64,000 bases of DNA from Mucilaginibacter rubeus (GTDB lineage: Bacteria; Bacteroidota; Bacteroidia; Sphingobacteriales; Sphingobacteriaceae), in assembly GCF_014643835.1 (NCBI RefSeq), contig NZ_BMKD01000003.1:372001-436000 (forward strand), written 5' to 3'. The notes under the pieces were generated by a model that saw nothing but the letters and a program-made list of their open reading frames with translations, ran no database searches and was not told the origin of the DNA. Shown here piece after piece: positions 1 to 64,000 of this stretch (positions within the stretch are counted from its first letter, which is position 1; every line of letters starts with the position of its first letter). Both the position numbers and the translations under genes were made by a program.

Positions 1-159
1 CTGCTGGTTATCGCCGGTAAGCAAACCCAAAGTATCACCATCTTTTATTTTCACAACTTTATAAACACTGGCATCGGGTTGTTTGGTATTATTGGGATTA
101 CAACCGGCAATTATAAGTAATATGAGGAGAAGTAGGGCAGAGTACTTTTTAAATGTCAT
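1..159 (-). CDS. Thermonuclease-like lipoprotein (N-terminal part, cut by window edge)
   Basis: The first 53 codons of a gene that runs off the left edge. The protein begins MTFKKYSALL, has a hydrophobic stretch at residues 8-18 and a lipobox ending IIAGC, so Cys20 is the likely lipidated residue. The mature part then starts with VYKVVKIKDGDTLGLL, which matches the opening strand of staphylococcal-nuclease (SNase, thermonuclease) domains with their V.DGDT signature. An exported or membrane-anchored Ca-dependent nuclease is the likely role. The catalytic Arg/Glu residues lie outside the window, so activity cannot be judged. Confidence 0.7.
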   Translation of the reverse strand, partial: MTFKKYSALLLLILLIIAGCNPNNTKQPDASVYKVVKIKDGDTLGLLTGDNQQ

Positions 160-179
160 ATATTAATGTGCGGATTTTG

Positions 180-327
180 GATGAATTTATAGATGTGCAG
201 ATTTCAAATGCGCAAATATGCAGATGAATTTATAGATGTGCAGATTTCAGATGTGCAGATAGATTTGATGAGCTTATCTAACAAATAATCTGCGCATTCA
301 AAATTTGCATATTTGCGCATCTGAAAT
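180..327. repeat. Direct and inverted repeats in intergenic DNA
   Basis: A 27-bp sequence at 180-206 is repeated exactly at 223-249 (period 43 bp). In addition 201-222 and 306-327 form a 22-bp inverted repeat with one mismatch (arms begin ATTTCAAATGCGCAAA and TGCATATTTGCGCATC). The right arm runs into the stop codon of the VOC gene, so it could act as its transcription stop. Only two repeat units with no spacer logic, so not CRISPR. Confidence 0.75.
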
Positions 328-677
328 TATTTCGCATGCAGGCTCAACGCATTTCCGTCGGGATCCTTAACAGTGGCAAAGCGGCCCCATGGGGTTGTGT
401 CAACATTGCCTACTTCAAGGCCTTTGGCTTTAAGGTCTGCTATATCTTTATCCAGGTCGTCGGTTTTAATTACAAGGCCGCGTACACTACCTGCAGGCAT
501 TTCCGGGAACCAGTTTACCAGGGTGATGGAAACAGGCGAGCCCGGAAATGCCATCTGGATCCAGGTTTGTTTTTCAAAGTTAGCTTCAACTAATATTTCA
601 AAACCAATTTTTAGGTAAAACGCTTTGGCTGCCTGCTGGTCGGTTACTGGGATGGAGATAATTTCAATTGCTTTCAT
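327..677 (-). CDS. VOC-family (glyoxalase/bleomycin-resistance fold) protein
   Basis: 116 residues, one full beta-alpha-beta-beta-beta VOC module pair. The N-terminal MKAIEIISIPVTDQQAAKAFY and the C-terminal VKDPDGNALSLH are the usual start and end motifs of this superfamily (ion-binding Glu/His positions and the DPDGN turn). Members bind a metal and act on glyoxalase-, dioxygenase- or resistance-type substrates. The substrate cannot be read from sequence. It stands alone, with repeats on its 3' side and the 2Fe-2S protein gene divergent from it. Confidence 0.85.
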   Translation of the reverse strand: MKAIEIISIPVTDQQAAKAFYLKIGFEILVEANFEKQTWIQMAFPGSPVSITLVNWFPEMPAGSVRGLVIKTDDLDKDIADLKAKGLEVGNVDTTPWGRFATVKDPDGNALSLHAK

Positions 678-928
678 ATACTTAGCTTTGTTTAATGCTA
701 ATGGGTTGGCTTAACCCCTACATTAAATTTCAAATTTATCTTTTAAAATATACAATTAAAAAAAATTGGCATCGGCACCATGTCGATGTATGCGTATCGA
801 ATTGGACAGCGGCACTGTAATAAAGCCCTTTCAATCTTGTAAATCCAATTAAATCCCGGTTCAGATACGATTGGGACATTAAAGCATTAACTTTGCTGAT
901 TATTAACATATTCTTAATAATTGCCATT

Positions 929-1189
929 ATGAGCAAATTTACCATACCTGATAAAGTGTTGTACGTATGCGTAGGCAGCAAATGCGGAAAACGAGGCGGT
1001 AAGGAAATGTACAAGATCGCAAAATCGTACATTAAACATCATCACGCCCCCGAAGAGTTGGAGGTAATTGAAACCGAATGCACTGACAGGTGTAAATATG
1101 CTCCTGTGTGCAGTATCCAGCCCGGCAACACCTGGTTGAAAGAATATCACCCTAAAGAGGTGTTGAAGTTGATGGATCTGATTGAGTGA
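929..1189 (+). CDS. Small thioredoxin-like [2Fe-2S] ferredoxin-type protein
   Basis: 86 residues from ATG 929. An in-frame TTG 36 bases upstream would add only a hydrophobic leader, and MSKFTIPDKVLYVC is the normal start. Cys14, Cys19, Cys51 and Cys55 follow the CxxxxC...CxxxC spacing of the NuoE / [2Fe-2S] thioredoxin-like ferredoxin family; Cys61 is extra. The role is probably electron transfer in the cytoplasm with an unknown partner. It is not next to a hydrogenase or complex I gene here. Confidence 0.8.
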   Translation: MSKFTIPDKVLYVCVGSKCGKRGGKEMYKIAKSYIKHHHAPEELEVIETECTDRCKYAPVCSIQPGNTWLKEYHPKEVLKLMDLIE

Positions 1190-1233
1190 CTTCTTCCAAA
1201 GATGCTGTATCATGAGCCCCGGCTTTGTCAGGC

Positions 1234-1265
1234 TTGGACAGCACTGTTAAAATTCACTAATTTTG
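1234..1265 (+). promoter_or_regulatory. Predicted Bacteroidota promoter for the AraC gene
   Basis: TTG at 1234-1236 is followed after 21 bases by TAATTTTG at 1258-1265, matching the Bacteroidota sigma-A pattern TTG-N19-21-TAnnTTTG. The expected start of transcription near 1272 leaves a leader of about 23 bases before ATG 1295. Confidence 0.6.
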
Positions 1266-1294
1266 TGCGAATCAAATTACATTACCCCGGGCCC

Positions 1295-2239
1295 ATGGAA
1301 AATTCAACGATTCCCCGTATGCCATTGGAAACTTTCGCAGCGGACAACTACCAGCAGCCATTGCTCAACGTAGAGCATTACCCGGTTGATTCGCAATACT
1401 TTGTCATTCAAAACCGGGACACTTACCCGATTAAGGATTATATATCGCCGCACCGTCGTAAATTTTACAAGATCTTCCATATGACCCGGGGCACCGGAGT
1501 TTTGACCATCGGCCTTCACCGCTACGAAATGAGGCGGAATGAGATCGCTTTTCTCCACCCCGACGAGATCATGTCCTGGCAAACCACCTCAGCAGAGACA
1601 GGTGGACATTTCTGCCTGATCCATCCGAACTACTTCGGGCTCGAAGCCGACCATGTGCTTCAGTTGTTCCGGCAGTTCCCGAACTTTGAGACTGATAAGG
1701 CGGTGATCCAACTGACCGACGAACAGTCGGCCACGATCAACGGTTATTTCGAAACGATGCACCGGGAAGACCGCGGTAACAGCGACGATAAAAAGCAGGC
1801 GATTTTATTACAGTTGCAGATGCTGTTGCTCGAAAGCCGGCGCGCTGGCAAGAACCTGATTCGCACGAAGGCTTCGGAAGGTTATAGCTATATCTACCGT
1901 TTCTTATCCTTACTGGAATCATCCTTTCAGGTACAGGAACGCGACTCCTACGTTAAGCTTAAAACGGCGGCTGAATTTGCAGACCAACTGCATGTGCACC
2001 CCAATTATCTGAATTCCCTTGTTCGCAATCAGACAGGAAAAACCCTGCGGGAACATATACAGGATCGTCTGATCCATGAGGCCAAATCCTTACTCGTGCA
2101 AACCGACTGGGGTATCAATGAGATCAGCGATGGGCTGGGCTTCTCCGGCCAGGCCGCCTTTACCTCCCTATTCAAGAAAAAGGCCCTTGTTTCCCCTTCA
2201 GAATTCCGCAGAAATGCGGCTGTTTCCACTCATATTTGA
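1295..2239 (+). CDS. AraC-family transcriptional regulator
   Basis: 314 residues from ATG 1295, chosen because the promoter lies between this ATG and the earlier in-frame start at 1202. Residues about 40-150 look like a cupin-type AraC ligand-binding domain (HRRKFYKIFHMTRGTGVLT). The C-terminal 100 residues carry two helix-turn-helix motifs (ADQLHVHPNYLNSLVRNQTG, then EISDGLGFSGQAAFTSLFKK). It is immediately followed, same strand, by a short-chain dehydrogenase, a common pairing in Bacteroidota in which the regulator controls the oxidoreductase. That target is inferred. Confidence 0.9.
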   Translation: MENSTIPRMPLETFAADNYQQPLLNVEHYPVDSQYFVIQNRDTYPIKDYISPHRRKFYKIFHMTRGTGVLTIGLHRYEMRRNEIAFLHPDEIMSWQTTSAETGGHFCLIHPNYFGLEADHVLQLFRQFPNFETDKAVIQLTDEQSATINGYFETMHREDRGNSDDKKQAILLQLQMLLLESRRAGKNLIRTKASEGYSYIYRFLSLLESSFQVQERDSYVKLKTAAEFADQLHVHPNYLNSLVRNQTGKTLREHIQDRLIHEAKSLLVQTDWGINEISDGLGFSGQAAFTSLFKKKALVSPSEFRRNAAVSTHI

Positions 2240-2291
2240 AACTCACAAATTTTCCTGTGATTCGAATAAGTGCCTTCAGGGCCTTCCTGCG

Positions 2292-2299
2292 CAATTTTG
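2292..2299 (+). promoter_or_regulatory. Possible -7 box for the SDR gene
   Basis: CAATTTTG differs from TAnnTTTG only in the first base and lies 25 bases before ATG 2325. No clear -33 TTG was found, so read-through from the AraC gene is an alternative. Confidence 0.35.
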
Positions 2300-2324
2300 T
2301 ACCATACAATTAATGATCAAGAAA

Positions 2325-3170
2325 ATGAAAACACAGAAAGTATGGTTCGTTACAGGAGCCTCAAAAGGATTAGGTTTAAGTTTAGTAAAACGGTTGTTAA
2401 CTGAAGGCTACAAGGTAGCGGCTACTTCAAGGGATGCAGAAGCCTTACGTACCGAGGTGGGCTACAGTGGCGATGATTTTCTTCCGCTGCAGGTGAACCT
2501 GACCGACAATAACAGTGTAGCCGAAGCGGTTACTGCGATAGTTGCTAAATTAGGCACGATCGATGTAGTTGTGAATAACGCCGGTTACGGGCAGCTCGGC
2601 ACATTGGAGGAACTGTCCGACGACGAAGCCCGCAAAAACTTCGACGTCAACGTATTCGGTTCGCTAAATGTGATCCGTAACGTAATGCCGATATTTCGCG
2701 CCAGGAAATCAGGTGCATTCTTTAATATCTCTTCAATAGCCGGTTTCCTGGGCACTTTCCCCGGATGGGGTATATACAACGCCACCAAATTCGCGGTTGC
2801 CGGCTTTACCGAAGCGCTTTCGGCTGAAGCAAAATCACTGGGCGTAACTGCCACCATCGTTTATCCCGGCTATTTCAAGACCAATTTCCTGCTGCAAGGC
2901 TCATTGCGCACCGCAGTAAACCCGATCAATGACTATAAGGAAGCCCGCGACCTGGAAGTGATCCACAACGAACAAGTGATCGGCAACCAACCCGGCGACC
3001 CCGAAAATGCGGCTTTAGCCTTCATCAAGGTGGCTGAAATGGGAGAGCGCCCGCTGCACTTATTCCTGGGTTCAGATTCATTCGCTATGGCGCAAAACAA
3101 GATCGAAGCCGTTCAGAAAGACCTGGCTGCTTTCGAGAATATCAGCAAATCGACCGATTTCAGAAAATAA
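2325..3170 (+). CDS. SDR-family NAD(P)-dependent oxidoreductase
   Basis: 281 residues from ATG 2325 (MKTQKVWFVTGASKGLG); ATG 2313, four codons earlier, is possible. The classical SDR signatures are all present: the TGASKGLG cofactor loop, NNAGYG, the catalytic Ser in SSIAGFLG, and YNATK with catalytic Tyr and Lys. Basic residues after the first strand favour NADPH. It reduces a carbonyl or oxidises an alcohol, substrate unknown. It follows the AraC gene by 85 bases and ends at a hairpin terminator. Confidence 0.92.
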   Translation: MKTQKVWFVTGASKGLGLSLVKRLLTEGYKVAATSRDAEALRTEVGYSGDDFLPLQVNLTDNNSVAEAVTAIVAKLGTIDVVVNNAGYGQLGTLEELSDDEARKNFDVNVFGSLNVIRNVMPIFRARKSGAFFNISSIAGFLGTFPGWGIYNATKFAVAGFTEALSAEAKSLGVTATIVYPGYFKTNFLLQGSLRTAVNPINDYKEARDLEVIHNEQVIGNQPGDPENAALAFIKVAEMGERPLHLFLGSDSFAMAQNKIEAVQKDLAAFENISKSTDFRK

Positions 3171-3187
3171 GCTTTTTTTCGACCTTA

Positions 3188-3219
3188 TAAAAAGCCGGCC
3201 AGCAATCGCCGGTTTTTTT
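3188..3219 (+). terminator. Rho-independent terminator after the SDR gene
   Basis: CCGGC at 3195-3199 pairs with GCCGG at 3208-3212, flanked by an A run on the left and seven T on the right, 18 bases past the stop codon. Confidence 0.75.
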
Positions 3220-3332
3220 GTGTTTGCAGGGTAATGCCGAAGGTATCATATGAAAAGGAAAGAGCCACCAAAACAAAAAAAACCGCATCATTTGATTTAC
3301 GATCCAGTCTCCTTAAAATAAGATGTTAAAAC

Positions 3333-3363
3333 AAATGCCTTTCTTTTATCGAAAGGCATTTTG
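3333..3363. terminator. Bidirectional terminator between SDR and ferritin genes
   Basis: AAATGCCTTTC and GAAAGGCATTT form an 11-bp stem with a 7-base loop; A and T runs on both sides allow function in either direction. It sits between convergent genes. A G-rich tract at 3383-3400 (GGAGGGGGCAGGGTGGGG) follows; a similar tract is at 24323-24340. Confidence 0.75.
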
Positions 3364-3401
3364 GTTGGAAACCTCTCCTTCTGGAGGGGGCAGGGTGGGG
3401 C

Positions 3402-3932
3402 TTAAGCCTCACTATCATATTTTATCTGACCAACGTGCTTGTCAATCTGCCATCTGCCGGTACCTTCTTCGCCGATAACCTCAAACAGTTCGAGGGCGCG
3501 GCGGGCTTTGTATTCTTCTTCGCGTTGTTCTTTCAGGAACCAGTTCAGGAACTCCATAGTAACAAAATCCTGTTCTTTCATGCAGCGCGCATATATGTTT
3601 TTGATAGCGTTGGTAACGCTGATTTCCTGGTCGAGGGCGTCTTCAAACACTTCGCGGAATGAATTATATTCCTGTTTAATGCCGGTTACCTCAGGTGATA
3701 CAGCATTGCCGCCCATATCAAGGATATATTTATAAAATTTTAGCTGGTGATGGCGCTCCTCTTCGGCTTGTTTGAAAAAATATTCGGATGAAAAATCATA
3801 ACCGTTGCGATTGCACCATGATGCCATGGCCAAATATGCTGACGACGAAAATGCTTCTTTTTTAACTTGCTGATTTAAAAGCGCTTCGATATCTGATGAT
3901 ATCAGGCTTTTTATGCGGAGTAGGTCTTTCAT
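3402..3932 (-). CDS. ftnA: Ferritin (non-haem iron storage)
   Basis: 176 residues, normal length for a bacterial ferritin subunit that assembles into a 24-mer and oxidises Fe(II) for storage. By alignment from memory with E. coli FtnA, the ferroxidase ligands are present: Glu26, Glu59 and His62 (in AEEERHHQL), a Glu in LDQEISVTNAI, and the Q.EEE motif KEQREEEYKA. No Met haem ligand of bacterioferritin type is evident. It lies downstream of a small Cys-rich gene on the same strand (129 bases away) and could share its transcript. Confidence 0.93.
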   Translation of the reverse strand: MKDLLRIKSLISSDIEALLNQQVKKEAFSSSAYLAMASWCNRNGYDFSSEYFFKQAEEERHHQLKFYKYILDMGGNAVSPEVTGIKQEYNSFREVFEDALDQEISVTNAIKNIYARCMKEQDFVTMEFLNWFLKEQREEEYKARRALELFEVIGEEGTGRWQIDKHVGQIKYDSEA

Positions 3933-4061
3933 GGTCTTGATAAATTAATGTTATATGTCTTATTGCAGGAAATTATATACAATAATAATGCGGTAAAGAC
4001 ATATTAGTTTAATTTAAAGACAATATGAAATTAATCTAAATTGTGTTGATAATTAGTCTAA

Positions 4062-4433
4062 TTACAGTGAGTTGCTGTAAAGGCGGTCGTGGATAATGTG
4101 GTTGAGTTCCAGCATTACAAAAGTACCTTCTAAAAGCTCTCTCAGGCTGATGATCTGAGCCAGTGAAAGTACATAACAATGGTCGCAGGCGCAGATGAAA
4201 ATGATCTCCACGTCAGGATCGGTAGTGGTGTTCAGCAACTTTTGCTCAATGTCGATGGCATAAACCGCTTTGCGTAATTTTAAGAAATTGCGATGATCAA
4301 ACCGGGCAACCTTACCGGCGAAATCGACATACCAGCAACGCTCCGCATCGCATTGGTAAACGGCACCTGTTTTGGTGCTGAAAACGTCGGTCCATAAAGT
4401 TAGTTCGGTGGTCGCAATCATATAACGTTGCAA
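4062..4433 (-). CDS. Uncharacterised Cys-rich small protein
   Basis: 123 residues, no signal peptide or membrane segment. Five cysteines fall in two groups, C28/C33 (YQCDAERCWYVDF) and C81/C83/C86 in ICACDHCYVL, which could bind a metal. The pattern resembles small domain-of-unknown-function proteins restricted to Bacteroidota, but I do not recognise a named family with certainty. It precedes ferritin on the same strand, suggesting but not proving a link with iron. A start four codons inside (ATG 4421) is equally possible. Confidence 0.6.
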   Translation of the reverse strand: MQRYMIATTELTLWTDVFSTKTGAVYQCDAERCWYVDFAGKVARFDHRNFLKLRKAVYAIDIEQKLLNTTTDPDVEIIFICACDHCYVLSLAQIISLRELLEGTFVMLELNHIIHDRLYSNSL

Positions 4434-4704
4434 ATATTGGTATTATTTGTAATCAATCCAAATAAAGATAGAAAATAATTTCAACACGAATGTCTTGCAT
4501 GTTCAATACAATTTAATCGAATTACATGAATTATTGCGTAGAGGCATTAATGTAATTTAATTAGCCAAATTAGTATGGGAATTTATTAGTACGAATGCTT
4601 CGGGCTCGACAAATTATGATGGATAAGCAAATTCGTGTAATTCGCTCTAATTCGAAATAATTAGCGTGAATTATTTTTTTTCATACAAGCAATTAATTTT
4701 ATTA

Positions 4705-4712
4705 TAAATTTG
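4705..4712 (+). promoter_or_regulatory. Predicted -7 box for the alpha-glucan operon
   Basis: TAAATTTG fits TAnnTTTG exactly; a T-rich tract lies where the -33 element is expected. Transcription would start near 4719, giving a leader of about 50 bases before ATG 4769. The rest of the gap from 4434 is AT-rich and holds no gene I can see. Confidence 0.6.
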
Positions 4713-4768
4713 GAACGTGGTTGCAGGCTTTCTGTAACCCAACCAATTATCCTTTTATCATTTTTTAT

Positions 4769-6631
4769 ATGAGAAAAACCTTACTATCCACCTTATGCTG
4801 CTTGCTGGCTGCTTTGGGTGTAAAGGCACAAATGCCTGCACTTGAGCGCATTGAGCCTATGTCATGGTGGGTTGGCATGAGCAATCCTAACCTGCAACTG
4901 GTGGTTCATGGCAGCAACATCGCATCGCGCAGCGTATCTTTAAGCTATCCCGGCGTTAAGCTTAAAGCAGTGCATAAAGTCGAAAATTCAAATTATTTAT
5001 TTGTCGACCTGCAAATTTTTTCATCAGCTATTCCGGGAACGTTCCCGATAAAATTTAAAAAAGCCGGTGAAAAGGATCTTACTTACAGTTATACGCTCAA
5101 CAAGCGCGATAAGTCTGCGGGTAGGATACAGGGTGTTACAAGTAAAGACCTGATCTATCTGATTATGCCCGACAGGTTTAGCAATGGCGATGCAGCCAAC
5201 GACTCATTTGATAACCTGCGCGAGCGCGGCATCCACCGCGATTCCATGTTCAGTCGTCATGGAGGCGACCTGCAGGGCATCATGAACCACCTTGATTATC
5301 TGAAAAATTTAGGTGTGACCGCCATCTGGCTTACCCCCGAAATTGAAAACGATGAGCCCAGCGCGTCATATCATGGCTATGCGGTTACCGATTATTATAA
5401 GATCGACCCCCGTTACGGTACTAACGATCTGTACAAAAAGTTTGTTGAAAAATGCCATAGCATGGGTTTAAAAGTCATTAAAGACCTGGTGCATAACCAC
5501 GTCGGTACCGAAGGTTACCTGATACAGGATATGCCAATGAAAAGTTGGGTACACCAATGGCCAGTCTATACCAAATCAAACTTCCGCGACGCGGCAGTGA
5601 TGGACCCACATGCTTCGCCGATGGACCGGAAATTGATGCAGGATGGTTGGTTTGACCATCGTATGGCCGATTTGAACCAGAACAACGCTTACGTGCAAAA
5701 CTATCTTACCCAAAACCACATCTGGTGGGTGGAGTATGCAGGTATCGATGGCTTCAGGCTGGATACCTACCCTTATAACGAGCCGGTTTACATGGCCAAA
5801 TGGGCAAAAGATGTTAAGGCAGAGTTTCCGAAGCTTTCCATATTTGGCGAAACGCTGGTATGGTCGGCTGCTAACCAGGCATTTTTTACACAGGGTAATA
5901 CCGTTAACCGTGGCTTTGATACCCAGCTTCCCGGCGTAACAGATGCTGTTTTAAAAGATGCTATTTACGAAGCTATTAATGGAAAAGATGGCTGGACAGA
6001 CGGCGTTGGCCGCTTATACTCCGTAATAGCACAGGACTTTTTGTACCAGGACGCTACCCGCAATACTATATTTATGGATAACCATGATATGAGCCGTTTA
6101 CTATCCGTGGTAGGCGAAGATATTACAAAATACAAATCGGCAATGGCTATGCTGCTTACCATGCGTGGTGTACCGCAAATGTATTATGGCGATGAGATCC
6201 TGATGAAAAATTATTCTAATCCCGATGGCTTAGTGCGCGAGGATTTCCCGGGAGGATGGGCCGGTGATAAACAAAATAAGTTTACTGCCGAAGGCCGCGA
6301 TAAAAAAGAGAACGATGCCTTTAACTACGTGAGCAAGCTGGCTAATTACCGCAAAGGCGCTACCGCTTTGCAAACCGGCAAAATGATGCAGTTTGTACCC
6401 GAAAATGGCATTTATGTTTATTTCAGGTACGATGCTCAAAAAACGGTAATGATCATGTTCAACAGCAGCGAAAAAGACCAGGAAACCACCACTGCACGAT
6501 ATTTTGAGCGCATTGGAGATGCCAAAAAAGCCAAGAATGTACTAACGGATGAGGTGATTGGTTTGGATAAGCTGACCATACCGGCTAAGACAACTTTAGT
6601 ATTAGAATTAATACCCGGTGTTACCCATTAA
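4769..6631 (+). CDS. Exported GH13 alpha-amylase/neopullulanase (SusA-like)
   Basis: 620 residues from ATG 4769. The signal peptide MRKTLLSTLCCLLAALGVKA is followed by Gln. Residues about 22-115 form the beta-sandwich typical of cyclomaltodextrinase/neopullulanase-type N-domains, then the GH13 barrel: nucleophile Asp332 (GFRLDTY), acid/base Glu361 (FGETL) and Asp440 (DNHD). The size and periplasmic targeting resemble Bacteroides SusA, which cuts maltodextrins or pullulan inside the periplasm. It is the first gene of a + strand run with pgmB, maltose phosphorylase and other alpha-glucan enzymes. An upstream TTG at 4721 would destroy the signal peptide and was rejected. Confidence 0.9.
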   Translation: MRKTLLSTLCCLLAALGVKAQMPALERIEPMSWWVGMSNPNLQLVVHGSNIASRSVSLSYPGVKLKAVHKVENSNYLFVDLQIFSSAIPGTFPIKFKKAGEKDLTYSYTLNKRDKSAGRIQGVTSKDLIYLIMPDRFSNGDAANDSFDNLRERGIHRDSMFSRHGGDLQGIMNHLDYLKNLGVTAIWLTPEIENDEPSASYHGYAVTDYYKIDPRYGTNDLYKKFVEKCHSMGLKVIKDLVHNHVGTEGYLIQDMPMKSWVHQWPVYTKSNFRDAAVMDPHASPMDRKLMQDGWFDHRMADLNQNNAYVQNYLTQNHIWWVEYAGIDGFRLDTYPYNEPVYMAKWAKDVKAEFPKLSIFGETLVWSAANQAFFTQGNTVNRGFDTQLPGVTDAVLKDAIYEAINGKDGWTDGVGRLYSVIAQDFLYQDATRNTIFMDNHDMSRLLSVVGEDITKYKSAMAMLLTMRGVPQMYYGDEILMKNYSNPDGLVREDFPGGWAGDKQNKFTAEGRDKKENDAFNYVSKLANYRKGATALQTGKMMQFVPENGIYVYFRYDAQKTVMIMFNSSEKDQETTTARYFERIGDAKKAKNVLTDEVIGLDKLTIPAKTTLVLELIPGVTH

Positions 6632-6675
6632 AATAATATCTTAGGGGACTAATTCCCTGTGTTTTACCCAAAAAA

Positions 6676-7326
6676 ATGAATACTATAAAAGCTTGTATTT
6701 TTGACCTCGACGGTGTAATTGTTGATACTGCCGTTTATCACTATAAAGCCTGGAAAAGGCTGGCCAACTCGCTCGGTTTTGATTTTACCGAGCATCAGAA
6801 CGAGCAACTGAAAGGTGTAAGCCGTGTACGTTCGCTGCAACTGATATTAGGTTGGGGCGGCGTTACCAAAACCGAAGCTGAGCAGGAGCAACTGGCCACC
6901 CAAAAAAATGCCTGGTATATGGAAATGGTGAACCAGATGAAACCTGAAGAGATTTTGCCCGGAGCTAAAGAATTTTTGACAACCTGCCGAAAGGTGGGCC
7001 TTAAAACCGCATTAGGTTCGGCCAGCAAAAATTCCATGACAATATTAGAAAAAATTGGCATCACCGATATGTTTGACGCGGTGATTGATGGCAACAAGGT
7101 AAGCAAAGCCAAGCCCGATCCGGAAGTGTTTTTGGCTGGTGCACAAGCCCTCGGCGTGCTGCCCGAAGAATGTGTGGTTTTTGAAGATGCCATTGCAGGC
7201 GTTGAAGCGGCCATTGCCGGTGATATGAAAGTGGTAGGCATCGGTTCACCGGATGTACTGAAAGGCGCCAACCTGGTTATTAAGGGTTTGGATGAAATGA
7301 CACTGGATAAATTGTATAAGTTGTAA
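6676..7326 (+). CDS. pgmB: Beta-phosphoglucomutase (HAD family)
   Basis: 216 residues. The HAD nucleophile loop FDLDGVIVDT gives Asp10 (phosphorylated) and Asp12 (acid/base), equivalent to Asp8/Asp10 of the Lactococcus enzyme. A helical cap follows, then the SAS motif (LGSASKNS) and KPDPEVFLAGA with VFEDA. It converts beta-D-glucose-1-phosphate, the product of the downstream maltose phosphorylase, to glucose-6-phosphate in the cytoplasm. The pairing with GH65 strongly supports the specific name over a generic HAD phosphatase. Confidence 0.93.
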   Translation: MNTIKACIFDLDGVIVDTAVYHYKAWKRLANSLGFDFTEHQNEQLKGVSRVRSLQLILGWGGVTKTEAEQEQLATQKNAWYMEMVNQMKPEEILPGAKEFLTTCRKVGLKTALGSASKNSMTILEKIGITDMFDAVIDGNKVSKAKPDPEVFLAGAQALGVLPEECVVFEDAIAGVEAAIAGDMKVVGIGSPDVLKGANLVIKGLDEMTLDKLYKL

Positions 7327-7341
7327 TGATATTAAATGAAT

Positions 7342-7436
7342 CGTCATTGCGAGGAACGAAGCAACCCCCGATAGGCAGAGCGGCTTTGTATGCACGCCCT
7401 GTACAGTTCGCGATTGCTTCGTCCCTCGCAATGACG
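7342..7436. repeat. Long palindromic REP-like element
   Basis: Arms 7342-7364 and 7414-7436 (CGTCATTGCGAGG... and ...CCTCGCAATGACG) pair almost perfectly around a 49-base loop containing GGCAGAGCGGCTTTGTA. Related elements lie at 24161-24247 and 58543-58632. It separates pgmB from the maltose phosphorylase gene and may modulate or protect the transcript. Confidence 0.8.
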
Positions 7437-7454
7437 GTTAAATAAAGTGACTCA

Positions 7455-9764
7455 ATGAAAAACTACATAAAAGCTGATGAGTGGAAGATAATTGAAGAAG
7501 GTTTCGATCCTCATTACAATAAAATTTCTGAAAGCATATTCAGTTTGGGTAACGGCCGTATGGGGCAGCGTGCCAATTTTGAAGAAGCTTACAGCGGCGA
7601 TACTTTGCTGGGTAACTACGTGGCCGGGGTTTATTACCCGGATAAAACCCGCGTGGGCTGGTGGAAAAACGGTTACCCCGAATATTTTGCCAAGGTACTT
7701 AACGCAGCCAATTGGGTAGGTATCGATATTGTAATTGATGGCGAACAGCTTGACCTTGCCAAATGCGAGGTAATGAGCTTCCATCGGGAACTGAACATGA
7801 AGGAAGGTTACCTGAAACGAGATTTTCATACTAAAACCGCGTCGGGTAAAGAAGTAAAGGTAGAGGCTATCCGCTTTTGCAGCATGGCCGATGATGAAAC
7901 AGGCGCTATCAAATACACGTTTACTCCGTTAAATTTCAGCGGTGCTATTACGCTAACACCATCCATTGATGGTGATGTGGTAAACAAAGACTCTAACTAC
8001 GATGAAAAGTTTTGGGACGAGGTAAGCAAGGGCACACAAACCGATGGCGGTTACATTGTAATGCGCACCAAAAAAACAGGCTTTGTTGTTGCTACCGGTA
8101 TGAAGTTTAACATCCTGCAAGGTGGTGTTGTTATTGAACCAGCTACGGAGGCTATCGAAAAAGAAAAATACGTAGCAGCTAAGATTAGCTTAGAGGCAAA
8201 ACAGGGCGAAAGTATTACGGTAATTAAATACGCCGCTAACCTGTCATCCCAAAACTATAAGCCCGAAGAACTGGTTGATCAGTTAAATTCCACATTAACC
8301 CGAATTAGTGCGAAAGGCTTTGATACCATGCTGGCCGAACAAGCTGCTGCCTGGGCCGAAAAATGGAAACACAATGATATTATTATTGATGGCGATGTAT
8401 CGGCACAACAAGCCATCCGCTTTAATATATACCAGCTTAACCAAACCTATACCGGCGAAGATGACCGCCTGAATATTGGGCCTAAAGGTTTCACCGGTGA
8501 AAAATACGGAGGCTCTACTTATTGGGACACCGAGGCTTATTGCGTGCCTTTCTACCTTTCAACAGCACCGCAAAGGGTTACCCGCAATTTGCTGCTTTAT
8601 CGCTATAAACAGTTAGGTAAAGCCATTGAAAACGCACAATTGCTTGGTTTTAAAAATGGCGCTGCCTTATATCCAATGGTTACGATGGATGGTACCGAAT
8701 GCCATAACGAATGGGAGATCACTTTTGAGGAGATCCATCGTAATGGAGCTATTGCGTTTGCTATTTATAACTATGTGCGTTATACCGGCGATGAAGCTTA
8801 TTTAGGCGATTACGGTTTTGAGGTATTGTTAGGCATAGCCAGGTTTTGGTCGCAAAGGGTTAACTGGTCGGAGGACAGACAGCAGTACGTAATGCTGAGC
8901 GTAACCGGGCCAAACGAATACGAGAACAACGTAAACAATAACTGGTACACCAGTACTATTGCAACCTGGTGTATGCAATATACTGTTGATGTTGCTGATA
9001 AAATAAAAGCAGCTGATCCGGAAAAATACGCCGCATTGGTGAGCAAGGTAAGCCTGAATGAGGAAGCCGAATTTGGCCGTTTCAACGATATCGTCCAAAA
9101 GATGTATTACCCATACGACGAGAAACGCCAGGTGTTTTTACAGCAGGATGGTTACCTTGATAAAGAACAGATCCTGGTAAAAGATCTGCCGGCTTCCGAA
9201 CGTCCTATCAACCAAAAATGGAGCTGGGACAGGATCTTGCGTTCATGCTACATTAAACAGGCTGACGTACTGCAGGGGATTTATTTTTTTGAAGATCAGT
9301 ACGATATAGATACTATTCGCCGCAACTTTGATTTTTACGAGCCGCGTACGGTGCATGAATCATCGTTATCGCCATGTGTGCACGCAATTTTGGCTGCCAA
9401 GCTCGGCGATGAGGCGCGTGCTTATGAGTTTTACCTGCGCACTGCCCGTTTAGACCTCGACGATTACAACAACGATACCGAAGATGGCTGTCATATTACT
9501 TCCATGGCCGGTACCTGGATGGCGGTTGTGGAAGGTTTTGGCGGTATGCGTGTAAGGGATGGCAAGCTTTCGTTCCAGCCGTTCATTCCAGAAAAATGGT
9601 CGTCGTTTTCGTTCCATATTGGTTTCCGCGGTGCATTGCTGAATATTAAGGTGAGCAAGGAGGGTGTGCAGATCAAGAATGCCTCGGATGTTGAAACTAC
9701 GGTATTGGTTTACGGAAAAGAGCAGTTAGTGAAAGCTAATGATGAATTACTTGTTGAAGCGTAA
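7455..9764 (+). CDS. Maltose phosphorylase (GH65)
   Basis: 769 residues, no signal peptide, so cytoplasmic. It carries the GH65 plan: N-terminal beta-sandwich, helical linker, (alpha/alpha)6 barrel, small C-terminal sandwich. The general acid is Glu488 in GPNEYENNVNNNW, matching position 487 of the Lactobacillus brevis enzyme as I recall it. ECHNEWEITFEEIHRNGA (around 415-432) is typical of maltose rather than kojibiose or trehalose phosphorylases. Reaction: maltose plus phosphate to glucose plus beta-glucose-1-phosphate. The adjacent pgmB consumes the product. The stop overlaps the next start by one base (TAATG). Confidence 0.92.
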   Translation: MKNYIKADEWKIIEEGFDPHYNKISESIFSLGNGRMGQRANFEEAYSGDTLLGNYVAGVYYPDKTRVGWWKNGYPEYFAKVLNAANWVGIDIVIDGEQLDLAKCEVMSFHRELNMKEGYLKRDFHTKTASGKEVKVEAIRFCSMADDETGAIKYTFTPLNFSGAITLTPSIDGDVVNKDSNYDEKFWDEVSKGTQTDGGYIVMRTKKTGFVVATGMKFNILQGGVVIEPATEAIEKEKYVAAKISLEAKQGESITVIKYAANLSSQNYKPEELVDQLNSTLTRISAKGFDTMLAEQAAAWAEKWKHNDIIIDGDVSAQQAIRFNIYQLNQTYTGEDDRLNIGPKGFTGEKYGGSTYWDTEAYCVPFYLSTAPQRVTRNLLLYRYKQLGKAIENAQLLGFKNGAALYPMVTMDGTECHNEWEITFEEIHRNGAIAFAIYNYVRYTGDEAYLGDYGFEVLLGIARFWSQRVNWSEDRQQYVMLSVTGPNEYENNVNNNWYTSTIATWCMQYTVDVADKIKAADPEKYAALVSKVSLNEEAEFGRFNDIVQKMYYPYDEKRQVFLQQDGYLDKEQILVKDLPASERPINQKWSWDRILRSCYIKQADVLQGIYFFEDQYDIDTIRRNFDFYEPRTVHESSLSPCVHAILAAKLGDEARAYEFYLRTARLDLDDYNNDTEDGCHITSMAGTWMAVVEGFGGMRVRDGKLSFQPFIPEKWSSFSFHIGFRGALLNIKVSKEGVQIKNASDVETTVLVYGKEQLVKANDELLVEA

Positions 9765-11578
9765 TGAAAAGCAATAAACTATTTACTTGTTTTATTGCTG
9801 CAACAATGTTGCCCGTCATTACGTTGGCACAGGTAAAACCACATCATACAAAAAAACGCATGGAACAAACTACCAACCATAAGCTCATCATATACCAGTT
9901 ATTGCCCCGCCTGTTTGGCAATACCAACACAATTAATAAAACTAATGGATCTATTGAGGAAAACGGTGTAGGCAAGCTGAACGATATCAACGATAAGGCC
10001 CTGCAGGAGATAAAGAAAATGGGCTTTACCTATGTTTGGTACACGGGCGTAATTGAGCACGCTACCATGACTGATTATTCGCAATATGGTATTAAAGCCG
10101 ATGATCCGGATATAGTAAAGGGAAGGGGGGGGTCGCCTTATGCAATTAAGGATTATTACGATATCGATCCCGATTTGGCAGTTGACGTACACAACCGGAT
10201 AGGTGAGTATGAAGCGTTGATCAAGCGTACCCACAACAACGGCTTAAAAGTATTGATGGATTTGGTACCCAACCACGTAGCCCGCACTTATGCATCAGAT
10301 GTTAAACCTGCAGGCGTGCGCGATTTTGGGGAGGATGATGATAAGAGCAAGGGTTTTAGCCCGAAGAACGATTTTTATTACATCCCTGGTCAGGCTTTTG
10401 TTGTACCGTCGGGTTATAATCCGGGAGGTGACGAGTTTAATAGTCCGCTGAAGGATGGCAAATTTGATGAGAACCCGGCTAAGGCAACCGGCAATGATGT
10501 GTTCAGTGCTGCCCCGTCAATTAATGACTGGTTTGAGACCATGAAGCTGAATTATGGTGTTGATTATATGGATCACCGTCGCGGCTATTTTGACCCTATC
10601 CCACCACTTTGGAATAAGGTTTATGATATCCTGCATTACTGGAGCGAAAAAGGCGTCGACGGTTTCCGCTGCGACATGGTGGAGATGGTGCCGATTGAGT
10701 TTTGGGGGTGGGTGATCCCCAAACTAAAAGCCGAATATCCTGGTTTGGTATTCATTGGTGAGGCTTACGATAAAGGAAAATATAACGATTATATTTATAA
10801 AGGCAAGTTCGACTATCTGTATGATAAGGTAGGCCTGTATGACGCCATCAAACGCTTAACCCGCGATGAGCACAATTCATCAACCTGGGAAATTAACGCA
10901 GTTTGGAACCACGATAGCAAAGGCATCGACGAGCACATGCTCCGGTTTATGGAAAACCATGATGAGCAGCGCATTGCCTCAAATGATTTCGCAGGTAACC
11001 CTTGGCTGGCTGTACCGGGCATGATCGTAACAGCCACGTTAAATACTGGCCCGGTGATGGTATATTTTGGCCAGGAAGTAGGGGAGCCTGCTATTGGTAC
11101 CGAGGGTTTTAGCGGCAATGATGGCCGTACTTCTATATTTGATTACTGGGGAGTGCCCGAGCATCAAAAATGGGTTAATAATCACGAGTACGATGGGGCG
11201 CAGTTATCGGCAGATCAGCAGAAGCTTCGCGGCTTTTACCATAGCTTGCTTACTGCAGTGCATAACAGCGAGGCTCTTAAATCAGGCGCGTTTTATGAAC
11301 TGATGATAGCTAACGAGCATCAACCGGGATTTGACACCCGTTTGTATATCTACGCTCGTTATACAAATAACCAGCGTATATTAGTGATAACCAATTTTAA
11401 CCGAAGCGAGCGTAAACTAACCGTGAAGCTTCCGGAAGACCTGTTAACAAAATTAAACCAAAGCGGCCATAAACAATTCACCGACCTGCTAAGCGGCGCT
11501 AAATTCAATACCGACGATATACGTAATGGTGTTGAAGTAAGCCTGCCAGCCATGGGCGGATTGTTGCTGGAGTTTTGA
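9764..11578 (+). CDS. Exported GH13 alpha-amylase family enzyme
   Basis: 604 residues. A signal peptide ends near ITLAQ (residues 1-23). The GH13 barrel has nucleophile Asp304 (GFRCDM), acid/base Glu333 (IGEAY) and Asp400 (ENHDEQR). The region around residues 110-240 is longer than in minimal amylases and includes PGGDEFNSPL. A C-terminal beta domain with ITNFNRSERKLTVKLP follows. It probably trims maltooligosaccharides in the periplasm or at the surface, complementing the GH13 at 4769. It starts inside the maltose phosphorylase stop codon, so the two are translationally coupled. Exact product specificity is not evident. Confidence 0.88.
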   Translation: MKSNKLFTCFIAATMLPVITLAQVKPHHTKKRMEQTTNHKLIIYQLLPRLFGNTNTINKTNGSIEENGVGKLNDINDKALQEIKKMGFTYVWYTGVIEHATMTDYSQYGIKADDPDIVKGRGGSPYAIKDYYDIDPDLAVDVHNRIGEYEALIKRTHNNGLKVLMDLVPNHVARTYASDVKPAGVRDFGEDDDKSKGFSPKNDFYYIPGQAFVVPSGYNPGGDEFNSPLKDGKFDENPAKATGNDVFSAAPSINDWFETMKLNYGVDYMDHRRGYFDPIPPLWNKVYDILHYWSEKGVDGFRCDMVEMVPIEFWGWVIPKLKAEYPGLVFIGEAYDKGKYNDYIYKGKFDYLYDKVGLYDAIKRLTRDEHNSSTWEINAVWNHDSKGIDEHMLRFMENHDEQRIASNDFAGNPWLAVPGMIVTATLNTGPVMVYFGQEVGEPAIGTEGFSGNDGRTSIFDYWGVPEHQKWVNNHEYDGAQLSADQQKLRGFYHSLLTAVHNSEALKSGAFYELMIANEHQPGFDTRLYIYARYTNNQRILVITNFNRSERKLTVKLPEDLLTKLNQSGHKQFTDLLSGAKFNTDDIRNGVEVSLPAMGGLLLEF

Positions 11579-11652
11579 TCAGAATTTACAGAATTTTAGA
11601 ATTGACAGAATGCTTGTCATGTTGTGAAAGGTCATAGTGTTCCATGCGGGCC

Positions 11653-11724
11653 TGCCACCCTGAACTTGTCGAAGGGTCGCGCGCAGAGGCCTTCGCCGCC
11701 ATGCTTCGACAGGCTCAGCATGAC
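11653..11724. repeat. Imperfect palindromic intergenic element
   Basis: CCCTGAACTTGTCGAAGGGT on the left and CTTCGACAGGCTCAGCATGA on the right form an imperfect stem. This type of element is frequent between genes in many bacteria. It separates the second GH13 gene from the transporter. Confidence 0.65.
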
Positions 11725-11788
11725 ACCCTGATATTCTGAAAATCCAAAAAAATCTGTGAATTTTGATTCTGACATTATAAAACCAATT

Positions 11789-13159
11789 ATGAGTAAACCA
11801 ACCATCGCGCAAAAGCCACGGTTAAGCTTTTGGCAGATCTTTAACATGAGCTTCGGCTTTTTGGGCATCCAGTTTGGTTTTGCCTTACAAACGGGTAACG
11901 CCAGCCGCATCCTCCAAACCTTTGGTGCCGATGTGGAGCATCTGTCGTGGTTTTGGCTGGCCGCGCCTATTACAGGGATGGTTGTTCAGCCCATCATTGG
12001 TCATTACAGCGACAGGACCTGGAACCGTCTCGGTCGGCGCCGCCCGTATTTTTTAACAGGCGCTATTTTATCGGGTTTGGCATTGTTTTTTATGCCCAAC
12101 TCATCTATGTTGGCAGCGCTGATCCCGCCGATAGTAGTAGGCGCGGGCATGCTGATGATCATGGATGCTTCATTCAACGTAGCTATGGAACCATTCAGAG
12201 CTTTGGTAGCCGATAACCTGCCCGATAGTCAGCATACAACCGGTTTTTCCATGCAAACCTGTTTGATAGGTGTAGGCGCTGTAATTGGTTCGTGGTTACC
12301 TTATGTTTTTGCCGAATGGTTTGGAATAGCCAAAACAGCCAATCAGGGCATTGTGCCTAATAATGTGCTGTATTCATTTTACATTGGTGCCGCGGTTTTA
12401 ATAGGCGCTATTTTGTGGACTGTGGTCCGCACAAAAGAATATCCCCCCGAAGTTTATGCAACCTTTCATGAGAAGGACGAAACGGTATCTGGGCATAAGG
12501 GCGGTTTGTTGGAGATCTTCTCCGACCTGGTCAACATGCCCAAAACTATGAAGCAATTAGGGTTGGTACAGTTTTTCTCCTGGTTTGCACTTTTCTCTAT
12601 GTGGGTATTTACTACCCCGGCAGTTGTTGACCACGTTTACCACATCCCGGCGGGGGATACGTCCTCTGCGGCCTATAATGATGCTGCCAACTGGGTAAAT
12701 GTATTGTTTGGTGTATATAATTTAGTATCGGCAGTGTATGCTTTGCTATTGCCCCGCATAGTTAAAAAACTGAGCCGAAAAAAAGCACATGCGTTTTCAT
12801 TAACTATGGGCGGTTTAGGGTTAATCTCAGTATTCTTTATTCCTGATCCCCGTTTGCTGATCTTGTCAATGATCGGGGTTGGTTTAGCCTGGGGTAGTAT
12901 CCTTGCTATGCCTTATGCTATTCTATCGAGCTCAATACCAGCCAAAAAGATAGGCGTATACATGGGTATTTTTAATTTCTTTATTACTTTTCCGCAAATA
13001 GTTAATGGCATTATTGGTGGTCCGATAGTGAAGTATGCATACAGCGGGCATGCCATTTATGCTTTGGTAATGGCCGGTATTTTTATGTTCCTGGGGGCGA
13101 TAGCTGTTCTTTTTGTTCAGGATGGTAAGAAAATTCAAATAATTGAAGCTGCAAATTGA
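11789..13159 (+). CDS. MFS sugar transporter (SLC45/sucrose-maltose symporter type)
   Basis: 456 residues from ATG 11789; the upstream GTG at 11756 adds an unneeded tail. Twelve membrane helices are expected. GIQFGFALQTGNASRI in helix 1 and the loop 2-3 motif IIGHYSDRTWNRLGRRRPYF are typical of the SLC45-like MFS group that moves sucrose or maltose with protons. It would bring maltose or short maltodextrins made by the exported GH13 enzymes to the cytoplasmic GH65 and GH31. The substrate is inferred from context. Confidence 0.85.
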   Translation: MSKPTIAQKPRLSFWQIFNMSFGFLGIQFGFALQTGNASRILQTFGADVEHLSWFWLAAPITGMVVQPIIGHYSDRTWNRLGRRRPYFLTGAILSGLALFFMPNSSMLAALIPPIVVGAGMLMIMDASFNVAMEPFRALVADNLPDSQHTTGFSMQTCLIGVGAVIGSWLPYVFAEWFGIAKTANQGIVPNNVLYSFYIGAAVLIGAILWTVVRTKEYPPEVYATFHEKDETVSGHKGGLLEIFSDLVNMPKTMKQLGLVQFFSWFALFSMWVFTTPAVVDHVYHIPAGDTSSAAYNDAANWVNVLFGVYNLVSAVYALLLPRIVKKLSRKKAHAFSLTMGGLGLISVFFIPDPRLLILSMIGVGLAWGSILAMPYAILSSSIPAKKIGVYMGIFNFFITFPQIVNGIIGGPIVKYAYSGHAIYALVMAGIFMFLGAIAVLFVQDGKKIQIIEAAN

Positions 13160-13269
13160 ATAAAAATTAAGGATTTGGCACGGTTAATGGTTTTTCGTTA
13201 ATTCAATTATTGTATATTGCGTAGTAAGTACACTTTATACATCTTTGCAGAAGCCACTAATTTGTTTGA

Positions 13270-15744
13270 ATGGAAAGTAATACCCCAAATCCGGAGTTGA
13301 TAACCAGTAAGTTAATTGAAGCAGAAAACTTACTTGAAGAAGAAGAGGAATTTCACCATCTTAATAACCCTGCCGATGGTATTAAGCCGGTTGTAAAAAA
13401 GTATCTCGGTGTACCTAATCATGCCGATCAGGTGGGGAATAAGTTCTACTTTACTGATGGCGATGCTAAAGTTGAAGTAATAGTTGTTACCGACGAGATT
13501 ATCCGTGTGAGGCTTGCGCCGCATAGCGTTTTTTTAGACGATTTTTCATACGGGGTGCCTAAGCTGCCAACCAAGGCGGCAGGTTTTACTCTGCATGAAG
13601 ATGATAATGAATTTCGGGTATCTACTTATAAAGTGAACTGCCATATCCGCAAAAAGGATTTCTTTATCTCTTTTTCAGATAGCAGTAACCATGTAACCAG
13701 CATCGATGCTGTGCCAATGCATTGGGAAGAGAACGTGCAGGCGGGCGGTTATTATGTGTTTTGCACCAAAACCTGCGCACCCGACGAAAGCTTCTTTGGC
13801 TTAGGCGATAAACCAACCGAATTTAACCTGCGTGGCAAAAGGCTAAAAAACTGGAACACTGATGCCTATTCATTTCAGTGGAACCAGGACCCTTTGTACC
13901 GCAGTATCCCTTTTTACATCAGCGTAAACGAGGGTATAGCACACGGTATCTTTTTTGATAATACATTTAAAGCGCAATTTGACTTTGGCGCCGAAGACAG
14001 GACTAAAACAAGTTTTTGGGCTGATGGCGGGGAACTGCAATATTACTATATCCACGGGCCGCACATGATGGATGTGGTAAAAAGCTATCATACCCTAACC
14101 GGTACACACCCCATGCCGCCGCTTTGGGCATTGGGTTACCATCAATGCCGCTGGAGCTATTATCCGGAGGCCAAGGTTAGGAAGATAGCTAAAGGTTTCC
14201 GCGAAAACCAGATCCCATGTGATGGCATCTACCTGGATATCGATTATATGGATGGTTACCGCTGCTTTACCTGGAACCGTAAGTATTTCCCTGATCCTAA
14301 AAAAATGATCAGCGAGCTTGCGGCTGATGGCTTTAAAACTGTGGTAATTATTGACCCGGGGATTCGTGTGGATGACAACTACGAGGTATTCAGAGAGGGT
14401 AAGGAGAAGCGATATTTCTGCCGTCGAAGCGATGATTACTTTATGGAGGGGCACGTATGGCCGGGCCGTTGCCAGTTTCCAGATTTTACCAATCCTGAAG
14501 TGCGCGAATGGTGGGGCGGTTTGTTTGACGAATTGGTTCAAATGGGCGTTGCCGGTGTTTGGAACGATATGAATGAGCCCGCTGTATTCGGTGCCGGCAC
14601 CTTCCCCGATGATGTGCGCCACCAGTATGATGGTTACCGCGGCTCGCACCGCAAGGCACATAATATTTATGGTATGCAGATGGTACGCTCAACCTACGAG
14701 GGTTTGCGCAAGATCATGAAAAACAAACGCCCTTTTACTATTACAAGGGCAGGTTACTCGGGCGTACAACGCTTTTCATCGGTATGGACCGGTGATAACG
14801 TGGCCTCATGGGAACACCTTAAGCTGGGTAATATCCAGTGTCAGCGTTTGTCGATATCCGGCATACCGTTTTGCGGCACCGACATTGGCGGTTTTAGTGG
14901 TGAGCCCGATGGCGAACTGTTTACCCGCTGGATTCAGATGGGCACCTTTTCGCCGTTTATGCGTGCGCACTCGGCAGGTGATACCAAAGAGCGCGAGCCA
15001 TGGAGTTTTGGTGAACCATTCACTGCCATCAACCGTAAGTTTATCGAACTGCGTTACCGCTTGATCCCTTACCTGTACTCCACTTTCTGGGAGCATCACC
15101 GCTATGGTTTCCCTATTTTGAGGCCGATAGTGATGCATGAGCAGGACACACAGCTAAACCACTTCCGCCAGGATGAGTTTACATATGGTGATAAGATCCT
15201 GATTTGCCCTGTAATGGAACCGGGCCAGATCAAACGCAACGTATACCTGCCTAAAGGTAAATGGTACAACTTCTGGACTCACGAGGTTGTTAACGGCGGC
15301 CAGGAAGTATCAGTAGATACCCCACTTGAAACCATGCCTCTATTCATTAAAGCAGGTTCGGTAATCCCTGAATACCCGGTAATGCAGTATGTTGGCCACA
15401 AAGAGATTGAAGAAGTAAAGCTGAATATTTACTATACCGATTATGAAGTAAATTCATTCCTGTTTGAAGATTACGGCGAAACCTTTGCTTACGAGCAGGA
15501 TATTTATCTGGAGAAAAAGTTTGTGGTAAATGGCAGCAGCAAAAATTTAACCATTGATCAGAGCCTGGAAGGTTTGTATACCCCACGCTATGACGGCTAT
15601 CATTTTAACCTGATAGGTTTGCCGTTTACGCCATCAAAAATAAAAGTAGATGGCAAAGAGGTAAAAGAATTTCAACTAAATGATGATAAAACGGTAGAAT
15701 TTAAATACAGTAAAAACTTTAAACATATTGAAATAAGCAGATAG
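13270..15744 (+). CDS. Cytoplasmic GH31 alpha-glucosidase
   Basis: 824 residues without a signal peptide. It has an N-terminal beta-sandwich, then the GH31 barrel with nucleophile Asp433 in WNDMNEPAVF and acid/base Asp509 in WTGDNVASW, then C-terminal beta domains. It releases glucose from the non-reducing end of malto- or isomalto-oligosaccharides. It lies 110 bases after the transporter. The first about 30 residues are Glu-rich (EAENLLEEEEEF) and outside the catalytic fold. A terminator follows the gene. Confidence 0.9.
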   Translation: MESNTPNPELITSKLIEAENLLEEEEEFHHLNNPADGIKPVVKKYLGVPNHADQVGNKFYFTDGDAKVEVIVVTDEIIRVRLAPHSVFLDDFSYGVPKLPTKAAGFTLHEDDNEFRVSTYKVNCHIRKKDFFISFSDSSNHVTSIDAVPMHWEENVQAGGYYVFCTKTCAPDESFFGLGDKPTEFNLRGKRLKNWNTDAYSFQWNQDPLYRSIPFYISVNEGIAHGIFFDNTFKAQFDFGAEDRTKTSFWADGGELQYYYIHGPHMMDVVKSYHTLTGTHPMPPLWALGYHQCRWSYYPEAKVRKIAKGFRENQIPCDGIYLDIDYMDGYRCFTWNRKYFPDPKKMISELAADGFKTVVIIDPGIRVDDNYEVFREGKEKRYFCRRSDDYFMEGHVWPGRCQFPDFTNPEVREWWGGLFDELVQMGVAGVWNDMNEPAVFGAGTFPDDVRHQYDGYRGSHRKAHNIYGMQMVRSTYEGLRKIMKNKRPFTITRAGYSGVQRFSSVWTGDNVASWEHLKLGNIQCQRLSISGIPFCGTDIGGFSGEPDGELFTRWIQMGTFSPFMRAHSAGDTKEREPWSFGEPFTAINRKFIELRYRLIPYLYSTFWEHHRYGFPILRPIVMHEQDTQLNHFRQDEFTYGDKILICPVMEPGQIKRNVYLPKGKWYNFWTHEVVNGGQEVSVDTPLETMPLFIKAGSVIPEYPVMQYVGHKEIEEVKLNIYYTDYEVNSFLFEDYGETFAYEQDIYLEKKFVVNGSSKNLTIDQSLEGLYTPRYDGYHFNLIGLPFTPSKIKVDGKEVKEFQLNDDKTVEFKYSKNFKHIEISR

Positions 15745-15853
15745 TATTTAGAAGAGGTTAAAGCTGAAGAGCAAAAGGTTAAAGGTAGCTGTAGCCTTGT
15801 AAATCAAGAAAAAAAACCTTTATAGCTTTGCTCACGTTAAGGCTATCTCATTA

Positions 15854-15885
15854 AAACGCCATTGCTACTGCAATGGCGTTTTTTG
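15854..15885 (+). terminator. Terminator after the GH31 gene
   Basis: AACGCCATTGC pairs with GCAATGGCGTT around a 4-base loop and runs into TTTTTT. It ends the alpha-glucan transcript before glgB. Confidence 0.85.
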
Positions 15886-16150
15886 TATGAATTCGAATTT
15901 ATTGGATTAGATGAACGGACAGAATGCTTAGTAAATTTAATAAATTCTCTTAATTCAATAAATCAGTTCAGACAAGTTATCCTGTTAATTCTCAAATTCG
16001 GTAAATTCTGATTCAGACAATCTTCCCTTCAAAAATAAATCTCCAAAACCCTGCATAATATATTAATCCTGTTATATTTGATTACATATAAACCAAACTC
16101 ATTCCTGTGATTTGGGTTATTTACTAACACCCTAACAGGTTATCTATATC
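15886..16150. other. AT-rich gap upstream of glgB with short repeats
   Basis: No gene seen. It contains two copies of TTCAGACAA (15967-15975, 16012-16020) and several AATTC-type words. The same word forms one arm of the palindrome at 26654-26729, so this looks like part of the same intergenic repeat family. The glgB promoter must lie here, but I cannot place a convincing -7 box. Confidence 0.5.
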
Positions 16151-18340
16151 ATGGCCAAAAAAACAACTAAAACCGAGAACCCCTTACCGGATACAAAGCC
16201 TGTAAAGGAAAAAAAAGCCGTCACTAAGGTCAAAGCCGATAAAGTAACGCCTGAAACAGGAGCCCCGGAACCTAAAAAAGCAGTTAAAACAAAAACAGCG
16301 GCTGCCGAAAAGCCTTCAGCCGTTAAAAAAGCTGCGCCGGTTAAGTCGAAAGCGGTGAATGCCAATAACCCGACAGAAATTACCCCGCAACCTGTAAAGC
16401 TTAAAGCCGTTGAACCATACAGCCGTTTTACGGATTTTGATATCAGTTTATTTAAGTCGGGCAAACATTATAAGCTGTACGAAAAACTGGGCTCGCATGT
16501 AGTGGAATATCAGGATGTTATTGGGACTTATTTTGCCGTTTGGGCTCCAAACGCACAATACGTAGCGGTAATTGGCAACTTTAACGGCTGGAACCGCGGT
16601 TCGCATAGTTTGAATGCCCGCTGGGATTCATCGGGTATTTGGGAAGGTTTTATTCCAAATGTTGGCAATGGCGAAACGTATAAATACTATATTAAATCAT
16701 CAACCGGCGAAGACCTGGAAAAAAGCGATCCCTTTGCTTTACGCTGGGAACTGCCGCCGCGTACTGCCTCTATAGTTGCTGATACTTTTTATGAGTGGAA
16801 GGATCAGGATTGGATGCAGAACCGTCATGAACATAACGCGCTCGACAGGCCATATTCGGTTTACGAAGTGCATTTGGGCTCATGGGCGCGTAATCCCGAA
16901 AGTCCGGACGAGTTTTTAACTTACACTCAACTTGCCGAAAAAATGGTGCCTTATGTAAAGGAAATGGGCTTCACCCATGTGGAGTTTATGCCTATTATGG
17001 AACACCCGTATTATCCGAGCTGGGGTTACCAGGTAAGTGGTTATTTTGCAGCGGCATCACGCTACGGTACACCACAACAACTGATGTACCTGATTGAAGA
17101 ATTCCACAAAGCCGGTATTGGCGTAATCCTGGATTGGGTGCCTTCGCATTTTCCGGGAGATATCCATGCGCTGTATAAATTTGACGGTACACACCTTTAT
17201 GAGCATGCCGATGCCCGCAAAGGTTTTCACCCCGACTGGAAATCATATATTTTTAACTACGGCCGAAACGAGATAAGGGCTTTTCTGATCAGCAACGCTC
17301 TGTTTTGGCTGGAAAGGTATCATGCCGATGGTTTACGCGTTGACGCGGTGGCCTCAATGCTGTACCTTGATTATTCGCGCAAGCATGGCGAATGGGAAGC
17401 TAACAGGTATGGTGGTAACGAAAACCTCGAAGCTATATCATTTCTGAAAGAATTTAATGAAGCTGTTTACAGCCATTTTCCATCGGTACAAACCATAGCT
17501 GAAGAATCTACGTCATTTACCGGCGTTAGTCGCCCGGTTTATTTAGGTGGCCTGGGCTTTGGTATGAAATGGATGATGGGCTGGATGCATGATACTATCG
17601 ATTACTTTCATGAGGATCCTATCCATCGTAAATATCATCATAACGAAATAACTTTTAGCACCATATATGCCTTTACCGAAAACTTTATGCTGCCTTTCTC
17701 GCATGATGAGGTTGTTTATGGTAAAGGTAGTATGTTGCGCAAAATGCCCGGCGATGAGTGGAGGCAGTTTGCTAACCTGAGACTGATGTACGGATACATG
17801 TTCACACACCCCGGTTCAAAACTACTCTTTATGGGCGGCGAATTTGGGCAGGGCGATGAATGGGATTTCGGCAAATCGTTACAGTGGCATGTGCTGCAGT
17901 ATCCAAATCACCAGGGTATTAGCGAAACAGTTAAGGCGTTGAACCATTTATACCGTACAGAGCCTGCGCTGTATGAAAAAGCCTTTTCGCACCAGGGTTT
18001 TGAATGGGTTGACGGCGGCAATGCCAATGATTCCATACTGGTTTACCGCCGGATGGGACACAACAGTAAAAACGACCTGATGATCATTCTGAACATGACC
18101 CCTGTTGTACGCCGTGATTATCGCATAGGCGTACCCGCTGCCGGTAAGTGGAAAGAGATCTTTAATTCGGATAATGAAAAATACTGGGGCAGCGGCATCA
18201 TCAATTATGAGCCTGTAAACAGCGATCAGGTAAGCTGGCATGGCAAAAGCCAGTCTATCAAAATTACTATACCGCCGCTTGCGGCTGCGGTATTTAAACT
18301 GGTACCTGATGTGCCTGCTAAATATGAATTGAAACGGTAA
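16151..18340 (+). CDS. glgB: 1,4-alpha-glucan branching enzyme with basic N-terminal tail
   Basis: 729 residues. From about residue 110 there is a CBM48 module (VIGNFNGWNRGSHSL), then the GH13 barrel with nucleophile Asp398 (LRVDAVASM), acid/base Glu451 (IAEEST) and Asp519 (FSHDEV). The 53- and 68-residue spacings equal those of E. coli GlgB 405/458/526. It forms alpha-1,6 branches in glycogen. The unusual part is residues 2-88, a low-complexity Lys/Ala/Pro/Thr tail, where E. coli has its N1 carbohydrate-binding domain. No glgA or glgC is nearby. Confidence 0.93.
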   Translation: MAKKTTKTENPLPDTKPVKEKKAVTKVKADKVTPETGAPEPKKAVKTKTAAAEKPSAVKKAAPVKSKAVNANNPTEITPQPVKLKAVEPYSRFTDFDISLFKSGKHYKLYEKLGSHVVEYQDVIGTYFAVWAPNAQYVAVIGNFNGWNRGSHSLNARWDSSGIWEGFIPNVGNGETYKYYIKSSTGEDLEKSDPFALRWELPPRTASIVADTFYEWKDQDWMQNRHEHNALDRPYSVYEVHLGSWARNPESPDEFLTYTQLAEKMVPYVKEMGFTHVEFMPIMEHPYYPSWGYQVSGYFAAASRYGTPQQLMYLIEEFHKAGIGVILDWVPSHFPGDIHALYKFDGTHLYEHADARKGFHPDWKSYIFNYGRNEIRAFLISNALFWLERYHADGLRVDAVASMLYLDYSRKHGEWEANRYGGNENLEAISFLKEFNEAVYSHFPSVQTIAEESTSFTGVSRPVYLGGLGFGMKWMMGWMHDTIDYFHEDPIHRKYHHNEITFSTIYAFTENFMLPFSHDEVVYGKGSMLRKMPGDEWRQFANLRLMYGYMFTHPGSKLLFMGGEFGQGDEWDFGKSLQWHVLQYPNHQGISETVKALNHLYRTEPALYEKAFSHQGFEWVDGGNANDSILVYRRMGHNSKNDLMIILNMTPVVRRDYRIGVPAAGKWKEIFNSDNEKYWGSGIINYEPVNSDQVSWHGKSQSIKITIPPLAAAVFKLVPDVPAKYELKR

Positions 18341-18345
18341 GCAGC

Positions 18346-18390
18346 TTTGAAAGACTTACGAAGTTCCAAATACTTCGTAAGTCTTTCAAA
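18346..18390. terminator. Perfect 19-bp hairpin after glgB
   Basis: 18346-18364 and 18372-18390 are exact inverted repeats (TTTGAAAGACTTACGAAGT) around a 7-base loop, six bases after the stop codon. T-rich sequence after the stem is weak, so it may act as an mRNA-stabilising palindrome as much as a terminator. Confidence 0.7.
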
Positions 18391-18439
18391 ACTAAGTAAA
18401 CAAGTTAAGGATGCCCTGTTGTTAGTATGTAAATGACCT

Positions 18440-18631
18440 ATGAACCCCAAATTCAAATATCTTTATCTTATAGGTGGTATAGTTGCCACGATATTGTTTA
18501 TTGTGCAAATAGTGTCTACCTATCCAAAGCCTAATACAGTTGGGATAATCCTTGGCGCTCTGCCAGCTTTGGCCTTGTTTTACTTATCGTACAAGGCTTA
18601 TCATGTTAAAAAGGATAATGAGCTGATGTGA
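18440..18631 (+). CDS. Small two-helix membrane protein
   Basis: 63 residues with two hydrophobic segments (about 7-27 and 34-51) and charged ends (MNPKFKY..., ...KKDNELM). I do not recognise a family. Codon use and clear membrane topology favour a real gene, but there is no strong start signal or operon context. Confidence 0.55.
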   Translation: MNPKFKYLYLIGGIVATILFIVQIVSTYPKPNTVGIILGALPALALFYLSYKAYHVKKDNELM

Positions 18632-18760
18632 GATAAACTTAGATATTAGAAGGCATTTCTATCCTCCTGCAATTACCACGCTCTGCCTGTAATAATATCT
18701 CTTTTGTTTATTTTGTCCAATAATCTGTAAGGCGGACCAGGTACCTGGTTTATAATTAAG

Positions 18761-20425
18761 TTATTTAACGATTTTTGCCTGGATATAAAAATCAGGATCA
18801 ATAGCTACTGAGTCGACAGTAGGAAGATATTCTAATTTCAGTGACTGCCAGTTCGTTGAGGGGGTAATCCAACGTTGATCAATCAATTTGATTTTAACGG
18901 GCATGGTAAAACCGTCTATACAATTTGTAAATCTGTATTCGAAGCTTTTTTCATCAATTTTATATTCCAATACAGGGATCTGCGTGGTTCTTAAGTATTG
19001 GCCAAATATCTTGCTGAGATCTTTTTTGCTGACCTTACTGATATAGTTTTCTATCTGTGCCGAATTTACCGATTGGTGATAAAAGCTTCTGTTAAGTCCC
19101 CGTAACACTTCCTTGAATTTACCGTCATTATTGATAATAGCCTGTAACATGTGGATTAAAACCCAACCCTTCAGATAGGCGTCTTCACCTCCGTCTTTAA
19201 AAATATTGTCGGGAGAAATTACCGGAGCCTTGTTGCCTATCCGATTGGTAGTCCTGCTCAAAAAGAAATCGTGGGACGCCTTTGGCCCGTAAAGATCGCC
19301 AATAACCAATTCCTCCGCATAGCCGGCAAAGCCTTCCTGTAACCAGCCGTAGGCAGGATCATTTGCCGTTATGTTGTTGCCAAACCATTCGTGCGCTGTT
19401 TCATGAACTATCATCCGGTCGGTTTTTTGATCCCAATAAGTTAGCCGTTTGGGATTAAGGCCAAAGCGACCCAATCTAAACTTGTTTCCATAGCCGATAG
19501 CGCTTTGATGTTCCATTCCTATGTACGGTGCTTCAACCATCTTAAAGCCGTCACTGTAAAATGGGTATGGGCCAAACCAGTGCTCAAATGATGTTAAAGT
19601 TTTTCGAACTTCGGCAACCATGTAACCTTTTGCCTTTTCCCGGTTATAATCCAGTACCCAAAAATCCAGATCAAGGTTGCCGCGTTCGCCCTTAAATTTG
19701 TCACTTACATGTTCATATTTCCCTATATAAAAGGTAAGCCCATAATTATTTATAGGGTTGTTCACGGCCCAGGTGTAGCTTGAGGTGCCGTCTGTATTTT
19801 TAAGTTGTCGCTGAAGCCTTCCATTTGATACCGCGACTAATGTATCTGGGGTAATTATAGTAACCGAAGCTCCTTTATCGGGTTTATCGCCAATGTAAAC
19901 CTTACATGGAAACCATACACTTGCCCCCGGCAATTGACAGGCAACAGCCATCCATGGTCTGCCTACAGAGTCCTTTTGCCATACCAAACCACCATCCCAT
20001 GGAGGGTTAACTGATTGTTTTGGTTTGCCCGAATAGTAAATCGTAATGTTTTGAATGTTATTTTTTGACCGTTGTAGGCGCTTTACAAACCATGCATCGC
20101 CGTTTTTTGTAAATGTTAAGTTTGCGCCTCCTGCTTTTACGCTATCTATTTTTAAGGGCGATTGCAGGTCTATTTGCATTAGTGCGGTGTGCTTTGCTTT
20201 TACAATTTTATATTGAATTACATTTTTACCGCTGATGGTTTTATTAATGTAATCTGGCTTTACAGTCAGGTCGTAACGGAGCACATCCCACCATGCCCTT
20301 TCAGGTGTTACTGACCCTTTTAATGTATCCTGATGGGTTGTTTTAACCGGCCCTGTGTTCTGCTGGGCTATTAGTTTACAGGTAAACAGGTTTAGGATGA
20401 AGATGGCGGCCATTCTTTTTATCAT
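18761..20425 (-). CDS. Exported M1-family metallopeptidase (short form)
   Basis: 554 residues with a signal peptide ending near CKLIAQ. It has an N-terminal M1 beta-domain, then the catalytic domain: GMEHQSA in place of GAMEN, zinc motif HETAH (His341, Glu342, His345) and third ligand Glu364 in LQEGFAGY, the exact 18-residue M1 spacing. The large C-terminal helical domain of aminopeptidase N is missing, as in other short Bacteroidota M1 proteins. A periplasmic aminopeptidase acting on peptides is likely. No functional partner is adjacent. Confidence 0.9.
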   Translation of the reverse strand: MIKRMAAIFILNLFTCKLIAQQNTGPVKTTHQDTLKGSVTPERAWWDVLRYDLTVKPDYINKTISGKNVIQYKIVKAKHTALMQIDLQSPLKIDSVKAGGANLTFTKNGDAWFVKRLQRSKNNIQNITIYYSGKPKQSVNPPWDGGLVWQKDSVGRPWMAVACQLPGASVWFPCKVYIGDKPDKGASVTIITPDTLVAVSNGRLQRQLKNTDGTSSYTWAVNNPINNYGLTFYIGKYEHVSDKFKGERGNLDLDFWVLDYNREKAKGYMVAEVRKTLTSFEHWFGPYPFYSDGFKMVEAPYIGMEHQSAIGYGNKFRLGRFGLNPKRLTYWDQKTDRMIVHETAHEWFGNNITANDPAYGWLQEGFAGYAEELVIGDLYGPKASHDFFLSRTTNRIGNKAPVISPDNIFKDGGEDAYLKGWVLIHMLQAIINNDGKFKEVLRGLNRSFYHQSVNSAQIENYISKVSKKDLSKIFGQYLRTTQIPVLEYKIDEKSFEYRFTNCIDGFTMPVKIKLIDQRWITPSTNWQSLKLEYLPTVDSVAIDPDFYIQAKIVK

Positions 20426-20621
20426 TGGACGATATTGAGTTGTAAGTGAAGGTAGATGTTATTACTATTTTTAGCGACATTATCAAAAGTAAGGAATCCA
20501 CCATAACCCGTGTTGTTTTTTTAAATAGTCGACCGTCCGTCTCCCTGTGCCCACCCCTTTTTTTTATTGCCCGGACAACGAACTTTCTAATGCTAAGGGC
20601 ACAAGTAAGCCCCGCTCTTCC

Positions 20622-20641
20622 AATCACACAATACTTGCGCC
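20622..20641. repeat. Flanking direct repeat, copy A
   Basis: 20 bp matching 17 of 20 bases at 21527-21546 (core CACACAATACTTGC), with weaker similarity extending leftward. It lies just beyond the 3' end of the AT-rich membrane gene at 20679-21245; copy B lies on its other side. Confidence 0.5.
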
Positions 20642-20678
20642 GGGGAAGGAAGTTCGCTTTTATCAGTAGGATGGCGGG

Positions 20679-21245
20679 TTACAGGTTTTCCATTGATTGG
20701 ATTCTTCCTGCATAATCTTTTTCCGTTTTACTTGTCAAAACAAACATTATAAAAGATACTACTAAACTCAAGGTTGTTAAAAGAACAACTTGCCAGTAAT
20801 ATTTGATGAAAATTGTAAAAGAGAGATCAATAAGGAAATTAATAAAAAAAGCAGCGCTAAAGTTCCAACGCATCATAGATAATACTATATATCTTTCAAT
20901 AAAATGGACATATGCTTCTTTATCTTTTTTATAAATACTTGGAAGGACTGAAGACTTAATGATATAACTGAACCCCATTAATTTATTAAGCTTTTTATCG
21001 AGTCCTCTCCATTCTAATAGTATATAGAAAAATGCCATACAAATGTGCCCTATAACATACGTGATTATTATGGCGGGAATCAGGAATTGTTTCTGATTGA
21101 TGGTGTTAAACAATGAACAATTGTAATAGAAGAAATCAATTACATAAATATTTGATAACACCAAAATACCGCTGGTAAAATAAACCTGTAGCTCCCTAAC
21201 AATATGATTGAATACCTTGAATATTTGTTCGATTGCCGTGTCCAT
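20679..21245 (-). CDS. AT-rich orphan multi-pass membrane protein
   Basis: 188 residues, family not recognised. Hydrophobic segments at about 22-42, 54-76, 125-143 and 148-168 suggest four membrane helices. A basic loop between the second and third (RGLDKKLNKLMG) and a charged C-terminus are visible. Base composition is clearly more AT-rich than the neighbours (roughly 30% GC by eye against mid-forties). Imperfect 20-bp direct repeats flank it at 20622-20641 and 21527-21546, suggesting the segment was acquired or moved. No partner gene is obvious. Confidence 0.6.
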   Translation of the reverse strand: MDTAIEQIFKVFNHIVRELQVYFTSGILVLSNIYVIDFFYYNCSLFNTINQKQFLIPAIIITYVIGHICMAFFYILLEWRGLDKKLNKLMGFSYIIKSSVLPSIYKKDKEAYVHFIERYIVLSMMRWNFSAAFFINFLIDLSFTIFIKYYWQVVLLTTLSLVVSFIMFVLTSKTEKDYAGRIQSMENL

Positions 21246-21729
21246 AAAAGATTGTGCTGAGGTTCAGTGATATATGAAATTAATTATAAAAAAACAAAAT
21301 AGGCATTTTTACCGCATTTCTTTAGCTTGCTATCACTATATTTTCGTCTCTTCAGGGTCTCTCGAAGAGGGCCGCGAAATACCCGCCAAGCAAAATACAC
21401 AGTTTTTTTAATAAACTTTTGCAATATAAGCGACCGTAATTAGTGAATAAGAAATTCCATGAAGCCTCAGGGTCTTCTTTAAGAGCCCTCCGGGGGAACA
21501 TAAGGAACCGGTAGGCCCACACCTCTAACCACACAATACTTGCTCCAAAAAAAAGGAATTTAGCTTAACCTCTAATCTCCAACCACTAATCACTAAATCA
21601 TCACAACCGCACAATCACTGTGCGAAAACGAACAGTTTCGTAGATTGGTTTCGACGCAAGTTACTTATAATCAGTAATTTAAAAATAAGGCACGCGATTA
21701 GCTGAATTGCCAGTATAAACCCCACAATT
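21246..21729. other. 484-base gap with possible gene remnant
   Basis: No convincing gene. On the minus strand, 21352-21534 encodes a 60-residue open frame (ends LLGGYFAALFERP) that begins inside repeat copy B; it may be a decayed gene or repeat-derived frame. The 100 bases before 21730 should contain the promoter of the ABC permease gene, but no clear TAnnTTTG was found. Confidence 0.35.
21527..21546. repeat. Flanking direct repeat, copy B
   Basis: Partner of 20622-20641 (AACCACACAATACTTGCTCC against AATCACACAATACTTGCGCC), on the upstream side of the AT-rich membrane gene. Confidence 0.5.
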
Positions 21730-24147
21730 ATGCTTAAAAATTACCTGCTGGTTGCTTTTAGAAACCTTTCAAAAAACAAAGCTTTCTCCGCTATAAACAT
21801 AGTAGGACTGGCTATTGGCATGGCGGCTTGCTTGCTCATTTTGCAATATGTTAGCTTTGAGCTTAGTTTCGATGATTTCCATGTCAACAAAGATCGTGTA
21901 TTCCGTATTAACCAGGATAGGTACAACAATGGCAAATTGAGCACTCAGTGGGCCGGTGGGGCCTTTGCACCCGGCACAGCTTTTAAAAATGCGCTCCCCG
22001 ATATTGAAGAGTACGTAAAGATTGTAGGAGCAGGGCAAACCATAGCCAATTACAGGGATCAGAAAATGGTGATCCGGAATGTTTACTATGTAAGCGATGC
22101 ATTTTTCAAAACATTTTCTTTCCCGCTAATAAACGGCGACGGAAATACCGCACTTAAAGAACCCAACACCGCGGTAATTACCCGGCAAATTGCCGATAGA
22201 CTTTTTCATGGCGTAAATCCCGTGGGACAAACCTTGTATATTAATACAGATAAGCCGCTTAAAATTACCGGCGTAATGGAAAATATGCCTGCCAACACGC
22301 ATATGAATTTCGATATCATGCAATCCTACGCTACGCTGCTTAAAGAAAATCCGCCTAATAAAGATTTTAATCTCGATAATGCCTGGCTGAGTGACGGCTG
22401 CACAACTTACCTGCTGCTTAAACCGGGAGTTGATCCGCGTGCTTTGGAAGCTAAGTTTATCCCTGTAGTAAAAAAAGCTTATGATAAATATCCTGGTACG
22501 GGCGAAGGCGGCATTTATACACTTCAGCCGGTAAAGGATATCCACCTGTATTCCAACAGGATGCTGGAGTTTCAGCCCAATGGAGATGGCAAGTCGGTGT
22601 ACCTGCTTTTGGGCATCGCTATTTTTGTGATCATCATAGCATGGATCAACTATATCAACCTGGCTACTGCCCGAGGTATTGGCCGGGCTAAAGAGGTTGG
22701 GGTGCGTAAAACTTTGGGCTCGGCAAAAGCACAGTTGATTACCCAGTTCATGTTGGAGGCCATGATGCTTAACGCCATGGCTATTGGCCTGGCATTGCTT
22801 ATCATTATGGCCTGTTTGCCTGCATTTGCCAATATTTCCGGCATGCAGATGGGTTTTACGTTATTTGCTAAAGCAACTTTTTGGTTGGCTGTTTTGGGAA
22901 TCTTTGTGTTGGGCTCATTCTTCAGCGGTTTTTACCCGGCCATTGTATTATCGGCGTTCAGGCCGGTTGAGGTGATGAAAGGCAAGATCCTGGCATCGCC
23001 AGGGGGAGTGATATTACGTAAGGCAATGGTGGTATTCCAGTTTGCTGCGTCGATATTTTTACTGATAGGATCGCTTACAGTGTTCAAACAACTTAAATAC
23101 ATGCAAAGCCAAAAGTTAGGGGTAAAAATAGATCAAACACTGGTCATTAAAGCTCCGTTGGTTAAGGTAGATTCGTTTTACCGTAGCATGAGCTCATTTA
23201 AACACGAATGCCTGGCGCAATCTGCCGTTAAAAGTGTAACCGTATCTACTTCTATCCCCGGCGAACCTGTGCAATGGAACGCTGGCGGTATTAAGTTGGT
23301 TGGCTCCGATCAAAGCACAAGCAAACAATACCGCATTATTGGTGCCGACTATGACTACCTTAACGCTTATGATATCAAACTGATAGCCGGTCGTAAGTTT
23401 TCGAAAGAGTTTGGAGATGAACCACATAAAGTGATATTCACCAAAAAAGGGGTTGAACAGTTAGGCTTTAGCAAACCTGCCGATGCCCTTGGCAAACGCA
23501 TCGATTTTTGGGGACAGGTTTATGAGATAATAGGAGTGGCTGATAATTTTCACCAGCAATCCTTACATGATGCCTACGATTCCATGATCTTCCGTTGTAT
23601 CCCTGATGTTCGGGGCCCGGTATCGGTAAAGGTAAGTACAACCAATATGCCGCAAACCATCGCCGACTTAAAGAAAACCTGGGCCAGTTTTTTCCCAGGC
23701 GACCAGTTTGATTATTTCTTTTTAGATCAGCATTTTAACGAGCAATACAAAACTGATCAGCGCTTTGGGCAGGTGTTTGGCGTATTTACCGGCATCGCCA
23801 TTTTTGTGGCCTGTTTAGGTTTATTTGGCCTCGTATCATACACCATTGTACAGCGCACCAAGGAAATTGGCATACGCAAGGTACTGGGAGCTTCAGTAAA
23901 CAGTATTTTAAGATTGTTGTATAAAGACTTCGCCCTGCTTGTAGTGGTATCGTTTGTGATTTCGGCACCAATAGGCTGGTACGCTATTCATCAATGGCTG
24001 CAAACATATGCTTTCAGGATGGATATCAACCCCTTCCTGTTTGTTATTCCATTTTTCCTGGTGTTGCTGGTTGCCTTTGCAACGGTTTCGTTTTTGAGCG
24101 TGAAAGCCGCGCTGATGAACCCGGTAAAGAGTTTGAAGACGGAGTAG
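21730..24147 (+). CDS. FtsX/MacB-type ABC transporter permease
   Basis: 805 residues in the standard Bacteroidota two-module layout: N-terminal helix (about 20-40), periplasmic MacB core domain, three to four helices around 285-440 carrying the EVGVRKTLG coupling motif, second periplasmic domain, and three C-terminal helices with EIGIRKVLGA. Such permeases work as mechanotransmitters with a separate ATPase in lipoprotein or drug export. No ATPase or membrane-fusion gene is adjacent, so it is an orphan here. Confidence 0.9.
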   Translation: MLKNYLLVAFRNLSKNKAFSAINIVGLAIGMAACLLILQYVSFELSFDDFHVNKDRVFRINQDRYNNGKLSTQWAGGAFAPGTAFKNALPDIEEYVKIVGAGQTIANYRDQKMVIRNVYYVSDAFFKTFSFPLINGDGNTALKEPNTAVITRQIADRLFHGVNPVGQTLYINTDKPLKITGVMENMPANTHMNFDIMQSYATLLKENPPNKDFNLDNAWLSDGCTTYLLLKPGVDPRALEAKFIPVVKKAYDKYPGTGEGGIYTLQPVKDIHLYSNRMLEFQPNGDGKSVYLLLGIAIFVIIIAWINYINLATARGIGRAKEVGVRKTLGSAKAQLITQFMLEAMMLNAMAIGLALLIIMACLPAFANISGMQMGFTLFAKATFWLAVLGIFVLGSFFSGFYPAIVLSAFRPVEVMKGKILASPGGVILRKAMVVFQFAASIFLLIGSLTVFKQLKYMQSQKLGVKIDQTLVIKAPLVKVDSFYRSMSSFKHECLAQSAVKSVTVSTSIPGEPVQWNAGGIKLVGSDQSTSKQYRIIGADYDYLNAYDIKLIAGRKFSKEFGDEPHKVIFTKKGVEQLGFSKPADALGKRIDFWGQVYEIIGVADNFHQQSLHDAYDSMIFRCIPDVRGPVSVKVSTTNMPQTIADLKKTWASFFPGDQFDYFFLDQHFNEQYKTDQRFGQVFGVFTGIAIFVACLGLFGLVSYTIVQRTKEIGIRKVLGASVNSILRLLYKDFALLVVVSFVISAPIGWYAIHQWLQTYAFRMDINPFLFVIPFFLVLLVAFATVSFLSVKAALMNPVKSLKTE

Positions 24148-24160
24148 TAAACAAAAAACA

Positions 24161-24247
24161 CGTTATTATAAGGTACGAAGCAATGGTACGAAAGCACGGT
24201 CACCCTGTATTGCGTGCGATTGCTTCGTCGTTCTTCTTATAATGACA
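24161..24247. repeat. Degenerate palindromic REP-like element
   Basis: Left arm around TTATAAGGTACGAAGCAAT and right arm ATTGCTTCGTCGTTCTTCTT with TATAATGACA pair imperfectly. The ACGAAGCAA/TTGCTTCGT core is shared with 7342-7436. Confidence 0.6.
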
Positions 24248-24347
24248 TGTTTTTATTTCAGGGCAAAGGGATTTCGGCAGGGGCAAAACATTTACAAGGT
24301 ACGTTCAGCCAATCCCCAAAAGAGAGGGCTGGGGTGAGGTTTTTTCC

Positions 24348-24355
24348 TATCTTTG
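24348..24355 (+). promoter_or_regulatory. Predicted -7 box for the thioesterase gene
   Basis: TATCTTTG fits TAnnTTTG exactly and lies 19 bases before ATG 24375, predicting a very short leader. A G-rich tract (GAGAGGGCTGGGGTGAGG, 24323-24340) precedes it. Confidence 0.55.
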
Positions 24356-24374
24356 CCCCAAAAGCAGACTGAAT

Positions 24375-24926
24375 ATGACCGGAAAATCGCCGCAGGAATC
24401 ATACACCATCATGAACGAACTGGTATTGCCCAATGATACCAACACTTTAAACAACCTGATGGGTGGCCGTCTGCTGCATTGGATGGATATTGCCGCTGCT
24501 ATTTCGGCACAAAAGCACTGTAACAGGATCGTGGTGACAGCTTCAGTAGATAACGTATCGTTCCAGTCACCGATAAAGTTAGGTGATGTGATTAGTATTG
24601 AAGCAAAGGTTACCCGCGCGTTCACTACTTCAGTTGAGGTAAGGATGGATGTATGGGCGCAAAACATTCCATCAGGCACTAAAGTAAAAAGTAATGAGGC
24701 CTATTATACCTTTGTTGCTTTGGATAAAGATGGCCAAAAGACAAACGTGCCCGAGCTGGTACCTGAAACGGATAAAGAGCGCGCATTGTATGAGGGTGCG
24801 CTTCGCCGCCGCCAATTGAGGTTAATATTAGGCGGAAAAATGAACCCGAATGATGCTACTGAATTGAAAGCGCTTTTTTTTGGCGACCAGTTGCCACCTA
24901 ATCTTGGTGAAGAAATAAAGCAGTAA
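24375..24926 (+). CDS. Acyl-CoA thioesterase (hotdog fold)
   Basis: 183 residues, one hotdog domain with NNLMGGRLLHWMDIAAAISA, the helix carrying the conserved Asp, and TASVDNVSFQSPIKLGDVI, as in YciA/BFIT-type acyl-CoA hydrolases. The C-terminal about 50 residues are an extension common in Bacteroidota homologues. It hydrolyses acyl-CoA to free acid and CoA in the cytoplasm; chain length is not predictable. Confidence 0.9.
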   Translation: MTGKSPQESYTIMNELVLPNDTNTLNNLMGGRLLHWMDIAAAISAQKHCNRIVVTASVDNVSFQSPIKLGDVISIEAKVTRAFTTSVEVRMDVWAQNIPSGTKVKSNEAYYTFVALDKDGQKTNVPELVPETDKERALYEGALRRRQLRLILGGKMNPNDATELKALFFGDQLPPNLGEEIKQ

Positions 24927-24976
24927 CAAATTTCCCGGCGCATTGTCTAAATGGTTTAAACATTAAAACTACTGCC

Positions 24977-25177
24977 ATGCGATATTTTCTGTGCTTTTTA
25001 CTGCCACCGCTTGCCATCCTCACCACCGGCAGGATAGGTGCATTTATATTGAATATATTTTTAACCCTTTTCTTCTGGATCCCGGGCGTGATTCATTCTA
25101 TCCTTGTAACCAGCGATTATTATGAGGCTAAACGCCACAGGCAACTGATGCGGGCGACAAGGCGTTACCGTTGGTAA
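24977..25177 (+). CDS. YqaE/Pmp3-family small membrane protein
   Basis: 66 residues. FLLPPLAI, the NIFLTLFFWIPGVIHS segment and two membrane helices match the Pmp3/YqaE (UPF0057) family, whose members affect membrane potential and stress tolerance. The Arg-rich C-terminus (RATRRYRW) is cytoplasmic or exposed. It is 50 bases behind the thioesterase gene and may be read with it. Confidence 0.88.
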   Translation: MRYFLCFLLPPLAILTTGRIGAFILNIFLTLFFWIPGVIHSILVTSDYYEAKRHRQLMRATRRYRW

Positions 25178-25299
25178 CCTTGATTCGCTTGATTATGGGA
25201 TTCCCTGAGGTTTTGAATGAGACTATTTAGGACTATTCTATCAAGAAATCCTTAAATCCTAAAAATCAAGGTTCAAAATAAATTACCATATTTGCCACG

Positions 25300-26646
25300 A
25301 TGCAAAAAGGTAAGCTATTAATTATCGATGACGAAGAACGCCTCCGTAACTTGCTGGCGCGCATTCTGCAGTTGGAAGGCCATGAGGTAATTACTGCGGC
25401 TACAGCCAAAGAGGGCCTTAAAAAATTACAGCAGGATACCATACATGTGGTATTAAGCGATGTAAAGCTACCTGATATTGATGGCATCACCCTTTCTGAA
25501 ACCATCAAAAAAAACTATCCCAACACCGAGATCATCGTATTAACGGCCTACGGAACTATCAATGATGGCGTAAAAGCCATAAAAGCCGGTGCATTTGATT
25601 ATATCACCAAAGGGGATGATAACGAAAAGATCATCCCGCTGGTAAGCAAGGCCATGGATAAAGCCCTGCTGCAACAAAAAGTTGCAGAACTGGAAAGCAA
25701 GCTGAATGATAAGTTTGGTTTTGACAGGCTCATCGGTAAATCAACTGCTATCAGTGATGTGATCAAGCTGGCCCAAAAGGTGGCACTTACCGATACTACT
25801 GTGTTATTACTGGGTGAAACCGGTACCGGAAAGGAAATTTTTGCCGAAGCTATTCATCAGGCCAGCAACCGCAGCGCAAAATCATTTGTGGCGGTAAATT
25901 GCAGCGCATTCACTAAGGAATTATTGGAAAGCGAACTGTTCGGTCATAAAGCTGGTTCATTCACGGGAGCAGTTAAAGATAAAAAAGGACTTTTTGAAGA
26001 GGCCAACGGCGGCACTATATTTTTAGATGAAATAGGTGAGCTCGATCACGATCTGCAGGCTAAGCTACTTCGTGTGCTTGAATCGCAGCAATTCATTAAA
26101 ATTGGCGATACTAAACCCACCCAGGTTAACGTACGGATTCTGGCAGCTACCAACCGTAATTTGCTCAACGAAATCAATGACGGCCATTTCCGGTCTGATT
26201 TGTATTACCGTCTTTCAGTATTCCAGATCACGCTGCCAGCCTTACGCGAGCGTAAAAAAGATATCAAACTGCTGGCCGAATACTTTATGCAGCATTTTGC
26301 CCTTAAAGTAAAAAAGCAGGTAAATACCCTCAGCGACGAGTTCATAGAAAAACTGGAAGCCTATCCTTGGCCCGGTAACATCCGCGAGTTGAAGAATATT
26401 GTAGAACGTGCGGTGATCCTGACCGATAGCAATGTGCTTGATGAGAGCCTGCTACCTTATGAAGTTCAGCAGCAACAGGTGAAAAGCGGTGCACCAATCT
26501 CAGCTTTTGACCTTTCTTCTGTAGAGAAACTGCATATTCAACGGGTTTTGAACCATACTCATGGTAATAGGGCGGAAGCTGCGCATTTACTGAATATTGG
26601 TGTGGCTACGTTGTATAGGAAGTTGAAGGAATATAACCTGGAGTAA
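25300..26646 (+). CDS. NtrC-type sigma-54-dependent response regulator
   Basis: 448 residues: receiver domain with phospho-acceptor Asp54 and acidic pair Asp10/Asp11, AAA+ domain with Walker A GETGTGKE at about 172-179, sigma-54 contact loop GSFTGA at 219-224 (usual form GAFTGA), arginine-finger region and a Fis-type helix-turn-helix at the C-terminus (NRAEAAHLLNIGVATLYRKL). It activates sigma-54 promoters when phosphorylated. No kinase is adjacent, but the Kdp sensor-kinase pair is 8 kb downstream and a good sigma-54 promoter precedes the kdp genes, so I infer it is the Kdp regulator. Confidence 0.92.
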   Translation: MQKGKLLIIDDEERLRNLLARILQLEGHEVITAATAKEGLKKLQQDTIHVVLSDVKLPDIDGITLSETIKKNYPNTEIIVLTAYGTINDGVKAIKAGAFDYITKGDDNEKIIPLVSKAMDKALLQQKVAELESKLNDKFGFDRLIGKSTAISDVIKLAQKVALTDTTVLLLGETGTGKEIFAEAIHQASNRSAKSFVAVNCSAFTKELLESELFGHKAGSFTGAVKDKKGLFEEANGGTIFLDEIGELDHDLQAKLLRVLESQQFIKIGDTKPTQVNVRILAATNRNLLNEINDGHFRSDLYYRLSVFQITLPALRERKKDIKLLAEYFMQHFALKVKKQVNTLSDEFIEKLEAYPWPGNIRELKNIVERAVILTDSNVLDESLLPYEVQQQQVKSGAPISAFDLSSVEKLHIQRVLNHTHGNRAEAAHLLNIGVATLYRKLKEYNLE

Positions 26647-26653
26647 TTTCGGA

Positions 26654-26729
26654 TTGTCTGAACCTGAATCTATTGAATCTTTCTTTGGTTCTGGCAATTC
26701 TTAAATTCTAAAAATTCGAGTTCAGACAA
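26654..26729. repeat. Intergenic palindrome, TTGTCTGAAC arms
   Basis: TTGTCTGAAC at 26654-26663 and GTTCAGACAA at 26720-26729 are exact inverted repeats with AATTCT-rich DNA between. Half-copies of the arm appear at 15967-15975 and 16012-16020. It follows the response-regulator gene by eight bases. Confidence 0.6.
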
Positions 26730-26753
26730 CTCTCCGGGTGTCGACTATCAAGC

Positions 26754-26787
26754 GGCCTCTGGCTGCCGTACACACAGGCCAGAGGCC
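26754..26787. terminator. GC-rich hairpin in a 412-base gap
   Basis: GGCCTCTGGC (26754-26763) pairs exactly with GCCAGAGGCC (26778-26787). No T run follows, so the termination role is uncertain; it lies between convergent genes. The remainder of 26647-27058 holds no gene I can support. Confidence 0.45.
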
Positions 26788-27058
26788 ACTGTTATTAGAC
26801 CAAGTTACGCTGGTACATAAATATTCTCAGTAAACCACTTTTCTCGCAAAGAAAACTCCTGTTTTGCCCTCCCTTAAAGATATAGTTTAATACTCATTCC
26901 GTTGTCTAACATTTGGCCCAGCTAACTTTCGCAGGTATTTCGACCCAGTCTCTTTTTTGTATACTTTATAACAAATTTGGGGTAAATATGACTTTCCAAT
27001 AGCTCCGTTTCGTTGTTATACAGCGCACAAATACCTTCATAAAAAACATTATTTTTCG

Positions 27059-27592
27059 TTACCCAATAGTACAAATAACATAATCATTACCAATCGCTGC
27101 ACTGTTGAACACCTTTTTCAGATTGATAAATTCCTGAAGCATATGCGTTATATTGAACGCGTGGTCATCGCCTGTGCCTGTGCTCCAGACCTTACCCGGA
27201 TAAATATCATTCGTATTTAACTCATCGGCGTTAAATGATTTTACAAAATCGTCATTACTAACCAATTCGAGAAGTTGGTTGATCAGGGCTACTTTCGATG
27301 GATCATGAAAATATAAGGCAACGCTGTCGAAATCGTCCGGAGTATTTTCAAAGTCAAAATTTGCGTAGTCTATTTCTTCTCCTAAAAACAAAACAGGATA
27401 AAATATTTCCTGTACAAGGTCTGTAGTTTCGGTATCCCTGTTTTTTGAAAGCACAAACCGAAGTCCTTCAAAAGATTTATCGAAGTGCCTGCTTGATTTT
27501 GCGATGTCAAATAGGTTAAGATCGTTTAGGTTATCCGCTATTTTCAAAAAGTCGGCGTTGGTAACCTGATATAATGACGCGCTTTGTCCCAT
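27059..27592 (-). CDS. DUF1877 family protein (YfbM-like)
   Basis: 177 residues from ATG 27592 (MGQSASLYQVTNADFLKIAD); a longer start at 27667 adds residues unlike the family. The early SxxxY/F pattern, the mid-protein FLGEEIDY and the C-terminal MLQEFINLKKVFNSAA match DUF1877/YfbM, a soluble family of unknown function. It sits between the sigma-54 regulator and kdp, on the opposite strand, and has no evident relation to potassium. Confidence 0.8.
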   Translation of the reverse strand: MGQSASLYQVTNADFLKIADNLNDLNLFDIAKSSRHFDKSFEGLRFVLSKNRDTETTDLVQEIFYPVLFLGEEIDYANFDFENTPDDFDSVALYFHDPSKVALINQLLELVSNDDFVKSFNADELNTNDIYPGKVWSTGTGDDHAFNITHMLQEFINLKKVFNSAAIGNDYVICTIG

Positions 27593-27768
27593 AAAAATAA
27601 GATTTAAGTGATCGAAGATATCATAATGCCATGATAAGGAGAAATGTAATTCCACTTTGATAATCACCTATCAAAATGATAGCTGAATTCCTGCTAAATA
27701 AATAAAATCTTAATTTGATACTTGTATAAATAATTAACAATCAGTTTTTTATATAATAATAATTTTTC

Positions 27769-27785
27769 TTGGCATCCACTTGGCA
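27769..27785 (+). promoter_or_regulatory. Sigma-54 (-24/-12) promoter of the kdp operon
   Basis: TTGGCATCCACTTGGCA has the invariant GG and GC with the required 10-base spacing and only one mismatch in the -12 TTGC (TGGC). Transcription would start near 27796, 14 bases before the first small gene. An NtrC-type activator gene lies 1.1 kb upstream. A second TTGGCA...TTTGC pair (27780-27796) has 11-base spacing and is less likely. Confidence 0.75.
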
Positions 27786-27809
27786 AAGCCCTTTGCAAAA
27801 CACATAAAA

Positions 27810-27902
27810 ATGGATGCTTTACTCACAATCGCTTACCTGGCCACATTTGTAGTGGTATTCTGGGTCTTTTTTAAATCTGTAACGTACTTCGAAAAAATCT
27901 AA
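27810..27902 (+). CDS. 30-residue membrane micropeptide, first gene of kdp operon
   Basis: ATG 27810 to TAA 27902, 30 residues: MDALLTIAYLATFVVVFWVF followed by a short charged end (FKSVTYFEKI). One membrane helix of about 18 residues is predicted. It lies directly after the sigma-54 promoter and four bases before kdpF. It is not KdpF itself: the LLKPEKF tail of KdpF is on the next small gene. A second KdpF-like stabilising subunit or a leader peptide are the obvious ideas; both are inference. Confidence 0.65.
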   Translation: MDALLTIAYLATFVVVFWVFFKSVTYFEKI

Positions 27903-27906
27903 AATC

Positions 27907-27984
27907 ATGGCAGCATTATTCATCGTAGCAATAGCCGTGTTCATTTACATGGTATACGTACTTCTTAAACCCGAAAAATTTTAA
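27907..27984 (+). CDS. kdpF: KdpF, small subunit of the potassium ATPase
   Basis: 25 residues, one membrane helix ending in the family hallmark YVLLKPEKF. KdpF stabilises the KdpABC complex in the inner membrane. It starts four bases after the micropeptide stop and ends nine bases before kdpA. Confidence 0.88.
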   Translation: MAALFIVAIAVFIYMVYVLLKPEKF

Positions 27985-27993
27985 AATTAAACT

Positions 27994-29709
27994 ATGAACA
28001 CTGAACTAACGGGTGTAATTTTCACCTACCTGCTCACCTTAGCCATCGCCATTCCCCTTGGCCGCTACATAGCTAAGGTATTTAAGGGCGAAAAAACCTG
28101 GCTCGATTTTCTCGCCCCGCTTGATCGCTTTATTTTCCGTTTCAGCGGTATCGACACCAAACGCGAAATGAACTGGAAACAGCACCTGCTGGCACTGCTT
28201 ACCATCAACAGCGTTTGGCTGGTATATGCCTTTGTGTGTTTAATGGCACAAGGTCATTTGCCGCTTAACCCCGATGCTAACCCAGGGCAGTCGCCTGATA
28301 CAGCTTTCAATACTGCCATCAGCTTTTTGGTAAACTGTAACCTGCAGCATTACTCTGGCGAAAGCGGTGCTACTTACTTTACACAGCACTTTGTATTTAT
28401 GTTCCTACACTTTGTATCGGCTGCTACAGGTATTGCTGCGCTGGTGGTTGTTTTCAGGGCCATGAAAGATAAGGTTACCGATAAGCTGGGCAACTTTTGG
28501 GAGTATTTTGTAAAATCAATCACCCGTATATTATTGCCTATCTCGTTTGTAATAGCCGTGATCTTCGCTTTTAACGGCATGACTACCAGCTATGCAGGTA
28601 AAGATACTTTCATCAGTATGCAGGGCGACACTGTTCACGTATCCCGCGGACCGGTTGCACCTCTGGTTGCTATTAAGCACTTAGGTACCAACGGCGGCGG
28701 CTGGTTTGGCGCAAACTCCGCCCACCCTATCGAGAACCCTAACTATTTAACCAATACTGTCGAGCTGGTAGCACAGGTTGCTATCCCGATCGCGTTGGTG
28801 TTTGCATTGGGTTTTTATCTCAATAAAAAGAAATTCGCTTATGTGATCTTCGGCGTAATGACGCTGGGTATGCTCATGCTGTTGATCCCGACTATGAATG
28901 CCGAACTGAACGGAAACCCTGCCATCGCAAAAATGGGTATCAGCCAGCCAACCGGTGCTATGGAAGGTAAGGAAGTAAGATTTGGTCCGGCTAACTCGGC
29001 TTACTGGAGCATCGTGACTACTATTATCTCTACAGGTTCGGTAAACTCCATGCATGACAGTGCTATGCCGGTATCAGGTACTATGATGCTGCTGGGTATG
29101 ATGGTTAATTGTTTTTATGGTGGCTGCGGCGTTGGTATCCTCAACTTCTACATATTTATCATAGTAGCAGTATTTATTTCAGGACTGATGGTTGGCCGTA
29201 CGCCTGAGTTTTTAGGCCGTAAGATAGAGGCGAGGGAGATGAAAATAGCTTCGCTGATCGCTTTGCTTCACCCGTTCATTATCCTTGTAGGCTTGGCCAT
29301 ATCATCATATTATGTGGTTAACGTAGCCGGTGCCGATTGGGCTGTTAAACCTTCGGCCTGGTTAAATAACCCCGGTACACATGGTTTCTCCGAAATGTTG
29401 TACGAGTATACTTCAGCCGCAGCCAACAACGGTTCGGGTTTTGAAGGTTTGGGCGATGGTAATATCTTTTGGAACTATACCACCGGCATCGTGATGATAT
29501 TGGGCAGGTTCCTGCCAATAATTGGTCCGCTGGCTATTGCCGGATTGTTGGCTAACAAAAAATATATACCTGAATCGGCCGGTACATTGAAGAGTGATAC
29601 TTCAACCTTTGGGTTGATGATCTTCGCGGTGATCGTGATCATTGCAGCGTTGTCATTCTTCCCTTCACTGGCTTTAGGCCCAATTGCTGAACATTTTTCA
29701 TTAAAATAA
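27994..29709 (+). CDS. kdpA: KdpA, potassium-binding channel subunit
   Basis: 571 residues, ten or more membrane helices. The four selectivity-filter-like loops of the superfamily of K+ transporters are recognisable ([49 protein letters not shown]). KdpA carries the high-affinity K+ path of the KdpFABC pump. Length and order kdpF-A-B-C are standard. Confidence 0.96.
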
Positions 29710-29711
29710 TC

Positions 29712-31742
29712 ATGAACTCAACTCAAAATACATTGTTTCAGGGTGATCAGATGAGGGATGCTTTTAAACAATCCTTTATCAAGTTAAACCCTCGTGTGCT
29801 GTTCCGCAACCCGGTAATGTTTACTGTAGAGATCGGTACAGTTGTAATGCTCATTGTGAGCATATTTTCGCTGACCAATAAAGGCCAGGGTAGCTTTGCC
29901 TACAACTTTACGGTATTCATTATATTATTGTTAACTGTGCTGTTTGCCAACTTTGCCGAGGCCATTGCGGAAGCACGTGGTAAAGCCCAGGCCGAAAGTC
30001 TCCGCAAAACCCGCGAAGAGACACCTGCCCGCTTACTGGTTAACGGTAAGGAAGAAAAAGTGATGTCGTCACAACTAAAAAAAGGTGATGTTTTCATTTG
30101 CGAAACAGGGGATAATATCCCTACCGACGGTGAAATTATTGAAGGTATCGCTACCATTGATGAATCGGCTATTACAGGTGAATCCGCCCCGGTGATCCGC
30201 GAGGCCGGTGGTGATAAATCATCAGTTACCGGCGGTACCAAGGTATTATCCGATAGGATTAAAGTATTGGTTACTACCCAACCGGGCGAAAGCTTTTTGG
30301 ATAAGATGATCGCGCTGGTAGAAGGTGCATCACGCCAGAAAACCCCTAATGAAATAGCCTTAACCATTTTATTAGCTGGTTTTACGCTGATCTTCGTTAT
30401 TGTGTGCGTTACCCTGAAGCCATTTGGTGATTATTCAAATACGCCCATCACTATAGCCGCTTTTATATCGTTGTTTGTTTGTTTGATCCCTACCACTATC
30501 GGTGGCCTTTTATCGGCCATCGGTATTGCCGGGATGGACAGGGCTTTACGCGCCAACGTGATCACCAAAAGTGGTAAAGCTGTTGAAACAGCGGGTGACT
30601 TAGACACTTTATTACTGGATAAAACTGGTACCATAACCATTGGTAATCGTAAAGCAACCAGCTTTTACCCAACAGCAGGGGTAAATGAGCAGGAGTTTGT
30701 AATGGCTTGCGTATTAAGTTCACTGGCCGACGAAACCCCTGAAGGTAAGTCGATTGTAGAGCTGGCCGAGCAAGGTCCGCACAAACTAAAAATCCACGCT
30801 CCAGCCGATTCAGTGTTTATCAAATTCACTGCCGAAACCCGTTCAAGCGGTTTAGATACCCCCGATGGTTTACGCATCCGCAAAGGTGCTTTTGACTCCA
30901 TCCGTAATATTGCTTTAAAAGCTGGTAACCCGTTTCCAACAGATGTAGAGGAGAATGTTAAAAAGATCTCATCAAACGGTGGTACGCCATTGGTTGTATC
31001 ACAAAATGAAAAGATCATGGGTGTGATTGAGTTGCAGGATATCATTAAAACCGGTATTGCCGAACGCTTTGAACGCCTGCGTAAAATGGGTGTTAAAACG
31101 GTGATGGTAACCGGCGATAACCCACTTACCGCCAAGTTTATTGCCGAGAAAGCCGGTGTGGATGATTTTATTGCCGAGGCCAAGCCCGAAGATAAAATGA
31201 ACTACATTAAGAAAGAACAGCAAGGCGGTAAACTTGTAGCCATGATGGGCGACGGTACAAACGATGCCCCCGCACTTGCCCAGGCCGATGTTGGCGTAGC
31301 CATGAACAGCGGTACTCAAGCTGCCAAAGAAGCCGGTAACATGGTGGATCTGGATAACGACCCAACCAAGCTGATCGAGATTGTGGAAATAGGTAAACAG
31401 TTGCTGATGACACGTGGTACGCTCACAACTTTCAGTATAGCAAACGACGTAGCTAAATATTTCGCCATTGTTCCGGCTTTATTCATGGTATCAATGCCCG
31501 CCTTAAAAGCGCTGAACATTATGGACCTGCACAGTCCGCAATCGGCGATACTTTCGGCGGTGATATTCAATGCTATTATTATTCCGTTGCTGATACCATT
31601 GGCTTTGCGTGGCGTTGAGTATAAACCGATAGGCGCAAGTGCGTTGTTACGCCGTAACCTGCTCATTTATGGCTTAGGCGGTATTATTATACCTTTTATA
31701 GGCATTAAATTAATTGATTTAGCTGTTTCATTATTCATATAA
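29712..31742 (+). CDS. kdpB: KdpB, P-type ATPase subunit
   Basis: 676 residues. The phosphorylated Asp303 lies in [10 protein letters not shown]; the TGES actuator loop (AITGESAPV), KGAF nucleotide-binding loop and [11 protein letters not shown] hinge motif are all present. It hydrolyses ATP to drive K+ uptake through KdpA. It starts two bases after the kdpA stop. Confidence 0.97.
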
Positions 31743-31750
31743 AAACTAAA

Positions 31751-31834
31751 TGAGCCGGGGACGTGAGGTATGGTTTTAGGGCGACAGATAAGCTTTAACT
31801 ACCATCCGTCACAAACCCCACGTTCCCAAACTCA
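31751..31834 (+). other. Imperfect inverted repeat between kdpB and kdpC
   Basis: The left arm from 31751 (TGAGCCGGGGACGTGAGGT) and the right arm ending 31834 (CCCCACGTTCCCAAACTCA) pair with a few mismatches around about 40 bases. The kdpB-kdpC gap is normally a few bases, so this 111-base insertion with a stem is unusual. Confidence 0.55.
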
Positions 31835-31853
31835 TCTTTAAAAATTAAATAAA

Positions 31854-32420
31854 ATGAAAACATATTTGTTGCCATCCATCAAGCTTACCCTAATACTGAT
31901 AGTATTAACAGCAGGCATCTATCCTTTAGCTATAGCCGGTATAGGTAAATTTACCCCGGGTAAAGGCGATGGTGAAACCATTACATACAAAGGCCGTGTA
32001 GTTGGCTACGCCAACATTGGTCAAAAGTTTACTAAAGACGAGTATTTCTGGGGTCGTCCGTCATCAGTTGATTATAATGCTGCCGGTTCAGGAGGCTCAA
32101 ACAAAGGCCCGTCAAATCCTGATTACCTGAAACAGGTTGAAGGCAGGATTGAGGATTTCCTGAAACATAACCCTGACGTAACACGCTCACAAATTCCTGC
32201 CGAACTGGTTACAGCGTCAGGCAGCGGTTTGGACCCTGATCTTTCACCAGCCGGAGCAAAAGTACAGGTTGCCCGTGTAGCTAAAGTTCGCGGTTTATCA
32301 GTTGATGCCGTAAACAAACTGGTTGATGAGCATACTGAGCAGCCTTTGTTAGGTTTGTTTGGTCCTGCTAAAGTGAATGTATTAAAGCTGAATGTAGCTT
32401 TGGATGGATTGAAGAAGTAA
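31854..32420 (+). CDS. kdpC: KdpC, potassium ATPase accessory subunit
   Basis: 188 residues, one N-terminal membrane helix (about 8-28), then a periplasmic domain with YFWGRPSSVDYNAAGSGGSN and SGSGLDPDLSP, both KdpC hallmarks. KdpC bridges KdpA and KdpB and raises nucleotide affinity. Confidence 0.96.
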   Translation: MKTYLLPSIKLTLILIVLTAGIYPLAIAGIGKFTPGKGDGETITYKGRVVGYANIGQKFTKDEYFWGRPSSVDYNAAGSGGSNKGPSNPDYLKQVEGRIEDFLKHNPDVTRSQIPAELVTASGSGLDPDLSPAGAKVQVARVAKVRGLSVDAVNKLVDEHTEQPLLGLFGPAKVNVLKLNVALDGLKK

Positions 32421-32453
32421 AAACCAGGCTGCCGCGGTTTTAGCGCAGCTCAA

Positions 32454-32493
32454 ATCCTCGCCGGGGTTAGCAATAATTAGCAACGGCGAGGAT
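32454..32493 (+). terminator. Hairpin after kdpC
   Basis: ATCCTCGCCG (32454-32463) pairs exactly with CGGCGAGGAT (32484-32493); the loop itself contains TTAGCAATAATTAGCAA. No T run follows, so it may be an mRNA end-protecting or partial stop signal before the porin gene. Confidence 0.5.
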
Positions 32494-32548
32494 ACAAACA
32501 CAATTTGGGTTACCAATAAGGAACCCGGAAATTTTAATACCTACTTAA

Positions 32549-33595
32549 ATGAAATTTTTCCTGCTATTGATATTTTCGATGTTAACCTGTGCTTTTATAG
32601 TTAAGGCTCAGGATACGGTCAAAACCACATCCGATGCGCCTTTGGTGGTTTATGGCTCGGTTGATACCTATTTTAAGTATGATTTCGCGAACAGGGGATC
32701 GCAGATCCCGACGAGTTTTGCAACGGATCACAATTCAATTTCTATCGGGATGATAGATCTGGGTTTAAAGAAAAAGGTTGGCAGGGCCGCTTTTGTAGGC
32801 GAGTTATCATTTGGTCCGAGAGGACAAAGCCAGTCGATACCAAACGGATCTGATGGCGATTCGTATCATATTCAAAACTTGTATGTGGCTTATGATGTAA
32901 CAGATAAATTTGTACTTACTGCTGGATATATGGCTACCTTTATAGGTTATGAAGTTGTGAGCCCGGTTGGCAATTTTAACTACTCAACCTCTTATCTGTT
33001 TACCAATGGCCCGTTTCAAAACGCGGGTTTTAAAGCCGCATATTCGTTTTCGGATAAAGTGAACGTGATGGCCGGTGTGTTTAATGATAATTGGAATTAT
33101 TACCGGTCGTCAAATCAAGTAAACAGTTTTGGCGCTCAGCTGATATTAAACCCGGTTAAGGGCTGGACCGCCTATTTAAACGTAATTACCGGAGGGATTG
33201 TAGGCACCGAGTTTGATTTAACAACTGCCTATCAAATAACAAACGCGTTTAAGCTTGGCCTGAACGCGGCCGACTTTTCGGCAAACAAAGGTGTTACCGG
33301 CGGTTTTTCGGGCGTAGCTTTGTATCCGCAACTGGCAGTTTCAAAATATGTTACACTTGGTTTAAGGGGCGAATATTTTAAGCATAAAACAGGTACTTAT
33401 ACCGCAATTGCAGGGCCGGTAAATGGTAAATCGGTTACAGCGGCAACGCTTACTGCTAACGTTAAAGCAGGCCCGTTAACATTAATACCCGAGGTGAGAT
33501 TGGATCACGGATCGGTAGAGCAGTTTAAAGCACGCAATGGTGATCTGACAAAGTCTGCATCACAGTTTGTGCTGGCAGCCGTTTATGGGTTTTAG
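32549..33595 (+). CDS. Outer-membrane beta-barrel protein (porin-2/OmpL-like)
   Basis: 348 residues with a signal peptide (MKFFLLLIFSMLTCAFIVKA). The mature part is made of alternating amphipathic strands and ends in aromatic VYGF, as outer-membrane barrels do. VYGSVDTYFKYDF and the NLYVAYDVTDKFVLTAGYMATFIGYE region resemble the Bacteroidota bbp2 porin family. Position between kdpC and the Kdp sensor genes suggests it lets K+ or other solutes cross the outer membrane. That role is inference. Confidence 0.8.
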   Translation: MKFFLLLIFSMLTCAFIVKAQDTVKTTSDAPLVVYGSVDTYFKYDFANRGSQIPTSFATDHNSISIGMIDLGLKKKVGRAAFVGELSFGPRGQSQSIPNGSDGDSYHIQNLYVAYDVTDKFVLTAGYMATFIGYEVVSPVGNFNYSTSYLFTNGPFQNAGFKAAYSFSDKVNVMAGVFNDNWNYYRSSNQVNSFGAQLILNPVKGWTAYLNVITGGIVGTEFDLTTAYQITNAFKLGLNAADFSANKGVTGGFSGVALYPQLAVSKYVTLGLRGEYFKHKTGTYTAIAGPVNGKSVTAATLTANVKAGPLTLIPEVRLDHGSVEQFKARNGDLTKSASQFVLAAVYGF

Positions 33596-33720
33596 CAGCA
33601 ATTAAATGCTTAACTATTACAGCAAATCCAGGCATCGTGACTAAAGCATGTGCAAAGTGAGCGGAAAGCCTGACCGGCATGGAACACCATAAAAACTAAA
33701 GGAAGATTCAAAGGCGACTT

Positions 33721-34851
33721 ATGAATGAGGACACTAAAGAGCAATCTGTAGAGCATTTCCTGGAGCTGATCAGAAAATCGCGCCGCGGAAAGTTCAAGGT
33801 ATATATAGGCATGAGTGCCGGTGTAGGCAAAACCTACCGGATGCTGCAGGAGGCCCAAACCCTGCTGCGCAATGGTATCGACGTGAAAATTGGCTACATC
33901 GAAACCCATAACCGTAAAGAAACCCATGCCTTGCTGGAAGGTTTGCCTGTAATACCCCGCCGTAAACTGTTTTACAAGGGGAAGGAGCTGGAGGAGATGG
34001 ACCTGAAAGCTGTAATAAGCCTGCGCCCCGAGGTGGTTATAGTTGACGAGCTTGCCCACACCAACATTGAGGGCAGCAACAATGAAAAACGATGGCAGGA
34101 TGTACTGGAGATCCTGAATGCAGGCATTAACGTGATCAGTGCGGTGAACATTCAGCACATGGAAAGCCTTAATGAGGAAGTGGAACGGATAACCGGTGCA
34201 ACCATCCACGAGCGTGTACCCGATAAGGTTCTGCAACTGGCCGACGAGGTGGTAAACATCGACCTTACCGCCGATGAGTTGATTGAACGACTTAAAGAAG
34301 GCAAAATTTATGATGAGAAAAAGATCCCGACAGCGCTAAGTAACTTTTTCCAGGCGGAGCGGATCTTGCAGTTGCGCGAGTTGGCCCTGCGTGAGGTGGC
34401 CCACCAGGTAGAGCGGAAAATTGATATTGAGGTGCCTAAAACAATTAAGCTAAGGCCCGAGCTGTTTTTAGCTTGTATCAGTACCAATGATGAGTCGGCT
34501 AAGGTTATTATCCGTAAAACAGCAAGGTTATCGTCATACTATCGCTCCAAATGGTATTTGCTGTATGTGCAAACTTCGCGCGAGAGCAGCGATAAAATTA
34601 ACTTAGCCACGCAAAGGCATCTCATAAATAATATGAAACTGGCCACTCAATTGGGTGGTGAAGTGCTTAAGATAAAGAGCGATCACGTAGCACGTACTAT
34701 TTGGGAAACGGCCGAAAAATATGATATTACCACGATTTGCATCGGCAAGCCGCGGTTTAAATTTTACCAGCTTATCATGAAAACAGCGGTGTTTACACAG
34801 CTACTAAATAAAATGTCGAAAACTGATATTGACCTTGTAATACTTTCATAG
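33721..34851 (+). CDS. Stand-alone KdpD sensor module (no kinase domain)
   Basis: 376 residues: KdpD N-terminal domain with Walker A GMSAGVGKT at residues 30-38 and Walker B VVIVDELAHTN, then a Usp-like alpha/beta domain (about 240-370). It stops where KdpD normally continues with four membrane helices and a histidine kinase. In classical KdpD this part senses K+ and, in some bacteria, cyclic di-AMP. The next gene, two bases on, is a separate histidine kinase, so the two proteins probably act together. Confidence 0.9.
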   Translation: MNEDTKEQSVEHFLELIRKSRRGKFKVYIGMSAGVGKTYRMLQEAQTLLRNGIDVKIGYIETHNRKETHALLEGLPVIPRRKLFYKGKELEEMDLKAVISLRPEVVIVDELAHTNIEGSNNEKRWQDVLEILNAGINVISAVNIQHMESLNEEVERITGATIHERVPDKVLQLADEVVNIDLTADELIERLKEGKIYDEKKIPTALSNFFQAERILQLRELALREVAHQVERKIDIEVPKTIKLRPELFLACISTNDESAKVIIRKTARLSSYYRSKWYLLYVQTSRESSDKINLATQRHLINNMKLATQLGGEVLKIKSDHVARTIWETAEKYDITTICIGKPRFKFYQLIMKTAVFTQLLNKMSKTDIDLVILS

Positions 34852-34853
34852 CC

Positions 34854-36575
34854 ATGACAATAAAAAATAAACTCCGGGCAGGGATAGGTTTCCTGTTTGT
34901 ACTGGCAATAATTTGCTGCGGAATGTCGATATATTTCCTAAATCGGTTATCTGCCGATGCAGGTGCTATATTAAAGGATAATTATAAAACAGTAAAGTAT
35001 ATGCAAAATATACTTACCGCTATTGATTCGCGCACCGACAAACTATCGGCAGACCAACAAAAAACGATAAATGACAATTTGGTATTGCAGGAACATAATA
35101 TTACCGAGGTTGGCGAGCTGCAGCTTACTGATTCTTTGCGTGCTATTTTTGAACGTTTAACGCAGGAACCTGATAATAAAATAACCGAAGACGACTTACG
35201 CAATCGCCTGCACAGGCAGGTATATGGGATAATGAAGCTCAACATGGATGCCATCGCGCGAAAGAATGAGATAGCTAACACAACTTCAAAACGAGGGTCG
35301 TTGCTGGTGGCATTTTTAGGCGCGTTTTTGTTTTTGGTGGCATTCAGTTTCGCGGTTAATTTCCCGGGATACATCGCCAACCCAATTAAGGAGCTTACGG
35401 TCCGTATTAAAGAGGTATCAAACAAAAACTACCATCAGCAGATTCATTTTGAGTCGGACGATGAGTTTGGCGAACTGGGCCAGGCTTTCAATAACATGAC
35501 CCGCAAGCTTGATGAGTTTGAAAACAGTAACCTGGCCAGTATCCTGTTTGAGAAAAAGCGGATTGAAACTATTATCAATTCCATGCATGATGCCATTATT
35601 GGTCTTGACGAAAAAGGTGTTATCATTTTTGCCAACCAGGTGGCCTGCAACCTGATCGGCATGAAGCCAGATCAGCTCAACGGTAAATACGCGCCAGATA
35701 TTGCCATCGAAAATGACCTGATGCGCAAGCTGCTTGTTAATGACCAGGCAAAGCTTCGGATCTTTGCTGATGAGCGCGAAGGTTTTTATTCGCGCGAATC
35801 ATTATCGGTAAGCAGCAGGGATAAAGTGATAGGCAAAGTGATTATCCTAAAAAATATTACCGAGTATCAACAGTTGGATGAGGCAAAAACTAATTTCATC
35901 GCTACCATATCGCACGAGTTAAAAACCCCTATCTCATCCATAAAAATGAGCCTGAAATTATTGGAAGATGAACGTATAGGCGAAGTAAATGCCGAGCAGC
36001 GCCAGCTGATAGGTAATATAGAAGACGATACCCGCCGCCTGTTGCTCATCACCGGCGAGCTGCTGGATATGGCACAGGTTGAAACAGGTAAATTACAACT
36101 TAACTTCGGCAGTACGCATCCTCAAAATATTGTGGATTATGCCGTAAAAGCCATTAAGTTTATAGCCGATCAAAAGCATGTAGAAATTAAGGTGAAATGC
36201 GATCAAAGCCTCCCCAAAGTACATGCCGATTTGGATAAAACAACCTGGGTGCTCATCAACCTGCTTTCGAATGCTATAAAATATAGCCACGAAAAATCGA
36301 CAGTTGAACTGGTTGTTAAAAAACATAAGAACGATGAGATAGAGTTTTCGGTAACTGATCATGGCAAGGGAATAGAACAGCAATATCTGCCCCGTTTGTT
36401 TGAGCGCTATTTTAAGGTGCCTAATGCTACATCCGAGCAAAGCGGCACGGGTTTAGGCCTTGCCATCGCCAAGGATTTTATTGAGGCGCAAGCAGGTAAA
36501 ATTAGCGTGGATAGTGAAATAGGTTCGGGCAGTACATTTTATTTTACATTAAAACGGGCGATAGCCGCGGCGTGA
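34854..36575 (+). CDS. HAMP-PAS histidine kinase of the Kdp region
   Basis: 573 residues: membrane helices at about 8-30 and 150-172 enclose a periplasmic or exposed helical sensor region; HAMP (about 175-225), PAS (about 235-330), HisKA with phospho-His354 in ISHELKTP, and HATPase_c with N-box LINLLSNAIKYS and G-box GTGLGLAIA. It lies directly behind the KdpD-like module. No response regulator follows; the NtrC-type protein at 25300 is the nearest candidate partner. Confidence 0.9.
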   Translation: MTIKNKLRAGIGFLFVLAIICCGMSIYFLNRLSADAGAILKDNYKTVKYMQNILTAIDSRTDKLSADQQKTINDNLVLQEHNITEVGELQLTDSLRAIFERLTQEPDNKITEDDLRNRLHRQVYGIMKLNMDAIARKNEIANTTSKRGSLLVAFLGAFLFLVAFSFAVNFPGYIANPIKELTVRIKEVSNKNYHQQIHFESDDEFGELGQAFNNMTRKLDEFENSNLASILFEKKRIETIINSMHDAIIGLDEKGVIIFANQVACNLIGMKPDQLNGKYAPDIAIENDLMRKLLVNDQAKLRIFADEREGFYSRESLSVSSRDKVIGKVIILKNITEYQQLDEAKTNFIATISHELKTPISSIKMSLKLLEDERIGEVNAEQRQLIGNIEDDTRRLLLITGELLDMAQVETGKLQLNFGSTHPQNIVDYAVKAIKFIADQKHVEIKVKCDQSLPKVHADLDKTTWVLINLLSNAIKYSHEKSTVELVVKKHKNDEIEFSVTDHGKGIEQQYLPRLFERYFKVPNATSEQSGTGLGLAIAKDFIEAQAGKISVDSEIGSGSTFYFTLKRAIAAA

Positions 36576-36597
36576 GCCATAACCCTTTTATCGGCAA

Positions 36598-37359
36598 TTA
36601 CCAACCGCCTTTAAACCCTTCGGTTAAGGCGTGTTGGTAATTTTCTATATCGAACGAATACAGGTACGGCGCCTTATGCGCACCGCCTTTACGTGGCTCT
36701 TCAGACCGGTTAAGGATGCCAAAAGCTAAGATCCGGCGTTGAAAGTTACGCCTGTCCAACTTTTTACCTAAAATGGCTTCATACAATTTTTGCAGCTCGG
36801 GCATGGTAAATTCTCTCGGCATCAGGTTGTAACCTATGGGTTGATAGTTAAGCTGCAGGCGCAAGGCATCCAAAGCGCTTTTATAAATATTTTCGTGGTC
36901 GAGCTGCATCTCGGGCATGTCATCCAGGTCGCGCCAGGCACAAAGCTCCGAAAACTGATCGGGGTGGGGTATAACGCCAAAAAAGTCGACCAGCGCGTAA
37001 TAGCCAATAGATATAAACCGGCCAGAAAACCAGTTTTGTTCTTTTGGCAGCATATCGGCATACATATCGTTATGGACCTTTGAACGGTCGGGATCACCAA
37101 ATACACGAAACTGCTGTAAAAATATTTTATCTAAACCGGTACGTTCCTGTAGTATCCTTACAGCGGCATTGTCTATCGGTTCTTCCTTAAGTACAAAACC
37201 GCCGGGCAAATACCACTTCTCTTCGTCATGGGTTTTTAATAGCAGCACTTTCATTTGCCCCTCATGAAATCCAAATACAACACAATCAATAGAAATGTGG
37301 TTTACGTAATTTTTGCGGGCATCCTCGCTGTACTCAATAAGTTGCTGTTTACTTAACAT
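36598..37359 (-). CDS. Nudix-domain transcriptional regulator (NrtR/AraR type)
   Basis: 253 residues: Nudix domain (about 20-150) followed by a winged-helix DNA-binding domain (about 165-245), the layout of NrtR-like regulators, some of which control arabinose or other sugar genes in Bacteroidota. In the Nudix box (Gly54-Leu76) two of the signature glutamates are replaced (Ile69 and Arg73; Glu72 and Glu60 remain), so hydrolysis is probably lost and the domain serves as ligand sensor. It is divergent from the GH3 gene; a palindrome lies in the shared region. Confidence 0.85.
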   Translation of the reverse strand: MLSKQQLIEYSEDARKNYVNHISIDCVVFGFHEGQMKVLLLKTHDEEKWYLPGGFVLKEEPIDNAAVRILQERTGLDKIFLQQFRVFGDPDRSKVHNDMYADMLPKEQNWFSGRFISIGYYALVDFFGVIPHPDQFSELCAWRDLDDMPEMQLDHENIYKSALDALRLQLNYQPIGYNLMPREFTMPELQKLYEAILGKKLDRRNFQRRILAFGILNRSEEPRKGGAHKAPYLYSFDIENYQHALTEGFKGGW

Positions 37360-37409
37360 TTGTGCTATTGTACAAATAAAGTTTGATTTTTTAATTATAA
37401 TATTTACAA

Positions 37410-37428
37410 TTGTGTACTTAATACACTA
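37410..37428. promoter_or_regulatory. Palindromic operator candidate 1 (GTGTA-N5-TACAC)
   Basis: TTGTGTACTTAATACACTA lies between the divergent Nudix-regulator and GH3 genes. The same GTGTA-N5-TACAC form recurs at 40414-40428 and 60873-60887. Autoregulation by the Nudix regulator is inferred. Confidence 0.5.
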
Positions 37429-37548
37429 TGATAAATGCCGTAGCATCCTGTTTCTAAAATTGTCAAAAATATTTAAAGGCGCAATGAAATGCTCTGATTA
37501 TTAGTCATATTTGTTAACCAATTATTTACTACCCACATAAATTAAAAA

Positions 37549-39855
37549 ATGAAAAAGTATTTTTCAAGTCGGCTTGTTATAGCCATTACGCCACTTTGCT
37601 TGGCGTTGATGCCTTATAATAAGGTATTGGCCCAAAGCAAAACCGAAGATGCAAAAATGAATGCCTATGTTAAAGGCCTGATGAGTAAAATGACACTCGA
37701 TGAAAAAATTGGGCAGTTAAACCTGGTAACCATCGGAGCGGCAACAACAGGATCGGTAGTAAATAAAGGGGTTGAAGAAAATATAAAAAATGGATCAATT
37801 GGTGGAGTGTTTGGTGTTTGGGGTACAGCACAAACCCGCCAGATCCAGGATATAGCCGTTAAAAACTCAAGGCTGCACATTCCGCTTATTTTTGGTTTGG
37901 ACGTGATCCACGGTCACCGTACTATTTTCCCTATCCCCTTGGGCATGTCGGCAACGTGGGACATGGGCCTGATCAAACAGTCGGCACAAATTGCAGCTAA
38001 AGAAGCAACCGGCGAAGGTTTGAACTGGGTGTTTTCGCCAATGGTTGATATTGCCCGCGACCCGCGCTGGGGCCGTATTTCTGAAGGCTCGGGTGAAGAC
38101 CCATGGTATGGTTCACAAGTGGCAAAAGCTATGGTGCAGGGTTACCAGGGTACCAGTATGAAAGATGCCGATGCCGTGATGGCCTGCGTTAAACACTTTG
38201 CACTTTACGGTGGCGCAGAAGCCGGCCGTGAGTATAACACAGTTGATATGAGCCGCATTAAAATGTACCAGGATTACCTGCCGCCATATAAAGCAGCAGT
38301 TGATGCCGGTGCGGGCAGTTTCATGAGTTCATTTAATACAGTTGATGGTGTGCCTGCAACAGTTAACCAATGGTTGTTAACCGATTTATTAAGAAAACAA
38401 TGGGGTTTTAAAGGTTTCGTGGTATCTGATTATACCGCTGTAAACGAAGTGACAGATCATGGCCTTGGCGATTTGCAAACAGTATCTGCCCTTGCGCTGA
38501 AAGCCGGCTTGGATATGGATATGGTAGGAGAGGGGTTCTTGAAAACGTTGAAAAAGTCACTTACACAAAAGAAAATCACCCAGCAGGAAATTGACCAGGC
38601 CTGCCAGCGTGTATTGGAAGCTAAGTACAAATTAGGTTTGTTTGATAACCCTTACAAATCGATGGATGCCGGTAAAGAGGCTAAAGAAGAGCTATCAGTT
38701 GCGAACCGCGCAGCTGCAAGAGAGATTACTAAACATTCCTTCGTATTATTAAAAAATGATAATCAAACGCTTCCGCTTAAAAAAGGCGGTAGCATCGCAT
38801 TGGTAGGCCCATTGGCCGATAATCACCGCGATATGCTGGGTACATGGGTTATTGCCGGCGAGTGGCAAAAATCGGTGAGCGTAATGGAAGGTATTAAAAA
38901 TGTTGTGGGTAACAATGTTGCCATTAACTATGCTAAAGGTGCTAATGTAACTGAAGATAGTTTGTTTATTAAAAGGCTGAACTTTGGTCCCGGAATGGTT
39001 TCTTTAGATGCTAAGCCGGCTGACGAATTATTGAAAGAAGCGGTTGACGCTGCTAAAAAATCGGATGTGATTGTGGCTGTTGTTGGTGAATCCCAAAGCA
39101 TGTCGGGCGAATCGTCAAGCCGCTCGGATATCGATATTCCCGAAAGCCAGAAAAACATGCTGAAGGAACTTTCAAAACTGGGCAAACCGATGGTGATTGT
39201 GCTGTTTAACGGTCGTCCGCTTACCCTAACCTGGGAAGATAAGCATGCTAACGCGATACTTGACGTTTGGGCGCCCGGCACCGAGGCCGGTAACGCCATC
39301 GCCGATGTATTATTTGGCGACTATAACCCGGCCGGTAAATTAACTGCTACATTTCCGCGCAGCGTAGGGCAAATACCTATTTATTACAACCACAAAAACA
39401 CGGGCAGGCCATACAAAGGCGGTCCTTCAAAATTCAGGTCAAATTATCTTGATATTTCAAACGATCCGCTTTATCCGTTTGGTTACGGCTTAAGCTATAC
39501 CACCTTTAACTACAGCGCTGTTAGCGTAAGCAAAACCAAATTAAAAGGTAATGAAACCTTAACGGCTACTGTTACAGTAACCAATACGGGTAAATATGCG
39601 GGGGAAGAAGTGGTACAGTTATATATAAGCGATCCTGTAGCAAGTATCAGCCGTTCGGTAAAAGAGCTTAAGGGTTATCAAAAAATAAGCCTTAAGCCGG
39701 GTGGGTCAAAACAGGTAAGCTTCACTATTACTCCGGAGCTATTGAAGTTTTATAACACGCAGCTTAAGTATGACTGGGAACCAGGCGAATTTGTAGTTGA
39801 AATAGGAACCAACTCGGCCGATACGCATAATACATCGGTTTGGTGGGCTAAATAG
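37549..39855 (+). CDS. bglX: GH3 beta-glucosidase (BglX-like), exported
   Basis: 768 residues with a signal peptide ending near NKVLAQ. The GH3 barrel carries nucleophile Asp294 in VVSDYTA and the KHFALYGGAEAGREYN substrate loop; the alpha/beta sandwich follows, and a fibronectin-III-like domain ends the protein. It removes beta-linked glucose (or related sugars) from oligosaccharide ends in the periplasm. It opens the SusCD locus but is followed by its own terminator. Confidence 0.92.
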   Translation: MKKYFSSRLVIAITPLCLALMPYNKVLAQSKTEDAKMNAYVKGLMSKMTLDEKIGQLNLVTIGAATTGSVVNKGVEENIKNGSIGGVFGVWGTAQTRQIQDIAVKNSRLHIPLIFGLDVIHGHRTIFPIPLGMSATWDMGLIKQSAQIAAKEATGEGLNWVFSPMVDIARDPRWGRISEGSGEDPWYGSQVAKAMVQGYQGTSMKDADAVMACVKHFALYGGAEAGREYNTVDMSRIKMYQDYLPPYKAAVDAGAGSFMSSFNTVDGVPATVNQWLLTDLLRKQWGFKGFVVSDYTAVNEVTDHGLGDLQTVSALALKAGLDMDMVGEGFLKTLKKSLTQKKITQQEIDQACQRVLEAKYKLGLFDNPYKSMDAGKEAKEELSVANRAAAREITKHSFVLLKNDNQTLPLKKGGSIALVGPLADNHRDMLGTWVIAGEWQKSVSVMEGIKNVVGNNVAINYAKGANVTEDSLFIKRLNFGPGMVSLDAKPADELLKEAVDAAKKSDVIVAVVGESQSMSGESSSRSDIDIPESQKNMLKELSKLGKPMVIVLFNGRPLTLTWEDKHANAILDVWAPGTEAGNAIADVLFGDYNPAGKLTATFPRSVGQIPIYYNHKNTGRPYKGGPSKFRSNYLDISNDPLYPFGYGLSYTTFNYSAVSVSKTKLKGNETLTATVTVTNTGKYAGEEVVQLYISDPVASISRSVKELKGYQKISLKPGGSKQVSFTITPELLKFYNTQLKYDWEPGEFVVEIGTNSADTHNTSVWWAK

Positions 39856-39932
39856 TGCCATTTAAAGTGTAATACATTTTTAGCACTTTGTTAAAAATAG
39901 TAAAGGTATTTTTTGATGCACGAAAATATCTG

Positions 39933-39972
39933 AACGGCACCGGTAAGTAAAGTTTACCGGTGCCGTTTTGTT
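39933..39972 (+). terminator. Terminator after the GH3 gene
   Basis: AACGGCACCGGTAA (39933-39946) pairs with TTACCGGTGCCGTT (39954-39967) and runs into TTGTTTT. A strong 14-bp stem that isolates the GH3 transcript from susC. Confidence 0.85.
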
Positions 39973-40080
39973 TTGGAAAAAGTGTATAAAATGTTGTATA
40001 ATGGCGTGAAATCGATTGTAATAAATGTAATCTGAACATTTATTGTTTGAAAAGTACTGCTTGGGTAAATGTATATTTAA

Positions 40081-40110
40081 CATTTATTATTGTATAATTA
40101 ATAATAAATG
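40081..40110. promoter_or_regulatory. AT-rich dyad upstream of susC
   Basis: Exact 11-bp inverted repeat with an 8-base centre. Composition suits a protein-binding site more than an RNA hairpin. The binding factor is unknown. Confidence 0.4.
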
Positions 40111-40411
40111 TTGACCTGACAGTATTTGCAAAGTATAATGATATTTTAACACTTTGGTAAATTATGGCAGGGAGGGCCCGCACATTAAACTAAGGGCAAA
40201 ATATTTAAGATAACAGCTCGGTTGGGGTAATATTTATTGTTTCAACAACTTTTTTGCACTGGTTACAGAATAATAGCAACACTTTTACAATACGATATTT
40301 TTAAAAAAGTAGGCCATGTGTTAGCAATGTATTAATGAAATATTCTCAATTTGTAATTTTAGTGGATAAATCGACCTATAAATAATTAATTTGTAAATCT
40401 ACCTATTTTAC

Positions 40412-40433
40412 TTGTGTATACAGTACACACTAA
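40412..40433. promoter_or_regulatory. Palindromic operator candidate 2 (GTGTA-N5-TACAC)
   Basis: The 22 bases contain TGTGTA-TACAG-TACACA, 6-bp exact arms, 360 bases before susC. It shares arms and spacing with the site at 37410 beside the Nudix-regulator gene, suggesting common control of the locus. Confidence 0.5.
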
Positions 40434-40792
40434 TTACATTAGTTCCATAGCCAATATAAATTTCTGTTTTGGCAGAAATCGTTCAAAATCTAATATTATT
40501 ATAACATTTTAACTTTAATGTTGCTTCGGTTGCGGTAGCATAAAAAAGGTGACTACACGGATAAAAAGTTTAAAAAAAATTATACGAGAGAAGTTCATAT
40601 GATAAAACTTTTACATTTTTTACTTTCCAACACTTCATCTTCCATTAATCTGTTTAACAGAGCTTATCTCACAATCGCTCAGTTCAAACAGGCTACCCGC
40701 AAGTGTGCAATTTTCTATTTTAAAACTTAGCAATACCAATTATCGACTTAAAAGCTTAAATCAAATATATTAATCAACTAAATCTCAATCTC

Positions 40793-43700
40793 ATGTTTAA
40801 AAGTTTACTCCTAAAAGGAAGATACTTGGGTTTGCTGCTATGCTGCCTGGTATCTTCATTGGTAGTTACAGCACAAACAAAGTACAAAGGTAAAGTTATC
40901 GGCTCCGACGATAAATTACCTGTTGTTGGCGCTTCTATACGCGTCAAAGGTACAAGTACAGGTACTGTAACTGATGTTAATGGTGAATTCACCTTAACCC
41001 TAAGCCCGGGCAATACACTGGTAGTATCTTACATCGGTTATCAAACTACCGAAGTCAAGGTAGGTACCGATGTAAACCTTCGGGTTACGCTACAATCAGG
41101 CAGCAGCACGCTTAATGAGGTGGTTGTTACTGGTTACGGTTCACAACGTAAAAAGGACATTACAGGTTCGGTAGCGGTTGTTAACGTGGCGAGTTTAAAA
41201 ACTGTGCCTTCTGGTAACACAACCTCTTTACTTCAGGGCCAGGCAGCCGGTGTAACAGTTACCAATTCCGGTAACCCGGGTGGGGGAACATCTGTTAATA
41301 TTCGTGGTATCAGTTCTATTTACAGCACAGCCCCGCTGGTAATTATTGACGGTACACAAGGTAACCTTGATAACGTTAACCCTAACGATATCGAATCAAT
41401 CCAGGTATTAAAAGATGCCGGTGCTGCGTCGGTTTACGGCGTACGTGGTTCAAACGGTGTAGTTGTAGTAACTACTAAAAAAGGTAAATCTGGTGTTGCC
41501 ACTATAACTTATGATGGCATGTATGGTACCCAAAGGCCGCTTGCGGATGGTTTTAAACTTGCGGGCACTCAAACTTATATGCAAGCGGTGTATGAATCAT
41601 TTAAAAATTCAAATGCGCTTACTACAAATACCCAGTTTGATCCAAAGAACACTAAAACCTGGACAATACCTGATTTTATACAGCCTGCAGGTGCGCATGT
41701 AGGTGACCCTGGTACTACCGCTGACTGGTACAACCTGAACACACTTACCGGGAAACCGTTGAACCCCGACCGTTTGGGTCCGAACGGCATAGATAAGCTG
41801 GATGTAAATAATATTACCAGGGCAAATAAAGTAGGTACAGATTGGTTTCATGAAGTGTTTAAACCTGCACCTATACAAAGCCATAACATTACTGCAAGCG
41901 GTGGTAGCGAAAAATCGACTTATTTGTTCTCGATAGGTTACTATAATCAACAGGGTACGCTTATTGATACTTACATTAAGCGTTATTCATCAAGAATTAA
42001 TACCAATTTTAATGTTGGAAAAAATATTCGTGTAGGTGAAAACGCATACATCTTCTACAAAAGAAATCCCAATGTAAGCAACAACCAAAATGAAGGCAAC
42101 GGCATATCATATATTTATCGTGAACCACCTATAATTCCGGTTTACGATATCATGGGCAACTATGCGGGTACACGGCCTGGGTCTTTGGGTAACTCAAGCA
42201 ATCCGGTTGCCCGTCAGGAACGTACAAAAAACGACAGGAACAACAACTGGGATATTACCGGTAACGTATTTGCTGAGGTTGACTTCCTGAAACATTTCAC
42301 TGTGCGCACCCAGTTTGGTGGAACGGTAGATAACTACTACTACTACTACTTTACCCCAACCGCGTATGAAAACTCTGAAGGTAATACCACCAACAATTCG
42401 TTCACTGAGGTTGCAGGCTATAACAGCTCATACACATGGACCAATCAATTAAGCTACAACCAGCAATTTGGCAAACACAGTATTAAAGCTTTCGTTGCAA
42501 CTGAGGCTATTACAAATTATGGCCGTGGTATAAGAGCTGGTAATACTACCTATGCGCTAAGCTATGATCCTAACTACGTAACTGTAGAAAATGGTGATGG
42601 TACACCAACAAACGCTGTCGACCAGCTTTACAACAACACATTATATTCACAATTCGGTCAGGTTAACTATAACTATGATGAAAAATATTATATCAGTGGT
42701 ATTATTCGTCATGATGGTTCATCGTTCTTTGCTCCTGGCCATCAATATGGTACGTTTGGTTCAATAACTGGTGCATGGCGTATTTCTAAAGAAAACTTCC
42801 TGAAAAACGTAAGCTGGCTGAATGACTTAAAAATCAGGGGAGGTTACGGAACCCTGGGTTCGTTATCGGGTGTTAATCAGCGCCAAAGTAATGCTTATAG
42901 TTTATACGCAAAATCAAATGGTAATGCTAACTACGATATAACAGGTACAGGCAACTCAACCTTAACCGGTTTATATAAATCTCAAATTGGTAATGAATCA
43001 ACAACCTGGGAAACTGATAAGGTGACCAACGTTGGTTTTGATGCAACTTTTATCAATAACAAGTTTACCCTTTCTGTGGAGTTGTATAAAAAAGATATAT
43101 CTGGCTTACTATTCCCTTCATCATTGTTCGCACCGCAAGGTGGCGCATCTGCACCTTATGTAAACGGTGGTAACATCAGTAACAAAGGTATTGATATTGA
43201 CTTCGGTTACCACGGTACGGCGGGTAACGGATTGAGATATGACATAGGATTAAATTTTAGCCATTACAAAAATAAAATGGTTGCTTTGGGCGGTGGCCTG
43301 AAATATAAAGACTACAACAGCTCAGGCTCAACCCGTTTGCAAAATTTTGTTAGGTTGCAGCCAGGCCAACCTGTAGGTGAGTTTTTTGGTTATCAGGTAT
43401 CGGGCTTATTTCAAAACCAAGCCGAAGTTGATGCTGCGCCAGCCCAGCCTGGTAAAGCACCTGGTGCATTCAGATATGTGGATGTAGACCATAATGGCAC
43501 CATTGATGATAAGGACAGGACGTTTATAGGCAATCCTAACCCTAAATTTACCGGTGGTTTAACCTTAGGAGCAAGCTACAAAGGTTTCGACTTTAATGCG
43601 TTCTTCTACGGTACTTATGGTAATAAAGTAGTTAATTATATTAAATACTGGACTTATTTCCCTCAGGTGTTTAACGGCAACGTAAGCGCCGACATTTTAG

Positions 43701-44065
43701 GTCCTAATGTTTGGCGCGAAGGTGCTGATAACAGCCATGCAACTGTACCTCAGTTAAGCAGAAATGCCAACTTAAGTACTTCGAGCGTATTCAACTCATT
43801 TTATGTTGAAAATGGATCTTACTTAAGACTTAAATCATTGACATTAGGCTATACTATTCCTCAATCAAAAATTAAAAGTTTAGGTGTCAGCAGGATAAGG
43901 GTATATTTATTAGCCAATAACTTATTTACCATAACAAAATACAAAGGTTTAGATCCCGAGCTTCAAAATTCAAACTTACAGGATAACACCAGCTTCGGAA
44001 TTGATTTCGGTAACTATCCTGCAAATCAGAAAATTTATAACGTTGGTGTAAACGCAACATTCTAA
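40793..44065 (+). CDS. susC: SusC/RagA-type TonB-dependent outer-membrane transporter
   Basis: 1090 residues: signal peptide ending near VVTAQ, carboxypeptidase-regulatory-like domain (about 25-105, KGTSTGTVTDVNGEFTL), plug domain starting LNEVVVTGYGSQRKKDITG, then a 22-strand barrel. It imports oligosaccharides captured by the SusD partner. There is no secretin/TonB short N-terminal domain, so it is not a FecI/FecR-regulated form. It is followed after 28 bases by susD. Confidence 0.95.
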   Translation: MFKSLLLKGRYLGLLLCCLVSSLVVTAQTKYKGKVIGSDDKLPVVGASIRVKGTSTGTVTDVNGEFTLTLSPGNTLVVSYIGYQTTEVKVGTDVNLRVTLQSGSSTLNEVVVTGYGSQRKKDITGSVAVVNVASLKTVPSGNTTSLLQGQAAGVTVTNSGNPGGGTSVNIRGISSIYSTAPLVIIDGTQGNLDNVNPNDIESIQVLKDAGAASVYGVRGSNGVVVVTTKKGKSGVATITYDGMYGTQRPLADGFKLAGTQTYMQAVYESFKNSNALTTNTQFDPKNTKTWTIPDFIQPAGAHVGDPGTTADWYNLNTLTGKPLNPDRLGPNGIDKLDVNNITRANKVGTDWFHEVFKPAPIQSHNITASGGSEKSTYLFSIGYYNQQGTLIDTYIKRYSSRINTNFNVGKNIRVGENAYIFYKRNPNVSNNQNEGNGISYIYREPPIIPVYDIMGNYAGTRPGSLGNSSNPVARQERTKNDRNNNWDITGNVFAEVDFLKHFTVRTQFGGTVDNYYYYYFTPTAYENSEGNTTNNSFTEVAGYNSSYTWTNQLSYNQQFGKHSIKAFVATEAITNYGRGIRAGNTTYALSYDPNYVTVENGDGTPTNAVDQLYNNTLYSQFGQVNYNYDEKYYISGIIRHDGSSFFAPGHQYGTFGSITGAWRISKENFLKNVSWLNDLKIRGGYGTLGSLSGVNQRQSNAYSLYAKSNGNANYDITGTGNSTLTGLYKSQIGNESTTWETDKVTNVGFDATFINNKFTLSVELYKKDISGLLFPSSLFAPQGGASAPYVNGGNISNKGIDIDFGYHGTAGNGLRYDIGLNFSHYKNKMVALGGGLKYKDYNSSGSTRLQNFVRLQPGQPVGEFFGYQVSGLFQNQAEVDAAPAQPGKAPGAFRYVDVDHNGTIDDKDRTFIGNPNPKFTGGLTLGASYKGFDFNAFFYGTYGNKVVNYIKYWTYFPQVFNGNVSADILGPNVWREGADNSHATVPQLSRNANLSTSSVFNSFYVENGSYLRLKSLTLGYTIPQSKIKSLGVSRIRVYLLANNLFTITKYKGLDPELQNSNLQDNTSFGIDFGNYPANQKIYNVGVNATF

Positions 44066-44093
44066 TACTAATAGTTATATTATCATAAAAGTT

Positions 44094-45863
44094 ATGAAAA
44101 AATTAAACATAAAAGTAATTATACCATTAGCCGTATTGTTAGTGTGTATGGTTTACGCCTGCCAGAAGGATATTTTGAACAGGCCTATACAACGGTCGTT
44201 AAGCCCGAGTATCGTAGCTAATAAAACAGGTGTTGAGAGTTTGCTTATAGGCACTTATTCATTGCTTGATGGTGTAGGCGGTCGCGGCGGCGGTATTAAC
44301 GCGGCCGGTTCTAACTGGTTATTTGGCAGCGTGGCTGCCGGAGATGCCTATAAAGGCTCTGAACCATCAGACGGCGGTAACGACGCATTGCCGGTGGGTA
44401 ATTTTACATTAGCAACCTCAAATCCGTATATCACTTCAAAGTATACATTATGCTTTGATGGTGTGGCCCGTGCAAATGACGTTTTGCGTACGCTTGCCCT
44501 TGCGAAAGATATAGGCGCTGATGATGTTAAAAGGATAACTGGTGAAGCTAAATTTTTAAGAGCGTATTATTATATGGAGCTTAAAAAAATGTATAACATG
44601 ATTCCTTATGTTGACGAAACTGCCACCAATTACAACTTGCCTAACGACAAGGATATATGGCCAAATATTGAAGCTGATTTGCAAGCCGGTATTGACAATA
44701 TTCCTGTTACCCAGGCACAAAAAGGCCGCGCTAATAAATGGGTTGCCGTTGCATATTTGGCAAAAGCAAAAATGTTTCAGCATAAATTTTTAGAAGCCAA
44801 GAAGCTGTTTGATGACTTAATACCAAACGGGATAAAAGGTGACGGTAGCAAGTTTGCGTTAAACGTGAACTTTCAAAGGAACTTTAGTCCGCAGGCTGCC
44901 CAAAAAAATAGCCCCGAATCAGTTTTTGCAGCACAGGCTTCGGTAAATGATAACTCGGGTGGTAACAATGGTAATACCGGTGATGAGCTTAACTTTCCCT
45001 ATACCGGAGGCCCTGGCGCTTGCTGCGGCTGGTTTAATCCATCTCAATCACTGGCTAACTCATTTAAAACGGATGCCAGTGGTTTGCCGTTGTTTACTAC
45101 TTTTAATGATGGTCAATTAGTTAGTGGAAAGACTAATCCATATACCGGTACTGTAGATCCTCGTATTGATATCACCATGGGCCGCCCAAATATTCCGTAT
45201 CTTGATTGGGGTAATCCTCCGGCTGCCTGGATCCGTGACCCTACAGACGGTGTATTTAACCCGCGTAAAAACGTTTACTCGTCTGCCGAAAAAGGTACCA
45301 ATTCAAGTACCGAAAACTATTGGGCAGCTAACGAGGTTACTTCAAATAACGTAAACCTGATGCGTTGGAGTGATGTACTTTTAATGGCTGCTGAAGCCGA
45401 AGTTGAAGTTGGGGATGTTAATAAAGCTTTGGATTATGTGAACCTAGTCCGTAACCGTGCTGCCGGCAGTTCATGGTGGGTTTACAAAAACTCTGCTTAT
45501 GATCCCTCAAAATCTGAGTATACAGTTAAAACTACTCCGGCTGATAATTATCTGATCAAACCTTACCCTGCCGGTGTGTTTGCTGATAAAAATTATGCGC
45601 GTACAGCCATACATTTTGAGCGTAAGCTTGAACTGGCGATGGAAGGTCAGCGTTTCTTTGACTTACAACGCTGGGATCAGGGTACTGGAAGCATGGCAAA
45701 TGAGATCAACGCCTTCTTTGCATATGATATCAATATCAACCTACAGCTAAAAGGCGCTCATTTCACCAAAGGCAGAAACGAATACTATCCAATTCCGCAA
45801 AGTGAAATTGATTTGTCTGCATCAACCGGACAAGGTGTATTGAAACAAAACCCTGGTTATTAA
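44094..45863 (+). CDS. susD: SusD/RagB-type surface glycan-binding lipoprotein
   Basis: 589 residues; lipobox VCMVYAC places the lipidated Cys at residue 23. The N-terminal SusD-like region, TPR-type helices (ITGEAKFLRAYYYMEL) and C-terminal RagB region (LMRWSDVLLMAAEAEVEVG, FERKLELAMEGQRFFDLQRW) are complete. It caps the SusC barrel and binds the incoming glycan. A terminator-like hairpin follows. Confidence 0.95.
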   Translation: MKKLNIKVIIPLAVLLVCMVYACQKDILNRPIQRSLSPSIVANKTGVESLLIGTYSLLDGVGGRGGGINAAGSNWLFGSVAAGDAYKGSEPSDGGNDALPVGNFTLATSNPYITSKYTLCFDGVARANDVLRTLALAKDIGADDVKRITGEAKFLRAYYYMELKKMYNMIPYVDETATNYNLPNDKDIWPNIEADLQAGIDNIPVTQAQKGRANKWVAVAYLAKAKMFQHKFLEAKKLFDDLIPNGIKGDGSKFALNVNFQRNFSPQAAQKNSPESVFAAQASVNDNSGGNNGNTGDELNFPYTGGPGACCGWFNPSQSLANSFKTDASGLPLFTTFNDGQLVSGKTNPYTGTVDPRIDITMGRPNIPYLDWGNPPAAWIRDPTDGVFNPRKNVYSSAEKGTNSSTENYWAANEVTSNNVNLMRWSDVLLMAAEAEVEVGDVNKALDYVNLVRNRAAGSSWWVYKNSAYDPSKSEYTVKTTPADNYLIKPYPAGVFADKNYARTAIHFERKLELAMEGQRFFDLQRWDQGTGSMANEINAFFAYDININLQLKGAHFTKGRNEYYPIPQSEIDLSASTGQGVLKQNPGY

Positions 45864-45893
45864 TTAACCATTGATTTTAAATATTTAACTTTA

Positions 45894-45922
45894 GGTGGAG
45901 ATAGTTATCTCCACCTTTTTTT
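45894..45922 (+). terminator. Terminator/attenuator behind susD
   Basis: GGTGGAGAT (45894-45902) pairs with ATCTCCACC (45907-45915) around a 4-base loop and is followed by seven T. It should reduce read-through into the following lipoprotein genes. Confidence 0.8.
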
Positions 45923-45940
45923 ATAGTTTACTAACCAATA

Positions 45941-48900
45941 ATGAAGTATACCCTTCCCTTTATATGCCTGGTTGCCGTTTTATTTAGTGCCTGTAAAAAA
46001 GCTACACTTTTTGAACAGGTACCTTCTTCGCACTCGGGTATCACCTTCAATAATAAAATCGTTGAAAATGACACCATAAACCCGCTTACCAAACTTAACC
46101 TGTATAATGGCGGTGGCGTGGGCATAGGCGATTTTAATAATGATGGCCTGCAGGATATCTACTTTGTAGCCAATACTACATCAAATAAGCTATACCTTAA
46201 CAAGGGCGATATGAAATTTGATGACGTTACCGACGTAGCCGGTGTAAAGGGGAGTGGCGGCTGGGGCAGGGGAGTGGCTGTTGTTGATATCAACAACGAC
46301 GGCCTTATGGATATATATGTGTGCTATACTTTGCTTGATGATTCGGTTAAGCGCACTAATCTGCTTTATGTAAACCAGGGAATAGGTAACGACGGCGTAC
46401 CGCGCTTTAAAGAAATGGCTAAAGCGTATGGCCTCAATGTAAAACTTCACTCAACCATGGCGTCGTTTTTTGATTATGATAACGATGGCGACCTGGATAT
46501 GTACCTCACCGTTAATGAGGCTGTAGCCGGAGATAATCAAAGTACTTTCAGGCCGATAATAACTAATGGAAGTCACCGGAGTACCGGGCAGCTTTACCGC
46601 TGCGACTGGGATCCGGCGTTAAAACACCCGGTTTATACCAACGTATCCAAACGGGCAGGCATTGGGACCGAAGGCTATGGACATGCTGCCACCATTGTAG
46701 ATATTAACCGAGATGGCTGGAAAGACATTTACGTAACCAACGATTTTTTAACCGATAACATTTTATACATCAATAACGGCGACGGCACTTTTAGAGATAA
46801 AGTGAAGGAGTATTTTAAGCACACCGCCTTCAGCTCCATGGGGCAGGATATTGAGGATGTAAACAACGATGGTCTTGCCGATGTTTTTGAGGTTGACATG
46901 AACCCCGAGGATAACTACCGTAAAAAGATGTTCATGCCGCCTAATAATTACCAGATATTTCAAAATTTCGACAGGTATCAATATCAATATCAATACACCC
47001 GTAATACTTTACAATTAAACAACGGCCCGCGAATTGGCGGTAATGATTCTATTGGCGACCCCTCATTTAGCGATGTGGCTTTTTTAAGTGGTGTTGGACA
47101 AACAGACTGGAGCTGGGGACCCATGATAACCGATTTTGATAATGACGGGTATCGCGATATTGTAATAACCAATGGCTATCCGCGCGATGTAACTGATCAT
47201 GATTTTATAACTTTCAGGCAAATGGCCTATTCGGTAGCGTCAACCCAACAGGTGCTTGACCAAATCCCGATTGTGAAAATACCCAACTATGCTTTCCGCA
47301 ATACCAATGGTGTGCAGTTTGAAGATGTAACCCAAAGCTGGGGGCTTGATGCTCCCTCGTTTTCAAACGGATGTGCCTATGCCGATCTGGATAATGACGG
47401 CGCAATGGATATGGTGATCAACAATATTAATGATGAAGCCATGGTGTACAGAAACACCTCCCGTAATAAAGCAACAAACAGTAGTAACTACTTACATATA
47501 CAGTTTCACGGCGGTACTAAAAACCTGAACGGTCTTGGTGCTTTTGCCGATATTTATTACGATCACGGCAAACATCAATATTATGAAAATACACCTTACC
47601 GTGGTTATTTATCAACCATACAGGATATCGCCCACTTTGGCCTGGGTAACATATCTCAACTCGATTCGGTAGTGATCCGCTGGGATAACGGTAAAAAACA
47701 GGTGCTTACCCATGTTAAAACGAATCAAACACTCCAGGTTAAAATTGGCGATGCGAAGCTTAATTATACCAATAAACAGCCCTCTGTTGATAACACTGCG
47801 TTGTTTAAAGATGTCACTCAATCGGCAGGAATAACCTATAAACATAATGATCAGGATTATATCGATTTTAATGTTCAGAAACTGCTTCCGCATAAACTGT
47901 CGGAATATACGCCGGCCGTAGCGGTTGGCGATGTAGATGGTAACGGCATTGATGATATGGTGGTAGGCGGCACTACAAAATATCCGGCTCAGTTATTATT
48001 GCAGCAAGCCAGCGGAAAATTTATTCAGCGCGATTTAGTGCCTCAACCTAAAACTATCATCCCGGTTGGAGATCCCAACGATATGGCACATATGATATCG
48101 CCTGTAAGAGTGAAAGACGAAGGTATGTTGCTTTTTGATGCCGACGGCGATGGCGACCTTGATCTGTACGTTGCCAGCGGCGGTTATGAAAGCGAGCCTG
48201 GTTCATCAAATTACCAGGACAGGCTTTATGTTAACGATGGTAAAGGCAACTTCAAACTGCAACCCGATGCCCTGCCTAAAAACTTTACCAGCAAACTGTG
48301 TGTAAAAGCAGCAGATATAAACCGCGACGGCAAAATGGATCTGTTTATCTCCGGCCGTGTGGATCCCTGGAACTATCCTAAGCCGGTTTCAAGTTTTATT
48401 TTGCGTAACGATAGCAAGAACGGCGTTATCAAATTTACCGACGTATCCGCATCAGCGGCAAAAGAATTGAATAATATAGGTTTGGTTTGCGATGCCACAT
48501 TTACCGATTTTAATAATGACGGGTGGCCCGACCTGATTCTTACCGGCGAATGGATGCCGATCACATTCCTTAAAAACGATCATGGCATATACAAAAATGT
48601 AACGCAAAGCACCGGCGTTGAAAATAAGCTTGGTTGGTGGAATACAATTGCCTCCGGCGATTTTGACCACGACGGAGATACTGATTACATTATAGGCAAT
48701 ACCGGCCTCAATACTTTTTATAAAGCAACCGATCAATACCCGATTTATATTACTGCTAAGGATTTTGATAAGAATGGCAGCTACGATGCTTTCCCCTCTG
48801 TTTTCCTGAAAGATCAGCAGGGCCAATTGCAGGAATTTCCGGCTTTCGGGCGCGACGATATTGTGAAGCAAATGATCAGCATGCGTATCAGATTCCAGAA

Positions 48901-49555
48901 TTATAGGTCATTTGCAACAGCGACAATGGATTCGGTGATAACCCCAAAAATGCGTGAGGGGGCATTGCGTTTAAAAGTGAACTACCTGCAATCGGTATAC
49001 TTACGCAATGACGGGGGAGGGAAGTTTACGGCTATTCCACTCCCGGTTGAAGCGCAAATGTCTGAACTATGCGGCATTACTGTTGATGATTTTGATGGAG
49101 ATGGCAACCTTGATGTTGCACTGAACGGCAATGACTACGGCACTGAGGTTGCAACTGGCCGTTATGATGCTTTTAATGGTTTATTGCTAAAGGGAGATGG
49201 CAAAGGTGGCTTTAAACCGCTCAGCATTATGCAAAGCGGTATTTATATTCCTGGCAATGGCAAGGCCCTGGTGAAGCTTAAAGGAGCCCGTGGTAACTAC
49301 CTGTTGGCAGCTACTCAAAATCGTGACAGTATGAAATTGTTTGAACTGAAACGGCCAGTTAAAACCTATAATCTGCAGCCGCTTGATGCATTTGCAACCA
49401 TAAAATACAAAAATGGTAAAACTGCTAAACAGGAGTTTTATAATGGTAATTCTTTCTTGTCGCAATCGGGCAGATTCATTAATATTGATGATAACATGGC
49501 ATCGATAACTGTAACCGATAGTTATGGCCATCAACGTAATGTACCAATTAAATAA
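45941..49555 (+). CDS. FG-GAP/VCBS repeat lipoprotein with ASPIC/UnbV domain
   Basis: 1204 residues; lipobox VLFSAC puts the lipidated Cys at about residue 18. Many Ca-binding-type repeats of the form D.NNDG..D (DFNNDGLQDIYF, DYDNDGDLDMYL, DFDHDGDTDYII) build one or two beta-propellers. The ASPIC/UnbV module lies at about 515-610 (HFGLGNISQLDSVVIRWDNG). Such proteins often accompany SusCD pairs; function is unproven, with surface adhesion or glycan/protein binding usual suggestions. It starts 78 bases after susD. Confidence 0.9.
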   Translation: MKYTLPFICLVAVLFSACKKATLFEQVPSSHSGITFNNKIVENDTINPLTKLNLYNGGGVGIGDFNNDGLQDIYFVANTTSNKLYLNKGDMKFDDVTDVAGVKGSGGWGRGVAVVDINNDGLMDIYVCYTLLDDSVKRTNLLYVNQGIGNDGVPRFKEMAKAYGLNVKLHSTMASFFDYDNDGDLDMYLTVNEAVAGDNQSTFRPIITNGSHRSTGQLYRCDWDPALKHPVYTNVSKRAGIGTEGYGHAATIVDINRDGWKDIYVTNDFLTDNILYINNGDGTFRDKVKEYFKHTAFSSMGQDIEDVNNDGLADVFEVDMNPEDNYRKKMFMPPNNYQIFQNFDRYQYQYQYTRNTLQLNNGPRIGGNDSIGDPSFSDVAFLSGVGQTDWSWGPMITDFDNDGYRDIVITNGYPRDVTDHDFITFRQMAYSVASTQQVLDQIPIVKIPNYAFRNTNGVQFEDVTQSWGLDAPSFSNGCAYADLDNDGAMDMVINNINDEAMVYRNTSRNKATNSSNYLHIQFHGGTKNLNGLGAFADIYYDHGKHQYYENTPYRGYLSTIQDIAHFGLGNISQLDSVVIRWDNGKKQVLTHVKTNQTLQVKIGDAKLNYTNKQPSVDNTALFKDVTQSAGITYKHNDQDYIDFNVQKLLPHKLSEYTPAVAVGDVDGNGIDDMVVGGTTKYPAQLLLQQASGKFIQRDLVPQPKTIIPVGDPNDMAHMISPVRVKDEGMLLFDADGDGDLDLYVASGGYESEPGSSNYQDRLYVNDGKGNFKLQPDALPKNFTSKLCVKAADINRDGKMDLFISGRVDPWNYPKPVSSFILRNDSKNGVIKFTDVSASAAKELNNIGLVCDATFTDFNNDGWPDLILTGEWMPITFLKNDHGIYKNVTQSTGVENKLGWWNTIASGDFDHDGDTDYIIGNTGLNTFYKATDQYPIYITAKDFDKNGSYDAFPSVFLKDQQGQLQEFPAFGRDDIVKQMISMRIRFQNYRSFATATMDSVITPKMREGALRLKVNYLQSVYLRNDGGGKFTAIPLPVEAQMSELCGITVDDFDGDGNLDVALNGNDYGTEVATGRYDAFNGLLLKGDGKGGFKPLSIMQSGIYIPGNGKALVKLKGARGNYLLAATQNRDSMKLFELKRPVKTYNLQPLDAFATIKYKNGKTAKQEFYNGNSFLSQSGRFINIDDNMASITVTDSYGHQRNVPIK

Positions 49556-49565
49556 ACTATTATAA

Positions 49566-50888
49566 ATGAGATGCTTTAAAATATTTATAGCCGTTGCGGG
49601 TTGTGCCCTTGTTTTAGGTTGCGGTAGTAAGCCTAAAAAAACACCGATGATGAAAGATGCTGATGTTATACATAACAACATTGATCAGCTTACGCAGGTT
49701 ATTATTTATGATGTGTTCAGCCCTCCCGTAGCAAGCCGTATTTATGGATATACCTCGCTGGCTGCTTATGAGGCAATACGTTATTCTAATCCCGGATACA
49801 ATTCAATTACAGCTCAGCTGCGGGGCTTTGGTAAACCTCCCGAACCAAAGGCAGGGGTAAAGTATAATTATACGCTTGCGGCTACATCAGCGTTTTTTGC
49901 AGTAGCTCATAAGGTTACCTTCTCTATCGATTCGCTCAAAAAATATGAGGCCAAGGTTTACGCCATGTATAAAGACAACATGGATGATTCAACCTATGCC
50001 CGCTCAATGGCATTTGGCGAAAAAATTGGCAAGTACATCTTAAAAAGAGCAGCAGTTGATAATTATCCCCAAACCCGTGGCAAGCCAAGGTTTTTGGGCA
50101 ACGATAATCCGGGTAACTGGCATCCTACTCCTCCCGATTACCTGGATGGTGTTGAGTTTTGCTGGGGTACTATGCATACTTTCGCCGTTGACACCTCAAC
50201 CATGTTCCCTTTGCCTCCGCCACCTGCTTTTAGCGAGGATAAAAACAGCGAGTATTTTAGACAAACAATGGAGGTGTATAACCAAAGCAAAAACATTACG
50301 CCCGAGCAAAAAACTATTGCAAAGTTTTGGGATGATAATCCTTTTGTTATTGAGCATAATGGCCACATGATGTTTGCTAACAAGAAAATCACCCCGGGCG
50401 GTCACTGGATCGGCATAACCGCAATTGCCTGCAAGCAAACCCATGCTGATGTTGTAAAAACTGCGCAGGCTTATGCACTTACCTCAATAGCTTTGTTTGA
50501 TGCTTTTATTTGCGGCTGGCAGGTTAAGTATGAAACTAATTATATAAGACCGGTAACCATTATCAATGATAAAATTGACCACGACTGGTTGCCAATGCTG
50601 CAAACACCACCATTCCCCGAGTATCCGAGCGGCCACAGCGATATCAGTGGGGCCTCGGCTGTGGTGCTTACGCATTTATTTGGCGATAACTTTGCCTATC
50701 AGGATACCAGCGATCTGCGTTACATAGGCATGCAGCGCCATTTCGACTCATTTTTGAAAGCTGCCGACGAAACTTCAATAAGCAGGTTTTACGGCGGCAT
50801 CCACTTCCGGAACAGCGTTAATCAGGGCGCTGTACAGGGCAAACAGGTAGGCGAATATATCTGGAAAAAATTAAAACTTAAAAATTAA
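49566..50888 (+). CDS. Vanadium-dependent haloperoxidase-like PAP2 lipoprotein
   Basis: 440 residues; lipobox ALVLGC gives lipidated Cys19. The complete vanadate/phosphate site of the haloperoxidase-PAP2 superfamily is present: K(x6)RP as KYETNYIRP (Lys about 320), PSGH (about 354-357) and SR(x5)H as SRFYGGIH (about 405-412). With vanadate such enzymes oxidise halides by peroxide; with phosphate specificity they are acid phosphatases, and sequence alone cannot separate the two. The length and the extra N-terminal helical half favour the haloperoxidase branch. It is ten bases after the UnbV gene. Confidence 0.87.
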   Translation: MRCFKIFIAVAGCALVLGCGSKPKKTPMMKDADVIHNNIDQLTQVIIYDVFSPPVASRIYGYTSLAAYEAIRYSNPGYNSITAQLRGFGKPPEPKAGVKYNYTLAATSAFFAVAHKVTFSIDSLKKYEAKVYAMYKDNMDDSTYARSMAFGEKIGKYILKRAAVDNYPQTRGKPRFLGNDNPGNWHPTPPDYLDGVEFCWGTMHTFAVDTSTMFPLPPPPAFSEDKNSEYFRQTMEVYNQSKNITPEQKTIAKFWDDNPFVIEHNGHMMFANKKITPGGHWIGITAIACKQTHADVVKTAQAYALTSIALFDAFICGWQVKYETNYIRPVTIINDKIDHDWLPMLQTPPFPEYPSGHSDISGASAVVLTHLFGDNFAYQDTSDLRYIGMQRHFDSFLKAADETSISRFYGGIHFRNSVNQGAVQGKQVGEYIWKKLKLKN

Positions 50889-50903
50889 GGGCTGAGCTAT
50901 TTT

Positions 50904-52469
50904 ATGAATTTAAAAAAAAGCTTATTAACCATATCATACCTTTTTTCATTTTCTGCAATATTAGCCGGTTTAACGCTCATCAATAGCTGCAAGCGGAAAC
51001 CGGCATATCAACCTTATAAATTTACCGGCGATGTGATAGTTGATGGTAAAAACCTGGTACAATTAAAGTGTACCCGCTGCCACTCGTTAGTGCCTGTTGA
51101 TGCATTACCTAAGGATGTTTGGCTTAACCACACGCTGGTTAATATGGCCCCGCTGCTGCATATTTCAACTTATGGCGGTTCGTCATACTATAAGGATAAT
51201 CCGCTTGATACTACCGGCGCCACTATTGCCGAATGGACAGCCATTTTAGATTATTATAAAAAAGCTGCACCCGACACCTTGCTGCCGGCTAAAAAGCCAA
51301 TCCCATTAATAAATGATTGGGCTGGTTTTACACTTAAAAAGCCTGCACGGGTAGGTTATACCGCTTTTACTACTATGCTTGCTGCCAATGCAGCTACAGG
51401 GCGTATGTATAGTGCCGACGCTGTGGATGAAAAATTGTATACCTGGGACAGTAATTTAAAAATGGACTCCCTCGCCAAATTTCCATCAGCCGCAGTTGGG
51501 GTTAGTTTTGACAAGGATAGTGCCGGGAATAATATAGGCTTTTTCGCCTGTATTGGGCGTATGGCACCGGTTGATTTTCCGAATGGTAAAGTAGTTAAAG
51601 TGAACCTTGATGCGCAGCATGTTAATAACGAGCAAACTTACATTGCATCTGATTTGCCCCGGCCTGTTGGCACAATAACAGGCGATTTTAATAAGGACGG
51701 TTTGCAGGATGTTGTAGTTTGCGGTCAGGGCAAATTTAAAGGAGGCGTTTACCTGCTTAAGCAAAATAAGGATCATACGTATGAGCAACAAACCATTTAT
51801 GACAAGCCGGGCGCTGCACAAGCTTTAGCCGGCGATTTTAACAACGATGGCTGGACAGATGTAATGCTGTTAACCGGAAGCGGCGATGAAGGCCTTTGGT
51901 TGTTGTTGAATGATCAAAAAGGAGGATTTACAACCCGGAACCTGCTATATTTTCCGCCGGTTTATGGTTCAAGCAGTTTTCAATTGGTTGATATGGATCA
52001 TGACGGCAAACTTGACCTGGTACTAACCTGCGGCTACAACTACCGTGATTCGAGGATTCTGAAACCTTACCACGGCTTATACATTTTTACCAACACGGGC
52101 GACTGGAACTTTAAACAACGCTGGTTTTACCCTATAAATGGTTGTACTAAAGCCATTGCCACCGATTTTGATGGTGATGGAGATATCGATATTGCTACGA
52201 TAGCTTTCTTTGCCGATATGAAAAATACGCCTGCCGAAGAGTTTGTTTACTTTGAACAGGCTAAACCTTTAGACTTTAAGCCCCACGCTTTGCCAATTAG
52301 CAAGCTTGGCCACTGGATGTGCATGGAAATTGCAGATTTGAATAAGGACGGCAAACCCGACATTGTATTAGGTAATTATGCAGATGGTTTTATGTTCCAG
52401 GATGGTTTTAAACCTAATTGGGACCAGCACCTGCCATTGATAATGCTTGAAAATCACACCAAAAAGTAA
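50904..52469 (+). CDS. Haem-motif FG-GAP repeat lipoprotein, paralogue 1
   Basis: 521 residues; a membrane-type leader ends in a lipobox LINSC. A cytochrome-c motif CTRCH lies at residues 56-60 within a short helical domain (about 45-120). A VCBS/FG-GAP beta-propeller follows (DFNKDGLQDVVV, DFDGDGDIDIAT, DLNKDGKPDIVL). The next gene is a clear paralogue. A haem attached at CxxCH would make it an electron-transfer or peroxidase-associated surface protein; this is inferred from the motif. It starts 15 bases after the haloperoxidase gene. Confidence 0.82.
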   Translation: MNLKKSLLTISYLFSFSAILAGLTLINSCKRKPAYQPYKFTGDVIVDGKNLVQLKCTRCHSLVPVDALPKDVWLNHTLVNMAPLLHISTYGGSSYYKDNPLDTTGATIAEWTAILDYYKKAAPDTLLPAKKPIPLINDWAGFTLKKPARVGYTAFTTMLAANAATGRMYSADAVDEKLYTWDSNLKMDSLAKFPSAAVGVSFDKDSAGNNIGFFACIGRMAPVDFPNGKVVKVNLDAQHVNNEQTYIASDLPRPVGTITGDFNKDGLQDVVVCGQGKFKGGVYLLKQNKDHTYEQQTIYDKPGAAQALAGDFNNDGWTDVMLLTGSGDEGLWLLLNDQKGGFTTRNLLYFPPVYGSSSFQLVDMDHDGKLDLVLTCGYNYRDSRILKPYHGLYIFTNTGDWNFKQRWFYPINGCTKAIATDFDGDGDIDIATIAFFADMKNTPAEEFVYFEQAKPLDFKPHALPISKLGHWMCMEIADLNKDGKPDIVLGNYADGFMFQDGFKPNWDQHLPLIMLENHTKK

Positions 52470-52485
52470 AGCGATACCGAACTGT

Positions 52486-54039
52486 ATGAGGAAAGCAGGA
52501 GGGGTGAGCATAATAAAACGAAACGTATTGTTGCTGACTATAATATTCGCAGCTGTTGTTATTGCCGCATTGAATAGTTGCGGCGATAATGAACCGAGCG
52601 ACGAAGAACTTTTGGCCGACGCTAAAAAAACGGCGTTCCAACATTGCGGCAGCTGCCATGAACCACCCGATGCTTCTTTACTGGATAGTGCCACCTGGGA
52701 CAAGCACATATTACCGGCCATGGGAGCAAAACTTGGCATGCGCTCCTTTATGGACCAGTATATAGCAGGTCCGGGGGCCACGCTGTCTCTTGCTGACTGG
52801 ACAAAGATTGTTGTGTACTATAAGTACGCCTCACCCAAAAAACTAAAAATTCCCAAACCGGATGCTTTACTCGATTCGGCTATATTTTCGGTGAAAAGAC
52901 CTGTTAATGTTGACACAAAATCAGGGGAGGCCATGACCACCATGGTTAAGTTTAATGATGTTGATAAGCACTTTTATGCAGGAGATGCCGGCAATAAGCT
53001 TTACCGCTGGAATAGTGACCTTACAGCTACCCTGATAAAAAAATTCCATTCGCCAATAACCGATGCTACCTTTTATCAATCGGCAACCGAACCTAACAGC
53101 GTCGTAGTTACCTGCATCGGGATACTTCCGCCTAATGATCAACTCAAAGGAACCTTAACACATATTAATCTCGACAAGAAATCAAAAGATACCACCCTAA
53201 TGGCCGATAGTCTGCCACGCCCGGTTAAAAGTGCGGCGGCCGACTTTAACAAAGATGGCCTGATGGATTATGTTAGTTGCGGTTTTGGCCGCGACCGGGG
53301 TGGTTTGTTCCTATTACAGCAACAAACTAATCATACATTCAAAAGAAAGATCATCCGTGCAGTTCCTGGTCCTGAAATAGTTTATACCGGCGATTTTAAC
53401 AGCGATGGCTGGCCTGATATTGCCTGCCTGTTTGCCCAGGCCGATGAAGGGATCTGGCTGTTTCTGAACGATAAAAAGGGAGGATTTACTACCCAAAATA
53501 TCATACGTTTTCCATCTGTATATGGGTCGAGCAGTTTCCAGTTGGTGGATGTTAACAATGACGGCAAACTCGACATTGTATATACCTGCGGCGATAACAA
53601 TGATTACTCGCCTATATTTAAGCCCTATCATGGAGTTTATATATTTACCAATCAAGGCAACTGGAAATTTATACAAACCTACTTTTACCATATCAACGGC
53701 TGCTCCAAAGCAATAGCCGCCGATTTTGATAAGGATGGAGATCTTGATCTTGCTGTAATAGCTTTCTTTCCTGATTATAAATATCATCCTACCGAAGGTT
53801 TTACCTATCACGAGCAGGTTAGTCCGGGAAAGTTTAAAGTACACGAGGTTCCGGTTAATTTATTAGGCCGTTGGATTTCGATGGAAGCCGGTGATATTGA
53901 TGGCGATGGCGATACTGATCTGGTTTTGGGCAATTTTTCAGTAGGGGCGCAGGGCCTGATGAACCAAAAGGATTATAAACCCAACTGGGATATGTACGAG
54001 CCAATTATTGTACTGCAGAATAAAACAATCAAGAAGTAG
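52486..54039 (+). CDS. Haem-motif FG-GAP repeat lipoprotein, paralogue 2
   Basis: 517 residues from ATG 52486, 16 bases after the previous stop; an upstream in-frame ATG at 52447 overlaps that gene and was rejected. Lipobox ALNSC and haem motif CGSCH (residues 54-58). It shares long stretches with the preceding protein: DSLPRPV, VYGSSSFQLVD, KPYHG.YIFTN and NGC.KAIA.DFD. The two arose by tandem duplication but now differ widely, so both are likely kept for use. It ends the SusCD-haloperoxidase run. Confidence 0.82.
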   Translation: MRKAGGVSIIKRNVLLLTIIFAAVVIAALNSCGDNEPSDEELLADAKKTAFQHCGSCHEPPDASLLDSATWDKHILPAMGAKLGMRSFMDQYIAGPGATLSLADWTKIVVYYKYASPKKLKIPKPDALLDSAIFSVKRPVNVDTKSGEAMTTMVKFNDVDKHFYAGDAGNKLYRWNSDLTATLIKKFHSPITDATFYQSATEPNSVVVTCIGILPPNDQLKGTLTHINLDKKSKDTTLMADSLPRPVKSAAADFNKDGLMDYVSCGFGRDRGGLFLLQQQTNHTFKRKIIRAVPGPEIVYTGDFNSDGWPDIACLFAQADEGIWLFLNDKKGGFTTQNIIRFPSVYGSSSFQLVDVNNDGKLDIVYTCGDNNDYSPIFKPYHGVYIFTNQGNWKFIQTYFYHINGCSKAIAADFDKDGDLDLAVIAFFPDYKYHPTEGFTYHEQVSPGKFKVHEVPVNLLGRWISMEAGDIDGDGDTDLVLGNFSVGAQGLMNQKDYKPNWDMYEPIIVLQNKTIKK

Positions 54040-54175
54040 GGTTTCATTAACCGTTTTAACAAGGACAGAGGTTGTCTTGATAAGAAACTGGTAAATTGAT
54101 TACTAAAGCCCCAAAACGTATCATTTGTACAATAAATTGATAAATAAGTACCGCTGTATCTGGTTGTATGTTAAG

Positions 54176-54183
54176 TAGTTTTG
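54176..54183 (+). promoter_or_regulatory. Possible -7 box for the GH2 gene
   Basis: TAGTTTTG fits TAnnTTTG and lies 25 bases before ATG 54209; no clear TTG at -33. It would make the GH2 gene a separate transcript. Confidence 0.45.
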
Positions 54184-54208
54184 CCATACTTATTTATTGA
54201 TATACTAA

Positions 54209-56998
54209 ATGAACAAAAGTATCCGCTCTGCTTTAAGTGTTATGGCAGCCTGTGTTTTGCCCGCCATTGTTTCGGCACAATCAGGAGTTGTAAAACAAGT
54301 TAAATTAAGCAATTTCGATCTGCAATCATCGGCTTTGGTAAGTGCACCAGGCACTGAACTTTCCAATACACAATACCACTCGCCGGTATACTGGTTTCCT
54401 GTAAAAGTACCATCTACAGTACTCACCGGACTGGTGGCCAATCACATTTATCCAGACCCATACCAGGGCCTTAATAATATGCTGATCCCTGATGCCTCCG
54501 ATCAGTTTAATAAAGAATATAACCTGGAACAATACAGTCATTTACCCAATGACCCTAATCCCTGGAAAAAACCATACTGGTACCGCACTACTTTTAAAGT
54601 GCCTGCCGCAGATAAAGGCCGTCGTTTCCAATTGATCTTTAAAGGTATCAACTACCGGGCAGCTGTATGGCTTAACGGCAAGCAAATTGCCGACAGTACC
54701 CAGATGGCTGGTATGTTTGCTGAACATAACCTTGATGTAAGCAATATAGTTAAAGCTGGTGCTGAAAATGCCCTTGCCGTAAAAATTTATCCGCTTGATT
54801 ATCCGGGATATCCTGCAAAGGAGCAGTTGAAAGCCCTCGGTCCGTTTTATGAAAATGGGGGGCCAACGGGTGATATCGGCAAAAACGTAACTATGCTTTG
54901 CTCATCAGGATGGGATTGGATCCCGCCCGTGCGCGACCGTAATATGGGGATCTGGCAGCCGGTTTTTCTGCGTACAAGCGGTGCCGTGACTATTAGCAGG
55001 CCAAAACTGGTTACTGATCTGCCAAACCTGCCCGATACCGGCATAGCAAAGCTTTCATTAAACCTGACATTAACAAACAATACAACTGCAACGCGTGGTG
55101 GTAAACTCACCATCAGTATAAAGCCCGAAAATTTTGCAGGCGTACCGGTTCAGTTTAGCCAGTCTGTGGTTGTACCAGCCGGTGCCGAAAAAGCGGTCGA
55201 CTTAAATGCCGATAAGATTAGCCAGCTGATAATCCATCAGCCTAAATTATGGTGGCCTAACGGTTATGGTAAAGCAAACTTATACCGGATCCGTATGCAG
55301 TACGCTGAAGGGAATACTGTAAGTGACGATACCACTTTTGTATTTGGCATCCGCAAGGTGGCCTCAAAAGCCGAAACTACAGCCAATGGTTTTGTACGCC
55401 GTAAGTTTTATGTTAATGGGAAGGAAGTGCATTTGGTAGGTGGCGCCTGGGTACCGGATATGATGGTGAACCGCGATTCGGCCCGTTATGATTATGAGAT
55501 GCACCTGTGCCGCAATGCTAATGTTAACCTGGTACGTATTTGGGGCGGTGGCGTTACTGAGCCGGACGCTTTCTGGAATGCTGCCGATAAATACGGGCAG
55601 ATGGTATGGTCGGATTTTTGGATCACCGGCGATACCCAGGGCGAATTTAAAGGTTCGCCTGATTGGCCGCTGGCAGGTAACGTATTCATCAAAAACGTAG
55701 AAAGTACCATCTATCGCATCCGTAACCATCCGAGTTTATTGGTATGGACAGGAGGGAACGAAGGCCATGCCCGTAAAGAGCTATATGATGTAATGCGTAA
55801 TGATATCATCACTTTAGATGGTACGCGTCCGTTCATTCCAAGTTCATCGGGTTTTGCCAAACTGCCTGCCGGCTGGAAGGGCTCGTGGCCTGATGAGATG
55901 CCATCGGGTGTTTACAGCGGTGGCCCGTACGAGTGGAAGGATCCTAAAGACTATTATAAGCTGGCCGATGATGCTAAGGATTGGGTATTTAAGGATGAAA
56001 CAGGCTTACCGTCGCAGCCGCCTTATACTACCCTGCCAAAGATCATCCCTAATTTGGTTTGGGATACAAATTTGCCATTCCCGCTTAATAATTCATGGGG
56101 CTACCATGACGCGGCAACCGGAGCCGGTAAATATGATAAGTATTATGAAGAAATGACCAAAAGGTATGGCAAACCAAGTAGCATCGTTAATTTTTCGGAC
56201 AAGATGCAGCTCATGAACGCCGTAGGCTACCAGGGTATTTTTGAAGCCGATGGTCATAAACTGAACGAAACCGGCGGCGTAATGCTCTGGAAGTTAAATG
56301 CGGCCTTGCCAAGTGTAATATGGCAGATCTACGATTGGTACCTTGAACCTAACGCAGGCTACTATACAATGCAAAATGCTTGCGAACCTGTTCACATTCA
56401 ATATAATTATGATAATTCGTCGATAGCTGTCATCAACCGTACGCACCATGCAACAGGCAGCTTAGCTGCAACGGCCGATATTTATGATATCAACAGTAAA
56501 CTGATAAAATCAGAAAAGGTTGGCAATGTAGGATTAGCACAAACCGGAGTTAAGGAAGTGATCCAGCTCAAAGATGCACTTGCCAATACCAAAGGCGTAA
56601 GCTTTGTTGTATTAAACTTAACTAATGCCACAGGCAAAAATGTATCACATAATGTTTACTGGTTATCGGCCACTGATGACTTTACATCATTGAATGATAT
56701 GAAACATGCGCAGGTACAAGGCAAAGTGATCAAAGCTGAAAAAGGAGTAAGTGAAAATAAATGGACTATGCAGTTCACCAATAACTCCAATCAACTGGCA
56801 TTTTTTGTCCGCCCGCAATTGATGAAAAACGGTGAGGAGGTAATGCCAAGCTACTGGACAGGCAATTACTTTAGCTTGGCGCCGCGTGAAAGCATCACGG
56901 TATCCGTTAGCGCTCCTGTAGCCAAATTGGGCATGGTAAAACCAACGATATTACTTGAAGGCTGGAATTTGGATAAGCAGGTGATAACGCTACCGTAA
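54209..56998 (+). CDS. Exported GH2 glycosidase, exo-beta-glucosaminidase type
   Basis: 929 residues with a signal peptide ending near IVSAQ. Order: sugar-binding jelly roll (about 40-220), immunoglobulin-like domain, (beta/alpha)8 barrel starting near 400 (VRIWGGGVTEPDAFWNAADK), and C-terminal beta domains. The acid/base is the Glu in TGGNEGH (about 517). GWDWIPPVRDRNMGIWQPV resembles exo-beta-D-glucosaminidases (CsxA type) and related mannosidases more than beta-galactosidases. The nucleophile was not located with confidence, so substrate is provisional. The neighbouring GH8 would fit chitosan-like or beta-glucan chains. Confidence 0.83.
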   Translation: MNKSIRSALSVMAACVLPAIVSAQSGVVKQVKLSNFDLQSSALVSAPGTELSNTQYHSPVYWFPVKVPSTVLTGLVANHIYPDPYQGLNNMLIPDASDQFNKEYNLEQYSHLPNDPNPWKKPYWYRTTFKVPAADKGRRFQLIFKGINYRAAVWLNGKQIADSTQMAGMFAEHNLDVSNIVKAGAENALAVKIYPLDYPGYPAKEQLKALGPFYENGGPTGDIGKNVTMLCSSGWDWIPPVRDRNMGIWQPVFLRTSGAVTISRPKLVTDLPNLPDTGIAKLSLNLTLTNNTTATRGGKLTISIKPENFAGVPVQFSQSVVVPAGAEKAVDLNADKISQLIIHQPKLWWPNGYGKANLYRIRMQYAEGNTVSDDTTFVFGIRKVASKAETTANGFVRRKFYVNGKEVHLVGGAWVPDMMVNRDSARYDYEMHLCRNANVNLVRIWGGGVTEPDAFWNAADKYGQMVWSDFWITGDTQGEFKGSPDWPLAGNVFIKNVESTIYRIRNHPSLLVWTGGNEGHARKELYDVMRNDIITLDGTRPFIPSSSGFAKLPAGWKGSWPDEMPSGVYSGGPYEWKDPKDYYKLADDAKDWVFKDETGLPSQPPYTTLPKIIPNLVWDTNLPFPLNNSWGYHDAATGAGKYDKYYEEMTKRYGKPSSIVNFSDKMQLMNAVGYQGIFEADGHKLNETGGVMLWKLNAALPSVIWQIYDWYLEPNAGYYTMQNACEPVHIQYNYDNSSIAVINRTHHATGSLAATADIYDINSKLIKSEKVGNVGLAQTGVKEVIQLKDALANTKGVSFVVLNLTNATGKNVSHNVYWLSATDDFTSLNDMKHAQVQGKVIKAEKGVSENKWTMQFTNNSNQLAFFVRPQLMKNGEEVMPSYWTGNYFSLAPRESITVSVSAPVAKLGMVKPTILLEGWNLDKQVITLP

Positions 56999-57018
56999 AA
57001 CTTTTTAAACTTAATATT

Positions 57019-57095
57019 CTCGCAAAGGCGCGAAGACGCAAAGATTTTTTCTTAGCGGCTTTGAGCCTTTGCTTTTTGTCTTTGGCGCAAGTCTT
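57019..57095. repeat. Imperfect palindromic intergenic element
   Basis: CGCAAAGGCGCGAAGACGC on the left and GCTTTTTGTCTTTGGCGC on the right, separated by TTTTTTC, form an imperfect stem of CGCAAAG/CTTTGCG character. Likely another intergenic repeat family; it could also stop the GH2 transcript. Confidence 0.55.
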
Positions 57096-57224
57096 GTGTG
57101 TTTGGATAGTGGTTGGGGGGACTTGTGCCGCGTTCTGTTTTCAAAGTTAAATTTTGTTTAAGAATGACTTGTCATACAGGCGGAGCTTTAAAAATCTGCT
57201 TATCTTGCTCAACGCATTTTACAT

Positions 57225-58535
57225 ATGGAAAATACAGATGTAATTATCATTGGAGGAGGAGCAGCCGGCTTGATGGCCGCCCGTACGCTTGCCAAAGCTG
57301 GGAAGAATATTGTATTGCTTGAAGGGCGTAACCGACTTGGAGGTCGGATCCATACGCTGGAACATGGTACATCTTTAGAACCTGCAGAGCTGGGCGCCGA
57401 ATTTATTCATGGTGATTTACCCATAACCCAAAGCTTGCTTAATGAAGCCGGCATTAAATATAATCCGGCCTCGGCCTCTATGTGGAAATATGAAGATGGG
57501 AAGTTTATAGCCGAAGGGCACGTTATTGAACATTGGGACGAATTTCTGGAAAGCATTATGCAGCTGAAGCATGACATGAGTATTGAAGCGTTCCTGCAAC
57601 AGGAATTTTCGGGCGAAAAGTATGCAGGTCTCCGTGAATCAGTGAGAGGATATGTATCTGGCTATGACAACGCCGATCCAAAAAAAGCCAGCGCCTTTTC
57701 TATCCGTAAAGAATGGCAAAATGAGCACGAAGATGCGCAATACCGTGTGGAAGGTGGTTATTGCCGGTTGATCAGCCACCTGGCAGATGAATTTAAACAG
57801 GGAGGTGGGCATATCTACCTAAATGCCGTTGCAAAAGACATTGACTGGGGCCAACATCATGTTACGGTAAGCACAGACATAGGGATAACCTATCAGGCCC
57901 GACAATTGCTGATTGCTGTACCGCTTGGAATTTTACAGGCCGAAGCGGGACTGAAAGGCACCCTGAGTTTTGATCCCCCGGTTGATTATTATATTAATGC
58001 GTTGAAATCGCTTGGCTTTGGTGCGGTGATCAAAGTTTTGCTTGAATTTGACGAAGCGTTTTGGTACAGCGATGAAACCCGGAAAATGACCGGTGCCGAT
58101 CTCGAAGATATGGGCTTTCTGTTTTCAAACGAGGTCATACCCGTTTGGTGGACCCAGATGCCTGTACATCGCCCGCTGCTTACCGGTTGGCTTGGCGGGC
58201 CACCCGCTGCAGCCCGTATAAATACAAGCGATGAAGATATGCTGATAGAAGCCCTTGGTTCTATCTCGAATATCTTTAAGATAGATATCGCGAAGCTGAA
58301 AGAAAAACTCCTTACCTGGAATGTAATCAACTGGACAGCCGATCCATTTTCGCGCGGATCATACAGCTACGATACCACAGAAACGGCTGAAGCAAGGAAG
58401 ATTTTGAGTCATCCAATAGGCGATACCTTGTTTTTTGCAGGCGAATATTTATATGAGGGTATAGCTATGGGGACCGTTGAGGCTGCGCTTACCAGTGGTT
58501 TAAGGGCGGCGGAAATGTTGTTGGATTATGAGTAA
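57225..58535 (+). CDS. FAD-dependent amine oxidase family protein
   Basis: 436 residues without a signal peptide. The FAD-binding motif VIIIGGGAAGLMAARTL opens the protein, followed by LEGRNRLGGRIHT (second FAD contact). Near the C-terminus AGEYLYEGIAMGTVEAAL closes the flavin site. This is the flavin monoamine-oxidase/polyamine-oxidase fold; the substrate is unknown. Its cytoplasmic location makes direct work with the exported haloperoxidase cluster unlikely. Confidence 0.9.
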   Translation: MENTDVIIIGGGAAGLMAARTLAKAGKNIVLLEGRNRLGGRIHTLEHGTSLEPAELGAEFIHGDLPITQSLLNEAGIKYNPASASMWKYEDGKFIAEGHVIEHWDEFLESIMQLKHDMSIEAFLQQEFSGEKYAGLRESVRGYVSGYDNADPKKASAFSIRKEWQNEHEDAQYRVEGGYCRLISHLADEFKQGGGHIYLNAVAKDIDWGQHHVTVSTDIGITYQARQLLIAVPLGILQAEAGLKGTLSFDPPVDYYINALKSLGFGAVIKVLLEFDEAFWYSDETRKMTGADLEDMGFLFSNEVIPVWWTQMPVHRPLLTGWLGGPPAAARINTSDEDMLIEALGSISNIFKIDIAKLKEKLLTWNVINWTADPFSRGSYSYDTTETAEARKILSHPIGDTLFFAGEYLYEGIAMGTVEAALTSGLRAAEMLLDYE

Positions 58536-58542
58536 TTAAAAC

Positions 58543-58632
58543 CATGTCATTGCGAGCGTAGTGTGGCAATCGTATACTATACAGAGCGGCCTTGCCTCCG
58601 TGCGATTGCCACACTACGCTCGCAATGACATG
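58543..58632. repeat. Perfect 30-bp inverted repeat (REP-like)
   Basis: 58543-58572 and 58603-58632 are exact inverted repeats (outer end CATGTCATTGCGAGCG) with a 30-base loop containing ACAGAGCGGCCTTG. The outer arm and loop resemble 7342-7436. It lies between convergent genes, seven bases after the amine-oxidase stop codon, and probably works as a bidirectional stop. Confidence 0.85.
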
Positions 58633-58646
58633 AACAGTTGGAGGCG

Positions 58647-59894
58647 CTATTCCACCTTCCAATAATTCCCACTCACAATAATCATATCCAACATTTTGAT
58701 AGTATTATCGTAATAATCATAATCCTTCAGTTTAAAAGCCACGAGATAGTCCCATACCTTGTTAAGCCACTGCTGATTACTTTTGTCGACCATGGCAGAT
58801 ACCGTAAAGGGAGCAATAAAACTCAATGCTTCAAAGTATCGCCCTTTAATATCATTTCCTTCAAGCGTATACCCTGCCGAAATATTATCAGGGTCGCCGT
58901 TGGTAGTTTCTTTGATCCATCGGTTTATCGGGTTTACAAAAGCTTTTGCGCGCTTATCGCCATATAATAAATAATCAGTTGTTATGCGCCATGGAACACG
59001 ACATGCATTGTAATTATAATAACCATCATACTTTGACTCCATGTAGTTGGGCTGAGCAGGCCGGGCTTTAGTCTTTATTCCTCTGATAAAATCGGGCACC
59101 AGGCCTGCATCCGGGCTGTAGTTTTTTTGCAGATAGCCGAATAAGCGGTAGTTGTTATCAATGACTTTCTGCCATTTACCGGTTTTTGAGGCACTTTCAA
59201 ATGCTTTAAAGTTGGCAGGCATAAAATCAGAAGCGCGCATATCATAATAATCTTCGCTATCTCCGTCGCTGCCATCGCTTAATAAAACAGAAAACGTTTT
59301 AGGATTGATTTCATAGTGCATAATTGCCGCCATCGCGATCCTGGCTTCCTGCAGGTAGTTGATATGGCCTTTGCTTCCCCATTGCTTATCAGCTAACAGA
59401 AGGGAATATGCGATATCTATATCACCATCGGTGGCGGCATCCCGGTCGTGGTTTTTACAGTTCTTTAGCTGGGCCCAGGCCATTAAATAAGGGGATGCTT
59501 TGGCCGGATGAGCTTTGTAATAATTATACAAGCCGTCGTAAACGGTTTTTGCCTGTTTATCATACCCGGCCATTAGCGCGGTAATCACCATACCGTAACC
59601 CTGCCCTTCGGATACGCACTCTTTCCCGGGCTTTTCAAACCAAACATAAAACTGTTCTTTATCGCAGCCCGGTTTTATATACCTGTGTTTCCATTGATCG
59701 TAAAAACTGGTTACCTGCCTATCCAACTGTTGCTGATTGAGGTGATTGGGCTTGATTGTACCGGAAGTATACTTACAATGTTGCGGAAACGGCCTTAATG
59801 CAACCTGTGCATGAAGGCCGTTGAGTATAAATATAGAAAGTAGCAGCATGCTATATCGCACGCAGTTCGGGGTAAGTAGCAACCTCTTCAACAT
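58647..59894 (-). CDS. Exported GH8 endo-glycosidase
   Basis: 415 residues. The (alpha/alpha)6 fold of GH8 is shown by the acid residue Glu96 in VSEGQGYGM and the signature ATDGDIDIA (Asp156, Asp158). GH8 covers endoglucanases, lichenases, chitosanases and oligoxylanases; I cannot decide. The signal peptide ends near GLHAQ. ATG 59894 was chosen because its Lys/Arg n-region is needed; ATG 59849 would leave only 14 residues before the cleavage site, though it would follow the LysR stop by one base. The chosen start overlaps the LysR gene end by 44 bases. Confidence 0.87.
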   Translation of the reverse strand: MLKRLLLTPNCVRYSMLLLSIFILNGLHAQVALRPFPQHCKYTSGTIKPNHLNQQQLDRQVTSFYDQWKHRYIKPGCDKEQFYVWFEKPGKECVSEGQGYGMVITALMAGYDKQAKTVYDGLYNYYKAHPAKASPYLMAWAQLKNCKNHDRDAATDGDIDIAYSLLLADKQWGSKGHINYLQEARIAMAAIMHYEINPKTFSVLLSDGSDGDSEDYYDMRASDFMPANFKAFESASKTGKWQKVIDNNYRLFGYLQKNYSPDAGLVPDFIRGIKTKARPAQPNYMESKYDGYYNYNACRVPWRITTDYLLYGDKRAKAFVNPINRWIKETTNGDPDNISAGYTLEGNDIKGRYFEALSFIAPFTVSAMVDKSNQQWLNKVWDYLVAFKLKDYDYYDNTIKMLDMIIVSGNYWKVE

Positions 59895-60801
59895 TATTAC
59901 ATAGTAGCTCGGTTTTGCAGAAATGGTTTTTTAAACAGCTCAAAAAGTTTTGAATTACCGGTGTATCCTTACAAGTAGCGGCATACCACGTGCGTTTTGC
60001 TATACTGTGATGTAATGGTTTTGTAACAATGTGTTTACCGGGGAGGTATGGCTTCACTATCCAGTCGGCCATAACGCTTATTCCGAGGCCTGCATTTACC
60101 ATCTCAATAGTGGCATCAGTATAGTGGATCCGGTTAAGTGTTTTGGGCTTTACATGCTGCTCCTGGATCAGCGTTTCGATGACCGGAGTCTCCTGGTAAG
60201 AGGGGTCATAAAGGGCCAGAATTAACTCCTGATCCTGGAAGTCGCAGATGTCAATAACGGCCTTTTTTGCAAGCGGATGATCGGCCGGTAAAATGCATAT
60301 CAGGCGGTCTTCAAAAATGGGTTCATAAACGATTTGTGTGTTCACCATTTGGGTGCGCACAATACCCAGGTCAAGGTCGCCACGCATGAGGTATTCGAGC
60401 GGTCGGCGGCTGGCATCCGAAACTATATTTATGTTAATATCAGGCCATTGGCTCTTGAAATCCTTAATTACACCAGGCAGCCAGTGGTACGCTGTATAAC
60501 ACTGCATACTGATATTGAGCTTGCCTGTTTTGCCATTTTTATAGTTGTTAATATCTTCTTCAAGGGTGCGTATTTCGGCCAATATTTTTTCCGAACTTCG
60601 TAGAAAACGATAACCCACTTCGGTAAGCTGAAGCTTCTTTCCCTGGCGATGGAACACCTCTATATCCAGTTCCTTTTCCAGCTCTTTTAACTGGTGGCTC
60701 AGGGCCGATTGAGTTAGGTGTAAAGCGCTTGCTGCTTTGGTCAGCGAACCCTCTTTTGAAATAGTATCAACTAACCTGAAATGATGTAGTGCAATATTCA
60801 T
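59851..60801 (-). CDS. LysR-family transcriptional regulator
   Basis: 316 residues from ATG 60801 (MNIALHHFRLVDTISKEG); a longer start at 60867 adds residues unlike the family. The helix-turn-helix is at about 8-37 (SLTKAASALHLTQSALSHQL) and the two-lobed effector domain at about 90-290. It is divergent from tolC, so control of the efflux genes is likely; it also overlaps the GH8 gene downstream and may be co-transcribed with it. Confidence 0.9.
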   Translation of the reverse strand: MNIALHHFRLVDTISKEGSLTKAASALHLTQSALSHQLKELEKELDIEVFHRQGKKLQLTEVGYRFLRSSEKILAEIRTLEEDINNYKNGKTGKLNISMQCYTAYHWLPGVIKDFKSQWPDININIVSDASRRPLEYLMRGDLDLGIVRTQMVNTQIVYEPIFEDRLICILPADHPLAKKAVIDICDFQDQELILALYDPSYQETPVIETLIQEQHVKPKTLNRIHYTDATIEMVNAGLGISVMADWIVKPYLPGKHIVTKPLHHSIAKRTWYAATCKDTPVIQNFLSCLKNHFCKTELLCNNVEEVATYPELRAI

Positions 60802-60862
60802 TATTAGTTTTGCTAATGATTTACACAAAATTAATTCATTTTTTTCATGAATCATATAGATA

Positions 60863-60870
60863 TACATTTG
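60863..60870 (+). promoter_or_regulatory. Predicted -7 box of the tolC-RND operon
   Basis: TACATTTG fits TAnnTTTG exactly; a T-rich tract lies 18-20 bases upstream. Transcription would start near 60877, inside the palindrome at 60873-60887. Confidence 0.6.
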
Positions 60871-60872
60871 CC

Positions 60873-60887
60873 GTGTATAAAATACAC
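60873..60887. promoter_or_regulatory. Palindromic operator candidate 3 (GTGTA-N5-TACAC)
   Basis: GTGTATAAAATACAC overlaps the predicted start of transcription and ends three bases before the tolC ATG, the place expected for a repressor site. It also satisfies the T-N11-A rule of LysR boxes. The arms match sites at 37412 and 40414. Confidence 0.55.
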
Positions 60888-60890
60888 CTC

Positions 60891-62294
60891 ATGTTAAACA
60901 CAAATTCAAAAAAATTACTCCTGTTTTTTTTGAGTGTTTCATATGTCTTACACGTACAAGCTCAGCAAAAAGTCCTTTCCATTAAGGATGCTGAACAAAT
61001 GGCCCTTGCTAACTATGCTTCCATCAAGTCGAAGGCAAACCAGCTTAACGCCTCTAAGGCATACCTCAAAGAAACAAAAACGGAGTATCTGCCGGATGTA
61101 AATTTCTCCGCGCAGCAGGACTACGGAACAGTGAACGGCCAAAACGGACCATCGTATGGTTACCGTGGCTTGTCGGTATCCTCATCGGGGCCAGCTTTGG
61201 CCAAACAGAACTGGAATGCCGCTTTTGGGGCCCTCTATTTAACCAACGTTAGCTGGGACTTTTTCGCCTTCGGCAGATCAAAGCAAAGGATCGGCGTACA
61301 GAAAACCATCGTATCGCGCGATGAAACAGATCTTGCACAGGAGCAATTTCAGCACCAGGTACGTGTTGCTGCTACTTACTTAAACCTCCTTGCGGCTCAG
61401 CAACTTGCCAAAGCACAGCAGGATAACCTCAACCGTGCGATGGAACTGCAAAAGGTAGTAGTTGCCCGCGTAAAGAACGGTTTAAATCCGGGCGTGGATT
61501 CATCATTGGCCAATGCCGAGGTATCTAATGCCAAAATAGCGCTTACCAACTCACAGCAAGCCGTGCAGGACCAAAGTAATCAGCTATCTATTTATTTAGG
61601 GATACCCGCGCAGGAATTTCAATTGGATAGCGCTTTCATTACCAGGCAGCCCAATAACCTGGAAGCGTTAAGTGCTGTTGCCGCGACCGATCATCCAACT
61701 TTGAAATTCTATCAAAACAGGGTAAACGTGAGCGATCAGCAGGCTAAATATCTCCGCACTTTCGCCTTGCCAACCTTTAGCTTGTTTGGTGTTTACCAGG
61801 GCAGGGGATCGGGCTTTAAGTCGGATTATGGCGTTGATCAATCAAGCTATACCGGCAGCTATGGTGCAGGTGTTGATCCAACCCGTTATAACTATCTGTT
61901 TGGTATTGGCATGATTTGGAACTTTACAAACGTTTTCAGGACGCACTACCAGGTTCAATCGCAAAAGTTCACTTCAGAGCAATTGAAAAACGACTACGAA
62001 CTGGTTGATAAGCAACTGGAAGCGCAGCGTACCCTGGCCGAAACACGCATAAGCAATGCCCTTAAAAATGTAAACGAGGTACCGGTTGAAGTATCGGCCG
62101 CTAACAACGCTTACATTCAAAAATATACACTGTACAAAAACGGACTATCAAATATAGTTGATTTTACACAGGCGCTTTATACCCTTAACCGGGCCGAGGT
62201 TGACAAATACATAGCCCTGAACAATGTATGGCAGGCGCTGCTGTTCAAATCAGCAGCTACCGGCGATTTCGGGATTTTTATCAATAATTTTTAA
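60891..62294 (+). CDS. TolC-family outer-membrane efflux protein
   Basis: 467 residues from ATG 60891 (signal peptide MLNTNSKKLLLFFLSVSYVL to about HVQAQ); the upstream start at 60789 would read through the promoter. Two repeated helical halves with long coiled-coil helices (LNLLAAQQLAKAQQDNLNRA and the C-terminal equivalent) are typical. It forms the trimeric outer-membrane tunnel for the RND pump encoded 18 bases downstream. Confidence 0.9.
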   Translation: MLNTNSKKLLLFFLSVSYVLHVQAQQKVLSIKDAEQMALANYASIKSKANQLNASKAYLKETKTEYLPDVNFSAQQDYGTVNGQNGPSYGYRGLSVSSSGPALAKQNWNAAFGALYLTNVSWDFFAFGRSKQRIGVQKTIVSRDETDLAQEQFQHQVRVAATYLNLLAAQQLAKAQQDNLNRAMELQKVVVARVKNGLNPGVDSSLANAEVSNAKIALTNSQQAVQDQSNQLSIYLGIPAQEFQLDSAFITRQPNNLEALSAVAATDHPTLKFYQNRVNVSDQQAKYLRTFALPTFSLFGVYQGRGSGFKSDYGVDQSSYTGSYGAGVDPTRYNYLFGIGMIWNFTNVFRTHYQVQSQKFTSEQLKNDYELVDKQLEAQRTLAETRISNALKNVNEVPVEVSAANNAYIQKYTLYKNGLSNIVDFTQALYTLNRAEVDKYIALNNVWQALLFKSAATGDFGIFINNF

Positions 62295-62312
62295 CAGTTA
62301 CACACATATACA

Positions 62313-64000
62313 ATGGGAATGATAAAAGGGGCGCTGCAAAAACCAATTACCATATTGGTTATAGTAGCCGGGCTGTTCTTCTTCGGTATAAATGCGGTAC
62401 GGACTATCAAGATCGATATATTTCCCGATCTGAACCTGCCGGTTATATATGTATCGCACCCATACGGCGGTTTCACCCCAAACCAAATGGAAGCTTACTT
62501 TGGTAAGCAATATGTTAACCTATTGCTTTTCGTATCGGGCGTAAAAAGCATCGAAACAAAAAACATACAAGGCTTAACATTAATAAAAGTTACTTTTTAC
62601 GAGGGCACAAACATGGCTCAGGCCGCGGCGGAGGTCACGAGTTACACCAACCGGGCGCAGGCCGCATTCCCCCAGGGCTCGCAGCCACCCTTCATTTTGC
62701 GCTTTGATGCCTCAACGCTGCCGGTTGGTCAGCTGGTGTTGAGCAGCGCTACCCGAAGCAATAACGAATTGCTCGATTATGCTTTGGTTTACGTACGTTC
62801 GTCATTTACCTCAATCCCCGGCCTTGTTGCGCCGGCTCCTTTTGGTGGTAACCAGCGTACTATCCTGATTAAGGTCGATCCAAACCTGTTACGCTCGCAC
62901 AATTTAACACCCGACCAGATCGTGGCCGCCCTGCGCGAGAATAACCAGAACACCCCGGCAGGTAACGTGCGTATAGGCGATTACAACTACCTTGCACCTT
63001 CAAACACCACGATAAAGAAAATCCCGGATTTTGGAGATATCCCGCTTTATAAAAATGGGATCCAAACCGTATTTATGAAGGATGTTGCCACTATAGAAGA
63101 TGGCGCCGATATCACCAACGGCTATGCACTTATTAATGGTAAGCGTTCGGTTTACCTGCCAATCACCAAATCGGCCACGGCCTCAACCTGGGAAGTAGTG
63201 CAAAACCTGAAAAAAGCATTGCCAAAATTCCAGGCCTTACTACCCGATGATGTGAAGCTGTCGTTCGTGTTTGACCAGTCGGTTTATGTAATTAACGCGG
63301 TAAAAAGTTTGGCCGAAGAGGGCGCGATAGGGGCGGTACTTACCGGGCTTATGGTATTGCTGTTTTTAGGTGATAAACGCGGGGCGCTTATCGTGATCCT
63401 TACTATCCCCACCTGTATTATCTCGGCTATTTTCTTCCTGTCGCTGGCACACCAAACCATCAATATTATGACGCTTAGCGGGCTTTCGCTGGCGATAGGT
63501 ATTTTGGTGGATGAGTCGACGGTGACAATTGAGAATATTCACCAGCATTTTGATATGGGCAAGCCGAAAGCTTTGGCTATCTGGGATGCCTGTAAGGAGA
63601 TCGCGTTCCCTAAATTGTTGATCCTGTTCTGTATCCTGGCGGTGTTTGCACCTGCATTTACCATGAACGGGATTCCGGGAGCATTGTTCCTGCCGCTGGC
63701 GCTGGCTATCGGTTTCTCGATGATCGTATCTTACTTCCTGGCGCAAACCTTTGTACCAATCATGGCCAACTGGATCATGGTAAACAAACATGAAGACCAC
63801 AGCCATAAAGATGGTTTTGCACTGGAGGATGAAGGTGAGCCATGGGAACAAAAAGAAAAAGCCATGAAGGCTGCCCTTGAACATACAGGCGACGAGGTAA
63901 CCCGCTTTGACAAATTCAGGGATAGCTTCATGCGCCTAATGGACCGCATGTTGCCTAACCGCAAGATACTGGTAACGATTTATGTAATCGTTGCCTTTGG
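62313..64000 (+). CDS. RND efflux transporter permease (5' part, runs off window)
   Basis: At least 562 codons, open to the window end. The first membrane helix (PITILVIVAGLFFFG) and the porter-domain start (DIFPDLNLPVIYVSHPYGG) are standard for the AcrB/CzcA superfamily. Helices 2-6 are visible around residues 335-490. In helix 4 the proton-relay motif reads ILVDESTVTIEN, Asp-Glu where AcrB has Asp-Asp. With TolC it expels drugs, metals or other compounds; the substrate class cannot be set. The membrane-fusion partner is not in the window. Confidence 0.92.
   Translation, partial: MGMIKGALQKPITILVIVAGLFFFGINAVRTIKIDIFPDLNLPVIYVSHPYGGFTPNQMEAYFGKQYVNLLLFVSGVKSIETKNIQGLTLIKVTFYEGTNMAQAAAEVTSYTNRAQAAFPQGSQPPFILRFDASTLPVGQLVLSSATRSNNELLDYALVYVRSSFTSIPGLVAPAPFGGNQRTILIKVDPNLLRSHNLTPDQIVAALRENNQNTPAGNVRIGDYNYLAPSNTTIKKIPDFGDIPLYKNGIQTVFMKDVATIEDGADITNGYALINGKRSVYLPITKSATASTWEVVQNLKKALPKFQALLPDDVKLSFVFDQSVYVINAVKSLAEEGAIGAVLTGLMVLLFLGDKRGALIVILTIPTCIISAIFFLSLAHQTINIMTLSGLSLAIGILVDESTVTIENIHQHFDMGKPKALAIWDACKEIAFPKLLILFCILAVFAPAFTMNGIPGALFLPLALAIGFSMIVSYFLAQTFVPIMANWIMVNKHEDHSHKDGFALEDEGEPWEQKEKAMKAALEHTGDEVTRFDKFRDSFMRLMDRMLPNRKILVTIYVIVAF

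Follow-up and report, generated by a model that had tools for sequence, protein, structure and literature searches.

We analysed a window of 64,000 nt (64 kb) from Mucilaginibacter rubeus, and all coordinates below are those of this window. Genes were assigned by ORF calls and profile searches (Pfam, NCBIfam/TIGR models). The following features lie at the kdp locus.

25300-26646, plus strand: NtrC-type response regulator, proposed activator of kdp (PF00072, PF00158, PF02954; GSFTGA loop)
27059-27667, minus strand: DUF1877 gene (ORF calls and profiles)
27667-27683, strand not applicable: palindrome CCTATCAAAATGATAGC, proposed upstream activating site (pattern-free motif search, scan of loci, separate test set)
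27770-27785, plus strand: candidate -24/-12 promoter TGGCATCCACTTGGCA, 86 nt 3′ of the palindrome, with a predicted start at about 27796
27810-27902, plus strand: small ORF 5′ of kdpF, 30 aa, single helix, C-terminal YFEKI (conservation, codon-position pattern)
27907-27984, plus strand: kdpF (TIGR02115, 27.9 bits; cut-off 26.85)
27994-29709, plus strand: kdpA (TIGR00680)
29712-31742, plus strand: kdpB, with the TGES serine, the reported phosphorylation target of KdpD proteins (TIGR01497)
31854-32420, plus strand: kdpC (TIGR00681)
32549-33595, plus strand: OmpL-like beta-barrel porin (BBP2), encoded after kdpC and before the KdpD module (PF07642)
33721-34851, plus strand: stand-alone KdpD/Usp protein, 376 aa, proposed KdpB serine kinase (PF02702; NF038185 below cut-off)
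34854-36575, plus strand: HAMP-PAS histidine kinase that has an N-terminal sensor domain of its own; proposed to phosphorylate the regulator (Pfam)

KdpF, KdpA, KdpB and KdpC each scored above the curated cut-off of the respective model. The original prediction had listed an NtrC-type activator, kdpFABC, a KdpD N-terminal module and a HAMP-PAS kinase, and ORF calls and profiles agree with this list. The porin, the DUF1877 gene on the minus strand and the small ORF were absent from it. An Rfam search of the window gave no riboswitch match at the gathering score, no tandem repeats were found in 24000-38000, and a search for a plasmid copy of the locus gave no match.

Classical Kdp control uses one fused KdpD and an OmpR-type KdpE. 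The regulator at 25300-26646 consists of a receiver, a sigma-54 AAA+ domain and a Fis HTH, the composition of the NtrC family. In 79 proteins of class A the AAA+ loop reads GAFTGA in 68, GSFTGA in seven (including the window) and GAFSGA in one; three have none of these. Its relatives encoded at kdp loci group together with one paralogue in a single clade. Five OmpR-type KdpE queries from other Bacteroidota loci (E 1e-10) revealed no KdpE in the 64 kb; their sole match was the receiver domain of the NtrC-type gene (66 bits). The absence of KdpE noted in the original prediction thus holds within the window. A fused KdpD with membrane, GAF and kinase parts was also lacking. In two of the 66 window-type loci (L026 and L060), the stretch examined also encodes a KdpE-like regulator (236-261 bits) next to an additional, KdpD-C-like kinase. 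Therefore, the NtrC-type pair may not be the sole control everywhere.

According to Pfam searches, the kinase at 34854-36575 lacks a KdpD-type membrane part and has HAMP and PAS domains plus an N-terminal domain of its own. Its sensor region has invariant residues between two hydrophobic stretches, and the sensor half is present in a single copy per genome in seven of eight genomes. Judged by these features, the kinase does not represent the remainder of KdpD and carries its own conserved sensor. The earlier label of a "split KdpD" is thus misleading; comparison of loci supports the other part of that description, a separate kinase.

The 376-aa KdpD module has no membrane or kinase part detectable by ORF analysis and Pfam. 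Its best-matching model was NF038185 (KdpD-like non-kinase potassium sensor) with 354.4 bits, below the cut-off of 550. Work published in 2024 demonstrated serine kinase activity toward KdpB for a short KdpD built in the same way (PMC11018627). The residues of that atypical kinase (Walker A, D109/E110, the adenine pair W39/R190, and TGES in KdpB) are present here, save residue 39. Thus, K37, D109, E110 and R190 were invariant in an alignment of 31 rows; Walker A, DELAH and the short length were found in 88 of 88 KdpD proteins; and TGES was conserved in all 94 KdpB proteins of the window's type, window included. Residue 39 is Tyr in 64, Phe in 23 and Cys in one of the 88 proteins and Trp in none, so that half of the adenine pair differs. 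With the KdpB serine kinase residues of PMC11018627 otherwise kept, the KdpD/Usp protein is probably a brake on the pump that acts by serine phosphorylation of KdpB, rather than a protein that modulates the kinase.

The original prediction had favored modulation: KdpD/Usp would sense K+ or a nucleotide and influence the separate kinase, which would phosphorylate the NtrC-type regulator. KdpD/Usp and kinase do adjoin in most loci and travel together in L169. However, the kinase of Pedobacter sp. Leaf216 is encoded elsewhere (L187) with KdpD/Usp still at kdp (L021), the serine kinase residues and the KdpB TGES are conserved, and PMC11018627 describes a short KdpD that phosphorylates KdpB directly. 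We therefore regard modulation as an unlikely role and prefer that of a brake.

The signal for this brake was considered separately. In Firmicutes, c-di-AMP binding by KdpD-Usp is associated with the motif (A/G/C)XSXSX2N(Y/F) (PMC8214093). The full motif is absent from the window protein, which reads CISTN with Asn at the expected second Ser; most of 47 relatives share the Asn variant, whether or not diadenylate cyclase was found in them. This enzyme was not found in the genomes of 14 of 49 relatives, and the Usp segment is alike in genomes with and without it. c-di-AMP is therefore hardly the general trigger.

Pattern-free motif searches of kdp upstream regions recovered first a palindrome, with the consensus CCTWYCAWWWTGRWAGG and located at 27667-27683 in the window, and in a later search the element TGGCAT-N4-TTGGCA at 27770-27785. 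A search extending up to kdpA had recovered just the kdpF coding sequence and was rerun with its end at the small ORF. The window sequence TGGCATCCACTTGGCA has two mismatches to TGGCAC-N5-TTGCW. By itself, such a match is at chance level (33 in the window, 39.1 expected in shuffles), and the best consensus match per upstream region was uninformative, with scattered positions. Hence, the near-consensus -24/-12 site of the original prediction is present but not significant on its own; it becomes significant because it is conserved in relatives.

Among the 28 window-type loci of a set drawn separately, 24 carry the palindrome 5′ of kdp, and the promoter lay inside the spacing windows in 21 of these 24 (shuffles, n = 500: mean 2.9, maximum 10). 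At a stricter score, 22 of the 28 loci retained the palindrome, compared with 0/14 and 0/11 in two other kdp types. At the score used it was absent in 10 of 61 loci, and in four of the 28 of the test set. For the second kdp type (class B), we obtained no convincing shared motif upstream of kdpA (15 loci, L125 added) or upstream of the regulator (12 loci). The -12 element of the relatives is mostly TTGGCA and not TTGCA (C at that position in 14%, G in 67%), and the sigma-54 reading therefore leans on regulator type and geometry. The window has GG-N10-GC; many relatives have GG-N10-GG. From these comparisons, we infer that the palindrome is the binding site of the regulator and that kdp depends on sigma-54. 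Control of kdp by sigma-54 and the NtrC-type regulator, with a start near 27796, had been predicted before; the comparison of loci favors the former and is consistent with the latter.

The distance between palindrome and promoter fell into 73-77, 86-88 or 94-100 nt in 71 of 75 loci (both sets pooled), with a best period of 10.7. The three clusters lie approximately one helical turn apart, the pattern expected when an activator works at a sigma-54 promoter. The training set gave a best period of 10.5 (R 0.83). Among the periods tried, the test set by itself scored highest at 11.5 (R 0.80); at 10.5 it gave 0.70, where shuffles reach 0.59. The spacing classes seemingly track lineages and thus reflect few independent changes. 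Odd spacings off this geometry were 52 (L169), 59 (L008) and 65 (L183).

Could the palindrome be a mere terminator between the regulator gene and kdp, with a chance -24/-12 match and the kdp promoter elsewhere? A T-run follows it in 55 of 75 loci, such that it could also end transcription, and in 35 of 75 the regulator gene ends no more than 60 nt away. However, the T-run is about as common far from the regulator's end (28/40) as near it (27/35). The window palindrome lacks a T-run, lies between divergent genes 1023 nt from the regulator's end, and a terminator scan of 26600-28000 found none. Moreover, conservation extends to the palindrome sequence itself, beyond base pairing, the spacing to the promoter is phased, and the pair also occurs upstream of other genes. 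This makes a mere terminator very improbable, and we retain the palindrome as the putative activator site.

The original prediction had proposed a neighbourhood survey across Bacteroidota, and here the same gene set recurs. Among 66 Bacteroidota-type loci (including L001; presence scored at 300 bits or more), 54 encode the regulator, 60 KdpD/Usp and 59 the kinase; several absences reflect short contigs. In all seven genomes checked that lacked the regulator at kdp, it was encoded elsewhere. At 300 bits, the regulator was found in 0 of 14 loci of other phyla within the stretch examined. An evenly drawn sample contained 28 loci of the window's type among 56, with regulator, KdpD/Usp and kinase in 27, 28 and 28, respectively. 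KdpE matches were seen in 10 of the 56, all with a KdpB ≈ 57-62% identical to that of the window. rpoN was detected in 48 of 49 genomes and also in 23 of 23 genomes of other kdp types, and its presence therefore tests little. Here, and in about half of the sampled Bacteroidota loci, an NtrC-type regulator thus appears to switch on the pump from a conserved palindrome.

We consider it very likely that the locus is a dedicated K+-limitation system of the following kind. At low K+, the HAMP-PAS kinase, via its own presumably periplasmic domain, would phosphorylate the NtrC-type regulator. The regulator would bind the palindrome and, by DNA looping, bring RNA polymerase-sigma-54 at 27770-27785 into the open complex. 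Small ORF, kdpFABC, porin, KdpD/Usp and kinase would be transcribed as a single message. When K+ returns, KdpD/Usp would phosphorylate the serine of the KdpB TGES loop and the pump would stop; c-di-AMP may be the trigger in some relatives at most. Least probable of all is that post-translational control dominates and kdp is constitutive, a suggestion made in PMC11018627 for species that lack a separate kinase. In its available text, that paper names short KdpD the main type in Bacteroidota and ties KdpD forms lacking kinase domains to species that have no KdpE. The linked two-component pair and the conserved promoter architecture speak against this reading.

The small ORF of ≈ 27 aa (30 aa here) 5′ of kdpF is conserved in 52 of 61 loci, window included, and in 23 of 28 of the separate set. 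It shows a codon-position pattern across relatives and matched no Pfam or NCBIfam model. The porin is possibly an entry route for K+. A looser palindrome pattern gave 82 forward matches in 50 genomes and 20 for the reversed control. Of 20 off-kdp sites among the matches listed, five precede telling genes (L169, L174, L183, L185 and L187), among them the detached KdpD/Usp-kinase pair (L169) and the detached kinase (L187). The other 15 were set aside: they overlap other genes or their ends, or precede genes with no evident K+ link. The palindrome-linked genes also include a second argA/argE-like pair, and positively charged amino acids stand in for K+ in Bacillus subtilis (PMC5573677). Tentatively, one NtrC-type regulator might govern a Bacteroidota potassium-starvation regulon of pump, serine-kinase brake, a ≈ 27-aa membrane pump subunit, an outer-membrane pore and, in Pedobacter and Mucilaginibacter, an argA/argE-like pair making ornithine or arginine as a K+ stand-in.

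The proposed system is a candidate for the missing control, with operator, promoter and geometry, and is testable in genetically tractable Flavobacterium or Pedobacter. It sets "make pump" apart from "stop pump", and the palindrome offers a handle for locating other K+-responsive genes. A literature search found no description of the spread in Bacteroidota, the phased palindrome/promoter pair, the ≈ 27-aa ORF or the further palindrome-linked genes.

With classical KdpD/KdpE the system shares K+-linked two-component control of kdpFABC, but separate KdpD/Usp, kinase and NtrC-type regulator take the place of fused KdpD and OmpR-type KdpE. The short serine kinase of Deinococcus geothermalis (PMC11018627) likewise has a KdpD domain and Usp without membrane or kinase part, and shares Walker A, DE and R190; a c-di-AMP trigger is at best tentative here, and no diadenylate cyclase was detected in the genomes of 14 of 49 relatives. 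Tyr at position 39 is found, too, in the homologue of Deinococcus radiodurans (37% identical). In that species KdpD-N is in the structural operon and the HAMP kinase is separate, as here, but kinase and regulator form a divergent operon and the regulator is reported to bind the kdp promoter unphosphorylated; the available text of that report (PMC5716572) draws no link to sigma-54. Another close system is the operon DVU3334-3339 of Desulfovibrio vulgaris Hildenborough, where an NtrC-type, sigma-54-dependent regulator targets kdpFABC (PMC3333781, PMC4641369) and, by the published description, KdpD/UspA protein and histidine kinase are likewise separate ORFs. Since the same parts are described there (PMC3333781), this kind of system is already known. 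That operon belongs to another phylum, with orthologues named, in the available text, just in D. vulgaris Miyazaki and Syntrophobacter fumaroxidans. The present comparison would widen the sigma-54/NtrC kdp switch from Desulfovibrio to about half of the sampled Bacteroidota kdp loci.

ORF calls and profile searches placed every gene named in the original prediction where it had been located: the NtrC-type regulator (25300-26646), kdpFABC, the KdpD/Usp protein (33721-34851) and the HAMP-PAS kinase (34854-36575). The locus also contains the following:

27059-27667, minus strand: DUF1877 gene, between the regulator gene and kdpF
27810-27902, plus strand: small ORF of 30 codons, between the regulator gene and kdpF
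between kdpC and the KdpD module: OmpL-like porin gene

The closest relative found, a Mucilaginibacter gossypiicola locus (L001; KdpB 98% identical), was excluded from the motif sets because it is a near-copy of the window. The DUF1877 gene is absent from this locus, reflecting either insertion or loss. Just past the kinase gene, the minus strand (36598-37359) encodes a NUDIX protein with an NrtR/AraR-type winged helix, likely a sugar or NAD regulator.

The same gene set recurs in Bacteroidota. Sixty-six of the best 80 of 590 loci from a KdpB scan were Bacteroidota-type (L001-L063, L065, L068 and L077; L063 is titled Ignavibacteria and L019 only 'bacterium'). Using tblastn with the window proteins and a threshold of at least 300 bits, we found the regulator in 54, KdpD/Usp in 60 and the kinase in 59 of these 66 loci. 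Twelve loci did not yield the regulator: six of them are short contigs, and the remaining six have a close relative (55-85% identical) elsewhere in the genome, as does one locus from the second set (7/7). At the same threshold, none of 14 loci from other phyla had the regulator within the locus stretches examined.

Across the phylum, 395 genomes were drawn evenly, and 109 of them contain KdpB. Alternate entries among the 111 KdpB places listed were taken, giving a test set of 56 loci, which were classed by KdpB identity and neighbours as A (28), B (14), C (11) or unclassed (3). Between class A test loci and training loci, kdpB identity was at most 95%. The window-like class A loci had the regulator in 27, KdpD/Usp in 28 and the kinase in 28 cases. 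Class B has a KdpB about 60% identical to that of the window and a longer KdpD; a kinase and a more distant NtrC-type regulator lie in front of kdp in 13 of 14 loci. Class C (n = 11 by the rule used) had a KdpE match in 10; L134 is an incomplete locus. The class B loci, with their own NtrC-type regulator and kinase and without the palindrome described below, are L110, L114-L116, L120, L122-L124, L126, L127 and L129-L132; searches upstream of kdpA and of the regulator gene gave no convincing control motif for class B.

At 150 bits, the 28 class A test loci gave no KdpE-like gene; 2 of the 66 window-type loci have one, those of Parapedobacter koreensis (L026, 261 bits) and Flavihumibacter fluminis (L060, 236 bits). 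There it adjoins a 330- or 360-aa kinase whose similarity to the window kinase is restricted to the catalytic part; regulator and kinase together occupy 466-2141 in L026 and 2737-4501 in L060. In these two loci, a second system may share control of kdp. A neighbouring gene in the L060 region looks like kup.

To place the regulators, a tree was built from 54 proteins (33 class A, an M. gossypiicola paralogue, 12 class B and 8 other NtrC-type proteins). Rooted at the midpoint and with a long class B branch, it united the 33 class A regulators and the paralogue in one clade (100/98), which adjoined the 12 class B proteins (97/90) and was separate from the 8 others.

The -24/-12 match of the window (27770-27785) proves nothing by itself: the window contains 33 matches with at most two mismatches, fewer than the shuffle mean of 39.1. 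Conservation upstream of kdp was therefore examined in relatives. A pattern-free search covered at most 300 nt before the small ORF in 60 loci, including the window, and returned a palindrome, CCTATCATTTTGATAGG or CCTTCCAAAATGGAAGG (27667-27683 in the window). When 61 loci, the window among them, were scanned with the consensus, 51 had it upstream of kdp; it was missing from L023, L026, L032, L041, L043, L044, L048, L050, L051 and L056. The consensus derived from the first set was kept unchanged for the test set. With a score of at least 14 of 17 required, 24 of 28 class A test loci carry the palindrome upstream of kdpA; raising the cut to 15 of 17 leaves 22/28 class A loci, with 0/14 class B and 0/11 class C loci. 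Elsewhere in the test loci, the stricter cut gave 5 sites in 517 kb of class A, 1 in 241 kb of class B and 0 in 195 kb of class C.

Could the palindrome be a transcription terminator? A T-run lies 3' of it in 55 of 75 loci, but at nearly equal frequency far from the end of the regulator gene (28/40) and near it (27/35), and the window palindrome, which lies between divergent genes, has neither a T-run nor a terminator-like match. The palindrome may double as a terminator in some species.

Sigma-54 promoters have the spacing GG-N10-G. A pattern-free search of the 190 nt 3' of the palindrome returned TGG[AC]A[CT]A-N2-TTTTGGCAT, whose GG and next G match this spacing; at the base after the -12 G, G accounts for 67% and C for 14%. 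Strand-specific enrichment was already evident in an earlier look with simple patterns: TGGYAY-N3-6-TTGG occurred in 14 of 63 upstream regions and in 0/63 on the opposite strand, with 0.3 in dinucleotide-preserving shuffles and 1/9 in other phyla. For the test set, the mean promoter score 3' of the palindrome was 15.5, and that of composition-preserving shuffles was -0.7. Three windows took in 21 of the 24 spacings, versus a mean of 2.9 and a maximum of 10 in 500 shuffles. Pooled over both sets, the palindrome-promoter spacings were 73-77 (n = 45), 86-88 (n = 16) and 94-100 (n = 10), with 1 between and 3 outside. The best-fitting period of the pooled spacings is 10.7 nt; the test set alone defines the period only loosely (R 0.70 at 10.5, 0.80 at 11.5). 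The steps, close to those of the DNA helix, are as predicted if an activator bound to DNA has to face the polymerase. The spacing classes seem to track lineages and would thus represent few independent changes. In several Flavobacterium loci the promoter is farther from kdpF because a DUF7674 gene intervenes (e.g. L046, 7262-7675).

A looser palindrome pattern had matches in 39 of 50 genomes. Five of 20 off-kdp sites examined among the matches listed stand before telling genes (L169, L174, L183, L185 and L187). Random stretches reach promoter scores of 8.3 at the 95% point and 12.2 at the 99% point. In Phocaeicola faecalis (L169), the palindrome precedes the KdpD/Usp-kinase pair (score 15.2, spacing 52), and the kdp stretch examined is without both genes; in Pedobacter sp. 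Leaf216 (L187), it precedes the kinase gene (15.3 at 76), and the kdp stretch examined is without it. A Kup-like K+ transporter (TIGR00794, 389 bits, below the cut-off of 539.6) follows it in an uncultured Mucilaginibacter (L183), where the promoter (7.3 at 65) misfits the geometry, and an M20 deacylase follows it in L185 (10.4 at 85). Behind the palindrome, an SPFH gene was recognized by likeness in L174 (3001; 6.6 at 94), and an SPFH/band-7 gene by Pfam in L062 (5447; 3.9 at 86); the promoter positions fit and the scores are weak.

Near kdp, the palindrome precedes a GNAT and/or an ArgE/DapE-like M20 gene in L007 (promoter 14.9 at 85), L008 (12.4 at 59, a misfit) and L018. In M. gossypiicola (L167, 6772-11840), a GNAT-M20-regulator-porin cluster lies behind it (9.8 at 86), which includes another BBP2 porin and a second regulator sharing 60% identity with the one at kdp. 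GNAT and/or M20 genes behind the palindrome were also seen at G002:C50 and G018:C13. Among 16 genomes searched for this GNAT, six had two copies (G001, G002, G007, G014, G016 and G018); the palindrome was upstream of the closer copy in five of these and was not found there in G014. We read the pair as argA/argE because a 48%-identical GNAT copy in Parabacteroides (L170) adjoins argD-, argC- and argG-like genes; in the profile search, the GNAT and M20 proteins fell below every curated cut-off shown. By analogy with B. subtilis, as presented in passages of PMC5573677, an argA/argE-like pair would raise ornithine or arginine, replacing K+.

The kinase has HAMP, PAS, HisKA and HATPase domains, and no KdpD membrane domain was detected by Pfam in the window copy. 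Within the presumably periplasmic segment that separates its two hydrophobic stretches, residues N43, N82, T84, E85, E88 and N130 do not vary among 29 rows and are conserved at 98-100% across 87. The sensor half was found as a single copy in 7 of 8 genomes and had no match in the Phocaeicola genome G009. Conserved residues and single occurrence together mark the kinase as a dedicated sensor, in which the invariant positions are candidate ligand residues. The detached kdp kinase of P. faecalis (L169, 4261-5727) seems to be without the sensor half.

Silberberg et al. 2024 (PMC11018627) demonstrate atypical serine kinase activity of the KdpD domain on the TGES serine of KdpB and show that a short Deinococcus KdpD/Usp does this under c-di-AMP stimulation; they list Bacteroidota among the phyla with mainly short KdpD. 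All 88 class A KdpD proteins found with more than 320 aa are short, with Walker A and DELAH, and TGES is present in 94/94 class A KdpB proteins. K37, D109, E110 and R190 are invariant in an alignment of 31 rows. Among the 88, position 39 is occupied by Tyr in 64 proteins, by Phe in 23 and by Cys in one; the D. radiodurans homologue has Tyr, as do most class A proteins. Of 49 genomes searched for a diadenylate cyclase, 35 gave a match; the 14 in which none was found have short KdpD/Usp and include all 10 genomes titled as Flavobacteriia genera. The two groups have similar Usp segments.

The small ORF upstream of kdpF encodes about 26-34 aa with one hydrophobic helix and the ending (W/F/Y)FE(K)I. 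It was present in 52 of 61 first-set loci (window included) and 23 of 28 class A test loci; by this pattern it was found in 0/14 class B and 0/11 class C loci. Differences at codon positions 1, 2 and 3 (33, 17 and 50%; 196 pairs) are distributed as in coding sequence. The window copy matched no Pfam or NCBIfam model; the ORF of ~27 aa is perhaps a further small Kdp subunit.

In the portions consulted of the non-subscription full-text literature, including PMC10434189, PMC2875401, PMC3162934 and PMC10634447, we found no description of a Bacteroidota counterpart, and the main text of a 2025 sigma-54 regulon survey (PMC12316311) contains neither 'kdp' nor 'potassium'. As described in passages of PMC3333781 and PMC4641369, DNA affinity mapping identified the kdp operon as a target of the D. 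vulgaris regulator, and that system has the same parts as the window locus, so that this kind of arrangement is already known.
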